A stretch of 64,000 bases of DNA from assembly GCF_029919115.1 (NCBI RefSeq), contig NZ_CP123990.1:3622501-3686500 (forward strand). Direction: 5' to 3'. This DNA is from Variovorax paradoxus. GTDB lineage: Bacteria > Pseudomonadota > Gammaproteobacteria > Burkholderiales > Burkholderiaceae_C. Below, piece after piece: positions 1 through 64,000 of this stretch (the stretch's first letter is position 1; each line of letters begins with the position of its first letter). Position numbers and translations under genes: made by a program. Below the pieces are notes generated by a model. The model had not been told where the DNA came from, searched no databases, and saw only the letters and a program-made list of their open reading frames with translations.

Positions 1-2715
<2,715 letters not shown>

Positions 2716-2857
2716 TATAACTTTGATCAGTCTGATCAAGGTGTTATGCCAAGTTGACGCATTCAAAATACATTCAAGCAGCGCAGTCATTGCGTGCTGA
2801 TTCCAAACTCTATGAATTCGTTTGATTGATCATGTGATCAATCAGACAACAAGTTAT
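2716..2857 (+). other. 23S-5S internal transcribed spacer with processing-type hairpins
   Basis: This 142-nt spacer holds no tRNA. It has two near-perfect palindromes: 8-bp arms at 2723-2730 and 2732-2739, and 10-bp arms at 2823-2832 and 2835-2844 (TGATTGATCA / TGATCAATCA). The octamer GTTATGCC occurs at 2743-2750 and again at 2853-2860, just ahead of and into the 5S start. Stems like these normally bring rRNA ends together for RNase III type processing; that role is inferred here. Confidence 0.6.
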
Positions 2858-2971
2858 GCCTGATGACCATAGCGACGTGGTACCACTCCTTCCCATCCCG
2901 AACAGGACAGTGAAACGCGTCAGCGCCGATGATAGTGCGGGTTCCCGTGTGAAAGTAGGTCATCGTCAGGC
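2858..2971 (+). rRNA. rrf: 5S ribosomal RNA
   Basis: The 114-nt sequence opens with GCCTGATGACC and closes with GGTCATCGTCAGGC, so the two ends pair as the terminal stem of 5S rRNA. The interior contains the conserved CCATCCCGAAC segment. It lies 142 nt after the 23S gene in the usual 16S-23S-5S order. The exact ends may vary by one or two bases. Confidence 0.96.
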
Positions 2972-2984
2972 TCTTACAGCCAGG

Positions 2985-3016
2985 AAAAGCCCAACACAGC
3001 GTGTTGGGCTTTTTTC
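2985..3016 (+). terminator. Rho-independent terminator of the rRNA operon
   Basis: A perfect 13-bp stem (2985-2997 and 3001-3013) has a 3-nt loop and runs into a T tract. It sits 13 nt after the 5S gene, the expected position for the rrn operon terminator. Confidence 0.92.
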
Positions 3017-3029
3017 TTTTGGATTTTAT

Positions 3030-3063
3030 AAAAGCGCGTCATCTCGCGGGGACGCGCTTTTTT
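3030..3063. terminator. Bidirectional terminator between rRNA operon and the MBL gene
   Basis: An 11-bp stem (3030-3040 with 3051-3061) is flanked by A/T runs on both sides. It lies 18 nt past the stop codon of the leftward MBL gene and also backs up the rRNA terminator, so it can serve both converging transcripts. Confidence 0.75.
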
Positions 3064-3081
3064 ATTGCCAAGTGGCAAGCT

Positions 3082-4011
3082 TCAAATATTTCGGATGAGC
3101 GCCGAATCCGTCTCGGCCGCACCGGCGGCGACCAATTCGGCCAAGATATCTTCGGCCAATTGATCCAGCTCCGTACCTGGGAAGAAGCGCTCGCGGATAA
3201 CACCGAAATATGACGCGCTCCGAAGCCAGTCGGCCCATTCGTTCAGCGTGATGGACTGCACCTCGAGCAGCTTGAACTTCATCAGCACTTTGATGGCGTG
3301 CCGCGCGTGCTTCACCGGATCTCGCTGGAGACCATCGAGTCGGCGCCGTGCGGTAACCAGTGCATTGCGGACATCACTGAAGACGCGTCCGTGCCCAGGG
3401 ATCACTTGGAGCGGCGCGAGCGTCTCGATGCAATCCAGCGTCGCAGCGATATCTCCGAACGACGGTTCACCTGCGAGCTCGGGAAAGGCCACACCAAAGC
3501 CGTTCTCCCACAGGGCATCGGCCGAAATGAGTGTTCGCGAGACGGGTTCGAACAAAATGATCGAATGCGGATCGTGGCCAGGTGCGCTGTGCACCTGCCA
3601 AGATCTGTCGCCGAGCACGCATTCCGTCCCTGGTCGCAGCAGGCCGGTGAATCCGAACCGTGGGCACGTCTGCCCTGTCGGCAGAAAGCTCAAACCCCTC
3701 TCGTCCCAGCGTTCCACGAGATCCGCTTCCCCTGGCGGAATTTCCGTCGTCACCGCCGGATAGCGCCGCTGCAGCGCCGCATTGCCGCCGCAGTGATCGC
3801 TATGCAGATGGGTATTCAATATCCGATCGAGCGGCCGCGTCCCGAGCGTCGATTCGACAAGCGCCAAGGTTTGATCGGCATGCGTGGCATACCCGGTATC
3901 GACCAGCGCGGTCTCGTCGGCACCGACAAACAAAATGTTGTTCGATGAAAGCCAGCCGCGCTCGAAGACGACGAGATTCTCCGGCAGCCCAGCCGCGGCG
4001 TGCCCGCTCAC
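3082..4011 (-). CDS. MBL-fold metallohydrolase
   Basis: This 309-residue protein has the metallo-beta-lactamase zinc motif THLHSDH (His68, His70, Asp72, His73), a later PGHD segment that supplies a metal histidine, an SADALW segment and a PGHG segment. A C-terminal helical extension is typical of hydrolases and thioesterases of this superfamily. The start is GTG, placed directly after the stop codon (4012-4014) of the frame-restored acyl-CoA synthetase gene, which indicates translational coupling. The substrate is unknown; the neighbour suggests an acyl thioester or lactone, but that is inference. Confidence 0.85.
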   Translation of the reverse strand: MSGHAAAGLPENLVVFERGWLSSNNILFVGADETALVDTGYATHADQTLALVESTLGTRPLDRILNTHLHSDHCGGNAALQRRYPAVTTEIPPGEADLVERWDERGLSFLPTGQTCPRFGFTGLLRPGTECVLGDRSWQVHSAPGHDPHSIILFEPVSRTLISADALWENGFGVAFPELAGEPSFGDIAATLDCIETLAPLQVIPGHGRVFSDVRNALVTARRRLDGLQRDPVKHARHAIKVLMKFKLLEVQSITLNEWADWLRSASYFGVIRERFFPGTELDQLAEDILAELVAAGAAETDSALIRNI

Positions 4012-5695
4012 TCAGACGCTCGCGCTGGTTCGCAGCTCGCGACGCAGGATCTTTCCGACATTCGTTTTCGGCAAGGTTTCCCGGAACTCGATGTGCTTCG
4101 GCCGCTTGTAGCCGGTGAGCTGGCTGTTGCAGTATTGGAGCACCGGTCAGCGTGGGATCCCTGCGCACGACGAACACCTTGATCGCCTCCCCCTGCTTCT
4201 CGTCCGGCACGCCCACGGCCGCGCATTCGACGACGCCCGGGCACAGGGAAATCACGTTCTCGAGCTCGTTCGGAAAAACGTTGAAGCCGCTGACCAGAAT
4301 CATGTCCTTCTTGCGGTCGACGATGCGGCTGTAGCCGTCTTCCTGCATGACGGCGATGTCGCCGGTGCGCATGAAACCGTCGGCCGTAAAGGCTGCCGCG
4401 GTTTCGGCCGGCTGGTTGTAGTAGCCGGTCATCACGTTCGGGCCCTTGATGCAAAGCTCGCCTGCCGTGCCGACGGGCAGGGAGTTGCCTTCATCGTCCT
4501 TGATGGCGATCTCGATACTCGGCAGCGGCAAGCCGATGGTGCCGGTGAACTTCGTATTCGAGACTGGATTGTTCGTGCCGATCGCACAGGTCTCGCTCAT
4601 GCCCCAGCCTTCGATCATCGGGCAGCCGGTGGCTTCGAACCATCGCTGTGCCGTGCCTTCCGAAGCGGCCATGCCGCCCGCCTGCGACACGAACAGCGTC
4701 GAGAAGTCGATCGACTTGAACTGCGGATGCATGAGCAGCGCATTGAACAACGTGTTCACCGCCGGCAGCATGTGGAACGGACGCTTCTTGAGCACCGCGA
4801 TGAACTTGTCGAAGTCGCGCGGATTGGGAATCAGCGTCATGTGCGAACCCTGACGGATGACCAGCAGGCACAGCGTCAGCGCGAAGATGTGATACAGCGG
4901 CAATGCCGCGATGCTGTTGACCTTCGACAAGTCGCCCGCGCGCGAAAGAGCCGGCGTGAACCACGCCTCCGCCTGCAACGTTGCCGCAACGATGTTGCGA
5001 TGGGTCAGCACTGCGCCCTTCGACAGGCCCGTCGTGCCGCCTGTGTACTGCAGGAATGCAATCGAGTCGAGCGTGCTTTGATCCGGCCCCAACGGCCGGC
5101 CGCGCCCTTCGGCAATCGCCTTGGAAAACTCAGTGACCGTGCGGCCGCCGCTCAGCGGCAGCTTGTAGGGCGGGACCATCTTGGCCAGGTGGCGAACCGC
5201 GATGGTGATCCATGCGCCATAGAGGCCACCCAGCAGATCGCCCATCGACGTGACGACCACATGCTTGACGGGCGTGCGCTCGATCACCTGCTCCAGCGTG
5301 GAGGCGAAGTTCTCAAGGATGACGATGGCCGTGGCGCCGGAGTCCTTGAGCTGATGCTCGAGTTCGCGCGCCGTGTAGAGAGGATTGACATTCACGCAGG
5401 TATAGCCGGCCCGCAGCACGCCGCACATCGTGACGGCAAACTGGGGCACGTTGGGCAACATGATGGCCACTCGCGCGCCGGGCTCGAGGCCGAGCGATTG
5501 AAGCCAGGCGCCCAGCGCCTTCGAGAGCGTGTCGAGCTCTCCGTACGACATCCAGCGCTCCATGCAGACGGAAAACGGCCGCTCGGCGTAGCGGCCGAAG
5601 GCCTCGTCGAACATGTGGGGCAGAGACCGGTACTGCTCTGGGTTGATCTCTTGCGGCACGTCGGCCGGGTAGTTCTGTCGCGCGGATGTTTGCAT
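4012..5695 (-). pseudogene. fadD: Long-chain fatty acid-CoA ligase, frameshifted near the 3' end
   Basis: The protein begins MQTSARQNYP and has the AMP-binding P-loop (YTGGTTGLSKGA), the GWGMSETCA motif and the TGD..DRKKDMI hinge of acyl-CoA synthetases. The enzyme would activate fatty acids to acyl-CoA for beta-oxidation. The reading frame breaks at 4141-4144, about residue 517. Upstream it reads ...RRDPTLTG; downstream only another frame gives the expected C-terminus ([19 protein letters not shown] through VGKILRREL), ending at 4012. Compared with the usual family spacing, about 8 nt seem to be missing. Uncorrected, the frame runs into the MBL gene to 3800 and yields a nonsense tail. A ribosome-binding site AAAGGAG lies 6 nt before ATG. 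It could be a true pseudogene or a sequencing or assembly error. Confidence 0.85.
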
Positions 5696-5852
5696 GCAAG
5701 CTCCTTTGCGCGGATTGTGGGAGCCAGATGCGCCCGGCCACTAGCGGGCTTGTCCTAGGGGAGCCGCAAGCAGTGTCGCGCGCGCGATAGCTGCACGGCA
5801 TGGGCGGGACCTCGGGTGGAGCGTCGTGGCGCCGCTCCCGCAAGGAGCGCTC

Positions 5853-6737
5853 TCAGGCCTTGCCGGATTCGCCCGGTAGCAGCACCCCGGCCGGAATATC
5901 TGCTTCGACTTCCAATGCCCGGTAGAGCGGCGTGAAATCGGGCGCCGTAAGCTCGAAGAGCTGCGCGAAGCTCTCGATCACGAAATAGTTGGCTTGGTAC
6001 GTGTCGATCTTGTAGCGTGTGCGCATGGTGCGCAGCAAATCCAGCGGCAGCCGGTGCGGCTCGTCGCTGCGCACCGCATGCTGCAGCTCGCCCACCGAAC
6101 TCAGGATGCCGGCGCCGTATGCGCGCAGGCCGTCCGGCTGGCGGATCAGGCCGAACTCCACCGTGTACCAGTACAGCCTGGCCAGCTTCTCCCCCGCACC
6201 CAGCTCGTGGGCCTTGATGCCGCCTTCGCCATAGCGCTGCACGTAGTCCGCAAAGGTCGGGTCGAACAGCATCGGCACATGCCCGAACAGATCGTGGAAC
6301 ACGTCCGGCTCGACGATGTAATTGAACTCCTCCGGCTTGCGGATCCAGTCGGTCACTGGAAACTTGCGGTTCGCAAGCAAGGTAAAGAACGGCAATTCGG
6401 GAATCAGCCCCGGCACCGCCACGATCTCCCAGCCGGTAGCCCGATGCAGCCGCTCGTTGATTTCCTCGAAACGCGGAATGTGGTCCTTCACACCCAACGA
6501 CGGCAGCGCATTGATGAACGCATCGCAGGCAAGGCCGGGCAGTTGCGCGGCCTGCCGTTCGTACAGACGCTTGTACGTGTCATGGTCGGCCGGCGTGTAG
6601 CTGGCCCAGTCCTGCGGGCAGGTGTAGTCGGCATGCACCGCGCCGCCGCGCGAGTAGTCGCCTCGCGGCGGGCGATCCGAAGCGCCGTAAACAGCAGGTT
6701 TGGCGGCAGCAGCAGTGGCGGCGGCAGGGATGTCCAT
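5853..6737 (-). CDS. phhA: Phenylalanine 4-monooxygenase
   Basis: This 294-residue enzyme would hydroxylate phenylalanine to tyrosine using tetrahydropterin and O2. The iron ligands are visible: His148 and His153 in EPDVFHDLFGHVPML, and Glu194 in YWYTVEFGL. Length matches bacterial PhhA. The start MDIPAAAT is chosen because it lies 17 nt after the preceding gene; the longer open frame upstream only overlaps that gene. It is the last gene of the leftward hppD-pheC-phhA operon. The usual partner phhB (pterin carbinolamine dehydratase) is not in the window. Confidence 0.95.
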   Translation of the reverse strand: MDIPAAATAAAAKPAVYGASDRPPRGDYSRGGAVHADYTCPQDWASYTPADHDTYKRLYERQAAQLPGLACDAFINALPSLGVKDHIPRFEEINERLHRATGWEIVAVPGLIPELPFFTLLANRKFPVTDWIRKPEEFNYIVEPDVFHDLFGHVPMLFDPTFADYVQRYGEGGIKAHELGAGEKLARLYWYTVEFGLIRQPDGLRAYGAGILSSVGELQHAVRSDEPHRLPLDLLRTMRTRYKIDTYQANYFVIESFAQLFELTAPDFTPLYRALEVEADIPAGVLLPGESGKA

Positions 6738-6754
6738 GGGAAATTGCTCTCGGG

Positions 6755-7549
6755 TTATTTGAGCCAGCGGTTCATCACGCGCTGGAAGTCGCCGCCGGCT
6801 TGCTGCAGGTGCAGCCATTGGTCGACATAGGCCTTGAAAGCCACGTCGTCGCGCGGCAGCATCCACGCCATTTCGCCGTACTGCAATGGCTTCTCTGGGT
6901 TGATGGCGCAGAGCCCGGGCTTGAGCTTCTGCTGCGTGATGGCTTCGGCCGACTCGGTCACGAACACATCGGCGCGGTTGGCCAGGATCTCGTCGAAGAT
7001 CGTCACGTTTTCGCCGTGCAGCGTGAGCTTGGCCTGCTTGAAGTTGGCGCGCGCAAAGCGCTCGTTGCTGCCGCCCGGATTGAAGATGACCCGGGTCGAG
7101 GGCTTGTCGATGTCGGCCACGCTCTGGTACTTGGCAACGTCGGCACAGCGCGCAATGGGCGCCTTGCCGTTCACCATGTATGGCGCGCTGAAGAAAGCGC
7201 GCTTCTGCCGGTCGGTGGTTACCGAGACACCGCCGACAGCAATGTCGCATTTGCCTGCCGCAAGGTCAGGCAGCAGGTTTGCCCACGTGGTCTTGACCCA
7301 CTCCGGCTTGGCGCCCAAGCTGGAGCTGAAACCCGCCATCAGGTCGACGTCGATGCCCTCGAACGATCCGTCCGCCTTCTGGAAGCTGAACGGCTTGTAG
7401 TCGCCCGGCGTGCAGATGCGCAGCACGGCAGCCTTCTGCACCGCATCCAGATGCGAACCTGCCGTGGGCACGGCAGGGGGCATGGCGCAACCGGAAAGAA
7501 CGGCGGCCGCCGTGGCAAGGGTCAGGCCGATCGAGAACGTGCTGCGCAT
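6755..7549 (-). CDS. pheC: PheC-like cyclohexadienyl dehydratase, predicted lipoprotein
   Basis: This 264-residue protein has the periplasmic substrate-binding (SBP_bac_3) fold. It resembles, from memory, Pseudomonas aeruginosa PheC along its length: TPGDYKPFSF, VIFNPGGSNERFARANFKQA, NVTIFDEI, CAINPEKP and AYVDQWLHL. PheC converts prephenate or arogenate to phenylpyruvate or phenylalanine in the periplasm. Unlike that protein, this one has a lipobox (LSGC, Cys21), so it is probably membrane-tethered. An AGGAG site precedes the ATG. It lies between hppD and phhA. A substrate-binding protein for aromatic amino acid uptake is the alternative, but no permease genes are adjacent. Confidence 0.72.
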   Translation of the reverse strand: MRSTFSIGLTLATAAAVLSGCAMPPAVPTAGSHLDAVQKAAVLRICTPGDYKPFSFQKADGSFEGIDVDLMAGFSSSLGAKPEWVKTTWANLLPDLAAGKCDIAVGGVSVTTDRQKRAFFSAPYMVNGKAPIARCADVAKYQSVADIDKPSTRVIFNPGGSNERFARANFKQAKLTLHGENVTIFDEILANRADVFVTESAEAITQQKLKPGLCAINPEKPLQYGEMAWMLPRDDVAFKAYVDQWLHLQQAGGDFQRVMNRWLK

Positions 7550-7577
7550 GAAGGCTCCTGTGCAATGAAAGAAGCGC

Positions 7578-8705
7578 TTATTTTGGGGCCGCCAGCACGC
7601 CACGACGCATCTGGTCGAGCTCGATGCTCTCGAACAGCGCCTTGAAATTGCCGTTGCCAAAGCCGTCGTCACCCTTGCGCTGGATGAACTCGAAGAAGAT
7701 CGGGCCGAGCTGGTTCTCGCTGAAGATCTGCAGCAGCAGCGCGTCCTTCTTGCCGTCGATCAGGATCTTGCGCTTCTGCAGTTCGGCCACGCTTTCGCCG
7801 TGTCCGGGAATGCGCTTGTCGACCAGCTCGTAGTACGTGTCGATGGTGTCGAGCAAGGTCACGCCCTTGGCACGCAGCGCGTCGACGGTCTCGTACAGGT
7901 TGTCCGAGCCCATCGCGATGTGCTGGATGCCTTCGCCGCGGTACATGTCCAGGTACTCCTGGATCTGGCCCGCCTGCTCCTTGCCTTCTTCATTGATCGG
8001 GATGCGGATCTTGCCGCAGGGGCTGGTCATGGCCTTGCTCTTTACGCCTGTCACCTGGCCTTCGATGTCGAAGTACTTGATCTCGCGGAAGTTGAAGAGC
8101 TTTTCGTAGAAGCCTGCCCACACGTTCATCCGGCCGCGATACACGTTGTGCGTGAGGTGGTCGATGTAGGTAAGGCCGTTGCCCTTGGGCGCCAGCGCGT
8201 CCTGCGAGGCCACGCCCGGTAGCGGCTCGAAGTCGACGTCATAAAACCCGATGTTGCCGATGTCGCCCGGCTTTGCACCGTTCTTGCCGGGCCAGCGGTC
8301 GACCAGGTAGATCAGGCTGTCGCCGATGCCCTTGATGGCGGGGATGTTCAGCTCGCCAGGCCCCGCCTTGTCGGCAAAACCCCAGGCACCGAGCGAGATG
8401 GCACGCTCGTAGGCCTGCTTGGCATCCTGCACGCGGAACGCGATGGCGCAGACGCTCGGGCCGTGTTCGCGCGCAAAGCGCTGCGCGAACGAGTCGGGCT
8501 CGGCATTCACGATGAAGTTGATCGTGCCTTGGCGGTACAGCAGCACGTTCTTGTGGCGGTGCTTGGCCACCGCCGTGAAGCCCATGCGCTCGAACACCTG
8601 GCCCATGGCCACCGGGTCCGGCGCCGCGTATTCGATGAACTCGAAGCCGTCGGTTCCCATCGGGTTCTCCCAAGGCGTGAAGGCGGGGGCATCGATATGG
8701 CTCAT
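7578..8705 (-). CDS. hppD: 4-hydroxyphenylpyruvate dioxygenase
   Basis: This 375-residue Fe(II) dioxygenase would convert 4-hydroxyphenylpyruvate to homogentisate in tyrosine degradation. The iron ligands are recognisable as His183 (YIDHLTHNV), His262 ([11 protein letters not shown]) and Glu339 ([11 protein letters not shown]). Two vicinal-oxygen-chelate halves and the length fit the family. The start MSHIDAPAF is preceded by a GGAG site; the longer frame upstream lacks one. It is the first gene of the operon and is divergent from an Lrp-type regulator with 166 bp between the starts. Confidence 0.95.
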
Positions 8706-8871
8706 AAAGGGGTCTCCGGAGGTGGGTTCGAATGGATAAAGAAACAGAAATATTGCGAAAAAGCGCACCGAAGCGCCCTTTGCTGCAATGTAGGGCGGAT
8801 GCCGCTCACGTTTTCAGCGTTGTTGGGCGTCACAAATAGCAAAGACGCAGAAAAACTGCAAAAATGGCAAC

Positions 8872-9345
8872 ATGGAAGCACTCGACAAGATCGATCGACT
8901 CATATTGCGCACGCTGCAAGCAGATGGCCGTGCTACCTACGACCAGATCGCCGAGCAGGTCAGCCTATCTCCCAGCGCGGTGCTCAGGCGCGTCAAGCGG
9001 TTGGAAGAAAGCGGCGTCATCGACCGCTACGTTGCGCTCGTTCGTCCGGAAGTCATCGGCCTGGGGCTCACCGCGTATCTCAACGTCCGCCTCGAAAAGC
9101 ACACCGAAAGCCACAAGCGCAACCCTATGGACCTGTTCCGGGCCAGCGTGCAGACCTGGCCCGAGGTGGTCGAATGTGCGGCGCTGACCGGTGAAATGGA
9201 TTACCTCTTGCGCGTGGTGGTCGCCGACATGGGCCACTACAGCCGGTTCATCATGGACACCCTGCTGAAGCACCCCAGCGTTGAAGACTGCAAGACCAGC
9301 TTCGTGCTCGACCGTGTCAAGGCCACAACGGCTGTACCGGTTTAG
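8872..9345 (+). CDS. Lrp/AsnC family transcriptional regulator
   Basis: This 157-residue protein has an N-terminal helix-turn-helix (ATYDQIAEQVSLSPSAVLRR, residues 21-40) and a C-terminal RAM/AsnC ligand-binding domain (WPEVVECAALTGEMDYLLRVVV). Regulators of this family sense amino acids. The position, divergent from hppD-pheC-phhA, makes it the likely regulator of that operon in response to phenylalanine or tyrosine (inference). No clear ribosome-binding site is visible ahead of the ATG, and no alternative in-frame start looks better. Confidence 0.92.
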   Translation: MEALDKIDRLILRTLQADGRATYDQIAEQVSLSPSAVLRRVKRLEESGVIDRYVALVRPEVIGLGLTAYLNVRLEKHTESHKRNPMDLFRASVQTWPEVVECAALTGEMDYLLRVVVADMGHYSRFIMDTLLKHPSVEDCKTSFVLDRVKATTAVPV

Positions 9346-9428
9346 CAACGGTCAGTTGCTCGAATAAAACAACCTTTTGGCATTGGTTCACAAATGACAA
9401 CCGGAAGTACCCATTCGGACTTGTTGAT

Positions 9429-9448
9429 TAAGGGAAAACCCTTATATT
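9429..9448 (+). promoter_or_regulatory. Palindrome over a candidate promoter of the GNAT gene
   Basis: TAAGGG (9429-9434) and CCCTTA (9439-9444) form a perfect inverted repeat around AAAA. A -35-like TTGTTG (9421-9426) and a -10-like TATATT (9443-9448) are spaced 16 bp apart around it. The predicted transcription start falls at about 9455, the first base of the annotated ATG. The palindrome fills the promoter spacer, so it may be an operator. Confidence 0.45.
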
Positions 9449-9454
9449 TGAACC

Positions 9455-10183
9455 ATGCTCACCGCCAAGACCCTTATTCAAGCGTCTCTCGGCCTCGGTT
9501 CTTTCCTGAAGGCTCCGATGGTTGAGACGCAACCGCGCGCGGCCTTCGCGCCCCCACCCGTCATGGTGCCGATCCGCTCGATCGGCCCGCGCGAACGCGA
9601 TCGCATCGCGCGGCACCTGCTGGCTTTGAGCCCTCACGACCGCTATCTTCGTTTCGGCTACGCCGCGTCCGACGAGCAGGTGCAGCGTTATGTCGACGGG
9701 CTCGACTTCGACCGCGACGAACTCTTCGGTATCTACAACCGCCGTCTCGACCTGATTGCCATGGCGCACCTGGCATTCGCGCCGGACGACCAGCACAGCG
9801 ACTGCGCAGAGTTTGGCGTTTCGGTGGCGGCGCATGCGCGTGGCCGCGGCTACGGCGCCCGCCTGTTCGAGCGTGCCGTGGTGGTCGCGCGCAACGAAGG
9901 CGTCGGCATGCTCTTCATCCATGCGCTGAGCGAAAACGCCGCCATGCTGAAGATCGCCCGCAACGCCGGCGCGACCGTGGTGCGCAGCGGTTCCGAATCC
10001 GAGGCGCACCTGCAGCTGCCGAGCGCCACCTTCGACAGCCGCATGAGCGAAATCGCACTCGAGCACTATGCCGCGGTCGACTACCACCTCAAGACCCGCG
10101 CCAAGCAGTTCTGGGCCTTTCTCGCGAGCCTGCAGGAAGTGCGCAGCGGCATTCGCGACGCCCGCAGCAAGTCGGCCCAATAA
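9455..10183 (+). CDS. GNAT family N-acetyltransferase
   Basis: This 242-residue protein has an acetyl-CoA binding motif A (VAAHARGRGYGARLFERAV, with RGRGYG at 129-134) followed by ENAAMLKIARNAGA. It would transfer an acetyl group to an amine; the substrate is unknown. The start is uncertain. At 9455 there is no ribosome-binding site, and the candidate promoter would make the message leaderless. An internal ATG at 9518 (MVETQPRAAF) has AAGG 6 nt upstream and would leave the GNAT domain intact. Confidence 0.88.
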   Translation: MLTAKTLIQASLGLGSFLKAPMVETQPRAAFAPPPVMVPIRSIGPRERDRIARHLLALSPHDRYLRFGYAASDEQVQRYVDGLDFDRDELFGIYNRRLDLIAMAHLAFAPDDQHSDCAEFGVSVAAHARGRGYGARLFERAVVVARNEGVGMLFIHALSENAAMLKIARNAGATVVRSGSESEAHLQLPSATFDSRMSEIALEHYAAVDYHLKTRAKQFWAFLASLQEVRSGIRDARSKSAQ

Positions 10184-10271
10184 GCCTGAAAGAGGCGGGG
10201 TAGCGTGCCAGGGGTAGAGCCTGTCACACGCAATCCGGTATCCTTGTGTCTCTTCAACTACGCCTCCCGAA

Positions 10272-11150
10272 GTGGCCGAACCTCACCCTGAACGCGCACC
10301 CGTCGAGCGGGAAGACAAGCGCGGCTTTCTCCAGAAGCTGGCCGAATTCATCCATCCCGGTCCCGACTCGCGCGACGAGCTGATCGAAACCTTGGCCGAC
10401 GCCGAGGACAACGAGGTGATCGGCGCCGAGTCGCGCGTGATGCTCGAAGGCGTGCTGCGCATGGCCGACATGACGGCCGGCGACGTGATGGTGGCCGCCC
10501 CGCGCATGGACCTGGTGAATATCGACGCGCCCTTCGACGCGCTGCTGCACCTGGTCATCGACACCGCGCACTCGCGCTTTCCGGTGTACGAGGGCGAAAA
10601 AGAAAACATCATCGGTATCCTGCTCGCGAAAGACCTGCTCAAGCTGCAGCGCGCGCCAGGCCTCAACATCCGTGCGCTGCTGCGTCCGGCCACCTTCGTG
10701 CCCGAGAGCAAGGGCCTGAACGATCTGCTGCGCGAGTTCCGCGGCAACCGCAACCATCTGGCCATCGTGATCGACGAGTTCGGCCGGGTGGCCGGTCTCA
10801 TCACCATCGAGGACGTGCTCGAGCAGATCGTCGGCGAAATCGAAGACGAGTTCGACATTGCCGAAGACGAGGGCGACATCTTCGGCCTGGCCGACCATAC
10901 CTACCGCGTCTCGGGCGACACGCCCATCGAGCGCGTGGCCGAGGCCTTCGGCATCGTCTTCGACGAAGAACAGCTGAGCGAAGACTTCGACACGATCGGC
11001 GGCCTCATCGCACATGAAATGGGCCACGTGCCCAAACGCGGCGAGCACCACGCCATCGGCGGCTTCGACTTCGTGGTGCTGCACACCAAGGGCGGCGCCG
11101 TGCGCTGGTTCAAGGTGTCCCCGGCCCGCGGCAGCGACGCAGCCGACTGA
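10272..11150 (+). CDS. corC: HlyC/CorC (YbeX-type) CBS-domain protein
   Basis: This 292-residue cytosolic protein has two CBS domains (about 65-180, including MTAGDVMVAAPRMDL and GRVAGLITIEDVLEQIVGEI) and a C-terminal CorC/HlyC domain (from about 205). The family is linked to magnesium/cobalt efflux and ribosome homeostasis. The start is GTG (VAEPHPER). Its stop overlaps the lnt start as TGATG (11148-11152), the conserved ybeX-lnt arrangement. Confidence 0.9.
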   Translation: MAEPHPERAPVEREDKRGFLQKLAEFIHPGPDSRDELIETLADAEDNEVIGAESRVMLEGVLRMADMTAGDVMVAAPRMDLVNIDAPFDALLHLVIDTAHSRFPVYEGEKENIIGILLAKDLLKLQRAPGLNIRALLRPATFVPESKGLNDLLREFRGNRNHLAIVIDEFGRVAGLITIEDVLEQIVGEIEDEFDIAEDEGDIFGLADHTYRVSGDTPIERVAEAFGIVFDEEQLSEDFDTIGGLIAHEMGHVPKRGEHHAIGGFDFVVLHTKGGAVRWFKVSPARGSDAAD

Positions 11151-12739
11151 TGCCGTTGCCCGCAGCGGCCACGCTCCGCACCTCGCGCATCTTTTCCGCC
11201 GTGGGCCTGCTGCGCCTCCTCGGCTTTGCTTTCGCGGGGCTCGCGCAGGCCGCCGCCATTGCCTGGCCCGCGAACGGACAGCCGCTGTGGTGGCTGCAAC
11301 TGATCTCGCTGGCGGTGCTCGTCGGACTGCTGGACCGCCTGCGCGCCGAGGGCGCCGGATGGCGCCGCGCCGGCCTGCACGGCTGGCTTTTCTCCACGGC
11401 CTGGCTCACGGGCAGCTTCTGGTGGCTCTTCATCTCGATGCACACCTATGGCGGGCTTCCGGCGCCGCTTGCGGGCATTGCGGTGCTCTCGCTCGCGGCG
11501 GCGCTCGGGCTCTACTACGCGGTGGCCTGCGCCTGGTTCGTGGTTCGCGGGCCGCGTGGGCCAGTGGCCGGTGCCTTGGTGTTCGCCGCACTGTGGACCT
11601 TGGCCGAGCTCGTGCGCGGCAGCTGGTTCACGGGTTTTCCGTGGGGCGCCGGCGGCTACGCGCACGTCGAGGGACCGCTGGCAGCGTGGGCTCCGTGGAT
11701 TGGCGTCTACGGCATCGGTGCGGTCGCCGCCATCGCAGCCGCGCTGGTCGCGCTCACACGGCCTGCGCGTACCGTGGCGCTGGCGCAGTCGCTGATTGTG
11801 ATCGCCGCCGTATTCGCGGCGCCGCACCTGGTCAATCCGTTGCCCGCCGAGGCGCGAGGCGACAAGGGTTCCAGCGGCAAGCTGCAGATCGCGCTGCTCC
11901 AGGGCAACATCCCGCAAGACGAAAAATTCATCCCCGGAGGCGGCATCGACCTGGCGCTGCGCTGGTACGGCGAGCAGCTGCGTGATGCCAAGGCTTCGCT
12001 CGTGGTCACGCCCGAAACCGCCTTGCCGCTGCTGCCGCAGCAATTGCCCGCCGGTTACCTCGAAGCCATCCAGGCGCGCTACAGCCAGGGCGCGCAGGCC
12101 GCCATCGTCGGGCTTCCGATGGGCGGCCAGGGCACCTACAGCAATGCGGTGCTCGGCTTCCAGCCTGGCGCCGCGCAGCCCTACAGCTACAGCAAGCACC
12201 ATCTCGTTCCCTTCGGCGAGTTCATTCCGCCGGGCTTTCGCTGGTTCATCCGCATGATGAACATCCCGCTCGGCGACTTCGCCCGCGGTGGCCTGGCGCA
12301 GGCGCCTTTCGCCTGGCAAGGCCAGCGCATTGCGCCGAACATCTGCTACGAAGACTTGTTCGGCGACGAGATCGGCGCCAACTTCAAGAGCGAGGCCACG
12401 GCGCCGACCATCCTGCTCAACGTGAGCAACATCGCGTGGTTCGGCAATTCGGTCGCCATCGACCAGCACCTGGCCATCTCGCGCATGCGCTCGCTCGAAT
12501 TTGCGCGGCCGATGGTGCGGGCCACCAACACCGGCGCCACCGTGGTGATCGACGCCGAAGGCCGCGTCACGCATCAGCTGCCGCGCCTTAAGCGCGGCGT
12601 GCTCGAGGCGCCTGTCGAAGGCCGCAAGGGGCTCACGCCCTATGCGCGCTGGGTGGCGCCGTTCGGGCTCTGGCCGCTGTGGAGTTCGGCGCTGGCTGTC
12701 GTGGCCATTGCCTTCGTGCTGCGCCGCCGCAAGGGCTGA
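11150..12739 (+). CDS. lnt: Apolipoprotein N-acyltransferase
   Basis: This 529-residue inner-membrane enzyme adds the third acyl chain to lipoproteins. About six N-terminal membrane segments (20-220) precede a nitrilase-type domain. The catalytic triad is visible: Glu289 (VVTPETALP), Lys349 (SYSKHHLVPFGEF) and Cys399 (PNICYEDLFG). A final membrane segment lies at the C-terminus. It is translationally coupled to corC. Several lipoproteins in this window (the TolC-type, PheC-like, acylase and 5'-nucleotidase proteins) would be its substrates. Confidence 0.96.
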   Translation: MPLPAAATLRTSRIFSAVGLLRLLGFAFAGLAQAAAIAWPANGQPLWWLQLISLAVLVGLLDRLRAEGAGWRRAGLHGWLFSTAWLTGSFWWLFISMHTYGGLPAPLAGIAVLSLAAALGLYYAVACAWFVVRGPRGPVAGALVFAALWTLAELVRGSWFTGFPWGAGGYAHVEGPLAAWAPWIGVYGIGAVAAIAAALVALTRPARTVALAQSLIVIAAVFAAPHLVNPLPAEARGDKGSSGKLQIALLQGNIPQDEKFIPGGGIDLALRWYGEQLRDAKASLVVTPETALPLLPQQLPAGYLEAIQARYSQGAQAAIVGLPMGGQGTYSNAVLGFQPGAAQPYSYSKHHLVPFGEFIPPGFRWFIRMMNIPLGDFARGGLAQAPFAWQGQRIAPNICYEDLFGDEIGANFKSEATAPTILLNVSNIAWFGNSVAIDQHLAISRMRSLEFARPMVRATNTGATVVIDAEGRVTHQLPRLKRGVLEAPVEGRKGLTPYARWVAPFGLWPLWSSALAVVAIAFVLRRRKG

Positions 12740-12753
12740 CGCCGCGATCGTCG

Positions 12754-14127
12754 TCAGGCCGTTGCCGGCACCCCCTTCACAGGCCAGTCGCGCAGCTTGC
12801 CCGGGTTCAGCAGCCCCATCGGATCGAAGCGCTTCTTCACCTCGATAACCTCGGGCGGTAGCGGTCCACCGGCCTTGCCGTCTTCCACAATGTTCACGTG
12901 CGGGTTGTTGATGTGCACGTTGTGGGCACGGTGAATGTCGATGATTTCCGCGAGTCTTTCTTCGGTGCTGAAGCGCACCAGCTGAAGCCCGCTGCAAGTC
13001 ATGAGTCCCGCCACGTTGCGGATGAACTCGATGTGCATCATCACCTCGCCGCCGAGCAGCTTCTCCATCTCGATGATCTGCTCGACGTGCCGACCGGGCA
13101 CGAAGCCGCTCTGCAGATAGGTCAGCGTCGGGTCGACCTTCAGCGCGTGCAGCGTCGTGTGGTTCCAGGTGAATTCCATCAGCGTGCGGTTGCTCTTCTG
13201 CACTTCGGCCGCCGTCTTGCGGTAGCTCACGGTGCCGCCGTGCGCTTCGGCCAGCATGAGCATCGCCGGTTCGCAATACTCGGCCACCAGCGACAGCACC
13301 GTGTGGCAGCCCTTGGGAAGGTGCGCCGCGAGCTGCGCCAGGTGATCGGAAATGGGAGCGGCAAAAAAAGCGATCTCCCGCTTCACGATGCCGGGCGCAT
13401 TCGCGAGCTTGTCGGCGAAGTGCAGTGCGTCTTCAAACTGGTCGAAGGTCACCAGCGTTTCGAGCCAGGGATGCGACGGCGCGAGCGCCACTTCGATTTC
13501 GAGCACCAGCCCGTTGGTGCCCCACAGGTGGTGCATGCGCATGGCCTCGGCACCGCGCAGTTCGACCATCTGCGGCTCGGCCTCGATGGTCATCGCACGA
13601 ATGCCGAGCACATTGCCGGGCGCGCCGAGCGGTCCGTAGTTGATCGAGCCCACGCCGCCGAAGCCGCCGCCGAACAGCCCTCCCAGCGTGGCGCTGCGGT
13701 AAGTGGAAGGCACGCAGCGCATCTCCTGGCCCGAAGGTTTCGTCTGCTTCTCGAGTTCGCCCAGGCGAATGCCGGCTTGCGCGCGCGCCACGCCGGGCTT
13801 CACCCAAAGAAAGGCGTTGTAGCCCGTCATGTCGAGCACCACGCCGCCTGCGAGCGGCGTGGTCTGCCCGTAGTTGCCGGTGCCGCTGCCGCGGAGGGTG
13901 ATCGGCACGCCGCGGCGGGCGCAGGCGCCGACCACTGCGCGAATCTCGTCCTCGGTGCGCGGGCGCACGACCACATCGGCGCGTTTGTCTTTCAACTGGC
14001 GGTTCAGCACCGGGCTGAACCACGAGAAGTCTTGCGACAGCCGCGTCACGCGGCTTTCGTCGGTGATCCAGTCGAGCTCGGGAAGTTCGAGCAGCAGTTG
14101 CTCTACGGCGGAAATGGATGCGTTCAT
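12754..14127 (-). CDS. FAD-binding (GlcD/VAO-type) oxidase
   Basis: This 457-residue flavoprotein of the vanillyl-alcohol-oxidase fold has a FAD_binding_4 domain with the pyrophosphate-binding segment RGSGTGNYGQTTPLAGG (about 98-114) and a C-terminal cap ending in the typical KKRFDPMGLLNPGKL. It probably oxidises an alpha-hydroxy acid or related alcohol; the substrate is not evident. It is the last gene of the leftward seven-gene operon, 10 nt after the permease, and converges on lnt with only 14 nt between the stops. Confidence 0.85.
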   Translation of the reverse strand: MNASISAVEQLLLELPELDWITDESRVTRLSQDFSWFSPVLNRQLKDKRADVVVRPRTEDEIRAVVGACARRGVPITLRGSGTGNYGQTTPLAGGVVLDMTGYNAFLWVKPGVARAQAGIRLGELEKQTKPSGQEMRCVPSTYRSATLGGLFGGGFGGVGSINYGPLGAPGNVLGIRAMTIEAEPQMVELRGAEAMRMHHLWGTNGLVLEIEVALAPSHPWLETLVTFDQFEDALHFADKLANAPGIVKREIAFFAAPISDHLAQLAAHLPKGCHTVLSLVAEYCEPAMLMLAEAHGGTVSYRKTAAEVQKSNRTLMEFTWNHTTLHALKVDPTLTYLQSGFVPGRHVEQIIEMEKLLGGEVMMHIEFIRNVAGLMTCSGLQLVRFSTEERLAEIIDIHRAHNVHINNPHVNIVEDGKAGGPLPPEVIEVKKRFDPMGLLNPGKLRDWPVKGVPATA

Positions 14128-14137
14128 GGTCGAGATT

Positions 14138-14940
14138 TCAATCCTGGGAAAGTTCGCTCGCGTGCCACGAGCCCAGCGCCAGCTTGGTGAGCCAGGCCAT
14201 CAGCACGAAGAGCGCAACGCCGGTCAGCGAAATGAGCAGCAGGGCCGCGAACATGCGCGGAATGTTCAGCTGAAAGCCGGCCTGCAAAATTTGATACGCC
14301 AGCCCCGCGCCCGAGCCGCCCGTGCCGGCCACGAACTCGGCCACCACGGCGCCGATGAGGGCCAGCCCGCTCGAGATGCGCAGCCCGCCGAAAAAGTAAG
14401 GCAGCGCGCTCGGAATGCGCAGCCGCACCAGCTGCTGCCAGCGTGTCGCGCGGTTGAGCTTGAAATAGCTCTGCAGGTCGGGGTCGATGCTGCGCAAACC
14501 GAGCGTGGTATTGCTGATGATCGGGAACAGCGCCACCAGCGCGGCGCACACCGTCATCGCCGCCACCGGGTTCTTTACCCAGATGATGATGAGCGGCGCC
14601 ACCGCGACGATGGGTGTGACCTGCAGCAGCACCGCATACGGAAAGAGCGCGGTCTCGATGCGCTTGCTCTGCACGAAGAGAAACGAGATCAGCACGCCCG
14701 CCACCGTGGCCAGCGCGAACGACAGCAGCGTGATCTTGAGCGTGACCAGCAGCGCATTGCCGAGCGGCGCCCAGTCGGTGACGAGCGTCTGCACCATCAG
14801 GATGGGCGAGGGCACCAGGTACGGCGGCAGCTCCATCGCCACCACCATCCATTGCCACAGCGCCACCAGCACCACGCCGATGAGCACCGGGTAGAGCACA
14901 CGCTGTACGCGTGGTTGATTCAGAAGGGGCGTGCTCTTCT

Positions 14941-14944
<4 letters not shown>
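14138..14944 (-). CDS. ABC transporter permease (SsuC/TauC/ThiX type)
   Basis: This 268-residue integral membrane protein has about six segments and the BPD-transport signature region (ALVALFPIISNTTLGLRSIDPD). It would form the inner-membrane channel for the substrate captured by the NMT1/THI5-type binding protein of the same operon. The start MKKSTPLL overlaps the ATPase stop as ATGA (14941-14944). Confidence 0.9.
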
Positions 14945-15771
<827 letters not shown>

Positions 15772-15781
15772 GGCGCAAGAA

Positions 15782-16768
15782 TCAAGGCAGTACCTTGGCG
15801 TCCTTCACGAACTCGGTGGTGTACGTCTTTGCAAGTTCCACCTTGGCCGGGTCGAGCAGCTTGGCACTCACCAGAAAGTCGTAGCTCGCCTTGGAACGTG
15901 CATCGGTGATCACGCCGATGCCGAGCTTGGCTGCGTCGCCGCCGGTGATCATGCCCATCTCCTTGAGCTTGGCCACGCTGTAGGCCAGCTGGTCGTCGGT
16001 CATGTTGGGGTTGTCTTTCTTGATCAGCGCATTGGCGGGCGCAGGGTCGGCGAGATAGCTCTTCCAGCCTTCGGCCGAAGCCTTCACGAAGGCCTCGACC
16101 TGCTTGCTGCGGTCCTTCACGGTCTTTTCCATGCACGACACGGTGGTGGCATACGCCGGAAAGCCGTGGTCGCTGAACATCAGCACCGTGCTCTTCGCGC
16201 CGGCTTTCTGGATGGCGTAGGGCTCGGAGGTCAGGTAGCCCTGCTGCGCCGTGTTCTTGTCGGCCACAAAGGGCTGGATGTTGAAGGTGTAGGGCCGCGT
16301 CTGTTCATCGGTAAGGCCGAACTTCGCCTTCAGCCAGGGCCAGTAGCCTCGGTTGGCCTGCGCGCCGATCAAGAGCGTCTTGCCCTTGAGGTCTTCGAAC
16401 TTCTTGACGTCGTCGTGCGCAATCAGCACCTGCGGGTCTTTCTGGAAGAAGGCCGCCACATTGACCACCGGCACGCCGCCTTCGCGCACCTGCATCATCT
16501 GGATGTCGCTCGAACCCATGATGCAGTCGGCCTGGCCGGCGGCCATTATCTGGGTGATGTTGACCTGCGGCCCGCCCATCTTGATGGTCACGTCGAGCCC
16601 GTGTTTCTTGTAGATGCCCTGTGCCACCGCCTGGTAGAAGCCGCCGTGCTCGGCTTGCGCATACCAGTTGGTCATGTAGGTGAACTTGTCTTGCGCCTGG
16701 GCCGGTGCGGCGGCGGCGAGCAGGGCGAGCGCGGCGGCGCCGGCCATGGAAAGAGCGAAAGAACGCAT
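15782..16768 (-). CDS. ABC transporter substrate-binding protein (NMT1/THI5-like)
   Basis: This 328-residue periplasmic protein has a signal peptide cleaved after AAPAQAQ (about residue 25). NMT1/THI5 features include NWYAQAEHGGFYQAVAQGIY and a GSSDIQMMQVREGG segment. The family binds pyrimidine precursors, sulfonates or related small molecules. A GAGAGG site precedes the ATG. It is encoded with a creatininase family protein and a cytosine-deaminase-like amidohydrolase, so a nitrogen heterocycle is a reasonable guess for the ligand (inference). Confidence 0.88.
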   Translation of the reverse strand: MRSFALSMAGAAALALLAAAAPAQAQDKFTYMTNWYAQAEHGGFYQAVAQGIYKKHGLDVTIKMGGPQVNITQIMAAGQADCIMGSSDIQMMQVREGGVPVVNVAAFFQKDPQVLIAHDDVKKFEDLKGKTLLIGAQANRGYWPWLKAKFGLTDEQTRPYTFNIQPFVADKNTAQQGYLTSEPYAIQKAGAKSTVLMFSDHGFPAYATTVSCMEKTVKDRSKQVEAFVKASAEGWKSYLADPAPANALIKKDNPNMTDDQLAYSVAKLKEMGMITGGDAAKLGIGVITDARSKASYDFLVSAKLLDPAKVELAKTYTTEFVKDAKVLP

Positions 16769-16844
16769 GGTGGGAACCTCTCGAGGCTGGTGGAAGAACA
16801 GTTGAAGAAGAAGGAAGCCGATGGGCCGATGCAAGTAGCGCGCC

Positions 16845-17708
16845 TCAGGCGGGCTCGAACGACTGCTGGATGAAGCCCTGCTGGTGGCCGCGCTCCCAAG
16901 TTGCCTCTTCGCGGACAACCCAGCGCAGCGCATGCAGTTCCGTCAGCGCCTGCACCCAGCTGTCGGAGAGCGTGTCCAGGATCTCCATGCCCTGTTCGCG
17001 CGTGGCGCTGGTCGGGTCGCCGATCACGCCGCTGGGGCCGAAGTCGCGCGCGGTCCACGCGCAGGCTGGGCGGCCGTCGGCAGACAGCAGCTTGATCGGG
17101 AACGGCGGCGGAAAATTGGCGGCCGCGCGCTCCATGTGCACCGTGTCGGGCGCCAGCGCCAACATCAGCGCGGTCTCTGAATGGCCGGCATGCATCGAGA
17201 GGCGCTTTTCCTGCTCGCTGGTCTGCTTGCTCGATGCGTTCGGCAGGCGCGACACGCCATGCGGCACCACCACGAAGTCGCCATGGCGAAGGCGCAGCTC
17301 ACGCGCCGCCATTTCCAGCACCTGGGGCTGGCCGCCGTGGCCATTGGCAAACAGCAGCTTGCGAAAGCCTGCGCGGTAAACCGATTCGCCGATCTCTGTC
17401 ACCGTCGACAAAAGCGTGGTGCCGGTCAGCGTCATGGTGCCCGGAAAGTGAAGGTGCTCTTCCGACTTGCCATAGGTGATGGTCGGCAGCGCGAAGGCGC
17501 GCACATCGGCCGGCAGCTTCTCGAGTGCCTTGCCCATCACGCCCGAGGCGATCACGCTGTCGACCGAGCAGGGCAGGTGCGGGCCGTGCTGTTCGATGGC
17601 ACCGCAGGGCAGCACGATGACCGTGTTCTCGCGGTCGGGCAGTGCGGCAATTTCCGTCCAGCTCAGGTAGGGCAAAAAGCGATGGGGCGGTATGTAGCCG
17701 TGGAGCAT
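16845..17708 (-). CDS. Creatininase family amidohydrolase
   Basis: This 287-residue metal-dependent hydrolase has the family ligand positions: Glu39 and His41 (GAIEQHGPHLP), Asp50, His124 (NGHGGQ) and Glu178 (HAGHSETALML). Members hydrolyse creatinine, formamidopyrimidine intermediates or cyclic amides; the true substrate is not shown by the sequence. The start MLHGYIPP lies 17 nt after the amidohydrolase gene and has GGACC upstream. Confidence 0.85.
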   Translation of the reverse strand: MLHGYIPPHRFLPYLSWTEIAALPDRENTVIVLPCGAIEQHGPHLPCSVDSVIASGVMGKALEKLPADVRAFALPTITYGKSEEHLHFPGTMTLTGTTLLSTVTEIGESVYRAGFRKLLFANGHGGQPQVLEMAARELRLRHGDFVVVPHGVSRLPNASSKQTSEQEKRLSMHAGHSETALMLALAPDTVHMERAAANFPPPFPIKLLSADGRPACAWTARDFGPSGVIGDPTSATREQGMEILDTLSDSWVQALTELHALRWVVREEATWERGHQQGFIQQSFEPA

Positions 17709-17725
17709 GGGAGGTCCTTGGTTCT

Positions 17726-19000
17726 TTAGCGGGGATAGAAAGGCGTCGCGTCGCCGTGCGTGACGCGGCCTTCGCGCAGCACCACGCGCGTCGCGCTGCG
17801 CGAGGGCCAGCCGTGCGGGTCGGCCTGTGTGAACAGCACCAGGTCGGCCTCGGCGCCGACCAGCGTTGGCGTTGCCGCAGCGGGCTCGCGCTGCAGCCAG
17901 TCGCCGCGGCACAGCGCCTGCGACCAGTTGTCGAAGGGTTCGTCCAGCTGCGCCACCAGCGCGGCGGTGCCCAGCGCCTCGACGGGGTCGAAGCTGCCGA
18001 GCCGGCAGAACGGGTCTTGCACGTTGTCGCTCGCAAACAGCAGCGGAATGCCGCGCTCGCGCGCTTCCTTCACCAGCGTGATGCCGCGCATGCGCGGCGT
18101 GCGGCCCGTGACGGCGTCTTGCAGCAGCAGGTTGGTGGCGGGCAGCGACACCACCGTGATCGGCGAGCGCGCCACTGCGTCGAGCGTGGCAAGCGCCTGG
18201 GCCTCGGGCTGGGCGGCCAATGCGCAGATATGGCCGCAGACCACGCGCCCTTCGAAGCCGATCTCGCGCAGGATGCGGGCAGTGGTCTGCAAGCCCACTG
18301 CTGCGGCGTTCAGTTCCTCATCGACGTGCAGGTCGACGTCCAGGTCGCAGGCTTGCGCAGACACAAGCAGGTTGCGCAGCGCCTTCTCGCTCCAGTTGGT
18401 GGAATGCACGAAGCCGCCCAGCAGCGCCTGCGGCCCGGTGGCCTTGACCTGCCGCGCAAGACGCATGGCCTGCTCGGCATCTTCGAACAGCGGCAGCTTG
18501 ATGAGGCTGACCTGCTCGAGCCGCACCTTGCCTGCCCATTCCTGCGCCAGTTCGGCCATCACCGGCCAGGCGATCGGCACTGCGTCGGGTTCCCACCAGT
18601 CGACGTGCGTGCGCACATGCGTGGTACCGCACTCCCAGGCCCATTGCAGGCCGCGCGAGGCGCGCTCGCGCACGTCGCTGGCGCTCCAGTGCACGCGGTC
18701 GTTCAGCATCGCGTCGATGGCGCCGAGCAGCCCCGGCTGCACCTGTTTCATGCGCGGCAGCGTGAACGCCTTGTCGAGGTGCGTGTGCGCATCGACAAAA
18801 CCCGGGAGCACCAGCGTGCCGGCGAGATCCCAGCCCCGCGGGGAAGGCGCGGTGCCGTCGGACGCGGGCCGCACCGACAGCACACGCCCAGCTTCGATTT
18901 CAATTCGCGCCAGCACCGGCACGCCGTCACGCTGCGGCCAGTCGGCGGGCAGCAGCCAGCGCGGCAGGCGCGCGTTGTCGAGAAAAGCGGGCGCCATCAT
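17726..19000 (-). CDS. Amidohydrolase, cytosine-deaminase-like
   Basis: This 424-residue amidohydrolase has the metal motif DAHTHLDKAF (His72, His74), a DLHVDEE strand, a VVCGHICAL strand and the ASDNVQDPFCRLGSFDPVEAL segment typical of the cytosine deaminase / isopropylammelide amidohydrolase group. It would deaminate or open a nitrogen heterocycle. The start MMAPAFL is chosen because its ATG overlaps the upstream stop as ATGA. A second Met one codon later is equally possible. Confidence 0.87.
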   Translation of the reverse strand: MMAPAFLDNARLPRWLLPADWPQRDGVPVLARIEIEAGRVLSVRPASDGTAPSPRGWDLAGTLVLPGFVDAHTHLDKAFTLPRMKQVQPGLLGAIDAMLNDRVHWSASDVRERASRGLQWAWECGTTHVRTHVDWWEPDAVPIAWPVMAELAQEWAGKVRLEQVSLIKLPLFEDAEQAMRLARQVKATGPQALLGGFVHSTNWSEKALRNLLVSAQACDLDVDLHVDEELNAAAVGLQTTARILREIGFEGRVVCGHICALAAQPEAQALATLDAVARSPITVVSLPATNLLLQDAVTGRTPRMRGITLVKEARERGIPLLFASDNVQDPFCRLGSFDPVEALGTAALVAQLDEPFDNWSQALCRGDWLQREPAAATPTLVGAEADLVLFTQADPHGWPSRSATRVVLREGRVTHGDATPFYPR

Positions 19001-19584
19001 GCGAAGCGCGCCATTGCGGTGCCCACCCGCGCCATGAAGCGTTTGAGCTGGGGCTCGGTCGCCACGTTCATGTGATAGTGGGCGTGGTAGTCCACCTTGG
19101 CGCGCCGGCCGGTGAGCCGCAGCATGTAGCGCGTGACGATCTTGCGCGGCGGGTCGCCCATGTACCAGGCCATCCAGCGCGGGCGGCCATAGGTGACCAC
19201 GGCGCTGATGCGCTTGATGTGCGTGAGCATCGGCTTCACGTTGGCCGGGTCGCTGATGTCGAAGGCCACGCCGGGCATGAAGAGCCGGTCGAAGTAGCCC
19301 TTCAGCATTGCGGGCAGGCCGAAGCACCACGTCGGAAAGCAGAAGACGATGCCCTCGGCCCACTGCAGCCGCTCGACATAGGGCTTGAGCGGCAGCTGGT
19401 TGGCCGGCACCTCGTGGTAGCCCAGCCGCTCCTCGCGCGAAAGCACCGGGTTGAAGCCCTCGGCGTACAGGTCGCAGTCGTCCACCTCGTGCCCGGCTGC
19501 GCGCAGGTTCTTCAGCACCTCCTGGTGCAGGGCCGCATGGAAGCTGGTTTCGACCGGGTGGCAGTAGACGACGAGCACGCGCAT
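18997..19584 (-). CDS. Flavodoxin-fold NAD(P)H oxidoreductase
   Basis: This 195-residue protein of the Flavodoxin_2 (NQO1/MdaB/KefF) family starts with VLVVYCHPVETSFHAAL and has the flavin-contacting FCFPTWCFGLPAMLKGYFDR. It probably reduces flavin or quinone with NAD(P)H. It is the first gene of the leftward operon and overlaps the amidohydrolase start by 4 nt, so the operon promoter should lie in 19585-19748. I could not identify that promoter with confidence. Confidence 0.85.
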   Translation of the reverse strand: MRVLVVYCHPVETSFHAALHQEVLKNLRAAGHEVDDCDLYAEGFNPVLSREERLGYHEVPANQLPLKPYVERLQWAEGIVFCFPTWCFGLPAMLKGYFDRLFMPGVAFDISDPANVKPMLTHIKRISAVVTYGRPRWMAWYMGDPPRKIVTRYMLRLTGRRAKVDYHAHYHMNVATEPQLKRFMARVGTAMARFA

Positions 19585-19716
19585 GGTGTTTGACCGCTTA
19601 ATCAGAGCAACTGGTCAGGTTATGCAAGCGGCGTGCCAATCCGAATGCACCGGAGTGGGGAGCAGTTCGAGCTACCAGGCGTGCGCTGCAGCCGCCATTG
19701 GGGCAGGGCGCAGACG

Positions 19717-19742
19717 AAAGCCGGCTGCCGCTGGCAGCTTTC
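19717..19742 (-). terminator. Possible weak terminator of the surface-protein operon
   Basis: An imperfect hairpin (read leftward: AAAGCTGCC, then GGCAGCCGGCTTT) lies 7 nt past the stop of the last operon gene. It lacks a T run, so termination here is uncertain. Confidence 0.3.
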
Positions 19743-19748
19743 TGGGGG

Positions 19749-21851
19749 CTAGAAACCGGCCTCGCGCCATGCCACCGAAGCGGCATAGCGCAGGAAGCGC
19801 ATCGCTGGCACCTCCCATTGCCCCGCAATCGCGACGCGGCCACGCCATGAGGGTGTGGTTGCCGGCAGGGGCTCGTCCGCGCCGAGCACCACGCGATAGA
19901 CGGCGTGCTCCGGATACAGGGTGCCGTTCTTTTCGCGCACCAGCACGTCACCACCGAACAGCGACGCCAGCTCGTGTTCGCCGAGCGTGCGGCTCGCATC
20001 GCGGTCAATGCTGGCCACGCTCAGCCGCAGCGCCGGACCGGCCATTCCGTCGGCGATGAACAGTGCCCGGTCGCCCAATGCAATGCGGCGCACAGCCTCC
20101 TCGTCCACGTAAGCCACCACATGCCATTTTCCGGGAGCGACCAGCGCGCCCAGGTATTCGTGGTTCTTGAGCCATTCCCCGGGGCGCAGGTCTGGATCGA
20201 CGTCGACCATCACCCCGGCGTGGAGTGCGGCGGGGCGGTAGCGCTGCAGGTCGGTGCCGACGGCCGCCTGCTCCGCATTGGCAAAGGCCAACTGATCGTT
20301 CAGCACCAGCCAGTCCTTGCGGCTGGCGGCATCCAGGCCCGACGCGGCCGACTGCCACGCCAGCAGATGCTGGCGCGTACCGGCCTCGTCGGCCCGCAGG
20401 TCAAGCTCGGGAGAGGAGAGGCGCAGCAACGGCTGCCCGGGTTGCACCGCCTGCCCGTTTGGCGCCGGCAGTGCGTCGAGCCTGGCGTAGGCGGGCGCAT
20501 AGAGCGCCTGGCGCGTTTGCGGCTGCAGCAGGCCTGATGTGCTCACACGATCCGGCCATGGCAGAAAGAGGGAGAAAACCAGCAACGCCGCCAGCAGCGC
20601 GCTGCGGCGGGCACGCCGGCTCCGGCGCACTTGCGGGCTGCGGGCGCGCCACGCCTGCACTTCGCGCCACACGGGCAGCGCGACGAACCAGCCCATCTCC
20701 ACGGCGAACAGGACAATGCCGACCGCCTTGATGAAGAAGTGATAGACCAGCGCCGCGATGCCAAGGAACAGTACGAGCCGGTAGATCCAGACTGCCCAGG
20801 CGAACACGATCAAGCCCGCATGAAGCCGGCGCGGAAAAGCTTCGGGCACCGGCTCGCCGAACGCGAACAGGCGCTCGCGCAAGTCCCAGCGCGCCAATGC
20901 GAAAGCCCGGCCGTGCAGGTTGGGCAGGCCGAGAAAGTCCGACAGCATGTAGTAGCCATCGAAGCGCATGAACGGGCTGGCATTGATGACCAGCGTCGTA
21001 ATCCAGGTGGTGGTCGAGAGGAGAAAAGCCACCTGCCGAGGGCCTCCCTCCGGCAGCCAAGTCCAGGCCAGCGTCGCCCAGACGGCAATGCACAGTTCGG
21101 TCACGATGCCGGCGCTGGCAACCTCCAGGCGCTGGCCGCGGTTTGCCAGCTTCCACACTTCGTTGGTGTCGGTGTAGGCCACGGGCCACATCACCAGAAA
21201 TGCCAGGCCCATGGTCGGCACGCGGCAGCCGTAGCGCTTGGCCGTGAGTGCGTGGCCCATCTCATGGCAGGTCTTGGCAAACACAATGGCACAGCCATAC
21301 AGCAATGCGCCGTTCCAGCTAAGCGTGTCCATGAGCGTTGCCGAGAAGTGATCCCACTCGCGGTAGACGCCTGTCAGCCCGAGCACGCCGGCGCCAACGG
21401 TCAGCGACCGGAACGTGGCACTGAACAGGAACGCCAGTCTCGGCTGCAGCCACGTCAGCCAAGCGTCCGGGCGCAGCAGGGGAATGCGAAAGAACAGGTA
21501 GTTGTGCAGCAGCCACTGGTGCCAGTTGCCCCGCTGCCTGTTGCGCATTGCGGCCATTGCAGCGGCGGTGCCGTCACCCGGCTGCAGCAGATGCTGGTCG
21601 CGCAAAAAAGCCAGCAGCCCGTCGAGCGCATCCCCGTCGAGCTGCAAGGCCGTGTTCCCATTGATCTCGGCGAGCACGGCCCGCGGGTCGCGCAGGTTCC
21701 AGCGGCTGAGCATTTCGAAGCTTGGCCAATCGAGCTGGAAGTACAGGTTGCGCGCGGGGTCGTGCAGCGTCCAACTGGGCTGGCCGTCGGCCAACCGCGG
21801 GCCGGCAACGATGGCCAACTCCTGGCGCAGGCTGGGAAGGCTCGGCGGCAT
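19749..21851 (-). CDS. Site-2-type M50 metalloprotease fused to an HlyD-like domain
   Basis: This 700-residue protein has an N-terminal soluble part (1-110), then several membrane segments carrying the zinc motif HEMGH (196-200) and the third-ligand motif INASPFMRFDGYY (Asp298), as in M50 proteases. After further membrane segments (to about 425), a C-terminal barrel-sandwich/HlyD-like region (TSGLLQPQTRQALYAPAYAR, GQAVQPGQPLLRLSSPELDL) would face the periplasm. It is the last gene of the operon, 6 nt after the second HlyD gene. By context it processes or helps export the giant DUF4347 protein (inference). The zinc ligands are intact, so proteolysis is plausible. Confidence 0.85.
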   Translation of the reverse strand: MPPSLPSLRQELAIVAGPRLADGQPSWTLHDPARNLYFQLDWPSFEMLSRWNLRDPRAVLAEINGNTALQLDGDALDGLLAFLRDQHLLQPGDGTAAAMAAMRNRQRGNWHQWLLHNYLFFRIPLLRPDAWLTWLQPRLAFLFSATFRSLTVGAGVLGLTGVYREWDHFSATLMDTLSWNGALLYGCAIVFAKTCHEMGHALTAKRYGCRVPTMGLAFLVMWPVAYTDTNEVWKLANRGQRLEVASAGIVTELCIAVWATLAWTWLPEGGPRQVAFLLSTTTWITTLVINASPFMRFDGYYMLSDFLGLPNLHGRAFALARWDLRERLFAFGEPVPEAFPRRLHAGLIVFAWAVWIYRLVLFLGIAALVYHFFIKAVGIVLFAVEMGWFVALPVWREVQAWRARSPQVRRSRRARRSALLAALLVFSLFLPWPDRVSTSGLLQPQTRQALYAPAYARLDALPAPNGQAVQPGQPLLRLSSPELDLRADEAGTRQHLLAWQSAASGLDAASRKDWLVLNDQLAFANAEQAAVGTDLQRYRPAALHAGVMVDVDPDLRPGEWLKNHEYLGALVAPGKWHVVAYVDEEAVRRIALGDRALFIADGMAGPALRLSVASIDRDASRTLGEHELASLFGGDVLVREKNGTLYPEHAVYRVVLGADEPLPATTPSWRGRVAIAGQWEVPAMRFLRYAASVAWREAGF

Positions 21852-21857
21852 GCGGCC

Positions 21858-23249
21858 CTACACGGCAAGAAACTGGCGAATGCTGGCGAGCGGGCGCCGC
21901 AGCATCCAGTAGATGAGCGGCACGCGATCGCCCGTGAGCTTGGCCGTGCCCTTCAGGCCGATGCGCTGGCCCACCGGGCCGTCCAGCCTGGCACGTGCAC
22001 GGTAGGCGTAAGTGCCGTCAGGGCGCGCCGTTGCGCGATGGCTCATGTAGCGCAACGTACCCGTGACCGGCGACAGCGGCGATGACGCAAGGTAAAGATG
22101 CAGCGGCGCCTTGTCGTCCAGCGGAATGGCATCGCCGATCGGTACCCAGGCTTCGATCTCCACATCGGAGGCCGAGGCCACCTGCATGATGCGTTCGCCC
22201 GTTTGCACGGGGCGCCCGATCCATTCGGCCGGATCGTCGAACAGCACGATGCCTGCCTGCGGCGCCAGCACGCGCGAACGCTGCGCCTGGCCTTCGAGGA
22301 AGCCCGACTGGGCCTTCTTTTCGGCGATTTTTCCGAGCAGCGTGGCCAACTGGGTCTTGGCGCGCGGGTCGTTCAGCACCATCTGGGCGGCTTGCCGGTA
22401 TTCGGCCTCGGCAGTGCTCAGCGCCTCGCGCGCTACCGTCAGGCGGCTGTCGATCGGTGCCTGGTCGAAAGAGAAGAGCGGCTCGCCGGCCGCCACCGAC
22501 TGGTTGGGACGGACTGCAAAATCGGCGATCACGCCGTCCAGCGGCGCGCGGATGGTCGCCGGGTTGGCCGGCACCAGTTCTCCGGGGGCCAGCACCGTAA
22601 GGCGAACCGGCAGGCACAAAACAGCCAGCACCACCAAGCCGACACCGAGCCGGCGGCGCCACCGCCTGCCTTGCGGGCCGCCGTTCCACCAGCCGCGCAG
22701 CCGCGCGGGCAAGGCGGCCGCGGACCAGGCCGAACGCCGGTGCGCGGCGCGCCAGGCGTGCTGCCAGATGTCCATCCACTCTTCCAGCACCGCCAATTGC
22801 TCGGGCTGCAGAGGGGCGTCGCCGGCCAGCAGCAGCCCCGCCTCTTCAGCAACATTGGCCGTCTCGCCGGTAGCGCGGCGATGCACGCCCCGCAGCGGCA
22901 CCCATGTTGCAAAAGCGGGTAGCCATTCGTCCCATGCTGCTGCGGCTCCGCGCGGCAGTTGCGCCGGGTCGACGGCCATCGCGCCGCCCGTTGCATGCTG
23001 CGTGGCCAGCGCGCGGCACAGTTGGCCGACCCACTGCACATAGGGCGCATTGGTTTCGACCGACACCACGCCGGACAGCGTGTGCACACCGCCCGCGCCG
23101 AACCATAGTGCGGCTTGGCGGTACGGGGCCAGCACGCGGCTGTCGTTGACCGCCAGGAAAGCGAGTTCGTTGCCGCTCGCCGCAGCACGCGCTCGCTGGG
23201 CCAGCTCGAGCAGCTTGAGGAGGGGGTTGGTCGGCGCGCCTGCGTTCAT
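21858..23249 (-). CDS. HlyD family periplasmic adaptor with cytosolic N-terminal domain
   Basis: This 463-residue protein has a long cytosolic N-terminal region (1-200, GAF-like around 28-80), one membrane segment (about 201-219), then a HlyD/biotinyl-lipoyl domain (PANPATIRAPLDGVIADFAVRP, SVAAGEPLF), a short coiled coil and a C-terminal beta region ending RPLASIRQFLAV. The start MNAGAPTNP overlaps the giant gene's stop as ATGA (23246-23249), which settles it. It probably bridges the inner membrane to the TolC-type protein and partners the M50-HlyD fusion. Confidence 0.87.
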   Translation of the reverse strand: MNAGAPTNPLLKLLELAQRARAAASGNELAFLAVNDSRVLAPYRQAALWFGAGGVHTLSGVVSVETNAPYVQWVGQLCRALATQHATGGAMAVDPAQLPRGAAAAWDEWLPAFATWVPLRGVHRRATGETANVAEEAGLLLAGDAPLQPEQLAVLEEWMDIWQHAWRAAHRRSAWSAAALPARLRGWWNGGPQGRRWRRRLGVGLVVLAVLCLPVRLTVLAPGELVPANPATIRAPLDGVIADFAVRPNQSVAAGEPLFSFDQAPIDSRLTVAREALSTAEAEYRQAAQMVLNDPRAKTQLATLLGKIAEKKAQSGFLEGQAQRSRVLAPQAGIVLFDDPAEWIGRPVQTGERIMQVASASDVEIEAWVPIGDAIPLDDKAPLHLYLASSPLSPVTGTLRYMSHRATARPDGTYAYRARARLDGPVGQRIGLKGTAKLTGDRVPLIYWMLRRPLASIRQFLAV

Positions 23250-26200
23250 GTCCGTGGGCTTGCCGGCGCACTTTGCGACAGCCGTGCCAGCCGTTCGGCG
23301 CTTGCGCCGCCAGCGGCACGCAGTTGCTCGCTCAGGCTGGCCCGCCCGGCCGGTTCTGCAAGGTCGATGTGCCATCCGGCATGCGCGCCCTTGATGCCCG
23401 CATCCTTGCTTACGATGACCTTGAAGACCTGCACGGCCTCGCGCCCCTGGGCATCGCGTGCCACCACCTTGAAGATCAAGGTGCCTTCGAAGGCGAGCGG
23501 CGGCGTGCCTTCGAAACGCGCGGTCCGGGCATCGAACTTGAGCCAGCGCGGCAGCGGGGTGCCGTCTGCCGACTGTGCACTGAGCTCGACCGCCGCCCGA
23601 TCGTCGGCATGGGCAAAACTGTCGACGGGCAGTTGCAGCGACAAGCGGCTACCGCCGTGCACGTTGAAGTCGCCGATCGGGCGGTTGGCCACCAGCGATT
23701 CACCGGTGCCGCGCAATTCCGGCAGCACGAGGATCTGGAATGCGCCATCGGCCGCGGGCCGTGTCAGAAACGATGCGTACGTGGCTTGCGCAGCGCTCGA
23801 ATTCCAGGCGTCGAGGCCGCGCGACAGTGCGCCCGAGTCGAGTGCGAACGGGCTGTTGTCGAGGCTGCTCACCCAGCTGCCTGGGAGCGGGGTTTCGGCT
23901 GCAAGCGGCGGCACCGCCGGCGCGTCTGGTGTGGCGGGGCTGTGTACCTCGGCGGGAAGCACTTCGGAGGGAAGCGCCTCGGAGGGAAGTGCTCGCGGCA
24001 CCGGCGGCACGGGCGGCACGACTGGCGGCAGTGGCTGCGAAACGGCCGGCGGCTGGACCGGTGCGGCAACTGCCTCCACGCGCAGCGGCGTGCTCGCGTT
24101 GCCTGCGGCATCAAGCACCTGCACCTGCAGGGCTCCCGAGCCTGCGTTGGCAATCGACCAGCTCGCGCCGTCGGCCCCAACCGTTGCAAGCACCCACGTG
24201 GCGCCGCCGTCAAGCGATGCAGCAACCAATTCTCCGGCGGCCAGCGGCCCCGACAGCAGCCCGCTGACGCTTCCGTCGCCAGCACGCGTAGCGGAACTCA
24301 CCATAGTTGCAGGGGCGGTCGTGTCGAGCGTGTAGCCTCGCGCGAGGCTTGCGCTCTCGTTGCCTGCGGCATCGGCAATCTTGAACATCAGCGTGCTGCT
24401 GCCCGCCAGAGTAACGCCGCTCCAGGTCAACGCGGTACCCGAGACGCGGCTGGTAATGTCTTGCCAGGTCGTGCCGCCATCGACGGAACCATAGAGGATG
24501 TCGCCGGGCGCCAGCGAGCTGCCCAGTGTTGCAGTGACGGTTTGCACCGCGGTGCGGGTGAGGAAGTCGCTGTTGCTCGTACCGGTGTCCGCGGACAGTG
24601 CCAGGTTGCCCAGGCTCATGGCCGGTGCGGTGGTGTCTACCGCGTAGGTCTGGGCAGGCGAGATGCTGTCGTTGCCGGCGAGGTCCGTAACCCGCAGCAA
24701 GAGCGTGCCGCTGCCTGCCAGCGTGATGCCGTTCCATACCAGCGTGGTGCCGCTGATCTTGCCCGTGATGTCAGTCCAGGTGTTGCCGCCGTCGAGCGAT
24801 CCGTAGACCATTTCGCCGGGCGCGAGCGCAGCGCCGAGCGTTGCGGTGAGGGTCTGGGCTGCAACGCCGGTAATGAAGTCGCTGGGGCTTGTGCCGGTAT
24901 CGGCCGAAAGCGCAAGGCCCGAGAAAGTGGCCGCCGGCGCCGTGGTGTCGAACACATAAGACTGCGACAGAACCGGCCCGTCGTTGCCGGCGACGTCGCT
25001 GACCTTGATCTGCAGCGTGTTGCTGCCCGTCAGCGTCTGTCCGGCCAGCGACCAGGCACTGGAGCCGACCGTTGCGTTTGCCGCGGTCCAGGTATTGCCG
25101 TTGTCGAGAGACACAAACACCCTTTCGCCCGCTGCCAGGTTGGCCGACAGCGTGCCGCTGAGGGTCTGCGCCGCCACGTTGGTGAGAAAGTCGCTCATCG
25201 AGGCGCCGCTGTCGGCCGAGAAGGCGACGCTTGCGACCGAGCTGGTCGGGCCGGTGGTGTCGAGCACGTAGGCGGCACTGGTGGCGGCGCCGTTGTTGCC
25301 GGCGGCGTCGGTCACCCGCAGCTTGAGCGTGTCGCTGCCGGCCAGCGTGACGCCGTTCCACGTCAAGGTCGTGCCGCTGACTTTGCTCGTGATGTCGGCC
25401 CACGTGGCGCCGTTGTCGAGCGAGCCGTAGACGACGTCGCCGGCGGCCGGCGCGCCGCTCAGCGTGGCGCTGATGGTCTGCGCCGCGGTGTTGGTGATCA
25501 GGTCGCCGGCCGTCCCGGTGTCGGCAGACAGTGCCACGCCGCCGAAGCCGATGGTCGGCGCCGTGGTGTCGAGCACATAGGCTTGCGAGTAGGCGACGCC
25601 GCTGTTGCCGGCGTTGTCGGTGACGCGCACCTTGAGCGTGCCGCTGCCGGTCAGCGTCTGGCCGGCCAGCGACCAGGCCTTGGTGCCGACCGAGGCGGTG
25701 GCCAGCGTCCAGGTGCTGCCGTTGTCCAGCGACACATAGACGTTCTCGCCGGCCGACAGGTTGGATGCCAGCGTGCCGCTGATGGTCTGCGCCGCGGTCT
25801 TGGTGACGAAGTCGCTGCCGGAGCTCCCGGTGTCGGCAGAGAAGGAGGCGCCGCCGACGGTGTTGGTCGGCGCCGTTGTGTCGATGACGAGGTTTTTGTT
25901 GGCACCTAGCGAGCCGGCCGTGCCCGGCGTGGCCAGCACGACCACGGCGTTCTGGTGGCTGCCGCCGGCGTCGGTGATGGCGGCACCGTTGAGTGCCAGC
26001 GCGGCGCTCGAGATGTAGTCGAGGTCGGCGCTGTTCTGGCCGGCGCCGACGATGTAGCTGAAGGTCAGCGTGGTGCCGCCCGAGCCGCCGGTGTAGGTGG
26101 CGCTGCCGCCGCCGTCGAGTGCCAGCGTCGGCGTTCCGTTGGTGGTGTCGACCGTGACGTTGCCGGAGAACTGGACCGTGATGGTGACGGTCTGGCCCGC

Positions 26201-29200
26201 GCCGTAGCTGCCATCGGCGGTGCTGGCGCCGACGCCGGTGATGCTCGGCAGCGAGCCGTCGACGTTGACGCCGGCCGTGCTGCCGACGCTGTTGAGGATG
26301 GTGCTGGCGTCATTGCCGGCAGCATCTCTCAGGCTGGCCCCGTTGAGCGACAGTGCGTTGACCGTGATGCCGTTGGCGTCAGCGTCGCCGTTGACCACGG
26401 TGTAGCGGAAGGTCAGCGCGCTGGTGCCGGAGCCCGACACATAGCTGGCGTAGCGGGTCGTGGCGCCGACCACCATGGCGATGCGCGGCGTGCCGCCAGT
26501 GGTGTCGACCGTAACTGCCTCGTCGAAGACGACCGTGAAGTCCAGACGGTCGCCGGTGTAATACGTGCCATTGGCCGGCACCGCCACCGCGGTGGTCGCT
26601 GGCGCGTCGGTGTCCACCGTGAAGCTCAGGGCGGCCGAGGAGGCGGGATTGCCGGCGGTGTCGGTGGCGACCGCGACGATGCTGTGGCTGCCGTTTGCCA
26701 GCGCGTTGGTGGTGTAGCTCCAGCCCCCGGCACCCGCCACCACGCTGCCGAGCAGGGTGGCGCCGTCAAAAATGGTGACGGTGCTGCCGTTTTCCGCCGT
26801 GCCGCTCAGGGTGGGGGTGTTGTCGGCGGTAACGCCGTCGCTGTTGGAGCTGCCGGTATCGCTGGCGCTGGCCAGCACCGGCGTGCCTGGCGTGGCGGGG
26901 CCGCTGGTGTCGAGCACATACGCCTTGGTTAGCACGCCGCCGGTGTTGCCGGCGGCGTCGGTCACCTTCAGCTGCAGCGTATTGCTGCCGGCCAGGGTAA
27001 CGCCGTTCCAGCTCAGCGTGGTGCCGGCCACCTTGCTCGTGATGTCGGTCCAACTGGCGCCGTTGTCGAGCGAGCCATACAGGATGTCAGTGCCCGCCAG
27101 TGCGCCGCTGAGCGTGGCAGTGATGGTTTGGAACGGGATGCGGGTGATGAAGTCGGTGTTGCTTGGTCCGGTGTCGGCCGACAGCGCCAGGTTGCTGAAC
27201 GTGGTGGCCGGCGCGGTGGTGTCGTAGGTGTAGGCCTGCGACAGCACCGTGCCGTCGTTGCCGGCGATGTCGGTCACCCTCACCTTGAGCGTGTTGCTGC
27301 CCGCAAGCGTGCGGCCCAGCGTCCAGCTGCTCTGGCCCACGGCGGCCGTGGCGGCCGCCCAAGTTGCGCCGTTGTCGAGCGACACGTACACCGTTTCGCC
27401 GGGCGCCAGGTTGGCCGACAGCGTGCCGCTGACGGTCTGCGACGCCATGTTGGTGACGAAGTCGCTCGGCGATGTGCCGCTGTCGTTCGAGAAGTTGACG
27501 GTGCTCACGGCAGTGGAAGGCGCCGTTGTGTCGAGCGTGTACGCCTGGACGCTTTCGGGGCCGTCATTGCCCGCCTGGTCGGTCACCCTGAAACGCAGGG
27601 TCTGGTTGACCGCGTCCAGCGTGGCGCCCGTCCAGGTCAGCGTCGTGCCGCTGACCTTGCTGGTGACATTGGTCCAGGAGTTGCCGTTGTCGGTCGAACC
27701 CCAGACGGTGTCGCCGCTCGCCAGCGAAGCGCTCAGTGTTGCCGTGATGGTCTGGCTGACGCTATTGGTGATCAGGTCGTTGTTCAGCCTGCCGTAGTCG
27801 GCCGACAGCGCGTAGCCGCTGAAGCCGGTGGTGGGCGCGGTGGTGTCGAGCCTGTAGCTTTGCACCTTGGGGGCGCCGCCGCCAAGCGCGTTGCTGACGC
27901 GCGCCAGAAAGGTGCCGCTGCCGGAAAGCGTGGTATTGGTACTCCAGTCTTTGCTGCCCGCGGTGTGCACGTCGGCCTCGGTCCAGTTGAATCCGCCGTC
28001 GTAGGACACCTCGACCTGCTCGCCGGCGAGCAGGTCTGTCGACAGCTGTCCGGAGATTTTCTGCGCGGCGATGCTGGTCACGAAGTCGCCGACCACGCCA
28101 GTGTCGTTGGACAGTACGGCGCTGCTCACCGTGGTCGCTGGTGTCGATTTGACGGTGACATTGAAATCCTGGAAACCCGCATAGCTGGCCGAGCTGATCT
28201 CCATCTTCACGATGTTCAGCGCCGAAACGCCGAAGGCCCCGCTGGTGATGGTCTGCAAGCCCGCGGTGGGGCCGATGTTGAAGCTGAGGGTGGACCCGTT
28301 GAAGTAGGTCAGCTTGACGGCGACGGTTCCCACTGCGTCCACCTTCAACGACGCAAGGTCGAAGGCCGAGCCGTTCTGGATGGTGGCGGTCAGTTCGGTC
28401 GCGCCGGTCAGGTTGGTGTCGCCCGCGTACAGCATCGGGCCGGCGTCGATGGCCAGGTTGGGTCCGGTGAAGGTGAGACTCTTGCCGCCGGCATCCTTGA
28501 CGATGGACTGCACATAGCCGCCGCCTGGGCTGTCGGCGTCGACGAAGGTCACCACTGCCAGCGCGCCGTCGTAATCCATCAGCGCCAGCGCGCGGGCGTC
28601 GATGTCGCCGCTGTGTGCCTCCAGTGTCCAGTCGCCGCCAAGGCGGGCCGCGCCCGTCATGTCAGTCGAAGCGGCAACGTCAGCGCCAGTGGCCCGGGCA
28701 ATTCCGGCAAGCAATTGGGCGCCGTCGCCGGCGGCCACGTCGCAGCCGTACAGCAGCAGGTCGCCGCCGCTGGCCAGCGCCTGGCCCAGCTGCGCCAGTT
28801 CGGCCTGCGTGGCGGCCGAACCCAGCGATGCCTGGTTGAGTTGCGTGGTACCAAGGTTGACCAAGCCTTGCGAGCCGTGCGACAAGATGTGGATCGCATC
28901 AAGGCCGCTCTGGCTGGCAGCCCATTGCGCGATCTGCGCCAGGCCGTCGCGGTTGCCGTCGAACTCGACGATGCCGACGCCGTCGCGCACGCCCGCTTCC
29001 AGGCTTTTGTAGTTGGCCAGCGAGGTGTCGACCAGCACCACTTCCTTCTTGCCTTGGTCCTTGGCTGGCTCGGCGGCACGCACTTCCACCGCCGGCGGCA
29101 CCGGCGGCACCGCAGGTGTGCTGTCGTGGGCGGCCTGGGCTGCGTCGGCGACCGCAACGGCGCCGTCGAACATGAAGCGCTGTTCCAGCGCAAGCAGTTG

Positions 29201-29275
29201 AGACGTGGCACGCAGCGGGCGGCGCGTGTTGAGGGCCCCTGCGGGCAAGCGAAGAGGAGAGAGCGACGGGTTCAT
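23246..29275 (-). CDS. Giant DUF4347 / Ig-like repeat surface protein
   Basis: This is a 2009-residue protein. Residues 28-39 hold the ALEQRFMFDGAV motif common at the N-terminus of DUF4347 proteins. DUF4347 (about 78-235) carries HILSHGSQG (His133) and LLLYGCDVAAG (Cys178), resembling a caspase-type dyad. Ten ~104-residue repeats follow (nine full, one degenerate), of the type S.DTG...SLDNG.TW...VTD.AGN...DTTAP, interrupted by three different Ig-like domains. A Pro-rich linker (about 1720-1740) leads to a C-terminal cadherin-like/CADG domain. No classical signal peptide and no RTX nonapeptides are seen. The gene sits between two HlyD genes of one operon, pointing to dedicated export as an adhesin or biofilm protein. 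The start is the Met in MNPSLSPLRL. Confidence 0.9.
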   Translation of the reverse strand: MNPSLSPLRLPAGALNTRRPLRATSQLLALEQRFMFDGAVAVADAAQAAHDSTPAVPPVPPAVEVRAAEPAKDQGKKEVVLVDTSLANYKSLEAGVRDGVGIVEFDGNRDGLAQIAQWAASQSGLDAIHILSHGSQGLVNLGTTQLNQASLGSAATQAELAQLGQALASGGDLLLYGCDVAAGDGAQLLAGIARATGADVAASTDMTGAARLGGDWTLEAHSGDIDARALALMDYDGALAVVTFVDADSPGGGYVQSIVKDAGGKSLTFTGPNLAIDAGPMLYAGDTNLTGATELTATIQNGSAFDLASLKVDAVGTVAVKLTYFNGSTLSFNIGPTAGLQTITSGAFGVSALNIVKMEISSASYAGFQDFNVTVKSTPATTVSSAVLSNDTGVVGDFVTSIAAQKISGQLSTDLLAGEQVEVSYDGGFNWTEADVHTAGSKDWSTNTTLSGSGTFLARVSNALGGGAPKVQSYRLDTTAPTTGFSGYALSADYGRLNNDLITNSVSQTITATLSASLASGDTVWGSTDNGNSWTNVTSKVSGTTLTWTGATLDAVNQTLRFRVTDQAGNDGPESVQAYTLDTTAPSTAVSTVNFSNDSGTSPSDFVTNMASQTVSGTLSANLAPGETVYVSLDNGATWAAATAAVGQSSWTLGRTLAGSNTLKVRVTDIAGNDGTVLSQAYTYDTTAPATTFSNLALSADTGPSNTDFITRIPFQTITATLSGALAGTDILYGSLDNGASWTDITSKVAGTTLSWNGVTLAGSNTLQLKVTDAAGNTGGVLTKAYVLDTSGPATPGTPVLASASDTGSSNSDGVTADNTPTLSGTAENGSTVTIFDGATLLGSVVAGAGGWSYTTNALANGSHSIVAVATDTAGNPASSAALSFTVDTDAPATTAVAVPANGTYYTGDRLDFTVVFDEAVTVDTTGGTPRIAMVVGATTRYASYVSGSGTSALTFRYTVVNGDADANGITVNALSLNGASLRDAAGNDASTILNSVGSTAGVNVDGSLPSITGVGASTADGSYGAGQTVTITVQFSGNVTVDTTNGTPTLALDGGGSATYTGGSGGTTLTFSYIVGAGQNSADLDYISSAALALNGAAITDAGGSHQNAVVVLATPGTAGSLGANKNLVIDTTAPTNTVGGASFSADTGSSGSDFVTKTAAQTISGTLASNLSAGENVYVSLDNGSTWTLATASVGTKAWSLAGQTLTGSGTLKVRVTDNAGNSGVAYSQAYVLDTTAPTIGFGGVALSADTGTAGDLITNTAAQTISATLSGAPAAGDVVYGSLDNGATWADITSKVSGTTLTWNGVTLAGSDTLKLRVTDAAGNNGAATSAAYVLDTTGPTSSVASVAFSADSGASMSDFLTNVAAQTLSGTLSANLAAGERVFVSLDNGNTWTAANATVGSSAWSLAGQTLTGSNTLQIKVSDVAGNDGPVLSQSYVFDTTAPAATFSGLALSADTGTSPSDFITGVAAQTLTATLGAALAPGEMVYGSLDGGNTWTDITGKISGTTLVWNGITLAGSGTLLLRVTDLAGNDSISPAQTYAVDTTAPAMSLGNLALSADTGTSNSDFLTRTAVQTVTATLGSSLAPGDILYGSVDGGTTWQDITSRVSGTALTWSGVTLAGSSTLMFKIADAAGNESASLARGYTLDTTAPATMVSSATRAGDGSVSGLLSGPLAAGELVAASLDGGATWVLATVGADGASWSIANAGSGALQVQVLDAAGNASTPLRVEAVAAPVQPPAVSQPLPPVVPPVPPVPRALPSEALPSEVLPAEVHSPATPDAPAVPPLAAETPLPGSWVSSLDNSPFALDSGALSRGLDAWNSSAAQATYASFLTRPAADGAFQILVLPELRGTGESLVANRPIGDFNVHGGSRLSLQLPVDSFAHADDRAAVELSAQSADGTPLPRWLKFDARTARFEGTPPLAFEGTLIFKVVARDAQGREAVQVFKVIVSKDAGIKGAHAGWHIDLAEPAGRASLSEQLRAAGGASAERLARLSQSAPASPRT
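24070..25870 (-). repeat. Tandem ~310-bp coding repeats, distal block
   Basis: Six consecutive copies of a ~104-codon Ig-like unit (the last degenerate) lie here, with boundaries near 25870, 25560, 25250, 24945, 24635 and 24320. Each ends in a codon block for DTTAP or DTTGP. They are similar enough at the DNA level to permit slippage or recombination. Confidence 0.85.
26905..28140 (-). repeat. Tandem ~310-bp coding repeats, proximal block
   Basis: Four consecutive copies of the same ~104-codon unit lie here, with boundaries near 28140, 27835, 27525, 27215 and 26905. They are separated from the distal block by three unrelated Ig-like domains (about 25870-26905). Confidence 0.85.
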
Positions 29276-29334
29276 GGCGGGTTCCCTGAAGAGGCGCAGC
29301 GTTGGCTGTGTGGCTGCTGGGCAGGTGAAAGGGT

Positions 29335-30114
29335 TCAGCGCTGCGGCGGCGCCATCAAGACCTTGCCGCTCATGCCGGCGGCCAGTTCGCTGAAGCGGCC
29401 GTCGATGACCGCGTTGAGCTTGACCGACTGGCTGACCGGATCCACGCGCGCCGCGATGCGCTGCACCTTGGCCGGGTAGGTCTTGCCGGTTTCGTCGATG
29501 TTGACTTCGAAGGCTGTGCCGGTGCGCACCCATGCAAGCCAGCGCGACGGAACGATGAACTCCAGCTCCAGTTGGCTGTCGTCGATGATCTCCAGCAGTG
29601 GCTGGCCGGGCTGCACATACTGCTGTTCACGCGCTTTCTGCTCGGCAATGCGGCCGGAAAAAGGCGCCGCGATCTGGCATTTGCCAATCAGCGCCCGGTT
29701 GGCTGACACCTCGGCTTGCGCCTTGAGCGCATCGGCCCTGGAAACGTCGAGTTCCACCTTGCCGACCGAATTCAGCTCGGACAGTTTCTGGTTGCCATGC
29801 CATGCGGTGTTGGCTGCCATCAGGGCGGCTTCGGCCTTGGCAAGCTGGGCCTGCTGCAGCTGGCAGTCGAACTGCACCAGCATCTGCCCCTGCCTGAAGG
29901 CGCTGCCCTCGGCCAACGGGAGCCGGTTGATCTTGGCGCCGATCTCGGCAGCCAGTGTCGTGTAGCGGCGCGGTGCCAGCTGGGCCCTGACCTCGCGTGT
30001 TTCCAGCGCCGAACCTGGCGCCGGCTGCGGCGGGGCGGCCTTTACGCCAGGGGCGAAAACCGCGGCCGCGTAAAACAACGGCCCGCAAAGGCGCGCTGTG
30101 GCCCAAAGCTGCAT
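29335..30114 (-). CDS. Periplasmic adaptor (RND/HlyD type), short
   Basis: This 259-residue protein has a signal peptide (cleavage near APGVKA, residue 26) and a compact adaptor structure: an N-terminal lipoyl half (LAAEIGAKINRLPLAEGSAFRQGQML), a short alpha-hairpin, a second lipoyl half (APFSGRIAEQKAREQQYVQPGQPLLEI) and a beta-barrel to the end (GMSGKVLMAPPQR). The start overlaps the TolC-type stop as TGATG (30112-30116). It is short for the family and has no membrane segment beyond the signal, so it would act free in the periplasm with the outer membrane channel. Confidence 0.85.
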   Translation of the reverse strand: MQLWATARLCGPLFYAAAVFAPGVKAAPPQPAPGSALETREVRAQLAPRRYTTLAAEIGAKINRLPLAEGSAFRQGQMLVQFDCQLQQAQLAKAEAALMAANTAWHGNQKLSELNSVGKVELDVSRADALKAQAEVSANRALIGKCQIAAPFSGRIAEQKAREQQYVQPGQPLLEIIDDSQLELEFIVPSRWLAWVRTGTAFEVNIDETGKTYPAKVQRIAARVDPVSQSVKLNAVIDGRFSELAAGMSGKVLMAPPQR

Positions 30115-31673
30115 CACCGGGCTTCCTCGAGCGCGGGCAACTGCCCCTGCTTCCAGCTTTGCAGCGACTTGCCGACCGCGTCGGTAAGTGTCGCCAGAGG
30201 CATGTTCGAAGAAGCGTCCAGCACCGGTTCCATGCCCAGCGTGGCCTGCAGCCGCGATGCAGCCGCCTGCGCGTTCGACAGCGCCTGGTAGCGGCGCAAC
30301 TGGGACAGCACGGCAGTGCTTTGCTGCGAGATGCGGTCCAGTGCGGACTGCTTCTGCGCGTCGGCCTGGTTGGCAACATGCTGCGCAATGCGGCCGTCGA
30401 CCTGCGCGATGCTGTCGGAGCGCTCGTACTGGCGCGCGGTATTGGCGTATTGCAGGCGTGCAATGTGCAGTTGCGTGAGCACGGCCATCTGCATCGCCAT
30501 GCGGCGCTGGTCGGCCAGCGCAACGCCGTTGTCGGCCAGGCGCATCTGCGCGGGCGCCGCAAGCAGGCCCAGCAGGTTGAACGAAATCTGTGCACCCACC
30601 TCGTTCCAGTTCTGATGAATCAGGAAGTCGTCGTTGCTGTGCTTGAAGCCGTAGTTGAACGAAAGGCCCGGAAACAGCTTGAGCAGTGCGCGCCGAGTTT
30701 CCTGCTGGGCTATGCGTGCGTTGTACATGCCTTCGCGCAGGTCGGGGTTGCGCAGCAGCGCAACCTCTTCCATCTTGTCGAGTGGCTGCTGCAGCCAAAC
30801 GGTGTTCACGTCGCTCGCCGGCTCGGCCACGGTATAGGGCGTGGTCAGGGGCAGGGCGGTCAGGGTTGCCAGTTCGACGCGTGCCGTCGACAGTTCCTGG
30901 TCGATGGTTTCGAGCAACCGCAGGTTTTCAAGCAGTTGGCGCTGGTAGCGCAGCGGCTCCAGCGGCGAGCGGATGCGGTCGTCTTCGGCCTTGCGTGCGT
31001 CCTTGAGCGCCAGCTCCGAATCCGCAATGGTCTTGCGCAGCAGCGGCATGAGCTTTTGCGCTGCGACCACGCGCCAATAGGCAGTGCGCACGTCCAGGAT
31101 CAGGTTGTGCAGCGCCTTGCGGCGGCGCTCGCCGGCAATCAGCACCCGGTCGGCGTTCTGGCGGGCGGCATAGTAGCTCTGCCCAAAGTCGAGCAGGCTC
31201 CATGACAGGCCGATTTCGCTCGTGGCCACCTGGCGGCTGGAAGAAATGTACGGATTGGCCAGTGACGGCAGGCCGGTAACGGAATCGACGCTGCGGGTAA
31301 TCAGGTCGTTGTTCCGCTCCCGGTAGCCGGCCGCCGCGATCAGCTTGGGCAGCATGTCGAACTTGCCGACCTCGAATGTGCCCATTGCAACGGCCTCTTC
31401 CATGGCGCGGTAGCGGCGGTCTGCGTTGTACTTGATGGCGCGCGCAATCGCGCCGTCCAGTGTCAGGGGGCCTGCGAGCGGCTCGACATCGCGCTCCAGC
31501 GCGGCCTTGTCCTGCTGCACCGTGGCGCGGATCTCGGGTGTCGAAAGCTGGGCGGTTTCAACGCTGAACGACGCGCAGCCACTCAGGCCCAGCACCGCAG
31601 TGACGCTGAGCGCGGCCGACCTGGCAGCTGCGGAACGAAGGAGGGGAAATCGAAGTTTCCGATGATGGTGCAT
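30114..31673 (-). CDS. TolC-type outer membrane efflux lipoprotein
   Basis: This 519-residue outer membrane factor has a lipobox (LGLSGC, Cys33) and two OEP repeats rich in coiled-coil helices (LTLDGAIARAIKYNADRRYRA at the first; DKMEEVALLRNPDLREGMYNARIAQQE at the second). It would form the exit duct for the operon's export system. It is the first gene; the second HlyD gene, the giant protein and the M50 fusion follow on the same strand with overlaps or short gaps. Confidence 0.9.
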   Translation of the reverse strand: MHHHRKLRFPLLRSAAARSAALSVTAVLGLSGCASFSVETAQLSTPEIRATVQQDKAALERDVEPLAGPLTLDGAIARAIKYNADRRYRAMEEAVAMGTFEVGKFDMLPKLIAAAGYRERNNDLITRSVDSVTGLPSLANPYISSSRQVATSEIGLSWSLLDFGQSYYAARQNADRVLIAGERRRKALHNLILDVRTAYWRVVAAQKLMPLLRKTIADSELALKDARKAEDDRIRSPLEPLRYQRQLLENLRLLETIDQELSTARVELATLTALPLTTPYTVAEPASDVNTVWLQQPLDKMEEVALLRNPDLREGMYNARIAQQETRRALLKLFPGLSFNYGFKHSNDDFLIHQNWNEVGAQISFNLLGLLAAPAQMRLADNGVALADQRRMAMQMAVLTQLHIARLQYANTARQYERSDSIAQVDGRIAQHVANQADAQKQSALDRISQQSTAVLSQLRRYQALSNAQAAASRLQATLGMEPVLDASSNMPLATLTDAVGKSLQSWKQGQLPALEEAR

Positions 31674-31827
31674 TGGCTGGGCTTTCGGCTCTTTTGGAAT
31701 CGCGCTGGACCACGCCGCAGCTCACGGAATCGTTGGGTCTGGCGATGCGCCGGGGGCACCCCAGAGCTAGTGAATTCAGCAGAACCAGGCAAAAACCAAT
31801 TCGAGCGAGGCAATCCTCGACGCAGCG

Positions 31828-31859
31828 AAAGGCGCCCGCGGCAATTCGTCGGGCGCTTT
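31828..31859 (-). terminator. Candidate terminator of the MFS gene
   Basis: A stem of CGGGCGC type (31831-31838 with 31850-31857), flanked by AAA and TTT, lies 49 nt past the MFS stop and upstream of the TolC-type gene. The T tail is short. Confidence 0.5.
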
Positions 31860-31908
31860 GTTTCTGAGTGTAATTTTGTTAACGACAACTACACAAGCTG
31901 CTTTTCGC

Positions 31909-33138
31909 TCATTTCGGCGTTTTTGCGCCCCGCGAGAGCCGCACGCCCAGCCCCGCGGCGGCCGTGCCGGTCGCCAGCCAGGTCACACCCGCCCAGCCCC
32001 ATTGCGCGAGGGCAAGTGCGCCCAGCGCCGAGCCGGCCGCCATGCCGATGAACATGCTGGTGAACAGCACCGCATTGAGCCGGCTGCGTGCACCGGGCTC
32101 GATGCCATAGACGATGGTCTGGTGCGCGATCAGCGCCGCCTGCATGCCCAGGTCGAAGCCGATTGCCGCGAGCGCCAGCAGCCAGAGCTGCGCATGCGCC
32201 GGCAGCAGCGGCGCGAATCCCATGGCCGCGAACGACACCACCACCAGCCCTGCGCCGAGCCGCGTCACCAGTTCCGGCCCGCGACGGTCTGCCAGCCGTC
32301 CGGCCAGCGGCGCCGCCAGAGCGCCAGCGGCGCCAGCCAGGCCGAACGCACCCGCTGCGGCGCTGCCCAGGTGGAACGGCTCGCCGTGCAGCATGACCGC
32401 CAGCGTGGACCAGAAGGCGCTGAAGCCCACCGCCAGCAGTGCCTGTGCCAGCGCAGCGCGGCGCAGAGCCCCGTGGCGCGACCACAGCGTGCCCAGCGAT
32501 CCGAGCAGCGCGCCATAGGCCAGGTGCGTGGTGGGCCTGAAGCGCGGCAGGCCGCGCCAGGCGGCCGCGCCGATGAGCGCGATGCTGGCGGCCGCAGCAA
32601 TGAACATCGCGCGCCAGCCGAAGTGCTCGGCCACGAAGCCGCTCACCACGCGCGACAGCAAGATGCCGAGCAGCAGCCCCGTCATCACCGTGCCCACGGT
32701 CTTCCCGCGCGACGCTTCGGGCGCCAGCGTGGCGGCGGCGGGCACGATGTCCTGCGCCATCGTGGCCGCAAGGCCGATGGCCAGGCTGGCCGCCAGCAGC
32801 ATGCCGATCGACGGTGCGGCCCCGGCCACCAGCAGCGCGGCGCACAGCGCGGCCGCCTTGGCCAGCACGATGCGGCGGCGGTCGTAGCGGTCGCCCAGCG
32901 GCGCCAGCAGCAGGATGCCCAGCGCGTAGCCAAGCTGCGTGAGCGTGGGAATGAACCCGACCGACCGCGCGGAGGCGCCGATGTCCGCCCCCAGCACGCC
33001 GAGCATCGGCTGGGCGTAGTAGAGAGAGGCCACGGACAGTCCGGCGCCCGTGGCGAGCAGCAGCACCAGCGAGGCCGGCAGGTCGCGTGTCGCCGTTGCA
33101 GCAGCATCCGATGCATGCGTTTGTTGAATGGAAGACAT
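31909..33138 (-). CDS. MFS transporter
   Basis: This 409-residue protein has twelve predicted membrane segments and the MFS motif between segments 2 and 3 (LAPLGDRYDRRRIVLAK), repeated in the second half as AGRLADRRGPELV. It resembles drug and sugar efflux carriers of the DHA1 type; the substrate is unknown. The start MSSIQQTHA is preceded by AAGGG; a longer frame upstream runs through the promoter region and is rejected. It is divergent from a LysR gene, 111 bp apart. Confidence 0.9.
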   Translation of the reverse strand: MSSIQQTHASDAAATATRDLPASLVLLLATGAGLSVASLYYAQPMLGVLGADIGASARSVGFIPTLTQLGYALGILLLAPLGDRYDRRRIVLAKAAALCAALLVAGAAPSIGMLLAASLAIGLAATMAQDIVPAAATLAPEASRGKTVGTVMTGLLLGILLSRVVSGFVAEHFGWRAMFIAAAASIALIGAAAWRGLPRFRPTTHLAYGALLGSLGTLWSRHGALRRAALAQALLAVGFSAFWSTLAVMLHGEPFHLGSAAAGAFGLAGAAGALAAPLAGRLADRRGPELVTRLGAGLVVVSFAAMGFAPLLPAHAQLWLLALAAIGFDLGMQAALIAHQTIVYGIEPGARSRLNAVLFTSMFIGMAAGSALGALALAQWGWAGVTWLATGTAAAGLGVRLSRGAKTPK

Positions 33139-33144
33139 GGCGTT

Positions 33145-33190
33145 AACCCTTGAATATCGAGCGAGGGTTGAAATGTGCGCCTCTGAGGCG
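33145..33190. promoter_or_regulatory. Candidate operator region between the MFS and LysR genes
   Basis: Two inverted repeats lie in the divergent gap: AACCCT (33145-33150) with AGGGTT (33164-33169), and CGCCTC (33178-33183) with GAGGCG (33185-33190). LysR regulators usually bind such dyads in the gap they share with a divergent target. Confidence 0.35.
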
Positions 33191-33249
33191 TGACTTGGTA
33201 GCCCTGAAGATCGCACAATGTCTATACGTCACACGCATAAAGACAAGCC

Positions 33250-34191
33250 ATGTCGACCTCTTCCCCCGCAGCCGACCGCATCGAGCTGATGCAGACCTTC
33301 ATCCATATCGTCGAGGCCGGCAGTCTCTCGGCCGCCGCCCAGCAGATGGGCGCGACGCAGCCCACCGTCAGCCGCCGGCTGCAGGCCCTGGAGCGTTCGC
33401 TCGGTGTGCGGCTCCTGCGCCGGTCCACGCACGCCATGAAGCTCACGGAAGACGGTGAGCGCTGCTACGAGCGCGCCAGGGAACTGATCGCCGACTGGCA
33501 CGCCTTCGAGGCCGACCTTCGCGGCGTGGGCGACGAGCCCGAAGGCACGCTGCGGGTGGTGGCGCCGCATGCGCTGGGGCAGTTGCTGCTGGTCGGGCCC
33601 CTGGCCGACTACCTGCGCGCGTACCCGCGGGTGTCGGTTGAATGGCTGCTCAACGACCGGCGGCCGGACTTCATTGCCGAAGGCGTCGATTGCGCCATCC
33701 AGGTGGGCGAAGTGACGGACACCATGGCGGTGGCCATCAAGCTTTCGGAGGTGCCGCGCGTGGTGGTTGCCGCCCCCTCGGTGCTGGCCGGGCGCCAGCC
33801 GCCCACGCATGCATCGCAACTGGCCGAACTGCCGTGGATCGCGCTGCGCACGTTCTATCGCAACGAGGTGGTGCTCACCCACAGTCCGTCCGGCGAAGTT
33901 GCGCACGTGCCCATCCGGCCGCGCATGAGCACCGATAGCCTCTATGCGCTGCAAAGCGCGGCGCGCATGGGCTTGGGAGCCTGCATGGGCTCGGCCTGGC
34001 TCTTGAAAGACGACATCGCCACGGGGCGCATGGTGCAGCTTGTGCCGCAGTGGCACGTGGCGGCGCTGCCCGTTTACCTGATCTATCCGCATGCACGCTT
34101 CCAGCCGGCGCGGCTGCGCCGGTTCATCGAGATGATGCGGCTCGCGCTGGCCGACCCGACAGGTCGCGCCTGGGAAGCCGGCGCATCGTGA
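33250..34191 (+). CDS. LysR family transcriptional regulator
   Basis: This 313-residue protein has an N-terminal winged helix-turn-helix (FIHIVEAGSLSAAAQQMGAT.PTVSRRLQALE, residues 17-49) and a LysR substrate-binding domain. It probably controls the divergent MFS gene. It converges on the TetR gene, leaving 27 nt that hold a GC-rich hairpin without a T run. Confidence 0.92.
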   Translation: MSTSSPAADRIELMQTFIHIVEAGSLSAAAQQMGATQPTVSRRLQALERSLGVRLLRRSTHAMKLTEDGERCYERARELIADWHAFEADLRGVGDEPEGTLRVVAPHALGQLLLVGPLADYLRAYPRVSVEWLLNDRRPDFIAEGVDCAIQVGEVTDTMAVAIKLSEVPRVVVAAPSVLAGRQPPTHASQLAELPWIALRTFYRNEVVLTHSPSGEVAHVPIRPRMSTDSLYALQSAARMGLGACMGSAWLLKDDIATGRMVQLVPQWHVAALPVYLIYPHARFQPARLRRFIEMMRLALADPTGRAWEAGAS

Positions 34192-34218
34192 GCCGCGCCG
34201 TTGGCGGCGCAGCAAACG

Positions 34219-36118
<1,900 letters not shown>

Positions 36119-36124
36119 TTCCGC

Positions 36125-36946
36125 TCAGCGCGCGGCCCGGCGCTTGCGGTGCCGCGCGTATTCGAGGCTGCTCACGCACACCAGCAGCCACGCCAGGCCG
36201 GTCAGCAGGCCGGCCACCACGTCGCTTGCAAAGTGCACCTGCAGGAAGACGCGGCTGCACGCAATGGTGACGATGGCGGCTGCGGCCGCCATGGCTGCCG
36301 GCACATGCCAGCGCGCCGGCAACAGGCGCAGCGCCAAGTACATCAGCATGCCGTAGCTCACTATGGCGCCCGAGCTGTGCCCGCTCGGAAAGCTGAAGCT
36401 CGTTTCCAGTGCCAGCCCATGGTCGTGCAATGGCCGCGCCCGCGCAAAGATGCGCTTGAGCGCGGGGTTCAGCAGCACGATGCCGCCGAGCGCCATCACC
36501 CAGCCCAGCGCCAGCCCGCGGTGCGCCTTGCGCCACAATGCAACGGCCAGCACCACGCACACCGGCGCCAGCAGTTCGGCATCGCCCAGGTGGGTGAGCC
36601 AGCTGAAGGCAACCAGGGCAGCCCACGGCACATGCTCGCCGATGGCATCGGCCAACGCCTGGTCGGCCAGGCCGAGCAGGCGCCCGTCCCCCAGCTTCGA
36701 CGCGATGTAGGCCACCAGGCTTGCCGCCGCAAGAATCAACACAAAGCCCAGCGCCAACCCGCCCGCCACGCGCGGCTCGTCGGGCTCATCGCTTTCGGCA
36801 GAGGCCCTGGCGCGGCGCCGCTGCAGCAGCCGGCAAACGATGCCGGTGCCCAGCACCGATACCGCAAAGACACACACGAACCAGGCAAGGGCATGCTCGC
36901 CAACCTGGCGGGCGAGAAGAACGAGGGCAGGGGCTTCCGTGGGCAT
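36125..36946 (-). CDS. PAP2 superfamily phosphatase
   Basis: This 273-residue inner-membrane protein has the three PAP2 motifs: K164 to RP172 (KRIFARARP), PSGH (187-190) and SRVFLQVHFASD (Ser231, Arg232, His238). It would dephosphorylate a lipid phosphate such as phosphatidate or undecaprenyl pyrophosphate on the periplasmic side. Start MPTEAPALV lies 10 nt after the phosphoesterase stop. It is the third gene of a lipid-kinase / phosphoesterase / PAP2 operon. Confidence 0.88.
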   Translation of the reverse strand: MPTEAPALVLLARQVGEHALAWFVCVFAVSVLGTGIVCRLLQRRRARASAESDEPDEPRVAGGLALGFVLILAAASLVAYIASKLGDGRLLGLADQALADAIGEHVPWAALVAFSWLTHLGDAELLAPVCVVLAVALWRKAHRGLALGWVMALGGIVLLNPALKRIFARARPLHDHGLALETSFSFPSGHSSGAIVSYGMLMYLALRLLPARWHVPAAMAAAAAIVTIACSRVFLQVHFASDVVAGLLTGLAWLLVCVSSLEYARHRKRRAAR

Positions 36947-36956
36947 GCGGCGCACC

Positions 36957-37784
36957 CTAAGGGAGCTGCGCGCCGCTGGCAAGCCGAAGCCGCAATACTT
37001 TGCCGCACACAAAGGCCTTGTGTGCCGCCGAATGGTCCCACCGTTCCGCTTGGCAGATGCGGGTGCCACCGATGTTTTCCATGCGCAGCACGTTCACCGA
37101 ATTGGGATGCCCCGCCCGCACGCGCGACGACACGGCCGTGCCGGCCTGCACTGCCCATGTCGTGCGTGGGCAACCGGCGTACGCGTCGTGCAGCGAGCGC
37201 ACGAACGGCAGGTGGATGTGGCCGCCCAGGATCAGGTCGGCGCCGGCGGCGCACCAGCGCGCCACGGCCGTTTCGCGGCCGTGCAGCCGGTTGTGCATGT
37301 CTTCCTGCCGCGTGACCATCACCGGCTGGTGCGTCACCACCACGCGCAATTGCGAAGGCAATGCCGCAGCCAGCCGGGCTTCGACCCGCTCGACCTGCGC
37401 GGCGGAAACCTCGCCGTCCTCGTGCCGGTACCAGCGCGTGGTGTTCACTGCAACCACCAGCCATTCGGCGGATTCGAACTCCGGCTCCAGGTTGGTGCCG
37501 AAGGCTTCGGCGTACCTTTCATAAGGCGAGAAGAGGCGCGCCGGCAAATGAAAGAGCGGAATGTCATGGTTGCCGGGAATGGCCACCACCGCCGGCGGCG
37601 CGAGCCGGTCGACGAAGGCGCGGGCCGCCGCAAACTGCGCGCGCGTGGCCCGCTGGGTAATGTCTCCGGAGAGCACCACCACCTGCGGTGACAAGGAATG
37701 CGCAAGCCGCTCGAGCGCCTCCACCACCTCGGGCTGCTCGGTGCCGAAATGCGGGTCCGAAATCTGAAGCAGGCAACTGTTCAT
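36957..37784 (-). CDS. Calcineurin-like metallophosphoesterase
   Basis: This 275-residue protein has the dinuclear metal motifs D-x-H (Asp10, His12 in ISDPHFG), GD (Asp41), GNHD (71-74), VVTHQP and GGHIHLPF. It resembles the CpdA/Icc-type phosphodiesterases; cyclic nucleotide or lipid phosphate substrates are both possible. The start MNSCLLQIS overlaps the lipid kinase stop as ATGA (37781-37784). Confidence 0.88.
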   Translation of the reverse strand: MNSCLLQISDPHFGTEQPEVVEALERLAHSLSPQVVVLSGDITQRATRAQFAAARAFVDRLAPPAVVAIPGNHDIPLFHLPARLFSPYERYAEAFGTNLEPEFESAEWLVVAVNTTRWYRHEDGEVSAAQVERVEARLAAALPSQLRVVVTHQPVMVTRQEDMHNRLHGRETAVARWCAAGADLILGGHIHLPFVRSLHDAYAGCPRTTWAVQAGTAVSSRVRAGHPNSVNVLRMENIGGTRICQAERWDHSAAHKAFVCGKVLRLRLASGAQLP

Positions 37785-38746
37785 TGCTTGGCGGCCTCCA
37801 GTTCGGGGGCGGAATCCGGCCGCACCAGCCACAGCGGCTCGGGCGAGACACGAAACAGCAGCGGCATCTCGGTCCAGGCGATCTCGCCGTCGGTGGCCAC
37901 CTTCACCCGGCGGGGCGAATGCAGCCGGCCGGTCTTCACCGTCATCGACTCGAACGGAAAGCTCAGCACCTCGTCGGCGCTCCCAAGGCGGCCCAGCGCG
38001 CCGCGCACCAGCAGCCCGGGCATCGCCAGCACACCCGTCGGCTTCAGCACCACGGCCGCGAGCTGGCCGTTTTCGGGCGCGTCGGCATGCTCGATGCCTA
38101 CCTGCAGCAGCTGCAACGGGTTGTTGCCTACAAAAAGCGTTGGCGTCTTCACGTCGCGCTCCTGTCCGCGCCAGGCCATGCGCAGGTTCCAGAGCCGGTG
38201 GCCGCGCATCACCGTCAAAAGCCCGGCAAAAAAAGCGATCCAGCGACTCCGGCCATAGCGTGCCTTGTAGCTTTCGCGCTCTTCCAGCAGTTCGGCGTAC
38301 AGCCCCATGCTGGCATTGACCAGGAACACGCGGTCGTTCACCAGGCCGACCTGTGCCGGCTGGGGCTGCGCGGTCAGCAGCACCTGCAGCGCCTCGGCCG
38401 TATCGCCCGGAATGCCATGGGCTCGGCTGAAGTAGTTGAAGGTGCCCTGTGGCAGCACCCCAAAGGCCAGCCCGCTGCCGAGCGTGGCCTGCGCCACGGT
38501 GTTGATGGTGCCGTCGCCGCCCGCGGCCACCACCACGCCGCCGACAGCGCGGGCCCGCTCCACCGCCTCGCGCGCCAGCGCCTGCACCGTGGTGCGCTCA
38601 TCCACAAGAAAGATGCGGTGCTTGCGGCCGGCCGCGGCGCAGCCTTCCTCGATGACCCGGCGGGTTTCAGCGGTGTCCGCGTTGCCCGAGCCGGCGTTCA
38701 GAACGATGAACAGAGGGGAATTCGGACCGATTTGGGGCGGCAGCAT
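37781..38746 (-). CDS. Diacylglycerol kinase family lipid kinase
   Basis: This 321-residue protein has the DAGK catalytic signature GGDGTINTVAQ (GGDGT at 76-80), an N-terminal nucleotide-binding strand (FIVLNAGSGN) and the beta-sandwich C-terminal half of the YegS/DgkB group. It would phosphorylate diacylglycerol or a similar lipid. It is the first gene of the leftward operon, divergent from glyQ with 234 bp between the starts. Confidence 0.88.
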   Translation of the reverse strand: MLPPQIGPNSPLFIVLNAGSGNADTAETRRVIEEGCAAAGRKHRIFLVDERTTVQALAREAVERARAVGGVVVAAGGDGTINTVAQATLGSGLAFGVLPQGTFNYFSRAHGIPGDTAEALQVLLTAQPQPAQVGLVNDRVFLVNASMGLYAELLEERESYKARYGRSRWIAFFAGLLTVMRGHRLWNLRMAWRGQERDVKTPTLFVGNNPLQLLQVGIEHADAPENGQLAAVVLKPTGVLAMPGLLVRGALGRLGSADEVLSFPFESMTVKTGRLHSPRRVKVATDGEIAWTEMPLLFRVSPEPLWLVRPDSAPELEAAKQ

Positions 38747-38910
38747 GTCGGTGGAAGCAGGGGGAAAGGACGCCCGGCGGGTGAAAAAAGACCGGGAAAA
38801 GACCGATAAAAGGCGATTGCATGCAACCGGCCCGCCTTTGTCGCACGGCCCGGGGCGCCGCGCCGGCAGCCAGCATCCCGCCTTGATGTGGGAGAGTTGC
38901 CCTCCGACCG

Positions 38911-38916
38911 TAAAAT
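38911..38916 (+). promoter_or_regulatory. Candidate -10 element of the glyQS operon
   Basis: TAAAAT lies 64 nt ahead of the glyQ start in the divergent gap. No -35 with standard spacing is clear. A GC-rich hairpin (CGCGGC / GCCGCG, near 38928-38943) follows in the leader. Confidence 0.3.
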
Positions 38917-38980
38917 CGTCCGCTTTCGCGGCGCATTGCCGCGCTACCGTCCAAATGTCCGGCCTGCGCCGGCCAGCTTC

Positions 38981-39886
<906 letters not shown>

Positions 39887-39889
39887 GCG

Positions 39890-42046
39890 ATGACGAGCGT
39901 GCAAAAGAATCTGTTGGTCGAACTCTTCGTTGAAGAGCTGCCCCCCAAGGCGTTGAAGAAACTCGGCGATGCTTTCGCCAATGGCCTGCGCGACCAGCTC
40001 GTGGCCCAGGGGCTCGCCGAGCCGAGCTCCGTGCTCACCGCCTACGCATCGCCGCGCCGGCTGGCTGCGCACCTCACCCACGTGGCCGAGCGCGCTGCCG
40101 ACAAGGCCGTGTCTCAAAAGCTCATGCCCGTGGCCGTGGGGCTCGATGCCTCGGGCCAGCCCACGCCTGCGCTGCTCAAGCGGCTGGCCGCCCTCGGCGC
40201 CGATGCCTCGGCCGTGCCCGGCCTGAAGCGCGCAATGGACGGCAAGGCCGAAGCGCTGTTCTACGAAAGCACCGCCAAGGGCGCCACGCTGGCCGAAGGG
40301 CTGCAGAAGGCGTTGGCTGAATCCATCGCCAAGCTGCCGATCCCCAAGGTGATGAGCTACCAGCTCGAAAGCGGCTGCGAGCTGCCCGGCTGGAGCAGCG
40401 TGAGCTTCGTGCGCCCGGCCCATGGCCTAGTCGCGCTGCATGGCGATGCTGTTGTGCCGGTCGAGGCGCTGGGACTGCATGCCGGCCGCGAAACGCACGG
40501 CCACCGCTTCGAGGCGGCGGGCGACCCGGTGGTGCTGCGCGATGCCAACAGCTACGCGCTGCAGATGCAGGACGACGGCGCGGTCATCGCGAGCTTTGAA
40601 GCCCGCCGCACCGAAATCGCGCGCCAGCTTGCGGCCGCGGCCGTGCGGGTCGGCGGCGGCACCGTGCCCATTCATGACGATGCGCTGCTCGATGAAGTCA
40701 CGGCGCTGGTCGAGCGCCCCAACGTGCTGGTCTGCAGCTTCGAGCGCGAGTTTCTCGAAGTGCCGCAAGAGTGCCTCATCCTTACGATGAAGGCCAACCA
40801 GAAATACTTTCCACTGCTCGACGCGGCGAACAAGCTCACCAACAAGTTTTTGGTGGTCAGCAACATCAGCCCCGAGGACGCGAGCGCGGTGGTTGGCGGC
40901 AACGAGCGCGTGGTGCGCCCGCGCCTGGCCGACGCCAAGTTCTTCTTCGACCAGGACCGCAAGAAATCGTTGGCCTCGCGGGTCGAATCGCTCGGCAAGG
41001 TGGTCTATCACAACAAGCTGGGCACGCAGGGCGAGCGCGTGCAGCGCGTGATGCGCATTGCGCGCGGCATTGCGGCGCAACTGGGGCAGCCAGGGCAACC
41101 CGCGGATGCCACGCTCACCGCGCACGCGGTGCAGGCGGCGCAGCTTGCCAAGGCCGACCTCGTGACCGACATGGTCGGCGAGTTTCCCGAGCTGCAAGGC
41201 ACCATGGGCCGCTACTACGCGCTGCACGACGGCCTGTCCGCCGAAGTGGCCGATGCCATCGAAGACCATTACAAGCCGCGCTTTGCCGGCGACGAACTGC
41301 CGCGCAACACCGTCGGCCTTGTCGTGGCGCTGGCCGACAAGCTCGAGACGCTGGTCGGCATGTTCGGTATCGGCAACCTGCCCACGGGCGACCGCGATCC
41401 GTTCGCGCTGCGCCGCCATGCGCTCGGCGTGATCCGCATGCTGATCGAGAAAGACCTGCCGCTGGGGCTCGATGCGCTGCTGCAGGACGCCGCCGCGCAG
41501 TTCAAGGACATCGACGGCTTCGACAGCGGCAAGGCCACGGTCGAGCTGCAGGACTTCATTCTCGACCGCCTGGCCGGCAGCCTGCGCGAGCAGGGCGCCA
41601 GTGCGCAAGAAGTCGACGCCGTGCTGGCGCCGCGACCGCAGCGCCTGGGCGAAGTGCCCAAGCTGCTGGCCGCAGTGCGCGCTTTTGCCGCGCTGCCCGC
41701 CGCCGCCGCGCTGGCCGCGGCCAACAAGCGAATCGGCAATATCCTCAAGAAGGCGCCCGAGGCCGACGCCCACGTGAGCGAGCTGCTCCTGCAAGAGCCC
41801 GCCGAGAAGGCGCTGCATGCCGCCATGGCCGAAGTCGTGCCCGCCGCCAATGCGCAATTCGATGCGGGCGACTACACCGCGTCGCTGCAGACCCTGGCTG
41901 CGCTGCGCGAGCCGGTCGATGCCTTCTTCGACGGCGTGATGGTCAATGCCGAGCAGGCCGACCTTCGGCTCAACCGGCTGGGCCTGCTGATGTCGTTGCA
42001 CGTCGCGATGAACCGCGTGGCGCAACTCGAACGGCTAGCGGTCTGA
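39890..42046 (+). CDS. glyS: Glycyl-tRNA synthetase beta chain
   Basis: This 718-residue beta subunit starts with LLVELFVEELPPKALKKL. Family blocks include MKANQKYFPLLD, NERVVRPRLADAKFFFDQD and the anticodon-binding C-terminal helices (VNAEQADLRLNRLGLL). It charges tRNA-Gly with glycine together with GlyQ and is co-transcribed with it. Confidence 0.98.
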   Translation: MTSVQKNLLVELFVEELPPKALKKLGDAFANGLRDQLVAQGLAEPSSVLTAYASPRRLAAHLTHVAERAADKAVSQKLMPVAVGLDASGQPTPALLKRLAALGADASAVPGLKRAMDGKAEALFYESTAKGATLAEGLQKALAESIAKLPIPKVMSYQLESGCELPGWSSVSFVRPAHGLVALHGDAVVPVEALGLHAGRETHGHRFEAAGDPVVLRDANSYALQMQDDGAVIASFEARRTEIARQLAAAAVRVGGGTVPIHDDALLDEVTALVERPNVLVCSFEREFLEVPQECLILTMKANQKYFPLLDAANKLTNKFLVVSNISPEDASAVVGGNERVVRPRLADAKFFFDQDRKKSLASRVESLGKVVYHNKLGTQGERVQRVMRIARGIAAQLGQPGQPADATLTAHAVQAAQLAKADLVTDMVGEFPELQGTMGRYYALHDGLSAEVADAIEDHYKPRFAGDELPRNTVGLVVALADKLETLVGMFGIGNLPTGDRDPFALRRHALGVIRMLIEKDLPLGLDALLQDAAAQFKDIDGFDSGKATVELQDFILDRLAGSLREQGASAQEVDAVLAPRPQRLGEVPKLLAAVRAFAALPAAAALAAANKRIGNILKKAPEADAHVSELLLQEPAEKALHAAMAEVVPAANAQFDAGDYTASLQTLAALREPVDAFFDGVMVNAEQADLRLNRLGLLMSLHVAMNRVAQLERLAV

Positions 42047-42078
42047 AGCGAAGCAGCACGGGCTTTTTTGCCAACGCC

Positions 42079-42657
42079 ATGAAACTCGTCATCCTCGACC
42101 GCAACGGCACGATCAACGTGCACCGCGAAGATTTCGTCAAGAGCGACATCGAGTGGACGCCGCTGCCCGGTGCGCTCGAAGCCGTGGCCAAGCTCAACCA
42201 TGCGGGCTGGCACGTGGTGGTCGCGTCCAACCAGTCGGGCCTGGGCCGCGGCCTGTTCGACATGGCGTCGCTCAACGCCATGCACGCCAAGATGCACAAG
42301 ATGCTCGCGGCCGTCGGCGGCAAGGTCGATGCGGTGTTCTATTGCCCGCACAGCCCCGACGAGGACTGCGACTGCCGCAAGCCGAAGCCGGGCCTCTTCC
42401 TGCAGATCGGCGACCGCTACGGCATCGACCTGCAGGGCGTGCCGACCGCGGGCGACAGCCTGCGCGACCTGCAGGCGGGTGCCGCCGCGGGTTGCGAGCC
42501 GCACCTCTTGCTGACCGGCATGGGCGCCGCCTGCATAGGCGTCGACCCGCTGCCCCCCGAATATCCGGCGAACACCATGGTTCACGAGAACCTCGCTGCT
42601 TTTGTCGACTTCCTGCTTGCGCGCGAAGCGCAGGCTGCACTCCAGGTGGCTGTCTGA
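42079..42657 (+). CDS. gmhB: D-glycero-beta-D-manno-heptose 1,7-bisphosphate 7-phosphatase, active-site variant
   Basis: This 192-residue HAD phosphatase of LPS heptose synthesis has the zinc-binding cysteine loop (YCPHSPDEDCDCRKPKPG) and the motif II segment VVASNQSGLGRG. Motif I reads ILDRNGTIN (codons GAC CGC AAC), so the second aspartate of the DxD pair (residue 9, the general acid/base) is asparagine. The nucleophile Asp7 is kept. The change would be expected to weaken turnover. It lies 32 nt after glyS and overlaps the acyltransferase start as TGATG. Confidence 0.9.
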   Translation: MKLVILDRNGTINVHREDFVKSDIEWTPLPGALEAVAKLNHAGWHVVVASNQSGLGRGLFDMASLNAMHAKMHKMLAAVGGKVDAVFYCPHSPDEDCDCRKPKPGLFLQIGDRYGIDLQGVPTAGDSLRDLQAGAAAGCEPHLLLTGMGAACIGVDPLPPEYPANTMVHENLAAFVDFLLAREAQAALQVAV

Positions 42658-43427
42658 TGGCGTTTCTTCGTTCCGTTGTCCATGCCCTGTGGATGCTCGT
42701 CACCGTGGTGCCCTGGGGCATCATCATGTGCGTCAGTTCGCTCTGGAAGCGCGGCATACCGCTCTACTGGATGGCGGTGCAGTGGCTCAGCTGGGCCATC
42801 GGCGGCGCGCGCGTGCTGCTGGGCATCAAGACCCGCGTCACCGGCATGGAGAACCTGCCGACCGACAAGCTCGCCGGCGCGATCCTGCTGGTCAAGCATC
42901 AGTCGACCTTCGAGACCTTCCTCATGCCCACGCTGATGCCGCATCCGCTGGCATTCGTGTTCAAGAAAGAGCTGATCTACGTGCCCTTCTTCGGCTGGGC
43001 CATGGCCCGGCTCGACATGATTCATATCGACCGCAGCCAACGCGCGCAGGCGTTCAACAAGGTCGTGAACCAGGGTCGCAAGCTGCTTGCGCAGGGCATC
43101 TGGATCATCATGTTTCCCGAAGGCACCCGCATTCCGCGCGGCCAGAAGGGCACCTACAAGAGCGGCGGCACGCGGCTCGCATGCGAAACCGGCGTGCCGG
43201 TGATTCCCGTTGCCGTTACTTCGGCCAAGGTGTGGCCGCGCAAGGCCTTCATCAAGCGCCCCGGCGTGGTCGACGTGTCGATAGGCCCGGCCATCTCCAG
43301 CGTCGGCCGCAAGCCCGATGAGCTGATGCGCGAAGTCGAGGCCTGGATCGAATCGGAAATGCGCCGGCTCGATCCTGAGGCTTATCGCGACAGTCCGCCG
43401 CTGCAGGCGGCGCCAGAAGTGCACTGA
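42657..43427 (+). CDS. plsC: 1-acyl-sn-glycerol-3-phosphate acyltransferase
   Basis: This 256-residue membrane enzyme of phospholipid synthesis transfers an acyl chain to lysophosphatidate. One or two N-terminal membrane segments are followed by the catalytic HX4(D/E) motif, here HQSTFE, and the glycerol-phosphate motif FPEGTR. Glutamate in place of aspartate at the HX4D site is, from memory, common in betaproteobacterial members. Its start overlaps gmhB by 1 nt. Confidence 0.88.
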   Translation: MAFLRSVVHALWMLVTVVPWGIIMCVSSLWKRGIPLYWMAVQWLSWAIGGARVLLGIKTRVTGMENLPTDKLAGAILLVKHQSTFETFLMPTLMPHPLAFVFKKELIYVPFFGWAMARLDMIHIDRSQRAQAFNKVVNQGRKLLAQGIWIIMFPEGTRIPRGQKGTYKSGGTRLACETGVPVIPVAVTSAKVWPRKAFIKRPGVVDVSIGPAISSVGRKPDELMREVEAWIESEMRRLDPEAYRDSPPLQAAPEVH

Positions 43428-43441
43428 AGAGAAAGCCCGAC

Positions 43442-44431
43442 ATGCGGGGACTGCTTCAGTTCACGATGGATCTGTTCGAAGGGCTGGGCAACGAGTTTGC
43501 GCCGCCCAAGCCGCCCGAGCGCAAGCCGCGGAAAGTGAAGAAGAAGGCCGCGCCGCCGGAGGCGACGCCGTTGGCTGACTCGCCTCCCGTGCCCGATGCC
43601 CAGCAGCAAGACAACGCCGGCCCCGCCGCTTTGCCCGCCATTCCGCTGCGCGACACGCTGACGCTCGCGAGCTTCGTGCATCCGCAGGCTACGCGCGAAA
43701 CAGTGCTGGGTTGGGCGCGGGTGGCCTATGAGTTCAAGCGCGGCAAGCGCAAGACCATCGGCTTCGTGGTCGGCCCCGAAGGTTTATCGGTGCGTGCGCC
43801 GCGCTGGGTCACGCTGCGCGACGTGGACGCCGCCGTCCAGGAAAAGGCCGACTGGATCATTCGCAAGCTGCTCGAAACGCGGCAACGCCACGCACGCGTC
43901 GAGGCCACGCGCATCGAGTGGAAAGACGGCGCGGAGTTTCCCTTCATGGGCGAGCCGGTCGTGATTCGCCTCGACCCGAAGCACGGCTTTGCAAGCGTCG
44001 GTGGCACGCTCGATGAGGCAAGCGGCGACGGCGCCGGGCCGCGCATCTTGCGCTTGGCCGTGGCGCAGAACGCCGAGCCCTCTCAAATTCGCGATGCCGC
44101 CCAGGCGTGGCTCATGCGGCGGGCGCGGCGGCTGTTCATCGAAAGGCTCGATCACTTTGCACCGCGGCTTGGAGTGCGGTGGCAGAAGTTGTCGTTGTCG
44201 AATGCTGCTACCCGCTGGGGAAGTGCGAGTGCGGACGGGTCGATCCGGCTGAACTGGCGCTTGATTCACTTTCGCCTGCCGGTGATCGACTATGTGGTTG
44301 CGCATGAGCTGGCGCATCTGCGGGTGATGGATCACTCGCATCGGTTCTGGGAGACAGTGGAGAGTGTGGTGCCGGACTATGGGTTGCTGCGGCAGCAGTT
44401 GAAGGATGAGGCTGTGCCTCGGTGGGGCTGA
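43442..44431 (+). CDS. YgjP/SprT-like metallopeptidase (M48-type annotation)
   Basis: This 329-residue protein has a DUF45 (YgjP-like) domain with the zinc motif HELAHLRVMDHSHRFW (HELAH at 288-292, with a downstream HSH). The N-terminal 60 residues are Pro/Lys-rich and disordered. Function of the family is unclear. A second Met at 43466 (MDLFEGLG) is an alternative start. It is the last gene of the glyQ-plsC run, followed by the palindromic element. Confidence 0.82.
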   Translation: MRGLLQFTMDLFEGLGNEFAPPKPPERKPRKVKKKAAPPEATPLADSPPVPDAQQQDNAGPAALPAIPLRDTLTLASFVHPQATRETVLGWARVAYEFKRGKRKTIGFVVGPEGLSVRAPRWVTLRDVDAAVQEKADWIIRKLLETRQRHARVEATRIEWKDGAEFPFMGEPVVIRLDPKHGFASVGGTLDEASGDGAGPRILRLAVAQNAEPSQIRDAAQAWLMRRARRLFIERLDHFAPRLGVRWQKLSLSNAATRWGSASADGSIRLNWRLIHFRLPVIDYVVAHELAHLRVMDHSHRFWETVESVVPDYGLLRQQLKDEAVPRWG

Positions 44432-44452
44432 CTTGCTTGCTTTGTTTTGATT

Positions 44453-44519
44453 CCGAGGCCGGGATTCCGCCCGGCGGCGGACTCACTTTCTTTTGCTTCG
44501 CCAAAAGAAAGTAAGCAAA
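44453..44519. repeat. Outer arm (left) of the nested inverted repeat
   Basis: This 67-nt arm pairs with 44894-44958 at about 88% identity by eye. It carries its own hairpin (ACTTTCTTTTG at 44485-44495 against CAAAAGAAAGT at 44502-44512), which could stop transcription from the metallopeptidase gene. Confidence 0.88.
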
Positions 44520-44532
44520 TGCGGTGCTCGGG

Positions 44533-44666
44533 TTTCGCGGGGTCTCGCAGAACTCGCTTCGCTCAAACAGCTGCGAGCCCTGATCCGCGAAACCCTCCGT
44601 TTCGCGGGGTCTCGCAGAACTCGCTTCGCTCAAACAGCTGCGAGCCCTGATCCGCGAAACCCTCCG
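44533..44666. repeat. Two identical tandem 67-bp units
   Basis: Copies at 44533-44599 and 44600-44666 are identical base for base. Each unit contains internal inverted repeats (TTTCGCGG with CCGCGAAA, CTCGCAG with CTGCGAG), so each can fold alone. The right side of the element keeps only a remnant (GATCAGGGCCGCAGCTGTT, 44869-44887), so the left side was probably duplicated after the element formed. Confidence 0.9.
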
Positions 44667-44853
44667 CTCCTCGGCGCATACAGAGGGGCTTGGAAACCGA
44701 ACGGGCCTTTGCTTCGCTCGGCCACCAAGCCACCGCGGCGCTGCGCGCCGCGGTGGTTGGCATTGAGTTGGTCTGCCGGCTGTTGGTATTGGCTGTTGGG
44801 GCCGAGCGAAGCGAAGGCCACCCGCTCCCACCCCTTCTGTATGCGCCGAGGAG
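44667..44853. repeat. Inner inverted repeats and central hairpin
   Basis: Pairs: 44667-44688 with 44831-44853, and 44704-44723 with 44800-44819 (one mismatch). At the centre a perfect 12-bp stem (44730-44741 and 44745-44756) closes on a TGC loop. Confidence 0.85.
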
Positions 44854-44893
44854 CGCAGATGGAGGCGGGATCAGGGCCGCAGCTGTTCCTTTC

Positions 44894-44958
44894 TTTGCTT
44901 ACTTTCTTTGGCGAAGCAAAGAAAGTGAGTCGCCCGCCGGGGCGACACCCGGCCTCGG
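44894..44958. repeat. Outer arm (right) of the nested inverted repeat
   Basis: This 65-nt arm is the inverted partner of 44453-44519 and likewise contains a self-hairpin (ACTTTCTTTG with CAAAGAAAGT). It ends 8 nt before the stop of the leftward acylase gene and may terminate its transcript. Confidence 0.88.
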
Positions 44959-44966
44959 AACCAAAC

Positions 44967-47513
44967 TCACCGCCCAACAGGCACTAAACGAATCCGCTCC
45001 ACAGTCTCCCTCTCCACAGCCCCCCGGCTATAAACAAGCGGCACGTACTTGCCTTCAAGCCACAACGGCGCCAAGTCCCGATAGTTCGGACTTTCCGGAT
45101 TCCCCGATTGCCCCGGCGTATTGATCACCCGCGACGCATCCCAGTTGCCCACATCCAGCACCATCCGGAACGAAGCCCCCGACGTCAGCCGGTAGTCGCT
45201 CGCCCTGTAGGTCGCCGCCATCGGCGTAAAGCTCGACCCCGACATCGGCCAGTCGCCCACGTCGAGCTTCTTGCGTGTTGCAGCGTCGACCACCTCGGCA
45301 AGCGGATGCCGGAATTCAGCGCGATGCAGCGCACCCCACTTCCAGGCCGCCATGTCGGGCCCAAGCTTGGCGGTGAGCTCCTGCATTGCAGGCGGCAGGG
45401 TCTGCAGCAGCAAGGCGTCGCGCTGCGAGTTGCTGACCCAGCCCGACGGGTTTTCGAGCAGCAGCAACATGCGCGTGTTGTCACCTGGCGCGGCAAGCGA
45501 TGAAGCAGCGTCGCCGGCGCCGGCCTTGAGCACGGCCGCACGCAAGGTCTTGCCGCTCCAGACCTCGTACAGCGCAGCGGCGCCGCTGTCGCGGTGCATG
45601 GTGCCGTCCCAGCCTTGCAACAAGCGCAGCCCTGCGGCGGTTTGCGGATCGTCGCTGCGCAAGCCTGCCAACAGCTTCAACAAGCGCTGGGCGGGCGTCG
45701 CAACGATGTCGTTCTGCATGCGTTCCGAGCCCTCGATGGTGAAGCGCGAGCCTGCAGCCACCTTCGCGGCGAACAGCTCCTTGAGGCGGCGCGCACGGGC
45801 CGCGTCGCTCCACTCATAGCCGATGCCTTTCTTTGCCGCCGGATGATCGGGCGGAATGTTGTTCTCGTTCGCGGTTACCACATAGCCGCGTGCCGGGTTG
45901 AATTCCGAAGGCAGTTCGTCGCCATTGCGAAAGCCCGACCACTCGTAGCGGCCGTCGCCCGGCACCGGCATCAGCCCGTCCCAGTTGGGCCGGATGGGCG
46001 TCAAGCCGCCCGGCATCCAGCCGACGTTGCCATTGCGGTCGGCATAGACCTGGTTCTCGCCCGGCGCGCCCCAGCGGTTCATGGCGGCGCGGAACTGGTC
46101 CCAGTTCTGCGCGCGCATGTAGTCCATGGAACCGAAGTACGGCGCCATGCCGGGTTCGAGCCATGCCGCCCGCAATGCGAAGGCGCGCTGCTTGCCGGGC
46201 TCGGACAGCAGCACCGGACCGTGGCGCGTGAAGGTGTTGACCACCTCGCGCGGCGCGCTCTCGCCGCGCACCGCGATGCGCTCGGTCACGCTCGTCATCG
46301 GCTCCCAACGGCCCTGGTAGCGGTACTCACCGGGGTTCTGCGGATTCAGCTCATACACGTACAGGTCTTCCTGGTCCATGTAGAAGCGCGTCAGGCCGAA
46401 CGCGATGGTGCCGTTGTGGCCGATGGAAAGGCCCGGCAGAAAAGGCTCGCCTGCGCCTATCGCGTCCATGCCCGGCGCGCTGAGGTGCGTCATGTAGCGC
46501 AGGCTCGGAGCACCGTGCGCGCGGTGCGGATCGTTGGCGAGGATGGGCCTTCCGGTGGAGGTGAGCTGCGGCGCGATGACCCAGTTGTTGCTGCCGTAGG
46601 CGGCCGTGGGATCGCCTTGCATGGCTTGGCGCTGCCGCTCTTCTTCGTCGGCCTTTGCCGCCGCGGCCTCGGGGCTGTCGGGCTGCAGCACTGCAGCAGA
46701 CGCTGCGGCGGTGCCGGCGAGGCGCGTGTTGCTCTTGGTGAAGCGCGGCGAATCGGTCGCACGCAGATAGGCGGCGCGCAACTCGGCTGCGGGAATGGTG
46801 CACGGATCGAAGCCAGGCGGCACTTGCGGCGTGACCGGCGGATCGAGTTCGCGGCGCAACCAGTCGGCCTTGATACCTTCGGTGCCGGCGCAGAACGCGC
46901 GGGCACGGTCGATCTCCGACGTGAAATTGAGCGTGAGGCCGTGGTGCCGGATGCGCACCACGTCTTCGGGCGACCACAGGGCCGGCTGATAACCCAGAAG
47001 TGCGAATTCGGGCGGCAGCAGCGCGGGCTGCGCGCGCACCTGGGCAACGTAGGCGTTGACGCCGGCAGTGAAGGCCTCGGCCACGCGCTTGGCATCGGAG
47101 CCGTAGGCCAGCCACTCGCGGTACATGTCGCCGCGATAGAGCACGGCGCGCGCGGCACGGTCGCTCTCGACCCATGCGGGCCCGAAGTCCTTGGCCATCT
47201 CGCCGAGGCCGCGCTTGCGCCACAGGTCCATCTGCCAGAGCCGGTCGCGCGCGGCGATGAAGCCCTGCGCCACGAAGGCGTCATACAGCGTGCCGGCATA
47301 AAGGTGCGGCACGCCCCAGCGGTCGACCAGCACTTCGGCCGGCTTCTCGAGGCCAGCGACGGCAAAGGACGAGGGTGGGCGCTGTGGCGTCTGCACACCG
47401 GGAGGCCCCGATGCGCAGCCCGCAAGCGCGAGGGCTGCGAGCGTTGCGACCCCAATGGAATGCCTTTGACCTAACGAGCGCCGCGATGCGGGGCGCGGGT
47501 GTCTTGTTCTCAT
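44967..47513 (-). CDS. Penicillin acylase family lipoprotein (Ntn hydrolase)
   Basis: This 848-residue member of the peptidase S45 family hydrolyses amides such as penicillins or acyl-homoserine lactones; the substrate is not evident. A lipobox (LALAGC, Cys33) marks it as a lipoprotein. The autocatalytic serine is Ser308 in AAYGSNNWVIAP, where the chain would split into alpha and beta subunits. Two later Asn-containing blocks (SIGHNGTIAFGLT, PGENQVYADRNGNVGW) fit the family. The start MRTRHPRPAS has GGAG upstream; a longer frame reaches the divergent gene's promoter and is rejected. Confidence 0.9.
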   Translation of the reverse strand: MRTRHPRPASRRSLGQRHSIGVATLAALALAGCASGPPGVQTPQRPPSSFAVAGLEKPAEVLVDRWGVPHLYAGTLYDAFVAQGFIAARDRLWQMDLWRKRGLGEMAKDFGPAWVESDRAARAVLYRGDMYREWLAYGSDAKRVAEAFTAGVNAYVAQVRAQPALLPPEFALLGYQPALWSPEDVVRIRHHGLTLNFTSEIDRARAFCAGTEGIKADWLRRELDPPVTPQVPPGFDPCTIPAAELRAAYLRATDSPRFTKSNTRLAGTAAASAAVLQPDSPEAAAAKADEEERQRQAMQGDPTAAYGSNNWVIAPQLTSTGRPILANDPHRAHGAPSLRYMTHLSAPGMDAIGAGEPFLPGLSIGHNGTIAFGLTRFYMDQEDLYVYELNPQNPGEYRYQGRWEPMTSVTERIAVRGESAPREVVNTFTRHGPVLLSEPGKQRAFALRAAWLEPGMAPYFGSMDYMRAQNWDQFRAAMNRWGAPGENQVYADRNGNVGWMPGGLTPIRPNWDGLMPVPGDGRYEWSGFRNGDELPSEFNPARGYVVTANENNIPPDHPAAKKGIGYEWSDAARARRLKELFAAKVAAGSRFTIEGSERMQNDIVATPAQRLLKLLAGLRSDDPQTAAGLRLLQGWDGTMHRDSGAAALYEVWSGKTLRAAVLKAGAGDAASSLAAPGDNTRMLLLLENPSGWVSNSQRDALLLQTLPPAMQELTAKLGPDMAAWKWGALHRAEFRHPLAEVVDAATRKKLDVGDWPMSGSSFTPMAATYRASDYRLTSGASFRMVLDVGNWDASRVINTPGQSGNPESPNYRDLAPLWLEGKYVPLVYSRGAVERETVERIRLVPVGR

Positions 47514-47612
47514 GCGTCTTGTCTCCTGCCGGGTGGAATTTGGCAGCGCACAGTATCCCGATTTGCATATCCGCTGGGTACTGCGAGGGATGACTTGTAG
47601 ACTTCTTCCTAC

Positions 47613-48689
47613 ATGCAGCAAACACCCTCCTCCATTTCATGCGGCGGCTGGCTCGGCTCTGCCATACGCCGCATCGAAGCCGACTACCAGCGCAGCGCCG
47701 ACACGCACCTGATCCCGCTGCCGCTGCCCTCGCTTGCCGCGGCCGGCGTCGACCTGTACCTGAAGGACGAGTCGACCCACCCCACGGGCAGCCTCAAGCA
47801 CAGGCTCGCACGTTCGCTCTTTCTCTATGCGCTGTGCAACGGATGGGTGCGCGAAGGCACAACCATCGTCGAGGCATCGAGCGGCTCCACCGCGGTGAGC
47901 GAAGCCTACTTCGCACGCCTGCTCGGCCTGCCCTTCATCGCGGTGATGCCGCGGAGCACCTCGCCTGAAAAGGTGGCGCAGATCGCCTTCTACGGCGCGC
48001 GTTGCCACTTTGTCGACCATGCGGCGCAAGTGTATGAAGAAGCGCGCGCGCTCACCGAGCAAACCGGCGGCCACTACATGGACCAGTTCACGTACGCCGA
48101 GCGCGCGACCGACTGGCGCGGCAACAACAACATTGCCGAGAGCATGTTCCAGCAGATGGCGCGCGAGCGGCATCCGGTGCCGGCATGGATCGTTGTGGGC
48201 GCGGGCACGGGCGGCACCAGCGCCACCATCGGGCGCTATGTGCGCTACCGCTGCCACGACACGCAGGTGTGCGTGCCCGACCCCGAGGGATCGGTGTTCT
48301 CGGCCTATCACCGCACGGGAGATGCAACGCTGACGGCGGCGGGCTCGCGCATCGAAGGCATCGGCCGCCCGCGGGTGGAGCCGAGCTTCATCCGCACGCT
48401 GGTCGACCGCATGATCGAAGTGCCCAACCTCGATTCGGTGGCCGCCATGCATGCGCTCTCGGCATTGCTGGGGCGCAAGGTCGGGCCATCGACGGGCACC
48501 AACTTTGTCGGCATGCTGGCCATTGCACGCGAGATGCGTGCGGCCGGCCAGCAAGGCTCCATTCTTTCGCTGCTGTGCGATGCGGGCGAGCGCTACCTGC
48601 CGAGCTATCACGATGCGGTGTGGGTGCGGAACGCCTTCGGCGACATTGAGCCGGCACAGCAGCGCATCGACGCGCTGGTTGCGGAGTGA
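47613..48689 (+). CDS. PLP-dependent cysteine synthase family protein, Cds1-like
   Basis: This 358-residue fold-type II PLP enzyme has the Schiff-base lysine in [13 protein letters not shown] and the phosphate-binding loop [14 protein letters not shown]. The opening [21 protein letters not shown] resembles the Cds1 L-cysteine desulfhydrase group. It would release sulfide from cysteine, or act as a synthase. The start is 99 bp from the divergent acylase gene. Confidence 0.85.
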
Positions 48690-49759
48690 TGCCTGCGCCG
48701 GCTTTCTGCAAACTCTCGCGCCGCAGCCTGCTGCTTGCGGCGCTGGCCGCAGCGCCCGCAAGCTGGGCGCTGCCCGAGCGCACGCTGCAGTTCCCGCGCG
48801 ACTTCGGCAGCCACCCCGACCTGCGCACCGAATGGTGGTACATCACGGGCCACGCAAGAACTTCGGCAGGACGCGAGTTCGGTTTCCAGGTGACGTTCTT
48901 TCGCTCGCGTGTCGATGCCGCGCAGGCAATGCGCTCGGCGTTTGCGGCCAAGAACCTCGTGTTTGCGCACGCTGCGGTTACCGATCTCGAAGGCCGCGTG
49001 CTGCTGCATGACCAGCGCATTGCGCGGGCGGGCTTCGGCGTTGCGTCGGCCAGCGAAGCCGACACCGATGTGCGCCTGCGCGACTGGTCTCTCGTGCGCA
49101 AGGACGGCAGTTATTCGGCCCGCGTGCCGGCGGGCGAATTCACGCTCGACCTGCGCTTTGCGCCCACGCAGCCGGTGCTGCTGCAAGGCAAGGCCGGGCT
49201 CTCGCGCAAGGGCCCGGAGGAAGCACAGGCAAGCTACTACTACAGCGAACCGCAACTGAAGACGCAGGGCCGGCTCACACTGAAGGGCCAGGCCTTCGAT
49301 GTGGACGGAACGGCCTGGCTCGACCACGAATGGAGCGAGGCGCTGATGCATCCCGAGGCCGTAGGCTGGGACTGGATCGGCATGAACCTGGACGACGGCA
49401 GCGCCCTCACCGCCTTTCGCCTGCGGCGCCGCGACGGCAGTGCGCTGTGGGCTGGCGGTTCGTTTCGCCCGCGCGACGGCGCGCTGCGTGTTTTCAGCAA
49501 CAACGAGGTGCGCTTCGATGGTGCCGATGCGTGGACCAGCCCACGCACGCAGGCAAAGTACCCCACCCGGTGGCGCGTGCAGACACCATCGGGAATCTTC
49601 GGAGTGCGCGCGCTTCTCGACGACCAGGAGCTCGACAGCCGCGGCTCCACCGGCGGGGTCTACTGGGAAGGCGTGAGCGACCTGCTCGATGCGCAAGGTA
49701 GCCGCGTCGGCCGGGGCTACCTGGAGATGACCGGCTACGCCGCACCGCTGCGGCTCTGA
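48689..49759 (+). CDS. Lipocalin-like (AttH/CrtC-type) protein, Tat-exported
   Basis: This 356-residue protein has a twin-arginine signal (SRRSLLLAALAAAPASWA) and the AttH/hydroxyneurosporene synthase features EWWYITGHAR, WLDHEWSEA and a beta-rich body. Members are periplasmic lipocalin-like proteins, some with hydratase activity; function here is unknown. The ATG overlaps the preceding stop as TGATG (48687-48691); a GTG one codon earlier is possible. Confidence 0.82.
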   Translation: MPAPAFCKLSRRSLLLAALAAAPASWALPERTLQFPRDFGSHPDLRTEWWYITGHARTSAGREFGFQVTFFRSRVDAAQAMRSAFAAKNLVFAHAAVTDLEGRVLLHDQRIARAGFGVASASEADTDVRLRDWSLVRKDGSYSARVPAGEFTLDLRFAPTQPVLLQGKAGLSRKGPEEAQASYYYSEPQLKTQGRLTLKGQAFDVDGTAWLDHEWSEALMHPEAVGWDWIGMNLDDGSALTAFRLRRRDGSALWAGGSFRPRDGALRVFSNNEVRFDGADAWTSPRTQAKYPTRWRVQTPSGIFGVRALLDDQELDSRGSTGGVYWEGVSDLLDAQGSRVGRGYLEMTGYAAPLRL

Positions 49760-49931
49760 GGCCGCACATTTCGCAAGCACCCGACTGCTACGGCGAGCCT
49801 TCGGTCCCGGGGGCTCGATCGGTCGCACCATTCCCCCGACGCTGACTTGGCCGATGTGCGATGACGGTCACGGCGACGTCATGTGCCTTGTCCAGCATGC
49901 GCTGCATTCCATCCGAAAAGAGGAGAGGCCC

Positions 49932-51770
49932 ATGCCCGCATCGTTGAAGCATCTCGCCCTGGCGGGAGTTGTCCTGGCCACGTTGTCCGCCTGCGGCGGA
50001 AGCAACGATTCGAACGGGTTCATACCGTTCATTCCACCGCCTGCCCCGGCACCGGCTCCTGCGCCGCCGGCCTCGCCCCCGCCTGCCCCGCCGAGCAGCG
50101 TGAACGTCAAGCTCATCGCCTTCAACGACCTGCACGGCAACCTCGAGCCGCCCCGGGTTTCGATCACCGCGCCCTCCAACGGCGGTGGTACGGTGCCGGT
50201 GCCCGCCGGCGGCGCCGCATACATGGCCTCGGCCATTGCGTCGCTCAAGGCCAGAAGCGAAAACAATGCCGTAGTTTCCGCCGGCGACATGATCGGCGCC
50301 TCGCCGCTGGTGTCGGCGCTGTTCCTGGACGAGCCGACCATCGAAGCCGTCAATGCGATGAAGATCGACTTCAACGCCGTCGGCAACCACGAGTTCGACA
50401 AGGGCCAGACCGAACTGCTGCGCATGAAGAACGGCGGCTGCGCCAAGAACACCCCGCTGGAGCCATGCCGGGTCAACAAGTCCTTCCCCGGTGCCAACTT
50501 CGGGTTCCTGGCGGCCAACACCGTAAAGACCGACGGCAACACGCTCTTTCCCGCGACGGGCATGAAAACCTTCACCAAGGACGGCGCCACGGTGAAGGTG
50601 GCGTTCATCGGCATGACCCTGAAGGGCACGCCGAGCATCGTGACCCCGGCCGGCGTTGCAGGCCTGAGCTTCAAGGATGAAGCCGACACCGCCAATGCGC
50701 TCATTCCACAGCTGAAGGCCGAAGGCGCCGACGCCATCGTGGTGGTCGTTCACGAAGGCGGCACGACCACCGTCGGCTACAACGACAAGAGTTGCGCGGG
50801 GCTGAGCGGCGACATCCTGCCGATCCTCGACAAGCTCGATGCGGCCGTTGACGTGGTGATCTCGGGCCACACGCACCGCCCGTACATCTGCGACTACAGC
50901 AAGACCAACCCGGCCAAGCCCTTCCTGCTGACGAGCGCCGGCCAGTACGGCACCTTGCTGACCGACATCAACCTGACGATCGACACGCGCACGCGCAAGG
51001 TCACGGCCAAGTCGGCGGACAACGTGATTGTGCAGGGCGAGGCCTACACCAGCGGTGCCAACACGGTGGCCGTGACCGACCAATACCCGGTATTCGGCAA
51101 GAACCAGGAAGTGGCCGCACTCATCAGCCAGTACCTTTCGGTTGCGGCGCCGCTCGTTCAACGCGTGGTGGGCACGCTCGCAGGCCCGGCCACGCGCACG
51201 CAAACGGCGTCGCGTGAAAGCGTTCTGGGCAACCTGATTGCGGACGCGCAACTCGATGCGACCAGCCCCAGCAACAAGGGAGGCGCGCAAATCGCCTTCA
51301 TGAACCCGGGCGGTGTGCGGGCCGACCTCATGCCGGCCAACGACGGCAGCGTGACCTATGGCCAGCTCTTCAGCGTGCAGCCCTTCGGCAACAGCCTGGT
51401 GGTGAAGACGATGACAGGCGCGCAGATCAAGGCACTGCTGGAGCAGCAGTTCAACAGCGGCACCAACACGGTCGCATCGCCAAGGGTGCTGCTGCCTTCG
51501 CGCAGCCTGAGCTACAGCTACAGCCTCTCGGCACCCGCGGGCTCGCGCATCAGCAACATGGCGCTCAATGGCACCGCAATGACGGACGGCGCGAGCTACC
51601 GCGTGACGATGAACAGCTTTCTGGCGACCGGCGGGGACAACTTCACGGTATTCAACCAGGGCACGGACACGCTGGGCGGCGACCAGGACGTGGACGCCCT
51701 GGAGGCCTACATCAAGGCGAACAGCCCGTTGTCGCCGCCAGCGGCCAACCGCATTACCGTGCTGCCCTGA
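49932..51770 (+). CDS. Bifunctional metallophosphatase / 5'-nucleotidase lipoprotein
   Basis: This 612-residue protein has a lipobox (LSAC, Cys21), an N-terminal calcineurin-like phosphatase domain (IAFNDLHGN, VGNHEFDKG, GHTHRPY) and a C-terminal 5'-nucleotidase domain (ESVLGNLIADAQLD, MNPGGVRADL). It would release nucleosides and phosphate from nucleotides at the cell envelope. The start MPASLKHL is set by AGGAGAGG just upstream. A Pro/Ala-rich linker (about 35-60) separates the lipid anchor from the catalytic part. Confidence 0.92.
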   Translation: MPASLKHLALAGVVLATLSACGGSNDSNGFIPFIPPPAPAPAPAPPASPPPAPPSSVNVKLIAFNDLHGNLEPPRVSITAPSNGGGTVPVPAGGAAYMASAIASLKARSENNAVVSAGDMIGASPLVSALFLDEPTIEAVNAMKIDFNAVGNHEFDKGQTELLRMKNGGCAKNTPLEPCRVNKSFPGANFGFLAANTVKTDGNTLFPATGMKTFTKDGATVKVAFIGMTLKGTPSIVTPAGVAGLSFKDEADTANALIPQLKAEGADAIVVVVHEGGTTTVGYNDKSCAGLSGDILPILDKLDAAVDVVISGHTHRPYICDYSKTNPAKPFLLTSAGQYGTLLTDINLTIDTRTRKVTAKSADNVIVQGEAYTSGANTVAVTDQYPVFGKNQEVAALISQYLSVAAPLVQRVVGTLAGPATRTQTASRESVLGNLIADAQLDATSPSNKGGAQIAFMNPGGVRADLMPANDGSVTYGQLFSVQPFGNSLVVKTMTGAQIKALLEQQFNSGTNTVASPRVLLPSRSLSYSYSLSAPAGSRISNMALNGTAMTDGASYRVTMNSFLATGGDNFTVFNQGTDTLGGDQDVDALEAYIKANSPLSPPAANRITVLP

Positions 51771-51795
51771 GCGGGCTTCCCGCCCCAGAAACAAG

Positions 51796-51821
51796 AAAGG
51801 CGGACAGGGTCCGCCTTTTTT
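51796..51821. terminator. Bidirectional terminator between 5'-nucleotidase and livM
   Basis: A perfect 10-bp stem (51796-51805 with 51809-51818, loop AGG) is followed by a T run on the plus strand and AAA on the other side. It sits between two converging genes. Confidence 0.92.
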
Positions 51822-51828
51822 CGTTTCA

Positions 51829-52812
51829 TCAGGCCTTGCCTTTTCGCCGTTCGAAGAAGGCGATGACTTCGCCCATGATGCCCTTGCGGAACGCGAGCAC
51901 GCAGATCACGAAGATCAGGCCGGTGACCATGGTCACCGATTCGCCGAGCGTGTTGAACCAGTCGACACCCGTGAGGCGCGCCATGAAGGTGCCGAAGTCG
52001 CCGACCTTGTTCTCCAGCAACACCACCACGGCCGAACCCACCAGCGGGCCGGAAAGCGTGCCGAGGCCGCCCACCAGCGTCATCAGGATGACGTGGCCCG
52101 ATGCGGTCCAGTGCACGTCGCTGAGCGATGCGAAGCCGAGCACCAGCGTCTTGAGCGAGCCGGCCAGGCCCGACAGCGCTGCCGAGATCACGAAGGCCAG
52201 CAGCTTGAAGCGGTTGACGTCGTAGCCGAGCGAAATGGCGCGCGGCTCGTTTTCCTTGATGCCCTTGAGCACCTGCCCGAAAGGCGAATGCACCGTGCGC
52301 GCAATGAGCAGGAAGGCCACGACGACGATGACCAGGGCAACGTAGTACATCGTGAGATCGTTCGACAGGTCGACCAGGCCGAAGAGCTTGCCGCGCGGCA
52401 CGCTCTGCAGGCCGTCTTCGCCGCCGGTGAACTTGGCCTGCAGCGCGACGAAATACATCATTTGCGCCAGCGCCAGCGTGATCATCGAAAAGTAGATGCC
52501 TTGGCGGCGAATGGCCAGCCAGCCGAACACCAGCCCCAGCAGCGCACCGGCCAGCGTGCCGGCAATGAGGCCGAGTTCGGGGGTGAGGTGCCAGACCTTC
52601 AGCGCATGGCCAGTGAGATAGGCAGAGCCGCCCAGGAACGCGGCATGGCCGAAAGACAGCATGCCGGTGTAACCCAGCAGAAGGTTGAAGGCGCAGGCAA
52701 ACAGTGCAAAGCACAGCACCTTCATCACGAACACGGGATAGAAGCCGATGAAAGGTGCGGCAATGAGCGCCAGCAGCAGCACTCCGTAGACGACGAGCGA
52801 TATTTTCTTCAT
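51829..52812 (-). CDS. livM: Branched-chain amino acid ABC transporter permease LivM
   Basis: This 327-residue membrane protein has about ten segments and the LivM signature LLLGYTGMLSFGHAAFLGGSAYL. It forms the import channel with LivH. It is the last gene of the leftward livGFKHM operon, 6 nt after livH. Confidence 0.95.
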   Translation of the reverse strand: MKKISLVVYGVLLLALIAAPFIGFYPVFVMKVLCFALFACAFNLLLGYTGMLSFGHAAFLGGSAYLTGHALKVWHLTPELGLIAGTLAGALLGLVFGWLAIRRQGIYFSMITLALAQMMYFVALQAKFTGGEDGLQSVPRGKLFGLVDLSNDLTMYYVALVIVVVAFLLIARTVHSPFGQVLKGIKENEPRAISLGYDVNRFKLLAFVISAALSGLAGSLKTLVLGFASLSDVHWTASGHVILMTLVGGLGTLSGPLVGSAVVVLLENKVGDFGTFMARLTGVDWFNTLGESVTMVTGLIFVICVLAFRKGIMGEVIAFFERRKGKA

Positions 52813-52818
52813 GGACTT

Positions 52819-53694
52819 TTACTTCTCGCTGCCGAACAGGCCGGCCGGGCGGATCAGCAGCACCACGACCATGATCACGAACACCACGGTGGCCGAGGCC
52901 TCCGGATAGAACACCTTGGTCAGCCCCTCGACCACGCCGAGCCCGAGGCCCGTGAGAATGGCGCCCATGATCGAGCCCATGCCGCCGATCACGACCACCG
53001 CGAACACGATGATGATGAGGTTCTGCCCCATCAGCGGCGAGATCTGGATGACCGGCGCGGCAAGCACACCGGCAAATGCGGCCAGCGCCACGCCGAAGCC
53101 GTAGGTCAGCGTGACCATCAGCGGCACGTTGACGCCGAAGGCCTCGACCAGCCGCGGGTTCTCGGTGCCCGCGCGAAGGTAGGCGCCGAGCCGCGTCTTC
53201 TCGATCGCATACCAGGTGGCAAAGCACACCACGAGCGAAGCCACCACCACCCACGCGCGGTAGTTGGGCAGGAACATGAAGCCGAGGTTGGTGCCGCCGC
53301 TCAGCGCCTCCGGCGTGCTGTAGGCCAGGCCCGAGACGCCATACACCGAACGGAAGCCGCCTTCGATCAGCAGCGTGAGGCCCAGCGTGAGCAAGAGGCC
53401 GTAGAGGTGGTCGAGCTTGTAGATCCACCGCAGCAGCAGCCGCTCGATGAGCACGCCAAAAACGCCGACGATGAGCGGCGCCACCGCCAGCATGACCCAG
53501 TAGTTGACGTTGAAGTAATTCATCGCCATCCACGACAGCACTGCTCCCATCATGAACAGTGCGCCATGCGCAAAGTTGATGACGTTGAGCAGCCCGAAGA
53601 TCACCGCCAGCCCCAGGCTCAGGATCGCGTAGAACGACCCGTTGACCAGCCCCAGAAGGAGCTGGCTCAACAGGGCAGGCATTGAGATGTTCAT
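52819..53694 (-). CDS. livH: Branched-chain amino acid ABC transporter permease LivH
   Basis: This 291-residue membrane protein begins LLSQLLLGLVNGSFYAILSL and has the LivH block LLNVINFAHGALFMMGA and the GGMGSIMGAIL region. It pairs with LivM. It lies 50 nt after the binding protein gene. Confidence 0.95.
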   Translation of the reverse strand: MNISMPALLSQLLLGLVNGSFYAILSLGLAVIFGLLNVINFAHGALFMMGAVLSWMAMNYFNVNYWVMLAVAPLIVGVFGVLIERLLLRWIYKLDHLYGLLLTLGLTLLIEGGFRSVYGVSGLAYSTPEALSGGTNLGFMFLPNYRAWVVVASLVVCFATWYAIEKTRLGAYLRAGTENPRLVEAFGVNVPLMVTLTYGFGVALAAFAGVLAAPVIQISPLMGQNLIIIVFAVVVIGGMGSIMGAILTGLGLGVVEGLTKVFYPEASATVVFVIMVVVLLIRPAGLFGSEK

Positions 53695-53744
53695 CGTGGA
53701 GACAGGTTCAGAAAGGCGTCAAAAGACCGGGTGGCGGGCAGCAG

Positions 53745-54941
53745 TCACTTCCAGAGGGCGCAGGTGCTTTCTTCCTTGGTGGTATAGACCTGGTCGCCCG
53801 GCACCTTCTTGACGATCTTCAGCAGGTCCCACGGGCCCTTGGATTCCGAAGGCTTCTTGACCTCTGCCAGCAGCATGTCGTGCACCATGCGGCCGTCCGC
53901 GCGGATCACGCCCTTGGCGTAGAAGTCGTTGATCGGCGTCTTCTTGAGATGCGCCATCACCTTGTCGGCATCGGTGCTCTTCACGGCTTCGACGGCCTTG
54001 AGGTAGGCCATGGTGGCCGAGTAGTCGGCGGCCTGGATGTCGGTGGGCTTGTTCTTGGTCTTGGCTTCGTAGCGGGCGGCCCACTTGCGCGACTCGTCGT
54101 CGGCGTCCCAGTACCAGCTGGTGGTGTGCAGCAGGCCTTGCGTGGCCGGCAGGCCCAGGCTCTTCACGTCGGTAAGAAACACCAGCAGGCCCGCAACCTT
54201 CATCGACTTGTCGATGCCGAACTCCTTCGATGCCTTCATCGAGTTGATGAAGTCGCCGCCGGCGTTGGCCAGGCCCAGCACCTGCGCCTTGGAGTTCTGT
54301 GCCTGCAGCAGGAAGGAAGAGAAGTCGGACGCGTTGAGCGGCGCCCGCACCGTGCCCACCACCGAGCCGCCCTTGGCCTTGACGACCTTGGCCGTGTCGG
54401 CCTCGAGCGCATGGCCGAAGGCGTAGTCGGCCGTCAGGAAGAACCAGCTCTTGCCGCCCGTGTCGACCACGGCGCCGCCGGTGCTCTTGGCCAGCGCGAC
54501 GGTGTCGTACGCGTAGTGCACGGTGTAGGGGCTGCACTGCGCGTTGGTGAGCGCCGAGGTGGCGGCGCCATTGGTGAAGAACACGCGCTTCTTTTCTTGT
54601 GCAACCTTGGCGGTGGCCAGCGCCACGCCCGAATTGGTGCCCGCGAAGATCATCGTGGCGCCGGCGGTGTCGATCCACTCGCGTGCCTTCGAGGCGGCGA
54701 TGTCGGGCTTGTTCTGGTGGTCGACGCTCAGCACTTCCACCGGCTGGCCGAGCACCTTGCCACCCATGTCCTCGATGGCCATCTGGATGGCGGTGGCGCC
54801 GCCCTTGCCTTCCAGGTCGGCATACAGGCCGGACAAGTCGCTGATGTAGCCGATGACGACCTTCTCTTGCGCCTGCACGGCATGGCTCGCAAGGCCCGCG
54901 GCTCCGAGCATGAGCGCAATGATCTTGAGCTTTGTTTGCAT
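53745..54941 (-). CDS. livK: Branched-chain amino acid ABC transporter substrate-binding protein
   Basis: This 398-residue periplasmic protein of the Peripla_BP_6 family has a signal peptide ending near HAVQA (residue 24), the start VVIGYISDLSGLYADLEGKG and VLSVDHQNKPDIAASKAREWI. It would bind branched-chain or related amino acids. AGGAG precedes the ATG. The exact ligand cannot be read from sequence. Confidence 0.92.
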   Translation of the reverse strand: MQTKLKIIALMLGAAGLASHAVQAQEKVVIGYISDLSGLYADLEGKGGATAIQMAIEDMGGKVLGQPVEVLSVDHQNKPDIAASKAREWIDTAGATMIFAGTNSGVALATAKVAQEKKRVFFTNGAATSALTNAQCSPYTVHYAYDTVALAKSTGGAVVDTGGKSWFFLTADYAFGHALEADTAKVVKAKGGSVVGTVRAPLNASDFSSFLLQAQNSKAQVLGLANAGGDFINSMKASKEFGIDKSMKVAGLLVFLTDVKSLGLPATQGLLHTTSWYWDADDESRKWAARYEAKTKNKPTDIQAADYSATMAYLKAVEAVKSTDADKVMAHLKKTPINDFYAKGVIRADGRMVHDMLLAEVKKPSESKGPWDLLKIVKKVPGDQVYTTKEESTCALWK

Positions 54942-54999
54942 GGTATGTGTCTCCTGGATGGTTGAAAGAGTCAACGAGAAAATAAGTGCGCGGGGTCGG

Positions 55000-55707
55000 C
55001 TATACGCCCAGCAGTTCGCTGAGCACGGGCATCTTGGCTTCGAGCTCCTTGGCGCCGAAAGCCTCGACCATGCGGCCGTGCTCCATCACGTAGAAGCGGT
55101 CGGCCAAGGGCGCGGCAAAGCGGAAGTTCTGCTCCACCATCACGATGGTGTAGCCCTTGCCGCGCAGGGTGTGGATCATTCGCGCGAGGGCCTGCACGAT
55201 CACCGGCGCCAGGCCTTCGGAAATTTCGTCGAGCAGCAGCAGCTTGGCGCCGGTGCGCAGGATGCGCGCCACCGCCAGCATCTGCTGCTCACCGCCCGAA
55301 AGCCGCGTGCCCGGGCTGTTGCGGCGCTCGGCCAGGTTGGGAAACATCTCGTAGATTTCGGCAACCGACATGCCCTGCCCCGCGCCCTTGAGTGCCGGTG
55401 GCAGCAGCAGGTTTTCCTCGGCCGAAAGGCTGGCGAAGATGCCGCGCTCTTCAGGGCAATAGCCAATGCCCAGGTGCGCGATGCGGTGCGTAGCCATGCC
55501 GATGGTCTGCGTGCCGTTCACTTCGATGCTGCCCTTGCGGGAGCCGGTCAGGCCCATGATGGCGCGCAGCGTGCTGGTGCGCCCTGCCCCGTTGCGGCCA
55601 AGCAGCGTAACCACCTCGCCGGGCTGCACCACCATGTTCACGCCGTGCAGCACGTGCGATTCGCCGTACCAGGCGTGGAGGTCCTTGATCTCGAGTGCAG
55701 CGGTCAT
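55000..55707 (-). CDS. livF: ABC transporter ATP-binding protein LivF, Walker A variant
   Basis: This 235-residue ATPase has the signature LSGGEQQM, Walker B LLLLDEIS and the LivF tail. The Walker A motif reads GRNGAGRTS with Arg43 (codon CGC) where lysine is standard. Lysine there contacts the ATP phosphates. From memory the same change occurs in other LivF-type proteins, so it may be a tolerated family variant rather than a lesion. LivG carries an intact Walker A. The gene starts 1 nt from the livG stop. Confidence 0.93.
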   Translation of the reverse strand: MTAALEIKDLHAWYGESHVLHGVNMVVQPGEVVTLLGRNGAGRTSTLRAIMGLTGSRKGSIEVNGTQTIGMATHRIAHLGIGYCPEERGIFASLSAEENLLLPPALKGAGQGMSVAEIYEMFPNLAERRNSPGTRLSGGEQQMLAVARILRTGAKLLLLDEISEGLAPVIVQALARMIHTLRGKGYTIVMVEQNFRFAAPLADRFYVMEHGRMVEAFGAKELEAKMPVLSELLGV

Positions 55708-55708
55708 G

Positions 55709-56479
<771 letters not shown>

Positions 56480-56712
56480 CTCGCGAAGTCGCCCGGGTTC
56501 AGGAAAGATATGTCGGTCATGCGGTCCATCTCATGCGCCACTACCGAGCGCGGCCTGATTGTTGGTGGGCGCCCCGCAGTTGCATACTGGGGCAAATGCC
56601 TATGCTGCAGTGCAACCAGTCGATGCCCCGTGCTCTGGCAGCGTGAGACTGTCGTCACAATGACAATGGCTTATCGGTTCGAACCCTTAGTCGCGTACCT
56701 CCCGTTCCGTCC

Positions 56713-57912
56713 ATGCCGAACTTCCGCTCACCCGACCTTCTTGCCGGCCACGTCCTGGACACGCTGGCGTTCTATGCGCCGGTCAGCCGCGACCCATCAG
56801 GCGGCTTCTTTCATTTCTTCAAGGACGACGGCGCGGTGTACGACCGGCGCACGCGGCACCTGGTAAGCAGCACGCGCTTCGTCTTCAACCACGCCATGGC
56901 GTACCGGCGCTTCGGCAGACCGCAGGATCTGGACGCCGCACGCCACGGCTTGGCCTTTGTGCAGCGTGCGCACGCACAGCCGGGAGGCGGCTACGCATGG
57001 CAGATCGACTGGCACGATGCGCGCGCGACCGTGCAAGACGGCACGCACCATTGCTACGGCCTGGCCTTCGTGCTGCTTGCGCACGCGCACGCGCTGATGG
57101 CGGGAATCGACGAAGCGCGCGCGGGCCTGGAGCAAACCTGGCAACTGATGGAACGGCATTTCTGGGAACCACAACATGCGCTGTATGCCGATGAAGCCAA
57201 CCCTGATTGGCATGTAGCGCCGTACAGGGGCCAGAACGCCAACATGCACGCTTGCGAGGCGATGCTTGCCGCATACGAAGCCACGCAGGAGGCGCGTTAT
57301 CTCGATCGTGCGCTGGCGCTCGCGGAATCGGTGACGGGCAAGCTTGCCGCACTGGCCGGCGGACTCGTGTGGGAGCATTACCGCGATGACTGGTCGGTCG
57401 ACTGGGACTACAACCGCGGCGACAAGACCAACATCTTCCGGCCCTGGGGTTTTCAGACCGGACATCTCACCGAATGGACCAAGCTGCTGCTTCAGCTGGA
57501 GCGGGCCCTTGTCGGGGCGGGCCGCGAAGCAGACTGGATCGTGACGCGCGCGAGGCACTTCTTCGACACCGCCATGCTGCGCGGCTGGGACGCCGGGCAT
57601 GGCGGCCTCGTCTACGGATTCGGCCCCGACGGCAAGGTGTGCGACGGCGACAAGTACTTCTGGGTGCAGGCCGAAAGCTTCGCCGCCGCCGCGCTGCTGG
57701 CCGTGCGCACCGGCGACGAGGGCTACTGGAGTTGGTACGACCGCATCTGGGCCTACAGCTGGGAGCACTTCGTCGACCACCGGCACGGGGCGTGGTACCG
57801 CATTCTCACGCCGGACAACCGCAAGATCAGCGACGAGAAGAGCCCCGCCGGCAAGACCGACTATCACACCATGGGTGCGTGCTACGACGTACTGCGCGCG
57901 CTGGGCGCGTGA
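56713..57912 (+). CDS. AGE family epimerase/isomerase (mannose isomerase-like)
   Basis: This 399-residue (alpha/alpha)6-barrel protein of the N-acylglucosamine 2-epimerase family has the typical histidine segments RFVFNHAMAYRRFG, GQNANMHACEAMLAAYE, GFQTGHLTEWTKLLL and DYHTMGACYDVLRAL. It would interconvert hexoses such as mannose and fructose; the substrate is inferred from the family. It is a single gene divergent from livG and converging on emrB. Confidence 0.87.
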   Translation: MPNFRSPDLLAGHVLDTLAFYAPVSRDPSGGFFHFFKDDGAVYDRRTRHLVSSTRFVFNHAMAYRRFGRPQDLDAARHGLAFVQRAHAQPGGGYAWQIDWHDARATVQDGTHHCYGLAFVLLAHAHALMAGIDEARAGLEQTWQLMERHFWEPQHALYADEANPDWHVAPYRGQNANMHACEAMLAAYEATQEARYLDRALALAESVTGKLAALAGGLVWEHYRDDWSVDWDYNRGDKTNIFRPWGFQTGHLTEWTKLLLQLERALVGAGREADWIVTRARHFFDTAMLRGWDAGHGGLVYGFGPDGKVCDGDKYFWVQAESFAAAALLAVRTGDEGYWSWYDRIWAYSWEHFVDHRHGAWYRILTPDNRKISDEKSPAGKTDYHTMGACYDVLRALGA

Positions 57913-57946
57913 CCAGCGCGCCCTTCTTCGCAAGCTGGGTTAACGC

Positions 57947-59512
57947 CTAGTGCGCGCCTGCTGCAGCGTCGCCGCCCGCACCGCCCTTTTGCGGCCGTGC
58001 CAACCACACCAGCGGGATCAGCAGCAGGAACAGAATGGCCGACGCGTAGAAGATGTCGTTGGCGGCCAGCATGAACGATTGCTGATCGACCAGGCGGTTG
58101 ATCTGCCCCAGCACCTGCTCGCTGCTCAAGCCGCTGCTGGCAAGGCCGTTCATGGCACTGGCAGCCGCGCCGTTGCCCTGGTTCACCGATTCGGCCAGCT
58201 GCGAGTGATGCAGCGCCGCGCGGTTTTCCCATAGCGTGGTGGTGATCGAAGTGCCCATGGCGCCCGCGGTGATCCGCAGGAAGTTCGACAGCCCCGAGGC
58301 GGCCGGAATGCGGTCGGGCGTCAGGCCCGACAGCGTGATGGTCACCAGCGGAATGAAGAAGAACGCCATCGCGATGCCCTGGATGATCGTCGGGATGATG
58401 ATCGTCACGAAGTCGGCCTGCGTGTTGAAGTTCGACCGCATCCACAGCACCAGCGCAAACACCAGGAACGAAAAAGTCGCGTAGCGGCGCGGGTCGATCT
58501 TGGACACCGTGAGGCCCACCACCGGCGAGAAGAAGATCGCCAGCAGCCCCACGGGCGCCATGATCATGCCGGCCTGCGTGGCGGTGTAGCCCATCCACTG
58601 CTGCAGCCACAGCGGCAGCAGCACCACGTTGCCGAAGAACAGCCCGTAGGCCACGGCGGTGGCTACCGCGCCCGACCAGAAGTTGCGCCGCTTGAACAGC
58701 GACAGGTCGACCACCGGGTGCTTGTCGGTCAGCTCCCAGATCAGGAAGAACGCGAAGCCGACCACGGCCACGACGGCCATCGTGATGATCTCTGGCGAAT
58801 GGAACCAGTCGAGCTCCTTGCCCTTGTCGAGCATGAGCTGCATGGCACCAACCCACAGCACCAGCAGCGCGAGGCCGATGGCGTCGATGGGCACCTTGCG
58901 CGTGGTGCTTTCACGGTCGCGGTAAAGCGCCCAGGTAATTGCCGCCGCAACAATGCCCACGGGAATGTTGATGTAGAAGATCCATGGCCACGAGATGTTG
59001 TCGGTGATCCAGCCGCCGAGGAGCGGCCCCATCACGGGCGCCACCAGCGTGGTCATCGACCACATGGCCATGGCCAGGCCGGCCTTGGCGCGCGGATAGC
59101 TCGACAGCAGCAGCGTTTGCGACAGCGGGATCATCGGTCCCGCGACAAAGCCCTGCAGCGCGCGGAACGCGATCAGCATGGTCATGTTGGGCGCCAGGCC
59201 GCAGAGCAGCGAGCTGACCATGAACAGGATCACGCTCGCCATGAACAGGCGCACCTGGCCGAAGCGCTGGGTCATGAAGCCCGTGAGCGGCACCGCAATG
59301 GCGTTGGCCACCGCAAAGCTGGTAATGACCCAGGTGCCCTGGGTGGTGCTCACCCCGAGGTCACCCGAGATGGCCGGCAGCGACACGTTCGCGATCGACG
59401 AGTCGAGCACGTTCATGAACGTTGCCGCAGAGAGCGCGACGGTTCCCCACACGCGGGCGGAGCCCTCGAGCGGCGGCGGCGCTACATAAGCGGAAGCGGC
59501 AGCAGTGGCCAT
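57947..59512 (-). CDS. emrB: DHA2 family MFS drug transporter EmrB
   Basis: This 521-residue inner-membrane transporter has about 14 segments. The DHA2 family blocks LDSSIANVSLPAISGDLGVS, QGTWVITSFAVANAIAVPLTGFM and NISWPWIFYINIPVGI are present. It would export hydrophobic drugs with EmrA and the outer membrane factor encoded upstream. It is the last gene of the leftward operon, 32 nt after emrA. Confidence 0.93.
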   Translation of the reverse strand: MATAAASAYVAPPPLEGSARVWGTVALSAATFMNVLDSSIANVSLPAISGDLGVSTTQGTWVITSFAVANAIAVPLTGFMTQRFGQVRLFMASVILFMVSSLLCGLAPNMTMLIAFRALQGFVAGPMIPLSQTLLLSSYPRAKAGLAMAMWSMTTLVAPVMGPLLGGWITDNISWPWIFYINIPVGIVAAAITWALYRDRESTTRKVPIDAIGLALLVLWVGAMQLMLDKGKELDWFHSPEIITMAVVAVVGFAFFLIWELTDKHPVVDLSLFKRRNFWSGAVATAVAYGLFFGNVVLLPLWLQQWMGYTATQAGMIMAPVGLLAIFFSPVVGLTVSKIDPRRYATFSFLVFALVLWMRSNFNTQADFVTIIIPTIIQGIAMAFFFIPLVTITLSGLTPDRIPAASGLSNFLRITAGAMGTSITTTLWENRAALHHSQLAESVNQGNGAAASAMNGLASSGLSSEQVLGQINRLVDQQSFMLAANDIFYASAILFLLLIPLVWLARPQKGGAGGDAAAGAH

Positions 59513-59544
59513 TGGGTTTGCCTTGGAAAGTTCGGCAACCGCGA

Positions 59545-60882
59545 TCAGCCGGGATGCGACTGCGACGCAGCGTGAGCCGCATTGCCAGCGGTTGCAGCGG
59601 GTGCGGCACGGCCGCCGGCGGGCTGCGCAGAGGCTGCAGGCGTGCCGCGGCCGAGATTGGCGGCCACGATGCGATCGACTTCAGCGTCGGCGCCGTCGTC
59701 GAGCTTGCTGTAGACCTGCGTCTGCGAAATGGCCGTGGCGCGCGGTGCGTCGGCCAGCATCTTGCCGCCCTTCTGCGTGATGTCGATCTCCGCGTCCATC
59801 GAAAGGCCGATACGCAGCGGGTTGGCCTTGAGCTGCTCGGGGTCGAGCGCAATGCGCACGGGCACGCGCTGCACCACCTTGATCCAGTTGCCGGTGGCGT
59901 TTTGCGCCGGCAGCAGCGCAAACGCACTGCCGGTGCCCACGCCCAGGCCCGCCACCTTGCCGGTGTACTCGACCTTCTTGCCGTATACGTCGGCGGTGAG
60001 CTTCACGGGCTGGTCGATGCGGATGTTGCGCAGCTGCACTTCCTTGAAGTTGGCATCGACCCACAGCTGGTTCAGCGGCACGATCGACATCATCGGCGTG
60101 CCGGCCGCCACGCGCTGGCCGAGTTGCACCGTGCGCTTGGCAACGTACCCATCGACCGGCGCGGGCATGGCCACGCGCTGGGTGGCCAGGTAGGCCTCCC
60201 GCACCTTGGCGGCCGCGGCCAGCACGCTCGGGTGCTGGGCCACGCTGGTGCCTTCGGTGAGCGACTGGTTGCTTGCCAGCGCTTCACGCGCAGCCACCAC
60301 GCCGGCCTGCGCTGCAGCCAGCTGGCTCTTGGCGTTGTCGAGCGCGGTTTCGGCGTGGTTGAGTTCTTCCTTCGAGACCGCGCCGTTGCCCGACAGTGCA
60401 CGGCGGCGCTGCAGGTCGTCCTGTGCCTTGGCGATGTCGCTCTGCGCCTTGACGATGTCGGCCTGGCGCAAGCTGACCTGTGCGGCAAGGGAGCCGTTGT
60501 TGGCATACAGCGTGCGCACCTGGCGCACGGCCTGCGCAAGCGCGGCCTCGGCCTGCTCGAGCGACACCTTTGCATCGGCGGGGTCCAGCTGCACCAACGG
60601 CTGGCCGGCCTTCACGAAGTCGGTGTCGTCGGCGTTGATGGCCATGACCGTGCCGCCGATCTGCGGCGTAATCTGGATCACGTTGCCCTGCACGTAGGCG
60701 TTGTCGGTGTTTTCGTAGTGGCTGGCAACCAGCCATTCGTACATGCCCCAGCCGCCGCCGGCCACGATGACCACCGCGGCAAGCGCGGTGAGCGCGCGGC
60801 GGCGCTTGCCGTTGCCGGCGGGGGCTTCAGGAGTTGCGGCGGCTGCTGTGGCAGCGGGCGTCGGAGTGTTGTTATCGCTCAT
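59545..60882 (-). CDS. emrA: EmrA-type HlyD family membrane fusion protein
   Basis: This 445-residue adaptor has one N-terminal membrane segment (about 28-50), a lipoyl domain (IQITPQIGGTVMAINADDTDFV), a coiled-coil hairpin, the second lipoyl half (PAPVDGYVAKRTVQLGQRV) and a beta-barrel. It links EmrB to the outer membrane factor. It lies 34 nt after the OMF gene. Confidence 0.93.
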   Translation of the reverse strand: MSDNNTPTPAATAAAATPEAPAGNGKRRRALTALAAVVIVAGGGWGMYEWLVASHYENTDNAYVQGNVIQITPQIGGTVMAINADDTDFVKAGQPLVQLDPADAKVSLEQAEAALAQAVRQVRTLYANNGSLAAQVSLRQADIVKAQSDIAKAQDDLQRRRALSGNGAVSKEELNHAETALDNAKSQLAAAQAGVVAAREALASNQSLTEGTSVAQHPSVLAAAAKVREAYLATQRVAMPAPVDGYVAKRTVQLGQRVAAGTPMMSIVPLNQLWVDANFKEVQLRNIRIDQPVKLTADVYGKKVEYTGKVAGLGVGTGSAFALLPAQNATGNWIKVVQRVPVRIALDPEQLKANPLRIGLSMDAEIDITQKGGKMLADAPRATAISQTQVYSKLDDGADAEVDRIVAANLGRGTPAASAQPAGGRAAPAATAGNAAHAASQSHPG

Positions 60883-60916
60883 GATGAAGTTCTTTCCGAA
60901 GACGAGAAAAGTCGGT

Positions 60917-62398
60917 TCAGTTCAGTGCGGCCGATGAAGCCGGCGCGTTGGCTGTGGCCGTGGTGGGCGGCTGCCAGCCGCCGCCCAGCGCACGCGCCAG
61001 GCCCACTTGCGTGTCGAGCGCGCGGGCGGCAAGGTCGACCGCCAGCCGGCGTTGTGCAAGCACGGCGGTTTCTGCGGTCAGCACGTTCAGGTAGTTGCCA
61101 AGGCCGGCGCGGTAGCGCTGCACGGCAATGTCGTAGGCGCCCTCGGCGGCGGTCTGCGCGTCGCGCTGTTCGGCCTGCTGGCGCGCGATCGATTGCGCGC
61201 TGGACACCTGGTCGGCCGCGTCGCGCACGGCATCGAGCACGGTGGCGTTGTAGCTCTCGATGGCCGCGTCGAGATCGGCCGCCTTGCCGCGCAGGTTGGC
61301 GCGCAGCTGGCCGCCTTCGAAGATCGGCAGATGGATTGCGGGACCCACGCCCCACTGCTCGCTGCCCGACTTGAGCAGCTTGCCGAAGCCGAGGCTCTGG
61401 AAGCCGACAAAGGCCGTGAGGTTCACGTTGGGATAGAACTGCGTCTTTGCATTGGCCACATCGCTCGTGGCGGCCTCGACGCGCCAACGCGCGGCCGCAA
61501 TGTCGGCACGGCGGCCGAGCAGGTCGGCCGGAATGTTGGCTTGCAACGCAATGGGTTTCACGGCCTCGAGCATCGGGGGCTTGAGCGATGCGGACACGTT
61601 GGGCCGGCCGACGAGTGCATCGAGCGCGTGCTGCTGCAGCGCAATCTGCTCGTTGAGCGCTTCGATCTGCTGGCGGGCCTCGGGCAAGCCGCCTTCGCTC
61701 TGGCGCAGTTCAAGACGGGTATCGAGGCCGGCGGACACACGGTCGCGCACGAGCTTCAGTGTTTCATCGCGCTGCGCCAGCGTGCGCTTGGCCACGCCGA
61801 GCTGCTCGTTGAGACGGGCCCATTGAAAGTAGCTGCGCGCCACGTTGCTGGCCAGCAGCACGCGGGCGGCATCGGCATCGGCCGCGGCTGCATTGGCGGC
61901 GCCGATGGCGGCATCGAGCGCAGTGCGGTTCTTGCCGAAGAAGTCGAGCTCCCAGCTCGCGCCGAGCTGCAGCAGGCCGATGTTCTGGGTCGAGCCCCCG
62001 AGCGGTGCGGGATAGATGTAGTTGCTGTTGAACTTCTGGCGGTTCAGGTCGAGCTCACCGTTCACCTTGGGCTTCAGCGCCGACTCGGCAATGTCCGCGG
62101 AGGCTTGCGCCCGCGCCAGGCGCGCACGTGCCACCTGGAGGTTCGGATTGCCGGCCACAGCCTGGTCGACCAGCGTGTTGAGTTGCGCGTCGCCGAATGC
62201 TCGCCACCATTGGCTGTCGACACTGGGCACAACTGCGGCGCTGGTGTCGGCGGCAATGCCGAGCGAAAACGCATCGCGCAGCTTGGCATGCGAGCCAATG
62301 CCGGCCATGTCGGCACAGCCGGCCAGTGCAACCACCAGCACTGCGGCGGCCATGACGGGGGTGCGCCGCAGGACGCGGGCGGCGAAAGAATCAGTCAT
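60917..62398 (-). CDS. Outer membrane efflux lipoprotein (NodT/OprM type)
   Basis: This 493-residue outer membrane factor has a lipobox (ALAGC, Cys28), two OEP repeats (NTLVDQAVAGNPNLQVARARLARAQ in the first) and the conserved VGPAIHLPIFEGGQLRANL strand. It is the exit channel for EmrAB. The start MTDSFAARV lies inside the marR 3' end (8-nt overlap). Confidence 0.92.
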   Translation of the reverse strand: MTDSFAARVLRRTPVMAAAVLVVALAGCADMAGIGSHAKLRDAFSLGIAADTSAAVVPSVDSQWWRAFGDAQLNTLVDQAVAGNPNLQVARARLARAQASADIAESALKPKVNGELDLNRQKFNSNYIYPAPLGGSTQNIGLLQLGASWELDFFGKNRTALDAAIGAANAAAADADAARVLLASNVARSYFQWARLNEQLGVAKRTLAQRDETLKLVRDRVSAGLDTRLELRQSEGGLPEARQQIEALNEQIALQQHALDALVGRPNVSASLKPPMLEAVKPIALQANIPADLLGRRADIAAARWRVEAATSDVANAKTQFYPNVNLTAFVGFQSLGFGKLLKSGSEQWGVGPAIHLPIFEGGQLRANLRGKAADLDAAIESYNATVLDAVRDAADQVSSAQSIARQQAEQRDAQTAAEGAYDIAVQRYRAGLGNYLNVLTAETAVLAQRRLAVDLAARALDTQVGLARALGGGWQPPTTATANAPASSAALN

Positions 62399-62927
62399 TT
62401 TTTTCTCCACGGGCTGCAAGGGCCTGCGCGTTGTCGAGGATGCGGCGCAGATAGCCCTTGAGCTGCTCCCATTCCTCTTTGGTGAAACCCGCCAGGTGTT
62501 CGTTCTGCACGCGGCTGAGCACGTATGGCACTTCCTTGGCGGCGGCGCGGCCTTCTTCGGTGAGTTCGATGTTGACCACGCGGCGGTCTTCGAGCGATCG
62601 GACACGGCGGCACAGGCCCTTGGCTTCCAGGCGGTCGAGCAGGCGCGTCATGGCACCGGCGTCGAGCTCGCAAGCCCGGGCCAGTTCGGCCACCGTGGTG
62701 GCGGCACCGACGTGCAACTTGTACAGAGGCAACCATTGGGGAAAGGTCGGGCTTCCGGGCTCGCACATGCGGGTTTCCACGGCCTGGGCCACCGCACTCA
62801 ATATGCGCCGCATCAAATACCCGATGCTTTCCTCGGCCTTGTAGGTCTCGGCTCGGTAGAAGTCGGCCGGCCGCCGTTCGGGATCACCGGAGGCGGAGGG
62901 GACTTGCGGGGTGTCTGCATCGCTCAT
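62391..62927 (-). CDS. MarR family transcriptional regulator
   Basis: This 178-residue repressor has a winged helix (TVAELARACELDAGAMTRLLDRLEAKGLCRR) and the wing segment EDRRVVNIELTEEG. It is the first gene of the marR-OMF-emrA-emrB operon and presumably autorepresses it through the palindrome just upstream. The start MSDADTPQV is chosen; the longer frame runs through the promoter region. Confidence 0.92.
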   Translation of the reverse strand: MSDADTPQVPSASGDPERRPADFYRAETYKAEESIGYLMRRILSAVAQAVETRMCEPGSPTFPQWLPLYKLHVGAATTVAELARACELDAGAMTRLLDRLEAKGLCRRVRSLEDRRVVNIELTEEGRAAAKEVPYVLSRVQNEHLAGFTKEEWEQLKGYLRRILDNAQALAARGEKND

Positions 62928-62937
62928 GGCCAGAATA

Positions 62938-62957
62938 TTAATTGCCCAAGCAATTAT
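62938..62957. promoter_or_regulatory. MarR-type operator palindrome
   Basis: AATTGC (62940-62945) and GCAATT (62950-62955) form a perfect dyad around CCAA, flanked by A/T. It lies 11 bp upstream of the marR start and about 50 bp upstream of the divergent exporter gene, the usual place for a MarR site. Confidence 0.65.
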
Positions 62958-63003
62958 TGTCAAGGCCGCCTTTGCGGCGGCAAGGGTCGCTAGAATCCGC
63001 GTC

Positions 63004-64000
63004 ATGGCTTCTTCTCCCCTGTCCTCACCGGCCAAGGGCTCGCCCCGATCGCTGTCGGGCCTGAGCCCTTTTCTTCGGCCCTACCGCGTCCAGATCGTGC
63101 TGGCCGGAATTTTTCTGGTGATGGCTGCCGTCACTACGCTGGTGTTTCCGCTGGCGCTGCGCAGCCTCATCGACGGCGGATTGATCAGCGCCGACAAGGG
63201 CGCTCAGACCATGGCGCTGCGGGAGCATTTCGGCGCCCTCTTCGCCGTGGCTGTCGCGTTGGGCCTGTTCTCGGCAGCACGCTTCTATACGGTGAGCTGG
63301 CTCGGCGAACGCGTCACGGCCGACCTGCGCAACGGGGTCTACGGACATGTGCTGCGCCAGAGCCCGGCGTTCTTCGAGACAACGCAAACCGGCGAAGTGC
63401 TGTCGCGCCTCACTGCCGACACCACGCTGGTGCAGACGGTGGTCGGCTCGTCGCTCAGCATGGGACTGCGCAACGCCGTCATGGGCGTGGGCGCGCTGGC
63501 GGTGCTGATCTGGACCAATCCCTATGTGATGGTGCAGGTGCTGGGGATCCTGGTGCTGGTGGTGCTGCCGAGCATGTGGTTCGGCCGCCGCGTGCGCAAA
63601 CTCTCGCGCGCCAGCCAGGACCGCGTGGCCGATTCGAGCGCCATTGCGGCCGAGGTGCTCAATGCGATTCCGGTGGTGCAAAGCTACACAGCGGAAGCGC
63701 GCGAAGCCGGCCGCTTCAATGCGTCGACAGAGAACGCATTCAGAACCGCCGTGCGGCGCACCAAGGCACGCTCGGTGCTGGTGGCATTCATCATCATCGC
63801 GACCTCGGCGGCGCTGCTCTGGGGCCTGTATCAGGGCACGCAAGCCGTGCTGCGCGGGGACATCACCGCGGGCCACCTGGGCCAGACGGTGGTCTACGTT
63901 GCGATTCTTGCAAGTGCAACCGCCGTGCTCGGCGAGGTCTATGGCGACCTGCTGCGCGCCGCCGGAGCAACCGAGCGCCTGATGGAACTGCTGCACGCAC
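63004..64000 (+). CDS. MsbA-type ABC exporter, 3' end beyond window
   Basis: An open frame from ATG at 63004 (MASSPLSSPAKG) runs without a stop to the window edge, giving about 332 residues. It shows the six-helix ABC transmembrane domain (FLRPYRVQIVLAGIFLVMAA; GEVLSRLTADTTLVQTVVGSS; YTAEAREAGRFN), typical of half-size exporters with a C-terminal ATPase, which would lie beyond the window. It could export lipid or drug substrates. It is divergent from marR. Confidence 0.88.
   Translation, partial: MASSPLSSPAKGSPRSLSGLSPFLRPYRVQIVLAGIFLVMAAVTTLVFPLALRSLIDGGLISADKGAQTMALREHFGALFAVAVALGLFSAARFYTVSWLGERVTADLRNGVYGHVLRQSPAFFETTQTGEVLSRLTADTTLVQTVVGSSLSMGLRNAVMGVGALAVLIWTNPYVMVQVLGILVLVVLPSMWFGRRVRKLSRASQDRVADSSAIAAEVLNAIPVVQSYTAEAREAGRFNASTENAFRTAVRRTKARSVLVAFIIIATSAALLWGLYQGTQAVLRGDITAGHLGQTVVYVAILASATAVLGEVYGDLLRAAGATERLMELLHA

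Follow-up and report, generated by a model that had tools for sequence, protein, structure and literature searches.

Biofilms and host contact are shaped by giant adhesins, proteins whose export is commonly credited to ABC-powered type I systems. Type I secretion (HlyB-HlyD-TolC, LapBCE) resembles the module described here in its TolC channel, its HlyD-type adaptors and its acidic, Cys-poor giant repeat protein with a conserved C-terminal region; RTX repeats are not universal in type I substrates. Unlike these systems, the module has no ABC ATPase, includes an M50-adaptor, a GAF-adaptor and a third adaptor, and is paired with a giant that lacks RTX and bears its own C-terminal tag. The adaptor folds match MacA and MexA of the MacAB-TolC/RND tripartite pumps, but there is no MacB or RND pump and the adaptors are fused to GAF and RRE-M50. 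In NCBIfam the protease part comes closest to site-2 proteases of RiPP maturation, and the RRE-like domain occurs as in RiPP enzymes; the scores are below the cut-offs, however (148 of 300 bits for daptide NF041824 and 25.9 of 225 bits for YydH/LiaK NF058609), and unlike those proteases, whose partners are small peptides, the M50 protein has an adaptor attached and is partnered with a giant. Finally, the LEPR-XLL giants of NCBIfam NF012209 share the N-terminal motif of the module giants; the model names the motif only, and no link to an export machine was found in the analyses run.

The operon and its giant surface protein

The 64,000-nucleotide stretch analysed (the window) contains five leftward genes with overlaps or short gaps, and all five reported by an earlier note were found in place on the minus strand (Table 1). 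From TolC to M50, the junctions are a 1-base overlap, a 59-base gap, a 4-base overlap and a 6-base gap. By eye, genes for the binding protein, ATPase and permease of an importer-type ABC system lie at 16933-14138 on the same strand, about 3-5 kb downstream; two unrelated genes separate them from the operon, and they were not counted as part of the module. Pfam identified no ABC, RND, MacB or MFS pump among the five operon proteins, and no C-terminal barrel or TpsB partner of the autotransporter or two-partner secretion kind.

Table 1. Features of the operon, in window positions
Feature	Length or residues	Positions	Strand	Remarks
TolC/OEP lipoprotein	519 aa	30114..31673	-	Lipoprotein by LSGC box at the N-terminus; Pfam OEP 103 bits
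HlyD1, RND-type periplasmic adaptor	259 aa	29335..30114	-	Pfam HlyD_3 79 bits; NCBIfam RND_mfp above cut-off
Giant surface protein	2009 aa	23246..29275	-	LEPR motif, DUF4347, nine Big_13/Ca-type Ig stretches, He_PIG, C-terminal tag
N-terminal ALEQRFMFDGA motif (LEPR-XLL type)	giant 29-39	29159..29191	-	Conserved; NCBIfam NF012209 scores this motif in relatives
DUF4347 domain	giant 79-232	28580..29041	-	Pfam 163 bits
C-terminal tag GRASLSEQLRAA	giant 1977-1988	23312..23347	-	21 residues from end; kept in module giants
HlyD2	463 aa from ATG	21858..23249	-	Pfam HlyD_3 70 bits
M50-adaptor protein	700 aa	19749..21851	-	RRE-like domain, site-2 protease, periplasmic adaptor
RRE-like domain (putative leader-peptide binder)	M50 4-91	21579..21842	-	Predicted structure
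HEMGH zinc/catalytic motif	M50 196-200	21252..21266	-	Residues invariant in 61 sequences
MacA/MexA-like periplasmic adaptor part	M50 430-687	19791..20564	-	Structure matches

HlyD1 is the soluble adaptor of the set, and its N-terminus resembles a signal peptide by eye. HlyD2, modelled with AF2 (pLDDT 92.6) and divided into domains by structure matches, comprises a GAF domain (residues 7-173), one membrane helix at about residues 203-221 by hydropathy, and a MacA-like adaptor (residues 192-455); the large cytosolic domain attributed to it earlier is present and is better named by its GAF fold.

The giant contains a single Cys, has a pI of 4.26 and carries Ig repeats of the Ca-type (NF033510). 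Two of its previously described traits were borne out: its sequence has no GGxGxD match and hence no RTX repeats, and a hydropathy scan, run in place of a signal-peptide program, revealed no hydrophobic segment that would indicate a classical signal peptide.

The M50-adaptor protein and the terminal motifs of the giant

The structure model divides the M50 protein into an RRE-like domain, a site-2 protease whose catalytic residues are invariant, and an adaptor resembling MacA; the adaptor took up the list of structure matches. The description of an M50 protease with an HlyD-like C-terminus is confirmed by Pfam (Peptidase_M50 32.4 bits, cut-off 27.2; HlyD_3 30.8 bits), but it had missed the N-terminal RRE-like domain; in lasso-peptide enzymes this fold binds the leader peptide. 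A third ligand motif, NASPFMRFDG, lies at residues 290-299. The residues H196, E197, H200, N290, P293 and D298 were invariant in 61 of 61 M50 sequences, giving the HExxH and downstream D-G ligand motifs that define site-2 proteases. The protein looks like a substrate-reading, protein-cutting adaptor. No relatives of it were found in phages.

The N-terminal LEPR motif is common to the giants of this class and of the sister class described below (the loose LExR count was made without a chance control), although a whole-protein scan of the window's own giant did not reach NF012209. The C-terminal tag of window-type giants follows the consensus G[RK]xSLSEQLRxA (the SEQL tag), which matches no model found. 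For the tag test nine wrong-frame ORFs were excluded and three giants assigned by hand, and a tag window was obtained from only 29 of the 38 training giants. The shuffle control, which preserves the tag's own letters, had a maximum of 19.6, so that 28 of 39 held-out giants scored above every control. When the test was split by relatedness, 38 of 44 giants exceeded the 99th percentile (those below it being L039, L041, L079, L090, L094 and L103) and 33 exceeded the control maximum. L033 and L105 passed through a stretch other than the tag; by eye, most giants that failed or mis-passed show weak or end-placed forms of it.

An intact protease and distinct motifs at the two termini of the giant would also suit a scheme in which the giant crosses the inner membrane by ordinary Sec and the M50, adaptor and TolC proteins merely process, anchor or release it, in the manner of LapG or of shedding; large adhesins have known retention and cleavage systems. 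We consider this unlikely, as the window's giant has no visible Sec signal and three adaptor parts together with TolC suggest a conduit.

Conservation of the module and the search for an ABC exporter

Among 396 Pseudomonadota genomes drawn, most of them drafts, a window-type M50-adaptor protein was found in 64, with scoring limited to the best 2-60 candidates of each. DUF4347 was present in 82 genomes overall and in 59 of these 64, so the possibility that the gene set is not conserved jointly was not borne out. Four of the five module genomes without DUF4347 keep a giant with a recognisable tag adjoining the module (weak in L178), and in the fifth, G161, no giant was seen in the stretch examined. 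From these sequence comparisons, the five-gene operon is a real, widely conserved and dedicated module. A GAF domain and a site-2 protease are reminiscent of regulated proteolysis, and the operon might be one for signalling or efflux with the giant as a passenger; that module, giant and terminal tags go together so closely, also in the four DUF4347-less genomes, makes this very improbable.

DUF4347 itself was tried as a marker of the module and rejected. Genomes without the window-type class have 18 DUF4347 regions, of which one, L172, belongs to the sister class. Thirteen ORFs similar to the N-terminus of the window's giant are spread over 11 of these regions; twelve fell below the tag threshold of 5.88, and the other, a masked ORF of L169 that is probably in the wrong frame, scored 6.0. 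A type I ABC occurs within the stretch in four of the 18 (L167, L169, L171 and L173).

The earlier note had asked whether an ABC ATPase is always absent. None is encoded in the module, and the flanks of 80 loci contained no full-length type I ABC, only 16 matches, spread over 10 loci and none above 97 bits. No shared extra gene was found at a fixed place; ABC ATPases and response regulators recurred most, in 10 and 7 loci respectively, with one such ATPase directly after the M50 gene at L062. Elsewhere in module genomes type I ABCs are common. The genomes tested, again by the best 2-60 candidates of each, numbered 47 (44 of the 64 window-class genomes and three others). An LssB-like ABC matching the N-terminal part of the model was found in 34 of the 47, and a type I-like ABC in 22 of 44 in a separate screen. 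The PrtD model, applied without G192, exceeded its cut-off in 22 of 44 genomes and gave some match at 1e-80 in 41 of 44. In the window's genome a single HlyB-type ABC, accompanied by an HlyD gene, is encoded away from the module. Yet eight of the 47, including one single-contig genome, have neither an HlyB/LssB-type (N-terminal match) nor a PrtD-type ABC among the candidates scored, and therefore none is required. Four genomes (G186, G062, G082 and that of the window) have ABC genes of 767-819 aa that looked like type I ABCs but were rejected as cyanophycin-associated NF052233; the long ABC in three of the eight negative genomes is likewise NF052233.

These results bear on the idea of a type I system relying on a borrowed ABC exporter from another locus. 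The TolC and HlyD parts, the acidic, Cys-poor giant, the unlinked ABC of the window's genome and the frequency of type I-like ABCs would all accord with it, and given the LssB-like and PrtD-model matches in 34 of 47 and 41 of 44 genomes a borrowed ABC is excluded only where none was found. The eight negative genomes and the ABC-free flanks nonetheless render it quite improbable.

A sister class with a short SecA and the proposed export route

All short-SecA loci that were checked, 26 of the 31 listed, have a short SecA paralogue next to a distant M50-adaptor gene; the list excludes a 516-aa SecA fragment (G323), and its frames in G134 and G244 are longer stop to stop. In this sister class, 10 of 24 M50 places have no adjoining short SecA, and the short SecA stood beside none of the 84 window-class M50 places. 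As in accessory Sec (SecA2), a second, shorter SecA is thus present in much of the sister class; unlike SecA2, it is tied to HlyD-type adaptors, and the three proteins scanned were below all SecA and SecA2 cut-offs. A second SecA in the genome was found at the sister short-SecA loci and not in the window's genome, which has one; a single SecA was likewise the only one in 39 of 46 window-class handles (two genomes counted twice).

The earlier suggestion of a site-2 protease in place of the energised component gained no support. Much of the sister class has a short SecA beside the M50 gene; there, the energised component is probably that SecA. The M50 protein might still be the motor or channel, with the proton gradient or folding outside the cell as its source of energy, as the window's module encodes no ATPase and the Ca-type Ig repeats could fold outside and pull. 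Site-2 proteases are not known to act as pumps, and with SecA added in much of the sister class we judge this improbable.

We tentatively favor, at slightly less than an even chance, a dedicated trans-envelope exporter for giants, SecA-driven and ending in TolC, whose substrate is read by the RRE-protease-adaptor, rather than type I secretion. The RRE-like domain, placed in the cytosol, would bind a signal at one end of the giant, with the LEPR region common to both classes as the likeliest, and the protease would cleave at or near the bound region. The three adaptor parts would bridge the inner-membrane site and TolC, with the GAF domain of HlyD2 possibly gating the machine via a small ligand; the RRE and GAF folds were predicted on the window's proteins. 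A SecA-type motor would drive the chain, and Ca-bound folding of the Ig repeats outside may assist by pulling. The sister class would use its own short SecA as the motor and the window's class perhaps housekeeping SecA; in the latter, since a single SecA is the rule, SecA drive is proposed by analogy with the distant class. The lack of a Sec signal peptide in the hydropathy scan of the window's giant counts against this reading.

An ABC-free route, if true, would allow the question of what moves giant proteins to be tested on a single operon. The sister class would link SecA with HlyD/TolC-type parts, and leader reading by an RRE would extend beyond peptide natural products. It is possible, if doubtful, that this is a new type of secretion in which SecA powers TolC-ending export of giants and an RRE-site-2-protease-adaptor reads a LEPR leader as RiPP enzymes do, with two classes bearing class-specific C-terminal tags, one mostly having a dedicated short SecA and the other borrowing housekeeping SecA. 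In the sister-class neighbourhood, one of 14 adjoining long ORFs (L200) gave a weak match to the tag regex.

Composition and conservation of the export module

The arrangement described in the earlier note, five leftward genes with overlaps or short gaps, was confirmed from the sequence. Pfam analysis of the five products identified OEP in the TolC-type lipoprotein, HlyD_3 in HlyD1, DUF4347 with nine Big_13 stretches and He_PIG in the giant protein, HlyD_3 in HlyD2, and Peptidase_M50 followed by HlyD_3 in the M50-adaptor. Among the NCBIfam models, the daptide and YydH/LiaK maturation proteases were nearest to the protease, which scored below cut-off for both. The giant has a pI of 4.26 and one Cys, and contains neither a hydrophobic segment nor GGxGxD. 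The genome, a single contig of 5.81 Mb, holds one DUF4347 match. By eye, genes for a substrate-binding protein, an ATPase and a permease form an importer-type ABC set ~3-5 kb downstream of the operon; two unrelated genes intervene, and the set is not counted as part of the module.

Coordinates of the module and of related features
Feature	Sequence	Position	Strand
Five-gene module	window	31673-19749	minus
Importer-type ABC set	window	14138-16933	
HlyB-type ABC with its own HlyD	L042 (stretch of the window's genome)	13482-17296	
Giant with LEPR motif and tag	L181 (fetched locus)	5022-16757	
Class B giant with DUF4347	G110 (surveyed genome), contig 1	~2687186-2731572	

A scan of genome contigs using an alignment of 11 M50-adaptor proteins as the query revealed relatives in at least 585 stretches, from which 80 loci were retained. 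The record labels place these in the alpha-, beta- and gammaproteobacteria and also in groups such as Desulfonema, Geobacteraceae and Magnetococcales. HlyD2 was found on the same strand upstream of the M50 gene in 78 of the 80 loci; in the other two the upstream sequence amounts to just 0 and 1.05 kb. Similarity searches located the giant in 61 loci, HlyD1 in at least 46 and TolC in at least 41, the last two counts being lower bounds since many upstream flanks stop inside the giant; all five genes were present in 33. The window's own order, HlyD1-giant-HlyD2-M50, recurred in 10 loci, and the order HlyD1-HlyD2-M50, in which the giant lies at another place (for the most part upstream of TolC), in 33; nine loci were unclear or rearranged.

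In a draw of 396 Pseudomonadota genomes (completeness at least 95%), DUF4347 was detected in 82 and the class A M50-adaptor, i.e., the window's type (at least 600 bits), in 64. Both occurred together in 59 genomes (odds ratio 158, p 5e-45, a nominal value as genomes are not independent). In four of the five genomes with the module and no DUF4347, a tagged giant adjoins the module (the tag at locus L178 is weak); in the fifth, G161, no giant was seen in the stretch examined. The composition and conservation of the module are established by these surveys, which show its genes to be kept together across genomes.

Motifs at the two ends of the giant proteins

A conserved tag near the C-terminus of the giants has the consensus PAGRTSLSEQLRQAA, with its core ~30 residues before the end. 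For a matrix derived from 38 of the 77 giants, with 760 internal segments as controls, 38 of the 39 held-out giants exceeded the 99th percentile of these controls and 28 exceeded every control. A matrix built solely from near relatives passed 38 of 44 distant giants, two at the wrong place. No Pfam or NCBIfam model reports this tag in the window's giant. It is also absent from the long ORFs adjoining genes of the sister class (class B, a more distant M50-adaptor), save one weak match in 14. By eye, the C-termini of six sister-class ORFs (L220, L222-L226) share another motif, about RI[QVA]W.

Near the N-terminus, the LEPR motif, ALE[QP]RxMFDGA, was observed in 18 of 20 complete N-termini versus 0 of 1320 internal windows. 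Of six N-terminal pieces, four scored above the cut-off of NCBIfam NF012209 (LEPR-XLL, 17 bits), one fell slightly short and one gave no score; in a whole-protein scan, the window's giant stayed below this model. The strict pattern is matched at 14 of 30 DUF4347 loci from the draw, and 14 of the remaining 16 fit the looser LExR; some of these matches lie in sister-class giants. Locus L181 encodes a 3912-aa giant bearing both the LEPR motif and the tag, and no class A module gene was found in this 20-kb stretch; hence, a given module may act on additional giants, and the L181 protein is a possible substrate in trans.

Type I ABC exporters in module genomes

The flanks of the 80 loci contain no full-length type I ABC; most module genomes encode one somewhere. 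The flanks yielded 16 ABC matches, each of at most 97 bits, spread over 10 loci; at locus L062 one directly follows the M50 gene. The HlyB/LssB type was matched at 1e-100 in 22 of the 44 genomes traced from loci; of these 44, PrtD was above cut-off in 22, and some PrtD-model match at 1e-80 was present in 41. The LssB model was run on 47 module genomes, made up of 44 of the draw's 64 class A genomes plus three of the 80-locus set: a match covering the N-terminal part was obtained in 34, only matches missing this part in eight, and no match at E 1e-95 in five. Of the thirteen lacking an N-terminal match, ten were searched with the PrtD model, with four above cut-off and six (G330, G269, G127, G168, G461 and G186) without such a match; G062 and G082 have no PrtD-model match at 1e-80, and G192 was left out. 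Both types were missing in eight of the 47 genomes, including G186, a single contig of 4.1 Mb with 100% completeness. A type I ABC is thus frequent in module genomes but not required. The 767-819 aa ABC of G186, G062, G082 and the window's genome was rejected as a type I ABC, since it corresponds to the cyanophycin-associated NF052233. The window's genome has one true HlyB-type ABC, 1.47 Mb distant.

Short SecA of the sister class and the proposed mechanism

The M50-adaptor search of the 396 genomes also revealed class B members in some genomes, at 176-460 bits. Three loci among the first ones examined encode, near the class B M50 gene, SecA-like proteins 655-671 aa long; these proteins contain SecA_DEAD, P-loop_SecA and SecA_PP_bind and score below the cut-off of every full SecA model. 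Using one of these SecA-like proteins as the query, 31 short SecAs were listed in 24 of the 396 genomes, mostly 655-762 aa stop to stop. A short SecA was located within 3 kb of the M50 gene at 14 of 24 class B places (gaps of 62 to 1143 bases; the other 10 had none adjoining) and at 0 of 84 class A places. In all twelve further short-SecA loci examined, a class B M50 and an HlyD1-like gene adjoin SecA, with an HlyD2-like gene in nine. Overall, linkage to an M50-adaptor gene is established for 26 of 26 short SecAs checked, of the 31 listed (loci L197-L202, L220-L231). A SapC-family gene is present at some class B loci (in L197 and L199 according to Pfam, in L201 by similarity), and the L201 giant scores weakly on RTX-repeat models. 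Class B giants can be very long: the G110 frame, of 14,920 aa, has DUF4347 near its N-terminus, and its end (in L220) adjoins HlyD2-M50-SecA genes. A variant at loci L172 and L204 comprises a LEPR/DUF4347 giant, HlyD1, a distant M50 and HlyD2; a short SecA was not found there.

The folds of the module proteins are shown by prediction, with the RRE-like and GAF folds predicted for class A. We propose that the RRE-like domain would bind the LEPR region of the giant, the tag present in both classes, and that the M50 protease would cleave. A mixed adaptor ring would sit on TolC, the GAF domain would gate the machine and SecA would drive export. A single SecA was found in 39 of 46 class A genome handles, a count in which two genomes appear twice, and no short SecA is listed for 49 of the 64 class A genomes; the putative driver in class A would be the housekeeping SecA, the weakest step of the scheme. 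Alternatively, either folding or the proton gradient may power class A export. The periplasmic and outer-membrane half of the module forms a TolC-type tripartite conduit; for the inner-membrane half, we know of no matching system. We class the module, of predicted function, as a variant within tripartite TolC export; an earlier description is possible.

In the plasmid collection, 80 records match the M50 protein; the best among the matches listed are mostly from Azospirillum, and the tally includes Escherichia (18) and Citrobacter (8).
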